Of a stretch of 32,211 nt of DNA, positions 1 to 32,211 are shown in pieces. The stretch comes from Desulfotomaculum sp. (GTDB lineage Bacteria; Bacillota; Desulfotomaculia; Desulfotomaculales; Desulfallaceae). The stretch's first letter is position 1; each line of letters begins with the position of its first letter. The stretch spans positions 1-32,211 of the forward strand of contig JAENYQ010000011.1 in assembly GCA_016841675.1 (NCBI GenBank), read 5' to 3'. The notes beneath the pieces are model-generated. The model had not been told where the DNA came from and searched no databases. It saw only the letters and a list, made by a program, of their open reading frames with translations. The translations under genes and the position numbers were made by a program.

Positions 1-189
1 GATGCTGTTCGCGGTGAGGTTCCGAAAGCGTTTATCCGCTTAAAAGACGGTGTAGAGATGGTAGACCAGGAACTGATTGACTTCTGCAAAGAGAGAATGG
101 CTTCTTATAAGGTACCGCGCAACATAGAGTTTGTGCATGAGCTGCCCAAGAGTCCTACCGGTAAAATTTTAAAGAGATTACTCAAGTAA
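1..189 (+). CDS. AMP-forming acyl-CoA ligase, C-terminal end (partial)
   Basis: Open from the first base in frame 1 to a TAA at 187-189, giving the last 62 residues of a protein whose start lies outside the window. The residues match the C-terminal lid domain of the acyl-/aryl-CoA synthetase family: GEVPKAFI, then ERMASYKVPR, and near the end KSPTGKILKR, whose lysine is the adenylate-forming catalytic Lys of the family. These enzymes activate carboxylic acids to CoA thioesters with ATP. Sitting upstream of bam genes, it could be a benzoate- or other aromatic acid-CoA ligase, but the specificity-determining N-terminal domain is not visible. Family is sure; substrate is inference. Confidence 0.85.
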   Translation, partial: DAVRGEVPKAFIRLKDGVEMVDQELIDFCKERMASYKVPRNIEFVHELPKSPTGKILKRLLK

Positions 190-240
190 ATAATTAACAA
201 TGAAGATTATACCGTTAACTCAATAAGTTTTACAACGTCA

Positions 241-296
241 TGTCATCCTAGGTGTTGGCGAACAATCTAGAGCCTTCGCTAACACTTAAGATGACA
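241..296. repeat. REP-like imperfect hairpin (TGTCATC...GATGACA)
   Basis: A 56-bp imperfect inverted repeat. TGTCATC at the left end pairs with GATGACA at the right end, and inside them GTGTTGGCGAA pairs with TTCGCTAACAC with one mismatch. It belongs with the element at 24610-24663, which has the same outer arms and a similar AATCTAGA centre. This is a dispersed, probably non-coding palindromic element; it could also act as terminator for the ligase gene, though no T-run follows. Confidence 0.6.
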
Positions 297-546
297 GCTT
301 CCGTTTGTGGTGCACAAAATTTTTAAGATCATTGTTTTCTTATTTAACCATTGTCGCCTAAATAAGATTTATTGCCTGAATCAACCCAAGTGTGAGGCGA
401 AGTAACACGAAAAGGTTAATCCCCCTATCACCCGCCGTTTAACCTAGCTTCCATGCTTTTAAGCGATTTTATTTAATTTTTCTTTCATTTATAATTTAAC
501 TACACTAGAATAGTCAGCTCTAAAAGCACAGGGATCGGCAATTGTT

Positions 547-562
547 GGGCTGATTTATGGCA
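547..562 (+). promoter_or_regulatory. Weak sigma-54-like promoter match
   Basis: GGGCTGATTTATGGCA contains GG and GC separated by ten bases, with GGC and GGCA near the -24 and -12 consensus. The homologous sequence before bamB2 (about 12350-12366) has GAC instead of GC, so the match may be accidental within a decayed ORF. Listed only because two better sigma-54 candidates precede the other two oxidoreductase units. Confidence 0.2.
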
Positions 563-586
563 AATAATTAAAGAAAGGGGATAAAA

Positions 587-778
587 TTCTGAATAATCAA
601 GGAATGGGTTGACAACTGATACACTTATTCCAAAAAAAATAGGAAAACATATCAGCGGGAAAAGTAATCGGCTTTTTTTTGCTCTTATGTAACGGATGAA
701 ATACTATATGTAGCGCAGCTAAAGGTCATGGCTGTGGAAATACCCGAAGGGGCTAAAAAGATATATAGAGGAGTTTAA
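587..778 (+). pseudogene. Decayed small leader ORF upstream of bamB1
   Basis: In one frame this stretch reads IKEWVDN, stop (TGA 617-619), a run ending in a TAA at 665-667, then a segment with YVTDEILYVAQL and AKKIYRGV ending at TAA 776-778, two bases before bamB1. The same peptide elements occur in the same order upstream of bamB2 (12397-12564): IKEW, then YVPDEILCAEQL, then AKNILRGV. No start codon remains before IKEW here. It looks like a fossil of a gene of about 55 codons that once sat directly before this oxidoreductase family. Seen in sequence; function unknown. Confidence 0.4.
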
Positions 779-780
779 AA

Positions 781-2772
781 ATGAGGTACGCAGAGACAGG
801 GTATAATTTAGAAATTGATCTATCCCGAGGAAACATTGAGAGGGTAGAAACTGATCCCAGAGACACCGAACTTTATCTTGGGGGTCTCGGGACTAACGCC
901 AAGATAATTTGGGATAGGGTTCCTCCCGAAACAGAGCCCTTTTCTCCTGACAATCTTTTGATTTTCAGCGCCGGTCTTTTAGGTGGTACGCCGGCTACCG
1001 GTGCTAATCGAACCATGGTTACTTCCATATCGCCCCAGACTCGGCTATTTGCATATTCGATGATGGGGGGATTTTGGGCGCCGGAATTGAAGTTTGCCGG
1101 TTATGACAAAGTAATTCTTCGTGGCAAGTCCCCGAATCTGGTTTATATCTGGATCCACAATGACAAAGTAGAAATACGTGACGCCTCTCATTTGCAGGGT
1201 AAAGGCTCTGTTGAAGTGCAAGATTTAATTAAGCAGGAGTTGAATGAGCCGAACGCCCAGGTAGCCGCTATCGGTCTGGCTGGTGAAAATAAGGTTTATT
1301 TTGCTTCCATCGAGCAGGGTAGATCCAGTTGCAGCCGGCAAGGATTAGGTGCCGTTATGGGTAGTAAAAACGTAAAGGCGATCGCTGTTCGCGGCACAAG
1401 AGATATCAATATCGCCAAGCCGGATGAGTTTATTGAACTGATCAATGAAGTTTTGGAATATATAAAATGGCGAAATGAAAATCCAATACCAAATTATATG
1501 CCCATTTTAGCCGGGCTTGGTTCACCGCAAGAGATGAAACACGATGACGAAAAGTGGCACACCGAAAATTTCGTCTGGGGGAATGCTCGCTATCGCAGAA
1601 AAGGTTTTTGGACCAAGGAAATTGCCGAAGACTGGAAAGAAAGCATGGCAACTATGCAGAGGCGGCTAATCAGTTGCTTTAACTGTCCAATGAAATGCGG
1701 GGCAACAATTTCTCCCCCGGGTCAACCAACATACATGATGAAGTGCTTCACGAAACTTACGTATACAATGGCAGCTTTTGCAAACCTGGAATTTGGCCTG
1801 GGTATTGCTCAAAGTGCAACGGAGTATGGGGTAGACGGATATTCAGCCCCGCAGGTTATGGCTTTCGCCCTTGAGCTTTTAGAAGCCGGGATACTAACTG
1901 ATCATGATTTCCCTGGTATGCCGCCCGATAGCGAAGGTAGATTTCACTGGTTGCTGGACAGAATTGTGCGACGAGAAGGGATCGGGGATATCTTAGCCGA
2001 TGGCACGTATTGGGCAGCCGAAAAGATTGGTAATGGTGCGCATGAATATGCTCATAATAATATCAAGAAACATGAGCAGCTGCCTCTTAAGTTGAGCATG
2101 TTGGATCCTATTTATTACCTGATGTATTGTACCAACGAGAAGGTAACTATTACCCAAATTGAAGGTAATTTCCCTCAGGCACCATTTGCGACGCAGGAGG
2201 AGCGGGAAGCGTTTGTAAGCAATTGGATCCAGGCTCCCAATGAAAGAATTAAACAATATGTATTGGATTGGGAACCGCGAACGGCCCCCTATTTCCCCAC
2301 GCCTGATATGTGTTGTGAGATAGTTGACTGGATGGAGAGGATGCACTACATCGATGATGCTGTCGGTATGTGTGCCGGCTTGTCGGCTTTCCCGCTGAAG
2401 CCTCCTTATCACATCCACAATTACCCGAAGCTTATTTCGGCAGCTACCGGGATTGAAATGGATGAAGAAACACTGATACAAACCACCAAAAGGTACCGTA
2501 ATTTAGTCAGAGCCAACAATATAATCAGAGGCATGCGTCGAATAGACGAGGTTCCCCCGGAAGACCATTGGAAGAAGAGATTTCCCGAGCTTGAAAAGGA
2601 ACTCCTAGATAAGTATTACAAATACAAGGGTTGGAATAACGACGGTGTGCCGACGAAAGAGACTTTACACGATTTAGGTTTGGATTACGTCGCCGAAGAA
2701 TTCGAAAAGAGGGGGATCTACTCGGAAACACCTTCCTATGAAATCTCGGCAGAAAAAGAGAAGGAGGTGTAG
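781..2772 (+). CDS. bamB: BamB1: tungsten-dependent class II benzoyl-CoA reductase, catalytic subunit (AOR family)
   Basis: A 663-residue aldehyde:ferredoxin oxidoreductase family protein, the size of BamB (about 650). BamB holds a tungsten-bis-metallopterin and a [4Fe-4S] cluster and reduces benzoyl-CoA to a cyclic dienoyl-CoA. The cluster motif is visible: C299-x2-C302-x3-C306, with the distal Cys in DAVGMC at 531. Glu251, His260 and Cys322 coincide exactly with the catalytic pair and tungsten-ligand Cys that I recall from the Geobacter metallireducens BamB structure (numbers from memory). Start at ATG 781 with AGAGGAG upstream; the stop is two bases before bamC1, whose ribosome site lies inside this gene. 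Cytoplasmic, no signal peptide. An AOR acting on another acid or aldehyde is the alternative, but the whole bam gene order argues for a ring reductase. Confidence 0.85.
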   Translation: MRYAETGYNLEIDLSRGNIERVETDPRDTELYLGGLGTNAKIIWDRVPPETEPFSPDNLLIFSAGLLGGTPATGANRTMVTSISPQTRLFAYSMMGGFWAPELKFAGYDKVILRGKSPNLVYIWIHNDKVEIRDASHLQGKGSVEVQDLIKQELNEPNAQVAAIGLAGENKVYFASIEQGRSSCSRQGLGAVMGSKNVKAIAVRGTRDINIAKPDEFIELINEVLEYIKWRNENPIPNYMPILAGLGSPQEMKHDDEKWHTENFVWGNARYRRKGFWTKEIAEDWKESMATMQRRLISCFNCPMKCGATISPPGQPTYMMKCFTKLTYTMAAFANLEFGLGIAQSATEYGVDGYSAPQVMAFALELLEAGILTDHDFPGMPPDSEGRFHWLLDRIVRREGIGDILADGTYWAAEKIGNGAHEYAHNNIKKHEQLPLKLSMLDPIYYLMYCTNEKVTITQIEGNFPQAPFATQEEREAFVSNWIQAPNERIKQYVLDWEPRTAPYFPTPDMCCEIVDWMERMHYIDDAVGMCAGLSAFPLKPPYHIHNYPKLISAATGIEMDEETLIQTTKRYRNLVRANNIIRGMRRIDEVPPEDHWKKRFPELEKELLDKYYKYKGWNNDGVPTKETLHDLGLDYVAEEFEKRGIYSETPSYEISAEKEKEV

Positions 2773-2774
2773 AC

Positions 2775-3299
2775 GTGAGTAAGAAAATCATTAAAACAAT
2801 TAAAATTGATGCTGATAAATGCAATGGTTGTCGGGCATGTGAGGTAGTTTGCGCCGCTTTTCACGCTACACCAAAGTATAGTAGCGTAAATCCGGCGCGA
2901 TCTCGAATTAGACTAATTCGTGACCCAATAAAGGACATCTTTCTTCCCGTATATGCGGGCGAGCTTGCTACAGCCGAATGCATGGGCAGAGATAAATATA
3001 TTCTTGACGGTAAGGAATACGAAGAGTGTGCCTTCTGCAGGGCTTCCTGCCCTTCCAGGGACATTTTCAAAGAACCCGATTCAGGCCTCCCTCTTAAATG
3101 CGATATGTGTGAAGGCGAAAAAGAGCCCTTGTGCGTTAAGTGGTGCCTAGAAGAAGCCCTTATTTACGAAGAAAGAGAAGAAGACGTCGAAGAAGAAGTG
3201 AAGCCGGACGAGATAGAGCAGGGCTTGCAATCACTGCTAGACAAACATGGATTGGAGAAGTTGGTGGATACGCTGACCCGAATGTCGGAAAAGGACTAA
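2775..3299 (+). CDS. bamC: BamC1: ferredoxin-like electron-transfer subunit
   Basis: A 174-residue polyferredoxin that partners BamB and passes electrons to its cluster. Cysteine groups visible: CNGCRACEVVC near residue 16, CAFCRASC around 84, and CDMCEGEKEPLCVKWC around 113. The third group reads KWCLEEAL where BamC2 has QACPQGCL, so the usual Cys-Pro is missing in this copy. The C-terminus is acidic (EEREEDVEEE) and helical. GTG start at 2775, five bases after a strong AAGGAGGTG site inside bamB1, suggests tight co-translation. About 165 bp of palindromic repeat follows before bamD1. Confidence 0.8.
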   Translation: MSKKIIKTIKIDADKCNGCRACEVVCAAFHATPKYSSVNPARSRIRLIRDPIKDIFLPVYAGELATAECMGRDKYILDGKEYEECAFCRASCPSRDIFKEPDSGLPLKCDMCEGEKEPLCVKWCLEEALIYEEREEDVEEEVKPDEIEQGLQSLLDKHGLEKLVDTLTRMSEKD

Positions 3300-3441
3300 T
3301 GTCCCCAACGTATGACAGGGGACACACCTCAGCTTATGGGTCAAGGCTATGGGGTCGAGGAATGTCCCAGTTAAGGTCAGGGGACACACCCGCTGAAGCT
3401 TGGGTATTCCTTTGGGGAACGGGAATGTCCCCAATTAATGT
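3300..3441. repeat. GGGGACA/TGTCCCC palindromic repeats, bamC1-bamD1 junction
   Basis: Two consecutive units fill this gap: GGGGACACACC...GGAATGTCCC at 3317-3369 and GGGGACACACC...GGAATGTCCCC at 3378-3435, preceded by a lone TGTCCCC at the bamC1 stop. Outer arms GGGGACA and TGTCCCC are inverted repeats, so each unit can fold as a long hairpin. Related units occur at the equivalent junctions of both bam clusters. They resemble REP elements mobilised by REP-associated (IS200-like) transposases; no such transposase is in the window. Confidence 0.75.
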
Positions 3442-3463
3442 GAAAGAAGAGGATTAAAAAATC

Positions 3464-4618
3464 ATGATGGAGACTGAAGCCCCGATCAAAGAAGTTATCG
3501 AAGAAATCAAAGAGAGCGGTGGGGACGCAGTCAAATTCTGCTATCAATGCGGAAAATGCGATACTGTTTGTCCCTGGAATAAGGTTCGAACTTTCAGTAT
3601 GCGCAAACTAATCCGAGAGGCTACATTCGGTTTGACTGAAATAGAAAACGAAGAGATCTGGCGTTGTACTACCTGCGGCAAGTGCGCTCAGCGATGCCCC
3701 AGGGACGTACAGCAAATTCAAGACATGGTCGCCCTGCGCAGAATGGCCACGGGCTATGGCGTTTTTCCAACCGCTGTCAAACCTGTCCGCACCGCCAGCG
3801 CAGGACTGGCTGGAGAAGGTAATCCCTTCGGTGAAGAGCGCAGCAAAAGGGCGGATTGGGCCAAGGGCTTGTCTGTAAAAACCTTCGAAGAAGGAATGGA
3901 AATTTTATACTTCCCTGGCTGCTACTTAAGCTTTGACCCCAGATTAAAGAAGGTAGCAGCTGCCACAGTCAAGATCCTCAATAAGGCCGGGGTAGATTTC
4001 GGCATCCTGGGTGCCGAGGAAAACTGCTGTGGAGAAAGCATCCGCAAGACCGGCAATGAGGAATTATTTAAGCAGTTGGCCAGGGAAAACATCAAGACTT
4101 TTATCGATCACGGGGTCAAGAAAATACTTGTTTCTTCGCCTCATTGCTACCATACCTTCAAGAACGAGTATCCTGAATTCAATGTACACTTTGAGATAGT
4201 TCATATCTCCCAGTATTTATTCGAGCTAATTAATGAAGGAAAACTTCAGATCAGCAAAGAATATGAGCAGAAAATCACGTATCATGACCCATGTTACCTG
4301 GGGCGGCATAATGGCATTTATGACGAACCGCGCGGGGTCTTAAAGAAAATACCCGGTTTGGAACTAATTGAGCTGGCCGAGTCGCGGGAAGATAGTCTCT
4401 GCTGCGGAATGGGCGGCGGCAGGATTTGGATGGAAACTCCGGTGTCTGAAAGATTCTCCAACCTTAGATTAGATGAAGCTGTTGGACTTGGGGCCCAGGT
4501 GTTGGTTACTTCCTGCCCCTATTGCATTACCAACTTTGAGGATAGCAGGGTAGTCATGAATTATGATGAAGTGATCCAGATTAAGGACATTACAGAGATC
4601 CTCCAGGAAGTGATCTAA
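3464..4618 (+). CDS. bamD: BamD1: HdrD-like iron-sulfur protein
   Basis: A 384-residue protein with two N-terminal [4Fe-4S] motifs (CYQCGKCDTVCP from residue 26, CTTCGKCAQRCP from residue 68) and two CCG domains of heterodisulfide reductase type (ENCCGES in the first; DPCYLGRH and LCCGMGGG in the second). BamD is thought to relay electrons between the BamE flavoprotein and BamBC. Start at ATG 3464 after AGAGGA; a second ATG follows at once. From 3497 to the stop it is identical at DNA level to bamD2 at 15220-16341, while surrounding genes differ. Not a true methanogen HdrD: no membrane partner is present. Confidence 0.85.
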   Translation: MMETEAPIKEVIEEIKESGGDAVKFCYQCGKCDTVCPWNKVRTFSMRKLIREATFGLTEIENEEIWRCTTCGKCAQRCPRDVQQIQDMVALRRMATGYGVFPTAVKPVRTASAGLAGEGNPFGEERSKRADWAKGLSVKTFEEGMEILYFPGCYLSFDPRLKKVAAATVKILNKAGVDFGILGAEENCCGESIRKTGNEELFKQLARENIKTFIDHGVKKILVSSPHCYHTFKNEYPEFNVHFEIVHISQYLFELINEGKLQISKEYEQKITYHDPCYLGRHNGIYDEPRGVLKKIPGLELIELAESREDSLCCGMGGGRIWMETPVSERFSNLRLDEAVGLGAQVLVTSCPYCITNFEDSRVVMNYDEVIQIKDITEILQEVI

Positions 4619-4644
4619 TCAAAAGGTACATTTTTAATTGGGTA

Positions 4645-4850
4645 ATTAGTAGTGGCTGAGGATATCGGACGACATAACACCTTGGACAAGATCCAGGGTG
4701 AATGTCTGTTGAGGGGGCTATCAACCAAGGAGCGACTGCTGCTGACCACGGGTCGCGTTTCGTCGGAGATGCTGCTCAAGGCGGCCAAGATGCAGACCCC
4801 GAATGCTGGTATACTCCCATCCGGAGCGGCTTGGCTGCTCAACAGCTTAA
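4645..4850 (+). pseudogene. fdhD: fdhD relic (5'-truncated, internally deleted)
   Basis: The DNA from about 4645 matches the second half of the intact fdhD at 16412-17209: VAEDIGRHNTLDKIQGEC and LLLTTGRVSSEMLLKAAKMQ are read in the same order. It lacks the first half, including the catalytic Cys region. After GCAGAC near 4797 it jumps to the very 3' end (CCCATCC, then TTGGCTGCTCAACA), so the region between is deleted. It sits at the same place, between bamD and bamE, as fdhD in cluster 2. Any short ORF called here is non-functional debris. Confidence 0.85.
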
Positions 4851-4857
4851 ATACCGT

Positions 4858-4898
4858 ACGGGGAATGTCCCCAATGGAGAATCCCCAATTAATGTGAG
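4858..4898. repeat. GGAATGTCCCC repeat remnant before bamE1
   Basis: A partial unit of the junction repeat family: GGGGAATGTCCCC (itself an inverted repeat) at about 4860-4872, followed by ATCCCCAATTAATGTG. The trailing TCCCCAATTAATG also ends the units before bamD1 and bamF1, giving a recognisable fixed right end. Confidence 0.65.
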
Positions 4899-4908
4899 GT
4901 GATCGAAA

Positions 4909-7900
4909 GTGGAAAAGGAACTATTGCTGGAAGAAAAAATCCAACAACTCTGTAAAAGTCGTGGAGATATTAATTTCGGCGACGTAATGGTTGTTGGTGG
5001 AGGAATCAGCGGTATTCAAGCTTCTCTTGATCTTGCCACGGCTGGTTTTAAGGTTTACCTGGTGGAAAAGGCACCCAGCATCGGGGGCCATATGGCCCAG
5101 CTGGACAAGACATTTCCTACCAATGACTGCTCCATGTGAATACTCTCGCCCAAGCTGGTCGAGGTCGGCCGGCATCAAAATATAGAGGTCCTGACCTATA
5201 CTGAAGTTGACAGTGTAGTCGGGGAAGCAGGAAACTTCAAGGTAACACTAAACAAAAAACCCAAATATATTGACGAAAGCAAATGTACGGGTTGTACCAC
5301 CTGTGTGGAATACTGCCCGGTCCAATACCCAGATCAATTTAATCAGGAAATATCGCAGAATAAAGCCGTTCATATCTACTTTCCGCAGGCCATACCGCTT
5401 GTCGCATATATTGATGAAAGCTGTCTTTACCTGAAAGAGAATAAATGTCGTATTTGCGAAGGTGTATGTAAGAATAACGCCATCAATTTAAATCAAACGG
5501 CGGAAATAAAAGAAGTAAATGTAGGGGCGATAATTCTGTCCACCGGCCTTGAGCCATTTGATCCCAAGGTGAGGGCAGAATATCGTTACGGAGAGTTTGA
5601 GAATGTAGTAACCAGTATGGACTATGAACGGCTGTTAAGCTCAACCGGACCATACCAAGGTGAGGTACTGCGTGCATCCGATAAGAAGCATCCCCAAAAA
5701 ATAGCTTGGATTCAATGCGTTGGCTCCAGACAAGTTATCCCCGGCGGCAACAGTTATTGTTCAGCAGTATGCTGCACCTATGCCCAGAAACATGTAATTT
5801 TGACCAAAGATCACTATGCAGATGCAGAGTGTACCATATTCCATAATGATATTCGTTCCTATGGGAAGGACTTTGAACGATTCTACGAAAGAACAGAGCA
5901 ACTTCCCGGGGTACGATTTATTAGAAGCTACACCTCAATAGTCAAAGAGAACCCGGTAACCAAAAATGTAAGCATCCGGTATTCTACACCCAATGATGGA
6001 GTAAAAGAAGAAGAATTCGATATGGTGGTATTATCCGTCGGATTGAATCCTCCTACTGATGCGAAAGGGTTAGCCAAAAAATACGGCATCGAACTCAATC
6101 TTCACGATTTTTGCAAACTCAATCCCGTCAACCCGATGGAGACCAACAGACCGGGGATCTTTGTAAGCGGCGCCTTCCAGGGTCCTATAGATATTCCCGA
6201 GTCGGTTTTTAGCGCCAGCGGAGCTAGCTCCCAATGTGGTGAACTCCTAGACTACCGGCGGGGAAATCTAGCCAAAGAAAGAATCTATCCGCTGGAAAGG
6301 GATGTCTCCCAAGAGGAACCAAGGATCGGAGTCTTTGTGTGTCATTGCGGAGCTAATATCGGAAGAATCGTGGATGTTCCTTCCGCAGTTGAGTATGCCT
6401 TAACCTTACCCAATGTTGTCTACGCTCAGGAACAGCTATTTTCCTGTGCTACTAATTCGGCCAAAGAAATAACAGACATGACCAAAGAAAAAGGGCTCAA
6501 CCGAGTGGTTGTCGCTGCCTGCTCCCCCAGGACCCTTGAACCGTTATTCCGGGACACCCTGCGGGAGGCGGGAATTAATCAATATTATTATGAAATGGCT
6601 AATATTAGGGAGCATAACTCCTGGGTTCACTCTAAAGAAAAGGAAGAGTCCACCCAGAAGGCCAAGGATATCATCCGGATGTCGGTAGCACGAGCTTGCC
6701 ATTTGCAATCATTACAGGAATTTGATCTGCCGGTAAATAAAACGGCGTTAGTGGTTGGTGGAGGTATAGCCGGCATGAATTGTGCTCTCTCCATAGCCAA
6801 CCAGGGACATGAGGTTTATCTGTTGGAAAAGGATACCGACTTGGGAGGAATCGCGCGAAAACTATATGATACCCTGGAAGGGCTGGATGTTCAGGCCTAT
6901 TTAAGTGAACTAACCAGAAAGATATATCAACATCCCTTGGTACACGTATATACTGATACTGCCATCACTGAGGCTACCGGTTATGTGGGTAATTTCGTAA
7001 CCAAAGTGAAATCCGCAAGAGGGGTCTCAGAAATTAAACATGGTGCGGTCGTCATTGCTATAGGTGCTGATGTATATACACCTACCGAATACCTTTATGG
7101 AGAAGATGACCGGGTCATGACCCACCTGGAACTGGAGGAGCAAATCGCCCAGAGAGACGAAAGGGTAATCAACTCCGAGAGTCTGGTGATGATCCAATGC
7201 GTTGGCTGCCGAAATGAGGACAGAAATTACTGCAGCCGGGTATGCTGCAGCGAGTCAATCAAGAACGCCCTGAAACTAAGAGAGCTAAACCCCGAGATGG
7301 ATATCTACATTCTCTTTAGGGATATGCGAACGTATGGGTTCCAAGAGGATTATTACCGGGAAGCGGCCAGTAAAGATGTCAAGTTCATCCGCTATGAGCC
7401 GCATGATCTACCTCAGGTGGAGGCTGGTGAGTCGGAAGAGGGTCGGCCCGTTCTAAAGCTTACCGTGACTGATCTTATTTTAGGTAAAAAGCTTGAACTG
7501 GATGCTGATATAATTTCTTTGGCCGCCGCTGTTATTCCCTCCGCAGTAACCAAAGAGGTAGCTGAATTATTCAAAGTAACTTTGAGCCCGGATGGATTCT
7601 TTAAAGAAGCCCATGTCAAATTAAGACCGGTTGAGTTTGGTACAGACGGTGTTTATCTTTGTGGCATGGCTCACTATCCCAAGCATATAACAGAAACAAT
7701 TAACCAGGCTTATGGAGCTGCTGGGCGGGTCTTAACGCTTCTCTCACACGATACCGTCATCGCCTCGGGCTCAGTTTGCGAAGTGGAAGAGAAAAAGTGT
7801 ATGGGGTGTGGAGCATGTATCGCGGTCTGTAAGTATGGTGCCATAGAGTTTCGTGAGACACGTCAGGGTAAAAAGGCTGTAGTTAATCCTGTGCTCTGTA

Positions 7901-8049
7901 AAGGAGATGGTCTCTGCAACGCCAAGTGTCCAACAGGGGCTATTTCGTTATTGCATTTTACCGACGAAGAGCTCTTAAGCCAAATTGATGCGGTGGTTCC
8001 AAAGCAAGAGATCATGCAGCAAATTGAAGCGGCGAATGTCCCTAATTAA
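4909..8049 (+). CDS. bamE: BamE1: HdrA-like flavo-iron-sulfur protein with selenocysteine (UGA at 5137-5139)
   Basis: A 1046-residue double-module HdrA homologue, read through one in-frame TGA at codon 77. Order: FAD-binding GGGISG near residue 30; CSM-Sec at 77; ferredoxin motifs from residues 126 and 180; a second FAD domain (GGGIAG near 616); [17 protein letters not shown]; and two C-terminal [4Fe-4S] motifs between residues 964 and 1015. BamE is the presumed bifurcating flavoprotein of the complex. The TGA aligns with TGC (Cys75) of BamE2, and the frame stays open with family sequence ([10 protein letters not shown]) after it. HdrA selenoproteins are known in methanococci. GTG start at 4909 after GAGGTG. 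The last codons (VPN, stop) derive from a junction repeat. Confidence 0.88.
5137..5173 (+). promoter_or_regulatory. SECIS-like element in bamE1
   Basis: After the TGA at 5137-5139, GCTGGTC (5154-5160) pairs with GGCCGGC (5167-5173), seven pairs including two G-U, around the loop GAGGTC. The AGGUC loop resembles the SelB-binding loop of the Escherichia coli fdhF SECIS, and the loop lies 21-27 bases after the UGA, the usual bacterial distance. The same stretch in the Cys-containing bamE2 shows no such stem. Structure drawn by eye. Confidence 0.75.
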
Positions 8050-8055
8050 TATGTG
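8034..8055. repeat. Junction repeat right end, overlapping the bamE1 stop
   Basis: GAATGTCCCTAATTAATATG corresponds to the right end of the palindromic repeat family (GAATGTCCCCAATTAATG elsewhere). Here it supplies the last residues and the stop codon of bamE1, so a repeat insertion or deletion seems to have reset the C-terminus. Confidence 0.55.
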
Positions 8056-8097
8056 TAGAATTATAAAGCGGGGATTACTACAAAGGAGGTGGGACGA

Positions 8098-8934
8098 ATG
8101 AGTACAGTTAAATTTAAACCAAGAGTATTAGGTTTTGTATGCCATTGGTGAGTATACGGCGCTGCTGACTTGGCTGGAGTTTCCAGACTACAATATACAA
8201 CTGAAATGAGGCTTATTCGCGTCATGTGTTCCGGTAGAGTCGACCTAGCATATGTACTTAGAGCCTTCTCAAATGGAATAGATGGGGTGTTTATTGGTGG
8301 TTGCCGTTTAAATGAATGTAATTATATTACGCATGGAAATTACCATGCCCTTAACATGGTGCTTCTATGTAGAAGAATAATGGAACATATCGGGCTGAAC
8401 CCCGAAAGGTTAAGGATCGAGTTTATGTCCGGCAGTGAAGGAAACCTTTTTGCCGAAGTAGTTAATGATGTTGTCAAGCAAGTGAAGAAGTTAGGACCAC
8501 TTGGTAAAAGCGAAGGTCTAGACCCAAATGAACTAAAGTCCAAACTTGCGGAAGTAACCAAGTTAGTCCCCTACATTAAAGTAGTAATGCAAGGAAAGTT
8601 GGCGTCGCGTCTTGAGAACCCGGAAGAATATGATGGACTTTTCACCAGTGACGAGATAGACAGTTTATTCAGGGACGTAGTCTCATACTATATTGACCCC
8701 CAGAAGTGCCAGGCCTGTATGATTTGCGCTAAAAGATGTCCTGTAGAGGCAATTATAAGTGCCAAGAACCAGATCCATGTCATTGACCAGGATAAATGCA
8801 TTAAATGCGGTACCTGCTTTGAAGCTTGCCCGACTCGATTTGGTGCGGTGACAAAGATTTCCGGCGAACCTGCTCCGCCTCCTATTCCTGAGGAAGAAAG
8901 AACGATAGTCAGAAAGAGTAAAGGAAAGAAATGA
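8098..8934 (+). CDS. bamF: BamF1: MvhD-like selenoprotein with C-terminal ferredoxin domain
   Basis: 278 residues when the in-frame TGA at 8149-8151 (codon 18) is read as selenocysteine. The start is ATG 8098, behind a strong AAAGGAGGTG site. The N-terminus reads GFVCHW-Sec-VYGAADLAG, matching the CNWCxY signature of MvhD/FrhD-type [2Fe-2S] proteins with the second Cys replaced; then IRVMCSGRVD and the GGCRLNECNY motif. C-terminal [4Fe-4S] motifs start at residues 204 (CQACMICAKRCP) and 234 (CIKCGTCFEACP). MvhD links HdrA to an electron-donating oxidoreductase. BamF has been described as a selenoprotein in class II systems. Taking the start after the TGA (8170) would discard a conserved motif with a perfect ribosome site upstream. 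Confidence 0.9.
8149..8186 (+). promoter_or_regulatory. SECIS-like element in bamF1
   Basis: TGA at 8149-8151 is followed by CTGGA (8174-8178), loop GTT, and TCCAG (8182-8186), with the loop about 28 bases after the UGA. The identical hairpin occurs at the same distance in bamF2. It overlaps codons for AGVSR, which are conserved in Cys homologues, so part of the conservation may be protein-driven. Confidence 0.6.
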
Positions 8935-8986
8935 GCTAGTCCCTTAGCAAACCATTTAACCAATTTTATAGTTCTCTAAAAAAATT

Positions 8987-9027
8987 AAGAATTAAACCAT
9001 GCTCTGCAAAAGCATGGTTTAATTCTT
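8987..9027 (+). terminator. Hairpin terminator after bamF1
   Basis: A perfect 17-bp stem (AAGAATTAAACCATGCT pairing with 9011-9027) around a 7-base loop, 52 bases after the bamF1 stop and followed by GTTCT. Its core, ATTAAACCATGC-loop-GCATGGTTTAAT, recurs after the molybdopterin oxidoreductase at 11906-11951. Probably ends the bamBCDEF1 transcript; the T-run on this strand is short. Confidence 0.7.
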
Positions 9028-9186
9028 GTTCTAACCAATAAGTCCCCTTTAACGAGCATATCACCATTAATAGGTGTAGGAACACATATCGCGATAAAAG
9101 CATGTGCAGACTGGTCCAGATTGATGGTATAATATATAGGTTGACCTGAAGGTTGTAATAGGTTTAACGTAAGGAGGAATTGGCGT

Positions 9187-9450
9187 ATGATGGACTACCT
9201 GAACGATGATCAAGCTACCTTTTTTAAATGGTGCGATGAAATTGTAAACACGCACATTTCTCAGCCAGGTACGACCCTGAGCCATTGGCGCCCCCGTAAG
9301 AACCAAGATGGAAGTTACGAGCTCGTCTTTGATTTGTCACTTCCCGGGGGTACGCCCTTAAGACAGGTAGTTGCTGTGCCCGAGCAATTTCACGATCTTT
9401 TGGAGAGAGAGTATTTTATCCACCACGCTGACCATGAACATGAGTCTTAA
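9187..9450 (+). CDS. Small protein of unknown function (87 aa)
   Basis: A short gene with a good AAGGAGG site at 9171-9177 and start ATG 9187 (a second ATG follows directly). I do not recognise the family. The protein is soluble and acidic, with no membrane segment or signal, and has aromatic-rich patches (FFKWCDEIV, LSHWRPR). The C-terminus is His/acid-rich (HHADHEHE) and could bind a metal. It stands alone between the hairpin after bamF1 and the sigma-54 module before the molybdopterin oxidoreductase, and could belong to either unit. It might be an accessory factor for the next gene, but nothing proves this. Confidence 0.6.
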   Translation: MMDYLNDDQATFFKWCDEIVNTHISQPGTTLSHWRPRKNQDGSYELVFDLSLPGGTPLRQVVAVPEQFHDLLEREYFIHHADHEHES

Positions 9451-9473
9451 GACCATCAACTGTCCGTTATCTG

Positions 9474-9485
9474 AACATGTATGTT
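9474..9485. promoter_or_regulatory. Candidate upstream activator site (palindrome AACATGTATGTT)
   Basis: AACAT-GT-ATGTT is an inverted repeat whose centre lies about 100 bp upstream of the -24 element at 9579. The identical palindrome lies about 110 bp upstream of the matching promoter at 12086. Position and symmetry fit an enhancer for a sigma-54 activator such as the one at 28113-29657; that link is inference. Confidence 0.5.
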
Positions 9486-9524
9486 TTTCCGACACCTCTT
9501 TTCGATATCCTCTTTTTTATAACT

Positions 9525-9537
9525 TCAGGGGCCCTGA
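9525..9537. promoter_or_regulatory. Palindrome TCAGGG-G-CCCTGA in the shared promoter module
   Basis: A 13-base perfect palindrome about 45 bp upstream of the sigma-54 promoter. Its counterpart before bamB2 is imperfect (TTAGGGCTCTGA at about 12034-12045). May be a second regulator or IHF-adjacent site; only the symmetry supports it. Confidence 0.3.
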
Positions 9538-9576
9538 TAAATTAGAGCTTTAATTTGATTTTTATAAGCCACTTCG

Positions 9577-9594
9577 CAGGTATAGAAGTTGCAA
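9577..9594 (+). promoter_or_regulatory. Sigma-54-type promoter
   Basis: CAGGTATAGAAGTTGCAA has GG at 9579-9580 and GC at 9591-9592 with exactly ten bases between, and TTGCA at the -12 element as in the RpoN consensus. The same 18 bases recur at 12084-12101 while surrounding DNA has diverged, which suggests selection. The predicted transcript leader to the GTG at 9787 is about 185 bases. Confidence 0.6.
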
Positions 9595-9622
9595 GCAATT
9601 AATAAAGGGGGACATAAGTAAA

Positions 9623-9766
9623 GGTAAAATTAAGGAATGGATTGACAACCAGCATACGCCGAGCACTGGAAATTAAAAACTGGCATACTGCAAGCAACTG
9701 AACCAAGTTAGCGAACATTACAGCATTATCGATTGGATGGTTAAACAGGTAGTAGAAAATATATAA
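9623..9766 (+). pseudogene. Decayed small leader ORF before the molybdopterin oxidoreductase
   Basis: Reads GKIKEWIDNQHTPSTGN, a TAA, then LAYCKQLN and further codons to TAA 9764-9766 in one frame. It matches the leader before bamB2 (MGKIKEWAE, stop, ILCAEQLN). The ATG of that copy corresponds to AAA here, so the start is lost. Same interpretation as the relic before bamB1. Confidence 0.4.
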
Positions 9767-9786
9767 TTATGTAAGGAGTGAGCATT

Positions 9787-11838
9787 GTGGAACGCAAAAC
9801 CGTGATAAGCGATTGCATGTCATGTGTGTGGGACTGTGGCATCAAAGTTACGCTGGAAGACGGTAAGATGGTAAAGGTAGAGGGATTGCCTGAGCACCCG
9901 GTGAGCAAAGGGTATATCTGCCCCCGGGGAGAATTTCTCCCCGAATATGTGTATTCACCAGACCGCATTAAATATCCGATGCGCCGTGTGAACAACACCT
10001 GGGAGCGGCTTAGCTGGGACGAGGCGCTGGACTATGCCGCCGAGAAACTGGCTAAGGTAAAAGAGCAGTATGGTGGCAAATCACTAGCTATTTTCTGCGG
10101 CTCAATGGGCGTAGAAAATATTGAAGTGGCCGGGTTTGCGCAGAGGTTCAAGTCGGCCTTCGGCACCCCCAACCTGTTATCGGTGGAAAACATCTGTTAC
10201 CGTTCCCGGATCCTGGCCCGTCAGATGACCTTTGGTCGGTACCCGATGGATTTCCCGCCTGATGCCCACTGCATCATTCTCTGGGGCCATAACCCGGACG
10301 GCTCCAAAGGTATGCTGGCCGAAATGATCAGGGAAAAATTAGATAATAGAAAGCTTGACCTGATTACGATTGACCCCAAACGGACCGAATTATCCGAACT
10401 GGGACTGCACTTGGCAATCCGGCCGGGAACTGACGCTGCGCTTGGACTGGCCATGCTCAACGTAATTATCAATGAAGGTCTCTATGATAAAGAGTTTGTA
10501 GATAACTATACTACCGGTTTTGAAGAGCTAAAAGTGCACGTCCAGCAGTATACGCCGGAGTGGGCGGCCGAAATAACCTGGTTGTCCTCGTCAGACATCA
10601 AAGCAATAGCCCGTATTTACGCCCAATCCAAGCCCGCCTGCATCGTGCAGGGGATCAATACACTGGATCAGCACGTCAACGGATTGCAGATATCCAGGCT
10701 GCTGTCCATACTGCAGATTGTTACCGGCAATATCGACAAGCCGGGTACATGGGTTACTATTCCCTTTATCCGCATGACCGACCTGCGCTTACCGATTGAC
10801 GAAGTGCCGATTGGCGCGGATCAATATCCGTTGTTCTATTCTTTGTGGGGCAGAAAATCTCCTTACGGCATCGCCACCCTGTTCCCGCAAGCAGCCCTGG
10901 AGAACAAGCCCTACCCGGTCCGGGCCAGCATAGTGGCTGCAGCCAACCCGGTGGTATCTTTCCCGGAAGCGAACAAGTTTATAGAAGCCTTTAAATCAAT
11001 GGACTTCTTAATGGCTATCGACATCTTCATGACTGAAACTGCTGAGATGGCTGATTTAGTGCTGCCCGCCTGCACCTTCATGGAGAAGGACGCTATTGCC
11101 TACGTATATGGAGTAGTACACGGAGAGCCCTATGCCATGTACCACAGAAAAGTTATTGATCCAATAGGGGAGTCCAAGCCCGACTGGTGGATTTGGTCCG
11201 AACTGGCACGCCGCCTGGGATATGGCGAATTATTCCCATGGCAGTCAGACGAAGAAGTAATGGATCACCTACTAGCACCCAGCGGAATTACGGACAAGTT
11301 AAAAGAAGCTGAAATGGGTGTTTATTTCGCTGAGCAAGACTACTACGCCTACAAGAATAAGAAGATTAACACCCCCAGCGGAAAAATTGAAATATACTCC
11401 AAGACCCTGGAGGATGCCGGCTATGATCCGCTGCCGAAATACATGGAACCGGCCCAAAGCCCGGTCAGCACACCTGAACTGGCCAAAGATTTTCCGCTAA
11501 TTATGATTAGCGGGGCCCGGCGGCAGGCTTTTACACACACCCAGATGAGGCATGTACCGCAGCTAAGAGCGCTTGAGCCCGAGCCGTTTGCCGAAATGCA
11601 CCCATCGACCAGTAGCCGTTACGGTGTAAAGGACGGGGAGCGCATTCATCTTTCCACCCGTAATGGCAGCATCACCATGCGGGTTAAAGATGAGCCGAGG
11701 CTGATGCCGGGCATAGTTTCGGTGCCGCACGGCTGGTCACAAGCTAACGTCAACTTGCTGACTGACATGGAAGTGCGAGATCCTATTACCGGTTATCCCG
11801 ACTTCAAAGCCCTGATGTGTAAGATTGAGGGGATATAG
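9787..11838 (+). CDS. Molybdopterin (Mo/W-bisMGD) oxidoreductase, formate dehydrogenase / acetylene hydratase type
   Basis: A 683-residue member of the DMSO reductase superfamily. The [4Fe-4S] motif is C10-x2-C13-x3-C17-x27-C45 followed by PRG, where formate dehydrogenases usually have Lys. Cys137 in ENICYRS is the likely metal ligand (Cys, not Sec). Cofactor-binding stretches (WGHNPDGSKG, IDPKRTELSELG, RPGTDAALGLAMLNVI) are intact. No twin-arginine signal, so cytoplasmic. No dedicated FeS or membrane subunit is adjacent. I chose GTG 9787, eight bases after AGGAG (9774-9778); the GTG at 9778 overlaps that site. Substrate is unknown: formate, a hydratase reaction on an unsaturated compound, or an aromatic-pathway hydroxylation are all possible. 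Confidence 0.85.
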   Translation: MERKTVISDCMSCVWDCGIKVTLEDGKMVKVEGLPEHPVSKGYICPRGEFLPEYVYSPDRIKYPMRRVNNTWERLSWDEALDYAAEKLAKVKEQYGGKSLAIFCGSMGVENIEVAGFAQRFKSAFGTPNLLSVENICYRSRILARQMTFGRYPMDFPPDAHCIILWGHNPDGSKGMLAEMIREKLDNRKLDLITIDPKRTELSELGLHLAIRPGTDAALGLAMLNVIINEGLYDKEFVDNYTTGFEELKVHVQQYTPEWAAEITWLSSSDIKAIARIYAQSKPACIVQGINTLDQHVNGLQISRLLSILQIVTGNIDKPGTWVTIPFIRMTDLRLPIDEVPIGADQYPLFYSLWGRKSPYGIATLFPQAALENKPYPVRASIVAAANPVVSFPEANKFIEAFKSMDFLMAIDIFMTETAEMADLVLPACTFMEKDAIAYVYGVVHGEPYAMYHRKVIDPIGESKPDWWIWSELARRLGYGELFPWQSDEEVMDHLLAPSGITDKLKEAEMGVYFAEQDYYAYKNKKINTPSGKIEIYSKTLEDAGYDPLPKYMEPAQSPVSTPELAKDFPLIMISGARRQAFTHTQMRHVPQLRALEPEPFAEMHPSTSSRYGVKDGERIHLSTRNGSITMRVKDEPRLMPGIVSVPHGWSQANVNLLTDMEVRDPITGYPDFKALMCKIEGI

Positions 11839-11905
11839 AATTACAGGGAACTAGCCTGGCAACTTGGGCAATTTCTATCCAAGTATGAAGCATTTATGTG
11901 ATAGA

Positions 11906-11951
11906 GAAAGTATTAAACCATGCCCTGCAAATGGCATGGTTTAATACTTTC
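11906..11951 (+). terminator. Hairpin terminator after the molybdopterin oxidoreductase
   Basis: A perfect 19-bp stem (11906-11924 with 11933-11951) around the loop CTGCAAAT, 67 bases after the stop. Stem and loop are close to the hairpin at 8987-9027 (loop CTGCAAA). No long T-run, but stem strength and position fit transcription termination or 3'-end protection. Confidence 0.65.
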
Positions 11952-11969
11952 TGAAAGTGTCCGCCATTT

Positions 11970-11983
11970 AAACATGTATGTTT
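11970..11983. promoter_or_regulatory. Candidate upstream activator site (AAACATGTATGTTT)
   Basis: A 14-base inverted repeat, AAACAT-GT-ATGTTT, the counterpart of 9474-9485 and about 110 bp upstream of the -24 element at 12086. The recurrence of palindrome plus promoter in both copies supports a regulatory role. Confidence 0.5.
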
Positions 11984-12083
11984 TTAGGACATTTATTTTT
12001 GCATGTGCATATAGCTAATATTTGTTTATAACTTTAGGGCTCTGATAAAATAAGGTTTTTTTTTGATCATGTAAAGCTCTTTG

Positions 12084-12101
12084 CAGGTATAGAAGTTGCA
12101 A
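12084..12101 (+). promoter_or_regulatory. Sigma-54-type promoter before bamB2
   Basis: Identical CAGGTATAGAAGTTGCAA with GG at 12086-12087 and GC at 12098-12099. Likely drives the long bamB2-to-bamI unit together with the leader ORF. The leader from here to bamB2 is about 450 bases. Confidence 0.6.
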
Positions 12102-12227
12102 ATGTTATATTAAGAAGAATTTTAAATATTTTTGCAAGATGCGCAGTTGCTGCAAGAAAAACATAGTTAAAAAAAACACACGCTCAAATATTAGAACAAT
12201 AATCAGAACAATATGCAATTGTTAGGC

Positions 12228-12287
12228 ATTGATTTCTATTAATTGAAAACATTGATTTCTATTAATTTGTTTCTATTAAATGAAAAC
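12228..12287. repeat. Short direct repeats TTTCTATTAA (three copies)
   Basis: CATTGATTTCTATTAATT occurs twice (12228 and 12250) and a shorter TTTCTATTAAATGAAAAC follows at 12270. AT-rich, between the sigma-54 promoter and the leader ORF. It may be slippage-derived or a protein-binding array; nothing further can be said. Confidence 0.6.
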
Positions 12288-12324
12288 CAACAAAAAAGGA
12301 GAATTAAATGTACTAAGACCACTC

Positions 12325-12564
12325 ATGAAACGGCAACTGTTGGATGAAATTGTTGGGTTGATTTATGACAAACAATTTTTAAGGGGGAACATAAGGATGG
12401 GGAAAATCAAGGAATGGGCTGAAAAGAAAAAAACCGGCGGTTAAGTGACAAGCTGTTTTGATCCCTATGTGCCGGATGAAATACTGTGTGCAGAGCAGCT
12501 GAATGACATGGCTGCCAAGAACCCGAAAGAGGCTAAAAATATACTTAGAGGTGTTGAAAAATGA
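12325..12564 (+). pseudogene. Small leader ORF upstream of bamB2, in two in-frame pieces
   Basis: Frame 1 reads from ATG 12325 (or ATG 12397, MGKIKEWAEKKKTGG) to TAA 12442-12444. It continues from GTG 12445 for 39 residues (with YVPDEILCAEQL and AKNILRGVEK) to a TGA at 12562-12564 that overlaps the bamB2 start as ATGA. That overlap is typical of translational coupling. Homologous but more damaged versions precede bamB1 and the molybdopterin oxidoreductase. This copy is the best preserved and might still act as one or two short coupled ORFs, or as a leader peptide. Unknown family. Confidence 0.45.
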
Positions 12565-14531
12565 GGTACGCAGAAGCAGGGTATAATTTAGAAATTGATT
12601 TATCTCGAGGAAATATTGAGAGGGTTGAAACCGATCCTAAATTAACAGAACTTTTTCTAGGAGGCCAGGGCGTTAACGCCAAGATAATATGGGATCGGGT
12701 TGGTCCTGAAGTTAAACCTTTTGATGAAGGTAATTTACTAATATTTGGCGCCGGCCTTTTGCATGGCACACCTGTTATCGGGTGTAACCGGACCAGTGTG
12801 AATACCATTAATCCCATGACAGGCATATTCGGACATTCCACGATGGGCGGATTTTTCGGGCCGGAAATAAAACATGCCGGTTACGACAGAATAATCATTA
12901 GCGGCAAAGCCCCCAAGCTGGTTTATTTATGGATCAAAAATGACAAGGTGGAAATACGTGATGCTTCCCACCTCAAGGGGAAAACCGTTCGAGAAACTAC
13001 ACGACTCATTAAAGAGGAGTTAAATGAACCGTTCGCCCAGGTGGCCTGTATCGGCCCGGCTGGTGAAAACAAGGTCTTTACGGCTAGTCTCGAACATAAT
13101 TGGAACAGCGCGGCTCGAGGGCCAGGCCCGATTATGGGTGACAAAATGATCAAGGCCATTGCTGTTCGCGGAACAAAGGACATCAATATCGCCCATCCGC
13201 AAGAACTCTTTGAGTTATGCCTCAAAATGAAGAAGGAAATGTATGAGAGCGATGGTTGCGGGGACTGGATGGCGGTCGATGAGGATGACAGTTTCCACCA
13301 CAATAACTTTTCTTGGGGCAATTCGCGGACACGGATAAAAAATTATTGGAGTGAAGAACTCCAAAAAAGATGGACTAATTGGAAATATGACCATATGGAC
13401 AGACAAATGGGTTGCTATAACTGTCCTAAAGGCTGCATCAATGTGATTTCCTGGCCGGGCCATCCAAGATTTGGCTATAAGTGTTACGGAAAAGACACCT
13501 ATCATATGGCAGCCTTTAAAGAACTGGACTATAGTTATGAATTACTTGGTTATTGTCAGGATTATGGTCTGGATTCATATTCAACGCCGCAGACATTAGC
13601 CCTGGGCATAGAACTATACGAGGCTGGTATTTTAACTGATAAGGACATGCCTAATTTCCCGACTGACTCCGGGGACAGAATTAAGTACCTGGTGGAAAAG
13701 GTTGTTCACCGGGAAGGGATTGGAGATATATTGGCCAATGGCTCTTGGCATGCGGCCCGCCAGATTGGCAACGGCGCAGAAGCATTTGAACATAATACCG
13801 TGAAAAAAATGGAACAGTTACCCATCAAGCTTGGCAAACTGAATCCTGCCTATTACCTCATGATAGCCACTGGTGAGAAGATGGCCATCACCCAGATCGA
13901 AGGGTCCTTCCCCCAAGATCCTATTCGTGATTTAGACGAGAGGCAAAAGTTTGTTGATAGATGGGATGCAGTCCCCAGTGAAATATTTAAAGATATCTTT
14001 ATGAGATGGGAAAAGCGTAATGAGATGTCTGTTGAGGATACCTGCTTAGTTACTGACTGGAATGAGGCGATGCACTACGTTGATGACTCCACCGGACTCT
14101 GTGGTTTTGTGTCATCATTTAGGGGCCAGTTTGGTGGGAAAACGGCATTTTCCTTCAATAATGTGCCACAAATAATCTCGCTGGCGACCGGCATGGATAT
14201 GGATAAAGACAAACTTTGGGAAATTTGTCGAAGAAACCGAACTTTGATCAGAGCCATTAATAATAGGCTAGGTATTCGAAGAGTGGATGACGATCCACCC
14301 AAGGATCACTGGGCAGTGAGGGACCCTGAGCTTGAAGCAAAGATGCTTGATGGCTATTATGACTTAAGGGGATTTACCAAGGATGGCATTCCTACCAAAG
14401 AGGAACTGTATAAACAGGGCTTGGACTATGTGGCCGATGAATTGATTCAGAGAGGGATTTTGGATCCTAATGAAGGTACTCCCTCCCAAGAGAAAGCAAA
14501 ATTAGAAGATCAAAAGTCAGGGGGGTGCTAA
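12561..14531 (+). CDS. bamB: BamB2: divergent class II benzoyl-CoA reductase-like catalytic subunit (AOR family)
   Basis: 656 residues, starting MRYAEAGYNLEIDLSRGN, nearly the same as BamB1, but diverging further in. The cluster motif C285-x2-C288-x3-C292 and the distal Cys514 (DSTGLC) are present. His246 and Cys308 match His260 and Cys322 of BamB1. The segment before His246 is 14 residues shorter, and no Glu aligns with Glu251 of BamB1 (the stretch reads VDEDDSFHH). This may mean a different ring or dienoyl-CoA substrate, or a nearby acid taking over. Start ATG 12561 with AGAGGTG upstream and ATGA overlap with the leader ORF. Followed two bases later by bamC2. Confidence 0.82.
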   Translation: MRYAEAGYNLEIDLSRGNIERVETDPKLTELFLGGQGVNAKIIWDRVGPEVKPFDEGNLLIFGAGLLHGTPVIGCNRTSVNTINPMTGIFGHSTMGGFFGPEIKHAGYDRIIISGKAPKLVYLWIKNDKVEIRDASHLKGKTVRETTRLIKEELNEPFAQVACIGPAGENKVFTASLEHNWNSAARGPGPIMGDKMIKAIAVRGTKDINIAHPQELFELCLKMKKEMYESDGCGDWMAVDEDDSFHHNNFSWGNSRTRIKNYWSEELQKRWTNWKYDHMDRQMGCYNCPKGCINVISWPGHPRFGYKCYGKDTYHMAAFKELDYSYELLGYCQDYGLDSYSTPQTLALGIELYEAGILTDKDMPNFPTDSGDRIKYLVEKVVHREGIGDILANGSWHAARQIGNGAEAFEHNTVKKMEQLPIKLGKLNPAYYLMIATGEKMAITQIEGSFPQDPIRDLDERQKFVDRWDAVPSEIFKDIFMRWEKRNEMSVEDTCLVTDWNEAMHYVDDSTGLCGFVSSFRGQFGGKTAFSFNNVPQIISLATGMDMDKDKLWEICRRNRTLIRAINNRLGIRRVDDDPPKDHWAVRDPELEAKMLDGYYDLRGFTKDGIPTKEELYKQGLDYVADELIQRGILDPNEGTPSQEKAKLEDQKSGGC

Positions 14532-14533
14532 CC

Positions 14534-15067
14534 GTGGCTGAAACAGTAAAGAAAATAGTAAAAACAATTAAAGTTGATCTTGATAAATGTAATGGTTGCC
14601 GTGGATGTGAGATGGCCTGCTCTGCATATCATGCAACGCCAAAATATAGCAGTATGAATCCGGCCAGGTCTCGGATTCGCGTGATTATGGATCCATTTAA
14701 TGATGAATTTGTTCCGATTCGCGCCACTGATTATACTAAAGCCGGGTGTGATGGCAGACGTGTTTATACAATTAGAGGAAAGGAATACAGCGAGTGTAGT
14801 TTCTGTGGCACTATCTGCCCAACCAGGGATTTATTTTTTGACCCCGATTCCGGTCTACCTTTAAAATGCGATTTGTGCGAAGACGAAAAAGTGCCCCTTT
14901 GTGTCCAGGCGTGTCCACAAGGTTGTCTGACTTATGTGGAGCTGGAAGAGGAAGTCGAAGAAGAAGTGAAGACGAGCGAGATGGAACTCGGATTAAAATC
15001 ATTGGTAGATAAATATGGAGTGCGGAAGTTGCAGGATTCCTTTGCCCGCATTGCAAAGAAGGGTTAG
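14534..15067 (+). CDS. bamC: BamC2: ferredoxin-like electron-transfer subunit
   Basis: 177 residues, homologous to BamC1 along its length. Cysteine groups: CNGCRGCEMAC, CSFCGTIC and CDLCEDEKVPLCVQACPQGC, the last with the normal Cys-Pro that BamC1 lacks. Presumed partner of BamB2. I chose GTG 14534 rather than the in-frame GTG at 14525: it sits six bases after AGGGGGGTG and two bases after the bamB2 stop, the same geometry as bamC1. The acidic C-terminal tail (ELEEEVEEEV) is conserved between copies. Confidence 0.8.
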   Translation: MAETVKKIVKTIKVDLDKCNGCRGCEMACSAYHATPKYSSMNPARSRIRVIMDPFNDEFVPIRATDYTKAGCDGRRVYTIRGKEYSECSFCGTICPTRDLFFDPDSGLPLKCDLCEDEKVPLCVQACPQGCLTYVELEEEVEEEVKTSEMELGLKSLVDKYGVRKLQDSFARIAKKG

Positions 15068-15172
15068 CAAGGTCAGGGGACACACCCGCTGAAACTTGGG
15101 TATTCCTTTGGGGGACGGGAATGTCCCCAACTAATATACTTTGTGGACAGGAATGTCCCCAATATATGTGAA
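15066..15172. repeat. GGGGACA/TGTCCCC palindromic repeats, bamC2-bamD2 junction
   Basis: GGGGACACACC at 15076 pairs with GGAATGTCCCC ending near 15128; a second right-end TGTCCCC follows at about 15153-15159. The unit is almost the same sequence as that before bamD1, including the inner TTGGGTATTCCTTTGGGG, so it was probably copied or converted along with bamD. Confidence 0.75.
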
Positions 15173-15189
15173 AGTAGAGGATTAAAAAT

Positions 15190-16341
15190 ATGGAGACTGA
15201 AGCCCCGATCAGAGAAGTAATCGAAGAAATCAAAGAGAGCGGTGGGGACGCAGTCAAATTCTGCTATCAATGCGGAAAATGCGATACTGTTTGTCCCTGG
15301 AATAAGGTTCGAACTTTCAGTATGCGCAAACTAATCCGAGAGGCTACATTCGGTTTGACTGAAATAGAAAACGAAGAGATCTGGCGTTGTACTACCTGCG
15401 GCAAGTGCGCTCAGCGATGCCCCAGGGACGTACAGCAAATTCAAGACATGGTCGCCCTGCGCAGAATGGCCACGGGCTATGGCGTTTTTCCAACCGCTGT
15501 CAAACCTGTCCGCACCGCCAGCGCAGGACTGGCTGGAGAAGGTAATCCCTTCGGTGAAGAGCGCAGCAAAAGGGCGGATTGGGCCAAGGGCTTGTCTGTA
15601 AAAACCTTCGAAGAAGGAATGGAAATTTTATACTTCCCTGGCTGCTACTTAAGCTTTGACCCCAGATTAAAGAAGGTAGCAGCTGCCACAGTCAAGATCC
15701 TCAATAAGGCCGGGGTAGATTTCGGCATCCTGGGTGCCGAGGAAAACTGCTGTGGAGAAAGCATCCGCAAGACCGGCAATGAGGAATTATTTAAGCAGTT
15801 GGCCAGGGAAAACATCAAGACTTTTATCGATCACGGGGTCAAGAAAATACTTGTTTCTTCGCCTCATTGCTACCATACCTTCAAGAACGAGTATCCTGAA
15901 TTCAATGTACACTTTGAGATAGTTCATATCTCCCAGTATTTATTCGAGCTAATTAATGAAGGAAAACTTCAGATCAGCAAAGAATATGAGCAGAAAATCA
16001 CGTATCATGACCCATGTTACCTGGGGCGGCATAATGGCATTTATGACGAACCGCGCGGGGTCTTAAAGAAAATACCCGGTTTGGAACTAATTGAGCTGGC
16101 CGAGTCGCGGGAAGATAGTCTCTGCTGCGGAATGGGCGGCGGCAGGATTTGGATGGAAACTCCGGTGTCTGAAAGATTCTCCAACCTTAGATTAGATGAA
16201 GCTGTTGGACTTGGGGCCCAGGTGTTGGTTACTTCCTGCCCCTATTGCATTACCAACTTTGAGGATAGCAGGGTAGTCATGAATTATGATGAAGTGATCC
16301 AGATTAAGGACATTACAGAGATCCTCCAGGAAGTGATCTAA
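15190..16341 (+). CDS. bamD: BamD2: HdrD-like iron-sulfur protein, near-identical to BamD1
   Basis: 383 residues. It differs from BamD1 only by the extra N-terminal Met of BamD1 and one Lys/Arg exchange at residue 8. The two [4Fe-4S] motifs and two CCG domains are as in BamD1. DNA identity begins at 15220 (equivalent to 3497) and runs without a difference I could find to the stop; downstream the sequences are unrelated. Start ATG 15190 after AGAGGA. Identity in synonymous positions, between diverged neighbours, points to recent gene conversion or selection for one interchangeable subunit. Confidence 0.85.
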   Translation: METEAPIREVIEEIKESGGDAVKFCYQCGKCDTVCPWNKVRTFSMRKLIREATFGLTEIENEEIWRCTTCGKCAQRCPRDVQQIQDMVALRRMATGYGVFPTAVKPVRTASAGLAGEGNPFGEERSKRADWAKGLSVKTFEEGMEILYFPGCYLSFDPRLKKVAAATVKILNKAGVDFGILGAEENCCGESIRKTGNEELFKQLARENIKTFIDHGVKKILVSSPHCYHTFKNEYPEFNVHFEIVHISQYLFELINEGKLQISKEYEQKITYHDPCYLGRHNGIYDEPRGVLKKIPGLELIELAESREDSLCCGMGGGRIWMETPVSERFSNLRLDEAVGLGAQVLVTSCPYCITNFEDSRVVMNYDEVIQIKDITEILQEVI

Positions 16342-16400
16342 GGAAAGGGGACACAACTCCAATTAGTGGAGGAATGTCCCCAATAGAGGAAAGGGGACTA
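16342..16400. repeat. GGGGACA/TGTCCCC palindromic repeat, bamD2-fdhD junction
   Basis: A short unit: AAGGGGACACAACTCC followed by GGAGGAATGTCCCC, then a further AGGGGAC. The inner arms CTCCA/TGGAG also pair, making a compact hairpin at about 16346-16381. Followed by the fdhD start at 16412. Confidence 0.7.
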
Positions 16401-16411
16401 AGGATCTAAAC

Positions 16412-17209
16412 ATGCAGGCAGCGATTGGCGTATCGGATATGAAAGGTGTGGCAGCGGAAATAGTCTGCGATCGCTTTTCGGACGAGGGATGGGTCAGGAC
16501 CTCAGTTCACGTACCCAGCGAGATGGAGCTGATGCTCTACGTAAATAAGCAGGAACTGGTCACCATTCTGTGCACTCCAACCAAGCTGAATTTTCTGGTC
16601 CTCGGATTCCTTTACACAGAGGGAATTATCTCAGACATCAACGACGTGAATATCCTGCGGGTGTGTGAGGAGGAATCGGTGGCCGATGTGAGGCTCAAAA
16701 ATTCCGAGTATCAATTGCCAACGCAACGGAAAATCACATCCGGGTGCGGTGGTGGTGCAGCTTTTAAAACGCAGGGACAGCAGGTTGATTCGGATCTTGT
16801 TATTAAACCAACGGAAGTGCTGTCACTGATGAAGCAGCTTCAAGAGCAGATGGAGCTATACCGGCTTAGTGGTGGCGTACACACCTCAGCCCTGGCCGAT
16901 ACTAAGAAATTGCTATTAGTGGCTGAGGATATCGGACGACATAACACCTTGGACAAAATCCAGGGTGAATGTTTAGCGAGGGAACTATCGACCAGAGATA
17001 AATTGCTATTAACCACCGGTCGCGTTTCATCGGAGATGTTGCTCAAGGCGGCAAAGATGCAGGCTCCGGTTGTTGTTTCGCTGCACTCGCCGACAGGGGG
17101 CGCCGTTTCGCTTGCTCGTGATTTGGGTATTACCTTGGTTGGCCATGCGCGAGGCCGCCGACTGCAGGTGTATTCCCATCCTAAGCGAATTGGCTGCTCA
17201 ACAAATTAA
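16412..17209 (+). CDS. fdhD: FdhD: formate dehydrogenase accessory sulfurtransferase
   Basis: 265 residues, normal for FdhD, which passes sulfur from a cysteine desulfurase to Mo/W-bisMGD enzymes such as formate dehydrogenase. The reactive-loop region reads TSGCGGG with Cys112; VAEDIGRHNTLDK and LLLTTGRVSSEM are family signatures. It lies between bamD2 and bamE2, and its remains lie at the same site in cluster 1. AOR-family enzymes carry two pterins without nucleotides and are not known FdhD clients, so the likely client is the bisMGD enzyme at 9787-11838. Start ATG 16412; the upstream site is weak (AAGGGGAC, about 14 bases away). Confidence 0.9.
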   Translation: MQAAIGVSDMKGVAAEIVCDRFSDEGWVRTSVHVPSEMELMLYVNKQELVTILCTPTKLNFLVLGFLYTEGIISDINDVNILRVCEEESVADVRLKNSEYQLPTQRKITSGCGGGAAFKTQGQQVDSDLVIKPTEVLSLMKQLQEQMELYRLSGGVHTSALADTKKLLLVAEDIGRHNTLDKIQGECLARELSTRDKLLLTTGRVSSEMLLKAAKMQAPVVVSLHSPTGGAVSLARDLGITLVGHARGRRLQVYSHPKRIGCSTN

Positions 17210-17273
17210 GTGCGGCTGACCCGGCCAATCCCGGACATTACGGGTAAATAAAAACTGATGAGGACTGAGACAA

Positions 17274-20200
17274 ATGGAAAATGAACTAGAAAGAATTGGA
17301 GGACCGCTTGTTAAAAGTCTTGCCGGCAGTAATTTTGGAGATGTTATGATCGTCGGTGGTGGGATCAGCGGTATTCAAGCCGCACTAGACCTTGCCACGG
17401 CAGGTTTTAAAGTTTACCTGGTAGACAAATCGCCGACCATCGGCGGCCACATGTCCCAGCTGGACAAGACATTTCCCACTAATGACTGCTCCATGTGCAT
17501 TGAATCGCCTAAGTTTGTGGAATGCAGCAGGCATCCTAATATAGAGATTATGACCTATACTGAAGTTGACCGTATCGAAGGAGAAACGGGCGACTTCAAT
17601 GTAACACTGATTAAAAAGCCCAGATATGTAATCGAGGATAAATGCACGGGCTGTACTGCCTGTGTAGAATACTGCCCAGTCACCTACCCGGATCAATTTA
17701 ATCAAGAGATATCGGGCAATAAAGCCATCCATATATACTTCTCGCAAGCAATTCCCCTAGTTACTTATATTGATGAAAGCTGCCGTTATCTTAAAGATAA
17801 GACATGTACTGTTTGCCAAGCAGTCTGTAAAAACGAGGCCATAGATTTTACTCAAACAGCCCAAAAGGTAGAAATAAAAGTAGGGGCGATAGTTCTATCT
17901 CCCGGCTTTGAGCCATTTGATCCTAAGTTAGGTAATAACTATGGCTACGGCAAGTTTGAAAACGTGGTCACCAGTATGGACTATGAAAGGCTATTATGTT
18001 CCACAGGACCATACGAAGGTGAAATACTGCGCGCTTCAGACAAGAAACATCCCAAAAAAATAGCCTGGATTCAGTGCGTCGGTTCCAGACAGGTTATTCC
18101 CGGCGGCAACAGCTATTGCTCAGCCGTATGCTGCACCTATGCCCAGAAACATGTAATTTTGACCAAAGATCATGACCCGGATGCCGAGTGCACCATATTC
18201 CATAACGATATTCGTTCCTATGGCAAGGACTTTGAGCGATTTTACGCCAGAACAGAGAAACTGCCCGGGGTGCGATTTATCAGAAGCTATGTATCAATAG
18301 GCAAAGAGAACCCCGAAACCAAGAATGTAAGCATCCGGTATGCTACCACCGACGATGGGGTAAAAGAGGAAGAATTCGATATGGTGGTATTATCCGTTGG
18401 CCTAAACCCGCCTAAAGATTTTAAAGGCCTGGCCGATAAGTTTGGCGTCGAGCTCAATGAACACGGATTCTGTAAAACCAATCCGGTTAATCCCATGCAA
18501 ACCACGCGCCCGGGAATCTTCATCAGCGGCGCCTTCCAGGGTCCGATGGATATCCCCGAATCGGTTGTGACCGCCAGCGGGGCCGGTTCCCAATGTGGTG
18601 AACTCCTAGACTACCGGCGCGGCGATCTGGCCCAAGAAAGAATCTATCCGCTGGAAAGGGATGTTTCCCAAGAGAAGCCGCGGGTAGGCGTCTATGTGTG
18701 TCATTGTGGCGCTAATATCGGCAGAATCGTGAATGTTCCTTCCACAGTTGAATATGCCCTAACCTTACCCAATGTTGTACACGCTGAAGACAACCTTTTT
18801 ATCTGTTCTACTGATGCGGCCAAGCATATATCAGACTCGATCCGTGAAAAAAACATTAACCGCGTGGTTGTCGCCGCCTGTACGCCAAGGACACATGAGC
18901 CGCTATTTAGGGACACGCTTCGTGAAGGAGGCATTAATCCCTATTTCTTTGAGTTTTGCAATATTAGGGAACATTGCTCCTGGGTCCACTCCAAAGAACA
19001 GGAAGCGGCCACCCAAAAGGCCAAGGATTTGGTCCGGATGTCGGTAGCCCGAACGGCTCTTTTAGAGCCCCTGCAGGAATATAATTTGCCCGTTAACAGG
19101 GCGGTATTAGTGCTCGGCGGAGGCGTGGCCGGCATAACCAGTGCTCTTTCCATCGCCAACCAGGGACATGATGTTCATCTGGTGGAAAAGGATACTGACC
19201 TGGGTGGCATGGCCAGAAGACTTCATTACACCCTGGAAGGGCTGGATGTTCAGGCCTATTTGGGTGGTCTCATAAGCAAGGCCTATCAGCACCCCTTAAT
19301 CCATGTCTATACTGATGCTGCCGTCACGGAAGCTGACGGTTATGTGGGTAATTTCGTGACCAAGGTGCAGTCACAAGGCCGGGTCACCGAGATAAAACAT
19401 GGCGCGGCCATTATCGCTACCGGTGCCCAGGTTTATGAACCCACCGAATACCTCTATGGTCAAGATGAGCGGGTCATGACCCACCTGGAGTTAGAGGAAA
19501 AAATCGCTCAAGGCGACGAAAACCTGATCAACTCCGAGAGCCTGGTGATGATCCAATGCGTAGGCTGCCGCAATGAAGACCGCAATTACTGCAGCCGGAT
19601 CTGCTGCAGCGAATCGATCAAGAACGCCTTGAAACTAAAAGAAGTAAACCCCGAGATGGATATCTACATCCTCTTTAGGGATATTAGAACGTACGGATTC
19701 AAAGAGGATTATTACCGTGAAGCGTCCAGTAAAGATATAAGGTTCATCCGCTATGAGCCGCAAGACTTGCCTCAGGTGGAAGCTGGTGAGTCGGATGAGG
19801 GTCGGCCAGTTTTGAAGGTTACCGTGACCGATTATGTTTTAGGTAAGCAGCTTGAAATAGATGCTGATGCACTCGCTTTAGCTGCCGCGGTTATTCCCTC
19901 TGCAGCAAGTCAGGAAATAGCCGGATTATTCAAGGTAACTTTGAGCCCGGATGGTTTCTTCCAGGAAGCCCATGCCAAATTAAGGCCGGTTGACTTTGCC
20001 GCGGAAGGCGTTTACTTGTGTGGGATAGCTCATTATCCCAAACTCATATCGGAAACCATTAGCCAGGCTTATGGAGCTGCCGGCCGGGTGTTAACGCTTC
20101 TATCACATGATACGGTCACAGCCTCCGGCTCGGTTTGCGAGGTAAATGAAAATGACTGTATTTCATGTGGGGCTTGTATCTCAGTCTGTTCGTATGGCGC

Positions 20201-20378
20201 CATCGAGTTCCGTGAGACTCCACAGGGCAGAAAGGCCACAGTTAACCCTGTGCTCTGTAAAGGAGATGGTCTCTGTAACGCCAAGTGTCCAACCGGGGCT
20301 ATTGCACTAAAACACTATACGCATGAACAGCTTTATCGCCAAATTGACGCATCGGCTCCAGAGGAAATTATCCAATAA
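17274..20378 (+). CDS. bamE: BamE2: HdrA-like flavo-iron-sulfur protein, cysteine form
   Basis: 1034 residues, colinear with BamE1: FAD-binding GGGISG near residue 27, CSMC with Cys75 where BamE1 has Sec, ferredoxin motifs CTGCTACVEYCP and CTVCQAVC, a second FAD domain (GGGVAG), [17 protein letters not shown], and two C-terminal [4Fe-4S] motifs. Presumed bifurcating flavoprotein for set 2. The codon is TGC, and no SECIS-like stem follows. ATG 17274 has GAGGA about ten bases upstream. Repeats follow the stop. A small gap (17210-17273) separates it from fdhD. Confidence 0.87.
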   Translation: MENELERIGGPLVKSLAGSNFGDVMIVGGGISGIQAALDLATAGFKVYLVDKSPTIGGHMSQLDKTFPTNDCSMCIESPKFVECSRHPNIEIMTYTEVDRIEGETGDFNVTLIKKPRYVIEDKCTGCTACVEYCPVTYPDQFNQEISGNKAIHIYFSQAIPLVTYIDESCRYLKDKTCTVCQAVCKNEAIDFTQTAQKVEIKVGAIVLSPGFEPFDPKLGNNYGYGKFENVVTSMDYERLLCSTGPYEGEILRASDKKHPKKIAWIQCVGSRQVIPGGNSYCSAVCCTYAQKHVILTKDHDPDAECTIFHNDIRSYGKDFERFYARTEKLPGVRFIRSYVSIGKENPETKNVSIRYATTDDGVKEEEFDMVVLSVGLNPPKDFKGLADKFGVELNEHGFCKTNPVNPMQTTRPGIFISGAFQGPMDIPESVVTASGAGSQCGELLDYRRGDLAQERIYPLERDVSQEKPRVGVYVCHCGANIGRIVNVPSTVEYALTLPNVVHAEDNLFICSTDAAKHISDSIREKNINRVVVAACTPRTHEPLFRDTLREGGINPYFFEFCNIREHCSWVHSKEQEAATQKAKDLVRMSVARTALLEPLQEYNLPVNRAVLVLGGGVAGITSALSIANQGHDVHLVEKDTDLGGMARRLHYTLEGLDVQAYLGGLISKAYQHPLIHVYTDAAVTEADGYVGNFVTKVQSQGRVTEIKHGAAIIATGAQVYEPTEYLYGQDERVMTHLELEEKIAQGDENLINSESLVMIQCVGCRNEDRNYCSRICCSESIKNALKLKEVNPEMDIYILFRDIRTYGFKEDYYREASSKDIRFIRYEPQDLPQVEAGESDEGRPVLKVTVTDYVLGKQLEIDADALALAAAVIPSAASQEIAGLFKVTLSPDGFFQEAHAKLRPVDFAAEGVYLCGIAHYPKLISETISQAYGAAGRVLTLLSHDTVTASGSVCEVNENDCISCGACISVCSYGAIEFRETPQGRKATVNPVLCKGDGLCNAKCPTGAIALKHYTHEQLYRQIDASAPEEIIQ

Positions 20379-20520
20379 CTTGCTGGAGGAGACACTCCCA
20401 ATATGGAAAGGGGACACACCTCCGTTTAAGGTAAGGGGACACACCTCTTCGAGGAATGTCCCCAACGTATGCAGGTAACGGAGGAATGTCCCCGATGGGA
20501 ATGTCTCCAATTAATGAACA
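20379..20520. repeat. GGGGACA/TGTCCCC palindromic repeats, bamE2-bamF2 junction
   Basis: Several partial and whole units in a row: two left ends GGGGACACACCTC (about 20408 and 20435) and three right ends of AATGTCCCC or AATGTCTCC type, ending with the fixed CCAATTAATG. Looks like successive insertions or rearrangements of the same element. Confidence 0.75.
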
Positions 20521-20554
20521 AAAGCCGGGATTAAACTAAAGAGGTGGTATAAAA

Positions 20555-21322
20555 GTGGGTACAGGAACTGATTTTAAGCCAAGGATCTTAGGTTTCCTAT
20601 GTAATTGGTGAGCATACGGTGCTGCTGATTTGTCTGGAGTTTCCAGGCAACAATATGGAACTTACACTAAGCTTATCCGGGTGATGTGCTCGGGCAGAGT
20701 CGATATGACATTTTTACTCCGGGCTTTATCAAATGGCACAGACGGTGTGTTTATCGGCGGTTGTCACCTTGGTGATTGCCATTACAATACGCATGGAAAT
20801 TACCAAGCACTTAACATGGTGCTTTTATGTAAAAGGATATTGAAACACATCGGACTGAACCCTGAAAGGTTAAGGATTGATTTTATGTCTGCCGGTGAAG
20901 GAATCCGGTTCACCGAATTTATGAATGATTTTGGCAGTACGGTGAAGAAGTTAGGACCTCTTGGCCAGGGCGAGGACATAGACCAAACTGAATTAAAGTT
21001 AAAACTTAAAGCGGTTACCCAGCTAATCCCTTACATTAGGCTGGTGCTTAATGAGCGGCTGAGAGTACACTTTGATACCAAAGAAGAATATATAGCATTC
21101 TACTCCAGTGATGAGTTTGATCACTTATTTGATGAATTAATTGCAGATAAATTAGCCATAAGCCAAATTATGTTACTGCTTGGGGAAAAACCACTTTCAA
21201 CTGATGAAATATCTAAGCTTTTAGACCTAACCCCGTCTGAAGTATCAAGACACATTAATAGTTCAGCCAGACAAGGATTAGTCAAGTACGAGGCCAGCCA
21301 AAAGCACTTTGCTCGCGTATAA
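20555..21322 (+). CDS. bamF: BamF2: MvhD-like selenoprotein with C-terminal winged-helix domain
   Basis: 255 residues reading TGA 20609-20611 (codon 19) as selenocysteine in GFLCNW-Sec-AYGAADLSG. The rest of the MvhD core follows (IRVMCSGRVD, GGCHLGDCHY). The start is GTG 20555 with AGAGGTGG upstream. Unlike BamF1 there is no C-terminal ferredoxin. Instead residues from about 205 read LLLGEKPLSTDEISKLLDL, then SEVSRHINSSARQGLV, a MarR/ArsR-like helix-turn-helix. Such C-termini occur in some MvhD relatives and may be a binding domain rather than a regulator. It should link BamE2 to BamGHI. Confidence 0.88.
20609..20648 (+). promoter_or_regulatory. SECIS-like element in bamF2
   Basis: After TGA 20609-20611, GTCTGGA (20632-20638) pairs with TCCAGGC (20642-20648), seven pairs including one G-U, with loop GTT. 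Two pairs longer than in bamF1 and at the same distance from the UGA. Drawn by eye. Confidence 0.65.
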
Positions 21323-21457
21323 AGGAAAGGGGACACACCTCAGCTTTGGGGTCAAGGCTTTGGGGTCGAGGAATGTCCCCAACGTATGAAAGGGGACACA
21401 CCTGGAGCTTTGGGGTTAAGGCTTTGGGGTCGAGGAATGTCCCCAACGTATGCAAGA
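21323..21457. repeat. GGGGACA/TGTCCCC palindromic repeats, bamF2-bamG junction
   Basis: Two near-identical tandem units (about 21329-21383 and 21390-21445). Each is GGGGACACACCT...TTTGGGGT...GGCTTTGGGGTCGAGG and then AATGTCCCC, followed by AACGTATG. These are the cleanest copies in the window and define a unit of about 55 bp with spacing of about 61 bp. Confidence 0.8.
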
Positions 21458-21505
21458 GCAGACAGCAGTGGATTAGGGGAAAGAAGGAGGTCAAGACAAA
21501 AGGCT

Positions 21506-21958
21506 ATGAATAGCGATAAAATTGATCAAATTATCAACACACATCAGGGCCAAGCCAGTTCACTGATTCAAGTATTGATGGAAATTCAGGAAGTGAATCA
21601 TTGGCTTCCCAGGGAAGTATTAGAGAAGGTCAGTGAGCAATTGGAGGTGCCTTTAAGTCGGGTACTGCGAATAGCTACCATTTATAAAACATTTAGTTTA
21701 ACTCCTAAAGGACGTCATGAAGTGCACATTTGTACCGGTACCGCCTGTAAAGTGCGTGGTGCGCAGCGTGTTCTCGACAAGGTGCAAAACCTGACTGGCA
21801 TTAAACCTGGCGAAACGGACATGGATGACAAGTTTAGCCTGGAGACCGTTAACTGCCAAGGCTGCTGTACTTTAGGTCCGATGATGCAAATCGATGGAAA
21901 GACTCACAGTAGAATGTCGCCTGCCGAGATAGCAGACGCATTAAAAAAATATGAGTGA
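21506..21958 (+). CDS. bamG: BamG: NuoE-like [2Fe-2S] protein
   Basis: 150 residues from ATG 21506, the usual size for the 24-kDa NuoE family. The [2Fe-2S] ligands are CTGTAC (C-x4-C) and CQGCC (C-x3-C). With BamH it forms the NAD(P)H-reactive or electron-accepting module of the complex. An in-frame ATG at 21386 would add 40 residues translated from the palindromic repeat, so I reject it. The AAGGAGG site (21484-21490) is rather far (15 bases) from the chosen start, and no nearer in-frame start exists. bamH follows after 9 bases. Confidence 0.82.
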   Translation: MNSDKIDQIINTHQGQASSLIQVLMEIQEVNHWLPREVLEKVSEQLEVPLSRVLRIATIYKTFSLTPKGRHEVHICTGTACKVRGAQRVLDKVQNLTGIKPGETDMDDKFSLETVNCQGCCTLGPMMQIDGKTHSRMSPAEIADALKKYE

Positions 21959-21967
21959 GGGAGTATT

Positions 21968-23647
21968 ATGCCACGTATAAATTCAGCGGCTGAATTGGAA
22001 GAACTCAGGAAAAGCATCTTAGCCCAAAAGGATCCTGATAAGCCTTGTATCGCCATATGTGCGGGAGCAAGTTGTCTCGGCCTCGGTAACGATAAGGTGA
22101 TCAGCGCCTTTGAAGAGGAGCTCAGGAAACAGTCATTAGAGGCTAAGGTTGATATTAGGGCCACGGGCTGCCATGGCTTTTGTGAAAAAGGGCCGAGCGT
22201 CGTTATCTATCCGGAGGAAATCTGCTATTTACAGGTAACGCCCGCGGATGTACCGGAAATTATCGCGCAGACTGTAATTGGGAAGAAAGTGATTGACCGC
22301 CTAATTTATACCGACCCCAATACCGGTGCAAAGGTGGCGCAGCAATCTGAGATACCTTTCTACAAGAACCAGACGCGGCTTTTGATTGGCAACAGCCCTA
22401 AGATTAATCCCAAAAACATTGATGACTATCTGGCGATGGGTGGTTATGCCGCGTTAGCCAAAGCGCTCTTTGAGATGAGCCCCCAAGAGGTGCTGGGCGA
22501 AATCAAGCTAGCCAACTTGCGCGGCCGGGGCGGCGGCGGATTCCCGGCCGGTTCGAAGTGGGAGACGGCCCGTAATGCGCCCGGCGAAGAAAAGTATGTT
22601 ATCGTCAACGCTCACGAAGGGGAGCCCGGGGCGTTTATGGATCGGGCGCTCTTTACAGGTAATCCGCATCTGGTGCTGGAAGGCTTGATCATTGGGGCCT
22701 ATACCATCGGTTCCGGTCAGGGATTTATCTATACCCGGCATGACACTCCCGTGCTAAGGGAGAATATTGATCTGGCCCTGGCCCAGGCGAAGGAATACGG
22801 GCTTTTAGGTGATAATATCCTTGGCTCCGGCTTTGACTTTAATGTTGAGGTGCATCTTGATGTAGGGATATTTGTTTCCGGCGAATCCAGCGCTTTAATG
22901 AGGTCGATAGAAGGGAAGGCACCGGAGCCAAGACCCAAATATATCCGCACTTCGGTAAGTGGGGTTTGGGATAGGCCCACTAACCTGAACAATGTGGAGA
23001 CTTGGGCTAACGTGCCTCAGATAATTAATCAGGGCTCCCAATGGTATAGCAGCATCGGGACCGAGCGGAGCAAGGGAACCAAGCTGATCTCCTTGTCAGG
23101 CAACATATGTAATTCTGGGGTCGTGGAAGTGCCTATGGGTACCTCGCTTAAAGATATTGTCTACGACTTTGGTGGTGGAATTCCTAACGGCAAGCAACTT
23201 AAAGCGGTGCACTTTGGCGGACCGATGGGCGGTTCTATTCCCGCCAGTCTTATCGATAACCCACTGGATTTTGATGTGCTGACTAAACTGGGCGCATCAT
23301 TAGGTGCAGGCGACATGCTGGTATTGGATGAAGATATTTGTATGGTTGATCTGGCCAGGTTCTTCCTGGAGTTTTTAAGTGGTGAGTCGTGCGGTAAATG
23401 TGTGCCATGCCGTGAAGGCATCAGGCAGATGCTTAAAATACTCACTAATATCAGCACCGGAAAAGGAAAAGAGGGCGACATCGAGCTTCTGGAGGATTTA
23501 GCCGAGGTAGTCAGCGAAGCAGCTCTTTGTTCGTTGGGCAGGAGTGTCGCAAAACCGTTATTGAGCATGTTAAAGTACTTTAGAGATGAGTTTGAGGCGC
23601 ACATCAAGGAAAAGAGGTGCCCGGCTCTTTACTGCACAAGGAGCTAA
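21968..23647 (+). CDS. bamH: BamH: NuoF-like flavo-iron-sulfur protein
   Basis: 559 residues. An N-terminal thioredoxin-like [2Fe-2S] domain (CAGASC, CHGFC) precedes the NuoF core: GRGGGGFPAGSKW near residue 187 for FMN/NADH binding, and the [4Fe-4S] motif ESCGKCVPC near 473-482 with a distal Cys in AALCSLG near 520. This architecture is shared with the flavin subunits of bifurcating hydrogenases and formate dehydrogenases. The protein ends soon after KEKRCPALYC, where many relatives continue into a C-terminal two-cluster ferredoxin. That domain is absent here. Start ATG 21968 after GAGGGAG. Confidence 0.85.
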   Translation: MPRINSAAELEELRKSILAQKDPDKPCIAICAGASCLGLGNDKVISAFEEELRKQSLEAKVDIRATGCHGFCEKGPSVVIYPEEICYLQVTPADVPEIIAQTVIGKKVIDRLIYTDPNTGAKVAQQSEIPFYKNQTRLLIGNSPKINPKNIDDYLAMGGYAALAKALFEMSPQEVLGEIKLANLRGRGGGGFPAGSKWETARNAPGEEKYVIVNAHEGEPGAFMDRALFTGNPHLVLEGLIIGAYTIGSGQGFIYTRHDTPVLRENIDLALAQAKEYGLLGDNILGSGFDFNVEVHLDVGIFVSGESSALMRSIEGKAPEPRPKYIRTSVSGVWDRPTNLNNVETWANVPQIINQGSQWYSSIGTERSKGTKLISLSGNICNSGVVEVPMGTSLKDIVYDFGGGIPNGKQLKAVHFGGPMGGSIPASLIDNPLDFDVLTKLGASLGAGDMLVLDEDICMVDLARFFLEFLSGESCGKCVPCREGIRQMLKILTNISTGKGKEGDIELLEDLAEVVSEAALCSLGRSVAKPLLSMLKYFRDEFEAHIKEKRCPALYCTRS

Positions 23648-23685
23648 AAGAAGGGGGAACTTTAACCTAAAGGGAGTAAAGAAAA

Positions 23686-24282
23686 ATGAGCAAAATCATT
23701 TTAATAATTGATGGCAAAGAAGTAGAAGCAAATGAAGGTATGACCATTTTGCAGGCAGCACAAAGTGTTGGGATAGTTATTCCGACCCTTTGTCACCACG
23801 AGCTGTTAGAGCCTTATGGTGGTTGCCGCCTTTGTACCGTAGAAGCAGAAGTGCGCGGCCGGACAAAACTCGTTGCGGCTTGTCTTTACCCGGTAGAAAA
23901 GGATTTGATCGTTAGAACCAAGTCCCAGCAGGTAGATAAAATTCGCAAAATGATTTTGGAGCTATTGTTGGCTCATGCCCCAGATTCCAGGGAGCTGCAG
24001 GATTTGGCCAAGGAGTATGGTGCAGACAAAAACCGTTTTGGCAAAGAACCTTCGTTTTGCATTCATTGTGGGCTATGCGTAAGATACTGTGCTGAGGTTA
24101 CTAAGAAGAACGCTATTTGTTTTATTGACAAAGGAACAACGCGGGAGATAAGTTTTATTCCTGAGATAGCTGCCAAGGAATGCTGGAATTGCAAAGAATG
24201 TTTTTCGCTTTGCCCGACTGAGGCACTACAGGCGGCTTTCGTTTTAGCTCAAGCACTCGCGTTTCCCGCACCGACGGAATAA
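23686..24282 (+). CDS. bamI: BamI: NuoG/HoxU-like ferredoxin subunit
   Basis: 198 residues. The N-terminal [2Fe-2S] domain uses Cys in TLCHH, GGCRLC and AACLYP; then two C-terminal [4Fe-4S] motifs, CIHCGLCVRYC and CWNCKECFSLCP. It lacks the His/Cys cluster segment and the molybdopterin-like remainder of NuoG, so it is a short electron-wire subunit. Start ATG 23686 after AAAGGGAG. Last gene of the bam cluster. A strong inverted repeat follows at 24352-24393. Confidence 0.8.
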   Translation: MSKIILIIDGKEVEANEGMTILQAAQSVGIVIPTLCHHELLEPYGGCRLCTVEAEVRGRTKLVAACLYPVEKDLIVRTKSQQVDKIRKMILELLLAHAPDSRELQDLAKEYGADKNRFGKEPSFCIHCGLCVRYCAEVTKKNAICFIDKGTTREISFIPEIAAKECWNCKECFSLCPTEALQAAFVLAQALAFPAPTE

Positions 24283-24351
24283 ACGACGATTAATAATTTT
24301 GCGAGACGGAATCAAAATACTGATTCGCCTGTTCCATCAGCAGTTCATGAT

Positions 24352-24393
24352 ACTGGGCGCTGAAGTTCGTTGCATCGGACTACAGCGCCCAGT
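24352..24393. terminator. Inverted repeat after bamI, possible terminator
   Basis: ACTGGGCGCTG (24352-24362) pairs perfectly with CAGCGCCCAGT (24383-24393) around a 20-base loop, 70 bases after the bamI stop. GC-rich stem but no T-run follows, so termination is only a guess. Confidence 0.4.
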
Positions 24394-24538
24394 TGTAAGC
24401 TTGTACGTTTAAATCCTAGCGGATTGAAAAACTTTTTGGCATTCAGGCTCTTCCCCAATTATGATACCCAAATCGCTGCAGGCCTGGGTAAATACCCATG
24501 CCGCGGTATAACGGCACCATCAGTGTGGATGAAAACCT

Positions 24539-24622
24539 GCTTGGATTGTCATTCCGAACGCTTGGATTGTCATTCCGAACGCTTGGATTGTCATTCCGAA
24601 CGCTTGGATTGTCATTCCGAAC
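24539..24622. repeat. Four tandem 21-bp repeats
   Basis: Four exact copies of a 21-bp unit starting GCTTGGATTG and ending ATTCCGAAC, at 24539, 24560, 24581 and 24602, with no spacers. The last copy continues into a full REP-like hairpin, so the array looks like slippage duplication of the element's left arm. Not a CRISPR array, since there are no spacers. Confidence 0.9.
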
Positions 24623-24663
24623 GAAGTGAGGAATCTAGATCCTTCGCTGCGCTCAAGATGACA
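24610..24663. repeat. REP-like hairpin element (TGTCATTC...AAGATGACA)
   Basis: TGTCATTCCGAACGAAG at the left and CTTCGCTGCGCTCAAG with GATGACA at the right form an imperfect hairpin around AATCTAGAT. Same class as 241-296. Related elements are scattered in many bacterial genomes as non-coding palindromes. Confidence 0.7.
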
Positions 24664-24798
24664 AAACCTAAAGATTATTTTCAGGGTGGAACCCATTTTT
24701 GCCATAACTCTGGCGGGATCAAAAGCTAGAGTGGTTGCTAGGTAACTGTCAAGTTGGAAGAGTTTAATCCAAATAGACAACAGGAGGTATAGCATAGC

Positions 24799-26094
24799 AT
24801 GTCAAGCGTACACGAAATGTATCGTCAGAAGCTAGTTTCCCCGGCGGAAGCGGTTAAGTTAGTCAAGTCGGGCGACATAATTTGGGCTCCTCCGGCTTCT
24901 AATGAACCTAATATCCTCTTTGACGCTTTGGCCGATCGGAAGGATGAGTTGGAAGGTGTAGTTCTCCGGCAATTTTTGCCCAGGCGCTGGCACCCTTATA
25001 TGGAACCGGCCTGTAGTCCTCATATTGCAATCGAGTGTTTGTTTGCCACAGATCAAGTGAGACCTCTAATTCGGGATGGTTACGCAACCTATGTGCCATC
25101 AAACTTCGGCGACATACCCCGTTTAATCAGACAAACCGAACGTGTAGATGTACTGATGCTTACAGTTTCTCCAATGGACGAACATGGATATTTAACTTTT
25201 GGCTTAGGTTGTGATTATACTCCCGCTGCTATAGAAGTTGCTAAGAAAATTATTGTAGAAGTTAATCCCAACATGCCCAGGACCCATGGTTACAACAACA
25301 TTCATATCTCCCAAGTGGATTTGGCCGTAGAGTATGATATACCGATAGTTGAACTACCTCTTCCCAAGATAACTGAGATGGATGAAAAGATCGCTTCCTA
25401 TATAGTTGATCTAATTGAAGACGGTGCTACTATTCAAGTAGGTATAGGCGGTGTTCCCGCTGCGGTATGCAAGTTCCTGGAGGTTAAAAAGGATCTCGGT
25501 TTACACACTGAACTTGTCAGTGACTATATTATAGAGTTGGCAGGGAGTGGGGCTGTAAACGGGAGCAAGAAATCAATGCATAAGGGCAAAGTTGTGTGTA
25601 CTATCGTGGAGGGCAGCAGAAAACTTTTTGATTACCTGGATAATAACCCTACCATTGAATTACATCCGGTGGATTATACTAATAATACTAGCATTATTGC
25701 TCAACAACATAAAATGGTCAGTATCAACGCCACTATTGAAGTTGATTTATTTGGACAATGTTGCTCTGAAAGTATCGGACCCATGGTCTATGGAGGAAGC
25801 GGAGGACAGTCTGATTTTGCCAGGGGTGTTACTATGTGCCCGGATGGTAAAGGTTTTATCGTCCTTAATTCTACCGCCAAAAAAGGGGCTATCTCCAAGA
25901 TTGTTCCCACTTTAACTCCTGGAGCCAGCGTAACAACCGGTAGGAACTATGTTGATCATGTGGTAACTGAGTACGGAATTGTTAACCTTCGTGGAAAATC
26001 TTTACGTGAAAGGGCTCAGGCCCTGATTAGCATTGCCCATCCTGATTTTCGGGATCAGCTGCGCCACGCAGCAAAACAAATGAAATTAATTTAG
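24799..26094 (+). CDS. Acetyl-CoA hydrolase/transferase family CoA-transferase
   Basis: 431 residues, the size of 4-hydroxybutyrate or butyryl-CoA:acetate CoA-transferases. Glu238 in GLHTELVSD falls at the number I recall for the catalytic Glu of Clostridium aminobutyricum 4-hydroxybutyrate CoA-transferase. The C-terminal domain motifs SINATIEVDLFGQ and GGSGGQSDFARG are typical. It moves CoA between an acyl-CoA and an acid, often acetate, and could activate or release acids from ring degradation. Start ATG 24799 with CAGGAGGT upstream. It appears to be a separate unit from bamGHI. The exact acid is unknown. Confidence 0.88.
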   Translation: MSSVHEMYRQKLVSPAEAVKLVKSGDIIWAPPASNEPNILFDALADRKDELEGVVLRQFLPRRWHPYMEPACSPHIAIECLFATDQVRPLIRDGYATYVPSNFGDIPRLIRQTERVDVLMLTVSPMDEHGYLTFGLGCDYTPAAIEVAKKIIVEVNPNMPRTHGYNNIHISQVDLAVEYDIPIVELPLPKITEMDEKIASYIVDLIEDGATIQVGIGGVPAAVCKFLEVKKDLGLHTELVSDYIIELAGSGAVNGSKKSMHKGKVVCTIVEGSRKLFDYLDNNPTIELHPVDYTNNTSIIAQQHKMVSINATIEVDLFGQCCSESIGPMVYGGSGGQSDFARGVTMCPDGKGFIVLNSTAKKGAISKIVPTLTPGASVTTGRNYVDHVVTEYGIVNLRGKSLRERAQALISIAHPDFRDQLRHAAKQMKLI

Positions 26095-26177
26095 CCTAAG
26101 CAACTGGAATATAATTGTATTTGTACATTTTTTCTCAATAGACTATATGTTACCAGTCACTTTAAAACTGGAAAAAT

Positions 26178-26249
26178 GGGTCAGGCTTTTAACATATTAA
26201 CTTATTTGGCTGATTTCCGACATAAGCTAATATGTTAAGAGCCTGACCC
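26178..26249. repeat. Long imperfect inverted repeat (28-bp arms)
   Basis: Arms 26178-26205 and 26222-26249 match at 26 of 28 positions around a 16-base loop; the outer sequence is GGGTCAGGCT and AGCCTGACCC. It lies 84 bases after the CoA-transferase stop and before the peptidase. Could be a MITE- or REP-like element or a bidirectional terminator. There is no T-run directly after it. Confidence 0.75.
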
Positions 26250-26363
26250 CGTCTACTTTAATTTCGCCTGCCAGTAATTGCTAAATATTGATACAAATTT
26301 TCTTGATTTGAGGAAAGCAAATTCATGTAATCGGTAGTAATTGTAAAGGAAGGTGTTAATACT

Positions 26364-27542
26364 TTGCGCTATACTCCGAAAACAGAGTTGGAACAACGGG
26401 TTGCTAAACTGCAAGAACTTTTAAAACAACAAGACATCGACGGGGTAATAATTGTTCAAAACGCTGACCTCTTTTACTTTACCGGGACTGTCCAGCAATC
26501 CCACCTCTTTATACCGGCTGAGGGCAGGCCGGTACTATTAGTCAAAAAGAGCTATGAGCGAGCCCGAGAAGAGTCCTCCATGGACAATATTGTCTATCTG
26601 GACAGCCTCAAGGATATATTTACAGTCCTCCAGTCATATGGCTACAGCGGCTTTAAAACGCTGGGCTTTGAATTGGATGTGCTGCCCGCAAACCTGTATA
26701 TGCGTTATCAAAGGCTCTTTAAGCCGGCCAATATCGTTGATGCCAGCCCTCTGATACGCACTGTGCGCATGATTAAATCGGATTATGAGCTGGAAATATT
26801 TAAAGATGCTGCTAAAACACACATGGAGGTATTTTCATTTATTAGGGCCAATTTAAAAGAGGGCATGTCCGAGCTAAAACTAGCTGCGATTATTGATGCA
26901 TTTTCCAGGGAAAAAGGCCACCCTGGTTTAGTGAGAATAAGAGGCTTCAATCAAGATTTGGTTCAAACCCATATAGTATCTGGGCAAAATACCGATCCCA
27001 GCTATTTTTGGGGTGCAGTTGGTGGAAAAGGGGTTGGCCCTGCGTTCGCTCAAGGTGCCAGTAACAAACTAATTGGTCGGGATGAGCCTGTGTATGTGGA
27101 TTATGGTTTTGCCCTCGATGGATACATGTTGGACCAGACCAGGACTTTTTGCATTGGGAAACTACCAGACCACCTGCTACAGGCCTATACAGTAGCAACC
27201 GAGATCTTGAAGCAGATGAATAATTTGGCAAAGCCGGGGGTATACTGCGGTAAACTTTACGACTTGGCGCTGCAAATAGCTAGTGAAAGTCCATTTGCCA
27301 AAAATTTTACAGGCTACCCAACACCTTTGGCGTTTGTTGGTCACGGCATCGGCATCGAGTTAGACGAATTGCCGATAATTGGACACGGATTTGAAACGCC
27401 ATTGGAAGCAGGCATGGTCTTTACTTTGGAACCCAAATTTACCTTTACAGATGGCGCCGTGGGGATTGAAAATACGTATCTTGTAACTAAAGACGGATTC
27501 GAAACCTTGACTGTATATGATGAAGGAATTTTATATATATAA
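26364..27542 (+). CDS. Xaa-Pro aminopeptidase/dipeptidase, M24 family
   Basis: 392 residues: an N-terminal creatinase-like domain (to about residue 140) and a C-terminal pita-bread metallopeptidase. All five metal ligands can be seen: the Asp in VDYG, the Asp in LDQTRTF, His in GHGIG, Glu in FTLEPKF and Glu in GIENTYL. It should cleave X-Pro bonds; some relatives act on other amide or ester substrates. The start is TTG 26364, eight or so bases after AAAGGAAGGTG. Probably a single-gene unit, with no visible link to the bam pathway. Confidence 0.88.
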   Translation: MRYTPKTELEQRVAKLQELLKQQDIDGVIIVQNADLFYFTGTVQQSHLFIPAEGRPVLLVKKSYERAREESSMDNIVYLDSLKDIFTVLQSYGYSGFKTLGFELDVLPANLYMRYQRLFKPANIVDASPLIRTVRMIKSDYELEIFKDAAKTHMEVFSFIRANLKEGMSELKLAAIIDAFSREKGHPGLVRIRGFNQDLVQTHIVSGQNTDPSYFWGAVGGKGVGPAFAQGASNKLIGRDEPVYVDYGFALDGYMLDQTRTFCIGKLPDHLLQAYTVATEILKQMNNLAKPGVYCGKLYDLALQIASESPFAKNFTGYPTPLAFVGHGIGIELDELPIIGHGFETPLEAGMVFTLEPKFTFTDGAVGIENTYLVTKDGFETLTVYDEGILYI

Positions 27543-27640
27543 GTGTTACCAGCTAACTTAAATGGCGGAAATAGGTTCACCGAAAAAACCGGTGATTCTA
27601 ATTTGCAGAAGAAGAAGGTAAAATGGTGAAATGTGCAGAA

Positions 27641-27680
27641 AAGCCGTCTCATGCAAGAAAAACTTGACAGGAGACGGCTT
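27641..27680 (+). terminator. Hairpin terminator after the M24 peptidase
   Basis: AAGCCGTCTC (27641-27650) pairs perfectly with GAGACGGCTT (27671-27680) around a 20-base loop, followed by CTTCTTC. The left arm's AA and the right arm's TT suit a bidirectional terminator. About 100 bases after the peptidase stop. Confidence 0.55.
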
Positions 27681-27861
27681 CTTCATCGGCAAGGGTAGCA
27701 TAAGGGTCACGAGTTTGGCGGCTCAACCTTCATGCTGCAAATCCGGTGATGTGAAGTCACGTTACAAGATGAGAATAACATTTCCTGCACAGATTTCAAA
27801 GGGTATTTGGAGAATCCGATTATTTTTTTTGCCGGAAAAAATGAATTGTGTACGCAATCCG

Positions 27862-27887
27862 GCCCATTGCACGCATCCGCAATGGGC
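27862..27887 (-). terminator. Hairpin, possible terminator for the sigma-54 regulator
   Basis: GCCCATTGC (27862-27870) pairs perfectly with GCAATGGGC (27879-27887) around an 8-base loop. It lies about 225 bases beyond the stop of the minus-strand regulator. No clear U-tract on that strand, so this is tentative. Confidence 0.35.
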
Positions 27888-28112
27888 TTTGGCAGCGGCA
27901 AATAGCGATTAAATTATGTATCTACTACAACTATGTCACTTTGCCGAATGTACTGTATAGATTGTGGTGAAAGCACCAACCTCTGGCCGGAGTTTGTTTA
28001 ACTTATCAGCTCAGAACCATAGCTTTACACAAACTGGTTAGCATGGATATCACCAAAAAACGTTGCAATAAACATCATTACTTCGGTTTTGGGGTATCCG
28101 AAAAAAATCAAG

Positions 28113-29657
28113 TTATTCAGGCTGACTATCATTGTTTAAGCCATATTTCCTTGCTTTACGGATCAGGGTAGAATGGTCGACCCCTAGAATCTTGGCGGCG
28201 CGGCGGAAACTACCATAAAGGATCAGGGATTTTTGGATGAGTTCCTTTTCGACCATTTCCTGGGCTTCATTAAGTGGAATAATGTCATACACGGCGACAG
28301 GTTTAGCATTAGTCCCGCTAAAGAAATAGTTCGTCAAAGTTTCGTCATGTATGTCAATGGTATCCTTTAAAGAAGAAACAACCAGCCTTTCCACCGTATT
28401 TTCAAGTTCCCGGATATTACCCGGCCAGTAATAGGTTTCAAAATAACGATACACCTCTGGTAGCAGTTTCTTTTGCTGTCTATATTTTTTATTAAATTTT
28501 TGCAGGAAATGACGGGCCATAGGAGCGATATCCTGCCTTCGTTCGCGCAAAGGAGGTAATACAATCGGGATAACATTTAAACGATAGTATAAGTCTTCCC
28601 GAAAAGTTTTTTCTTTCACCATTGTTTGCAGGTCGCGATTGGCTGAGGCCAGGAACCGGATATCAACTTTAGTTTCTTTAAGACTCCCAACCCGCATAAA
28701 CTTTTGTTCCTGTATGACCCGAAGCAACTTGACCTGGAGACTGTAGGGCAGTTCACTGATCTCATCCAGAAAAAACGTGCCTTTGTTGGCCATTTCCAAC
28801 AACCCAACTTTTCCTTCTTTATTAGCACCGGTAAAAGCGCCTTTTTCGTAGCCGAATAGTTCAGATTCAAGCAGGTTCTCCGGGATGGCCCCGCAATTAA
28901 TTGTCACAAAGGCCTGGTTGTGGCGATTGCTTGACCGGTGAATTAATTTGGCAATAATCTCCTTGCCGGTTCCGGACTCACCGGTAATGAGCACTGTTGA
29001 ATCCACATGGCCCAAGCGCATAACCAGTTCAGTGATTTTTCGCATTGGCGGGCTTTCTAGAACCAGATCGTCGGTTTCCAGCAATCGGGACCGCAATTCC
29101 CTCAGTTCTGAAAAATAGCGACTGGTCAAAGCTTGGCTTCTCTTCACTTCATCCATAGTTTGTCGCAGTTTTTCTTCCAGGTGTTGGACTTCAGTACGGT
29201 CCCGAAAAACTGCGACCACTCCGATTAGACGGCTGTTTTCATAGATGGGATTGATATTGGCGACAATATCTACCATTAGCGATTTAATTTGATAGGGGTC
29301 ATCGACTATCGCTTTTCCGGTTCTTAAAACTTGGAGAATCGGCGATTCCGGTTCAATATCAGAAAGCTTTTTTCCCAACACTTTGGTGACTGGTACCCCC
29401 AGATTGCGAGTATAGGCAAAATTCGCAAATATAATTGTTGAGTTTAAATCTACTACAACTACGCCTTCATGAATTGAGTTTAAAATACTAGCCAGCCAAA
29501 TGAGTCGTGAATCACCTTCCAAAGGGAAAACCCTAAGTAAACTGTCTAACCACAGCGACCCGCTTCTCAGTTCTCCATCGTCTAAATGATTTTTCCCGAT
29601 ACTATTTTTCACGCTTATACCCATTCCTTTCGCTTCGCTAAAGGCACAAAACGGCAT
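28113..29657 (-). CDS. Sigma-54-dependent transcriptional activator with PAS domain
   Basis: Up to 514 residues: a PAS domain (about 55-155), a coiled linker, the AAA+ activator domain with Walker A GESGTGK (226-232) and the sigma-54 contact loop GAFTGA (273-278), Walker B FFLDEI, and a C-terminal Fis-type HTH (GSFRRAAKILGVDHSTLIRKA). No receiver domain, so it probably senses a ligand or redox state through PAS. The longest start (29657) has no ribosome site. Starts at ATG 29624 or GTG 29612, near an AAAGGA, are more likely. It is a natural candidate for the activator of the sigma-54-type promoters at 9577 and 12084. Confidence 0.9.
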   Translation of the reverse strand: MPFCAFSEAKGMGISVKNSIGKNHLDDGELRSGSLWLDSLLRVFPLEGDSRLIWLASILNSIHEGVVVVDLNSTIIFANFAYTRNLGVPVTKVLGKKLSDIEPESPILQVLRTGKAIVDDPYQIKSLMVDIVANINPIYENSRLIGVVAVFRDRTEVQHLEEKLRQTMDEVKRSQALTSRYFSELRELRSRLLETDDLVLESPPMRKITELVMRLGHVDSTVLITGESGTGKEIIAKLIHRSSNRHNQAFVTINCGAIPENLLESELFGYEKGAFTGANKEGKVGLLEMANKGTFFLDEISELPYSLQVKLLRVIQEQKFMRVGSLKETKVDIRFLASANRDLQTMVKEKTFREDLYYRLNVIPIVLPPLRERRQDIAPMARHFLQKFNKKYRQQKKLLPEVYRYFETYYWPGNIRELENTVERLVVSSLKDTIDIHDETLTNYFFSGTNAKPVAVYDIIPLNEAQEMVEKELIQKSLILYGSFRRAAKILGVDHSTLIRKARKYGLNNDSQPE

Positions 29658-30044
29658 GAAACGCCATAAAGCCGTTGTCCTTGGGCTTGTTTAATATTAA
29701 TACTATCTTACAGAGATTACAGGCAACTACAAATCACGTAGAGGTGAGTGCGCTGTAGGCTGTCCCGTCAAGCACAAATAAGTGTACTTTCAGAGCACGA
29801 AGATTTATCTTTCTGTAGTTTAAGGATTGATAGAGTCGTCACTATTCTTTGTTAAAGATCATACCATGGATGGTCTGTTTAGTTTGTGCCCCCCTGTGGG
29901 GGTGGTTTTAGGGTTATTAGCTCCTTTAAAATAGGCTTGTGCGCGTTGAAGACCTGTTCTTGGGCATTAGCTGTGTTTGTCAATCAAAAAGGCCATGTGT
30001 TCATGAAAAAGGGGACCACCCCTGATGCCATAAATTGAGCATTT
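29658..30044. other. Intergenic region between regulator and IS21 remnant
   Basis: 387 bp without a gene. CCCCC-TGT-GGGGG at about 29889-29901, followed by TGGTTTT, could be a small terminator hairpin. The outer end of the IS21 element should lie between about 29,900 and 30,045, but I could not fix an inverted repeat because the other end is outside the window. GGGGACCACCCC near 30012 is another local palindrome. Confidence 0.4.
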
Positions 30045-30804
30045 TTAATCATCATCCCTGCGTTTCATGCTCTCACGGAACCGGTAACTCTCGCCGTTCA
30101 TAACCAGGATGTGACACCGGTGAGTGAGCCGGTCAAGCAGGGCCGTTGTGAGCATTTCATCACCGAACACTTGGGTCCAGTCGGCGAATTCAAGGTTAGA
30201 CGTAATCATCACGGCCCCCCGTTCATAGCGGGAAGCTACGAACCGGAAGAATAACTCGGCCCCCTCTTTGCTATACGGGACATACCCTAGCTCATCAATC
30301 AAAATCAGGTCAAACCAAGCCATCTTTTTTCAAGCTTCCCTAGACGGTGCTCCCTTTGAGCCTGCAGCAGTTCGGTAACCAGTCCCGGTGCGGTGTAAAA
30401 CCGCACCCGGTACCCCATCTGGCAGGCACAAAGCGCCAAGGCAGTACAGATGTGGGTCTTACCTGTTCCAGCACTGCCAATGGCGATGACGTTCTCCTTG
30501 GCCAGGATGAAGTCACCCTGGCTCAAAGCCACCACCTTTTGCTTATTCAACGAAGGGAGGGCGGTAAAATCAAATCCCTCAAGGGTTTTGAGGACTGGGA
30601 ACCCAGCCTGCTGATTCTCAGCTTCCGCCCGCTTTCGTCCCGAACCAGCACCTCCTGTTCCAGTAGCGTGCATAGGTATTCCTCATAAGTACAGTTTTTA
30701 TCCGCCGCGTCACGGGCCAGGACCTGATACTGGCTGGCGACTGTCAGCAATCTTAAACGTTTCAGGTATGTGTTCAGGAGCATGGTGGCGGTACCATTAT
30801 TCAA
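30045..30804 (-). pseudogene. istB: istB, IS21 helper ATPase, two frameshifts
   Basis: Three overlapping reading frames join to one IstB. The N-terminus (from ATG 30804) reads to LLEQEVLVRDESGRK. The frame then shifts near 30630 to RAEAENQQAGFPVLKTLEGF and Walker A GSAGTGKT. It shifts again at a run of six A near 30330 to FDLILIDELGYVPYS (Walker B) and LLDRLTHRC. IstB regulates IstA and target choice. Joined, the length is about 250 residues, as expected. The second shift lies in a homopolymer, so a sequencing error there is possible. Confidence 0.88.
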
Positions 30805-32211
30805 TGCACCACACCCCCCGGTGGCCGGTCAAGCAGTTGGTTGAACCGGCTAAGCTTAGGTTTTGGGACCTTGTATGTTTCCAGGTGCGGGTGTTTACCC
30901 TCCCGCAGCGGTATGGCAACAATATGCTTGCCGCTTAGTTTTTCGGCTAAATACCGCACCCCTTCCAGGTGGTAAGTTTCTTTTTGGAAAGCTTCATCTA
31001 GTGCGCGGGTCAGGATATCCCAGCCGACGGTACGATGCAATAGCAGCATATGCACAAATTCTCGCTCGGGACGCGAATGCCGGCGTTTTAACTCTTGGAG
31101 GTATTGCTGATAGATGGCCGGCAGGTTAGCTTTTTGGTAGGGCTTGGCGTATTCCAGGGCTCCAGGTTTTTTGGTCAGTGTATCCAAGTAGTGGTCAAGG
31201 TTGTATATTTCTTGGCCTTTATTGTGACACCGGGGATGGGTGGCCACCAACTGGCGTTGACCATAGATCTCCACCCGATCCACGTATCCTTTTACAGATA
31301 GGGTACGGCCAGCCCACATGGCCGGTACGGAGTAGTGATTATTGTCGTAACGGATCAACTGAGTCTTGTTTACTTTCACCTCGGCGTATCTAAAGCAATC
31401 AAACAGCCTGGCCGGCAGGGGTAGCAACAGTGGTTTTCTTTAGCCCAGGCCTGTTCCACGGTTAAATCGGTGCCCGGCACTTTGTGGCTGGCAACGTACT
31501 TGGCGCAACCGGCCAGGAGTATTTCGTTGAGCTCCTCCAAAGAATTTACGTGGGGAATAGGGGTCAGGAAGTTTCTTTTTACATAACCAACCAAGTTTTC
31601 AATTTGCCCCTTTTCATTTCCCCGCCCGGGTGTGCAATAGATTCAAATAGGTAATGGCTGCGTAGGGCGATAAAACGGCTCTGTTCGTGGCGGTTCCTGC
31701 CTTGCAACACCTTTAAAACCGCTGTCTTTAAGTTGTCATAATCGTAGGTGATGGTGGCAGGTACCCCGCCAAGCCGGGTAAAAGCTTGTACATGCCCGGC
31801 AAAGAAGGCTTCTTGTTTCTGGTGGGGGAAGGCCATAACAAATGGCTGGCGGCTGCTGGTCATGCGTATGCAAAACAGCTGCACTTCGGTGTATTGTCCA
31901 TCAAGGTAGATGTACCCGCTTCCCCAGTCGCACTGGGCGTTAGTACCGGGCTCAAAAGCCAGCGGTATGTAGGTTTCTTTTTCCGCCTGCCGCAGTTCGG
32001 CCACGACCCGGCGGACGTTTGATTCACTGCCCTGGTAATCGTAATCGTCCACCAGCCGGTTATAGATACCCCGGGCGGTGTAACGTTGTTTGGCGGGGTA
32101 TTGTTTTTCCTCCTGTAGCCACTGTTTAATGAACGGGCGGATGTGGCAGGTTACCGGTTTGGGTTTGGGTTTGGGTTTGGGTTTGGGTTTGGGTTTGGGT
32201 TTGGGTTTGGG
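30801..32211 (-). pseudogene. istA: istA, IS21 transposase, partial and frameshifted
   Basis: The frame is open from the window edge (32211) through a Pro-Lys repeat, IRPFIKQWLQEEKQY and AQCDWG (first catalytic Asp) to TYDYDNLK (second Asp). It breaks near 31605, where [12 protein letters not shown], holding the catalytic Glu, is split between frames. Another break near 31430 separates [10 protein letters not shown] from [20 protein letters not shown]; the C-terminus then runs to 30801, overlapping istB by four bases (ATGA-type). Two frameshifts and a split DDE motif make it non-functional unless the shifts are assembly errors. Confidence 0.87.
32156..32211. repeat. (GGGTTT)n hexanucleotide array
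   Basis: Eight full GGGTTT units plus GGG, preceded by GGTTT, up to the last base of the window. On the minus strand it encodes a Pro-Lys dipeptide repeat in istA. The G-rich strand could form G-quadruplexes. The true length is unknown because the array reaches the edge, and a contig may have broken there. Confidence 0.95.

Follow-up and report, generated by a model that had tools for sequence, protein, structure and literature searches.

The window, that is, the whole stretch of 32,211 nucleotides analysed here, opens contig C40 (59,222 bases) of a Desulfotomaculum sp. draft genome (162 contigs, 3.84 Mb). It carries two head-to-tail gene clusters, bamB1-C1-D1-(fdhD1)-E1-F1 and bamB2-C2-D2-fdhD2-E2-F2, followed by a single NuoE/NuoF/HoxU-like gene set, and all of these genes lie on the + strand. 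The first cluster consists of bamB1 for the tungsten catalytic subunit (781..2772), bamC1 (2775..3299), bamD1 (3464..4618, 384 aa), a remnant of fdhD1 (4646 to about 4831-4897) that lost its 5′ part right after the bamD1 stop codon and in which tblastn aligned residues 168-231 of 265 only, bamE1 for a double HdrA-like protein (4909..8049), and bamF1 for an MvhD-like protein (8098..8934). The second cluster consists of bamB2 (12561..14531), bamC2 (14525..15067), bamD2 (15190..16341, 383 aa), an intact fdhD2 (16412..17209), bamE2 (17274..20378), and bamF2 (20555..21322). The NuoE/NuoF/HoxU-like genes (21386..24282), likely bamG, bamH and bamI, are the sole such set in the window and are possibly common to both clusters. 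In-frame TGA codons were found in bamE1, bamF1 and bamF2; that of bamE1 probably encodes selenocysteine and is matched by Cys in bamE2, which places Sec and Cys forms of BamE side by side.

Profile matches of BamB and BamC were to AOR-family and FeS models, below equivalog cut-offs, and the best NCBIfam match of BamD was TfrB, also below the cut-off. BamD is an HdrD/TfrB-like FeS subunit; its sequence resembles HdrC plus HdrB and contains two 4Fe-4S motifs and two CCG-type cysteine domains. The BamB products are of the AOR/WOR family and are accompanied by a BamC polyferredoxin, an HdrA-like BamE, an MvhD-like BamF, and NuoEFG-like BamGHI, the components of a class II benzoyl-CoA reductase. 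On this gene content, and on the high identity of BamB and BamC to those of Desulfotomaculum gibsoniae, both clusters are predicted to be class II benzoyl-CoA reductase clusters for aromatic-ring breakdown in a sulfate-reducer-type bacterium.

Several other features of the window were recorded. Most clusters of this group have fdhD in the position after bamD and before bamE (the window, L125 of D. gibsoniae, and L128), and its loss is reciprocal, copy 1 having decayed in the window and the opposite copy (L125) in D. gibsoniae. A gene for a formate-dehydrogenase-like molybdopterin oxidoreductase (9778-11838) lies between the two bam clusters, and two segments upstream of it (8987-9027 and 9513-9594) resemble 11908-11949 and 12021-12101. 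A short tandem array of TTGGATTGTCATTCCGAACGC units (24539-24623) is located upstream of a CoA-transferase gene, and the window ends in a tandem array of the telomere-like hexamer GGGTTT (32156-32211), with a further match at 32222-32261 of the contig.

Exact comparison of 3497..4618 with 15220..16341 (both +) revealed 0 mismatches in 1122 positions, and the match extends 0 further bases on either side. The tract runs from codon 12 of bamD1 to the stop codon. The original prediction that identity includes synonymous sites was thereby borne out, with 147 of the 148 four-fold sites of bamD1 and bamD2 identical; they include an unbroken run of 144 identical sites, and 10,000 shuffles gave runs of 29 at most. 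Upstream of the tract, the first codons differ by two substitutions and an altered start (MMETEAPIKEVIEE in bamD1, METEAPIREVIEE in bamD2). They belong to near-identical leaders (3373..3496 and 15069..15219, +), which comprise a GGGGACA...TGTCCCC element, the ribosome-binding region and the first 11 codons, and of which the second has 32 extra bases. The segments 3373-3434 and 15069-15130 are 96.8% identical, in line with the near-sameness noted earlier, and 3410-4618 is 98.9% identical overall to 15139-16341. The sharp end of identity at the stop codon also held, with the refinement that the clusters cease to align there because copy 1 lacks the 5′ part of fdhD directly at that point. The remaining pairs have diverged, as had been claimed: identities between clusters 1 and 2 were 53% for BamB, 60% for BamC, 77% for BamE, and 52% for BamF, and four-fold-site identity outside bamD was 39-59%. 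Searched as DNA, the entire 3.84-Mb draft contained two bamD copies only, and the next relative was 44% identical in protein comparison.

The genome of D. gibsoniae Groll is finished (4,855,529 bp), and six bamB copies with matching bamC have been reported for it (PMC4148979). Five bamD genes were found in this genome. Two of them, separated by 9.4 kb, belong to a tandem whose two clusters each have a counterpart in the window. Copy 1 of the window corresponds to L124 (90% amino acid identity for BamB, 83% for BamC, 87% for BamE, and 86% for BamF) and copy 2 to L125 (92%, 88%, 85%, and 79%, respectively), whereas the crossed pairs showed 52-78%. This cluster-by-cluster orthology of B, C, E and F indicates that the clusters parted before the split of the two species. 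In contrast, bamD grouped by genome, with nucleotide identities of 100% within the window and 97.7% within the D. gibsoniae tandem, and 85-87% between genomes. The same held for four-fold sites, of which 135/141 were identical within the D. gibsoniae tandem and 75-78 of 125-128 (about 60%) between genomes. Trees joining bamD1 or bamD2 with its positional ortholog were rejected (log-likelihood 400.6 and 384.0 worse; p-AU 2e-49 and 9e-5). Within the D. gibsoniae tandem, mismatches per 60 bases numbered 13-18 upstream, 0-6 within bamD and 31-47 downstream, the edges of the tract lying at the start and stop codons. As bamD groups by genome while B, C, E and F group by cluster, conversion evidently took place independently in each lineage; two such events since the species parted are the most economical account, strongly supported by these comparisons. 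Nor can purifying or codon-level constraint be the cause, given a between-genome value of about 60%: the idea that selection acting directly on DNA or RNA holds the synonymous sites fixed, for which no support was found, was rejected on this value, and its probability is virtually nil.

The pattern was found beyond these two genomes. A third tandem, in Desulfotomaculaceae bacterium STE_194 from another family, shows identity over 1947 bases, which take in bamD and most of fdhD; bamB/C and E/F on either side differ clearly. Among 62 sequences, bamD grouping by genome was almost perfect: the bamD tree required 9 label changes for 9 genomes (minimum 8), a number reached in 0 of 200 shuffles, whereas the bamB tree required 15 (minimum 7) with no clustering by genome, and bamB was diverged in every pair compared. 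The bamD tree shows apparently independent homogenisation in several other Desulfotomaculia genomes as well. Recent conversion is not seen in every multi-copy genome: BM5 and Sporotomaculum share two bamD lineages as ortholog pairs. In a set of 25 genomes, most of them Desulfobacterota, a single bamD was the rule; a second copy was present in G117 and G118 and has stayed diverged in both. Homogenisation is also not confined to bamD: E and F have been homogenised between some clusters of D. gibsoniae, and two contigs of Sporotomaculum have an identical 3.9-kb stretch in common that takes in part of bamD. As C, fdhD, E or F is homogenised in some genomes, bamD is the favourite and not the sole target; conversion reaches several genes, and bamD is its most consistent target.

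Taken together, these observations strongly support gene conversion between bamD1 and bamD2, which we consider very probable on the evidence of orthology, trees and the topology test. Within-genome paralogs are closer than orthologs (AU test and trees), the likeness extends to the four-fold sites, the duplication predates the species split as judged by synteny (cluster-specific B, C, E and F orthologs in D. gibsoniae), and a bounded tract has diverged flanks in the window, D. gibsoniae and STE_194, all of which are marks of concerted evolution. The two genes are then old paralogs in anciently separated tandem clusters, and one bamD copy recently overwrote the other (1 to 2 or 2 to 1) across 1122 bp or more, as far as the stop codon. 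The agent was presumably non-reciprocal homologous (RecA-type) recombination between the bamD genes. The divergence of the flanking genes may be too great for them to pair, which would restrict the exchange to bamD and place the edges at gene boundaries. Nearly the same sequence outcome would result if one cluster had lost bamD and regained a fresh copy of its neighbour's by insertion, with no conversion involved; the deletion in copy 1 directly after the bamD stop and the existence of clusters without bamD fit such a duplication. Both copies, though, occupy the same site between bamC and fdhD in this and in other genomes, so insertion would need to hit the exact site every time, and we give this course of events a very small probability.

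Assembly is a further concern, as two similar but different bamD copies could have been collapsed and one consensus written twice. The genome is a draft of 162 contigs, short-read assemblers merge exact repeats of 1.1 kb, and bamD breaks contigs in related draft genomes. In one of these (G012), the ends of two bamBC contigs carry an identical stretch of 55 bases at the bamD start, and in another (G015), two contigs end in a common 55-base stretch that lies within bamC; these ends look like k-mer overlaps at a collapsed repeat. On the other hand, the tract lies inside one 59-kb contig, the window contains no N, and the flanks are distinct on both sides, with resolved differences a few bases upstream. 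The same concerted pattern, with non-identical copies, is present in the finished D. gibsoniae genome, where collapse therefore cannot be its cause. An artefact is thus unlikely, with a small probability only, and could only have raised a truly high identity to exactly 100%; a few real differences could be hidden in the draft. The tendency of bamD copies to break or merge in draft assemblies has a practical side, since bam clusters in draft and metagenome genomes are therefore often cut there.

Recent gene conversion, as originally predicted, thus stands, but the accompanying proposal that the junction repeats upstream of bamD guided the recombination does not. No GGGGACA repeat was found beside bamD in the D. 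gibsoniae tandem, which has the same sharp tract edges; therefore, the repeats are not needed. GGGGACA...TGTCCCC heptamers number 20 in the window versus about 3.3 expected, the intergenic element occurs at 3300-3434, 15069-15165, 16341-16400, 20395-20510 and 21325-21464, and its longer form has 8 close copies on six contigs of the genome. With the element dispersed in this genome and absent at bamD in D. gibsoniae, a role as driver was rejected. It looks like a REP-type dispersed intergenic repeat, and the near-identical leader suggests that the element in the bamC-bamD spacers was copied together with bamD.

Why bamD should be the gene kept alike is a separate question. Selection for one interchangeable BamD, as first proposed, is plausible. 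In a more general form, BamD (in some genomes a BamDEF set) may be a universal adaptor that docks onto several BamBC modules, with conversion keeping the adaptor identical; sameness would be favoured, though this step is less certain than the preceding ones, since a common electron-relay subunit must fit several different BamBC modules. We hold this reading tentatively, at somewhat less than an even chance. BamBC pairs lacking a bamD of their own bear on it. The third cluster of the window genome (bamB3-bamC3-fdhD3; L153, 6195-11910 of contig C17) has no bamD and damaged E and F, its bamE being internally deleted and running into the C-terminal end of bamF. In D. gibsoniae, the sixth bamBC is an orphan with no D, E or F beside it, and the order in Desulfosporosinus I2 is BC-BC-D-E-F, with two bamBC and one bamD. 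If such pairs work, they must borrow a BamD. An excess of bamB over bamD in other drafts was not counted in support if the additional bamB was the last gene before a contig broke off. Alternatively, conversion may be neutral, conservation of the BamD protein keeping the DNA above the threshold for recombination so that sameness arises with no advantage. Few genes of the cluster are as conserved as bamD (75-90% amino acid identity across the families compared), the tract edges coincide with the end of homology, and ordinary recombination suffices; we regard neutral conversion as a serious possibility, if not quite an evenly balanced one. Against it, bamE is nearly as conserved (77% for the window copies) and longer, yet it has not been homogenised in the window, and the orphan bamBC pairs point to sharing of BamD. 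The unhomogenised bamE mildly favours the adaptor over neutral conversion. If BamD is indeed an adaptor, cells would exchange one aromatic-ring reductase for another on a shared electron-bifurcating core, and a BamBC pair that lacks its own bamD would be functional and not a relic.

bamD is a new example of a known process, concerted evolution. A catalogue of recurrent concerted evolution in prokaryotes lists 26 genes, most of them for subunits of complexes, including tuf, amoCAB, haoAB, psbA/psbD, eftA/eftB and mtrA (PMC6053082); bamD and other benzoyl-CoA reductase genes are absent from its published tables, and no report of bamD conversion or homogenisation was found in the literature. Like those paralogs, bamD copies within a genome are closer than orthologs, synonymous sites included, and the catalogued genes are mostly subunits of stable complexes, as with bamD. 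Unlike the catalogued cases, mainly one subunit is homogenised here while its operon partners diverge, and strict synteny for bamD is shown in fewer species than the rule of five applied in that catalogue. The class II gene set is multi-copy in D. gibsoniae (PMC4148979) and Desulfococcus multivorans (PMC5109826), and the window resembles these sets in having B, C, D, an HdrA-like E, an MvhD-like F and NuoEFG-like genes; those papers reported multiple bamB copies, and the homogenisation of bamD comes from the present analysis. A subunit of an oxygen-sensitive aromatic-ring reductase thus joins the short list of bacterial genes evolving in concert, with a hint as to how anaerobes may widen their aromatic diet, the catalytic BamBC pair changing while the electron relay stays. 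A similar case is mtrA-1/mtrA-2 of methanogens (PMC4632066), in which one subunit of an anaerobic complex is likewise kept alike by long-lasting conversion between neighbouring copies; the mtrA copies, however, share an operon and are told apart by a fused domain, whereas each bamD copy is an entire gene in a complete cluster of its own.
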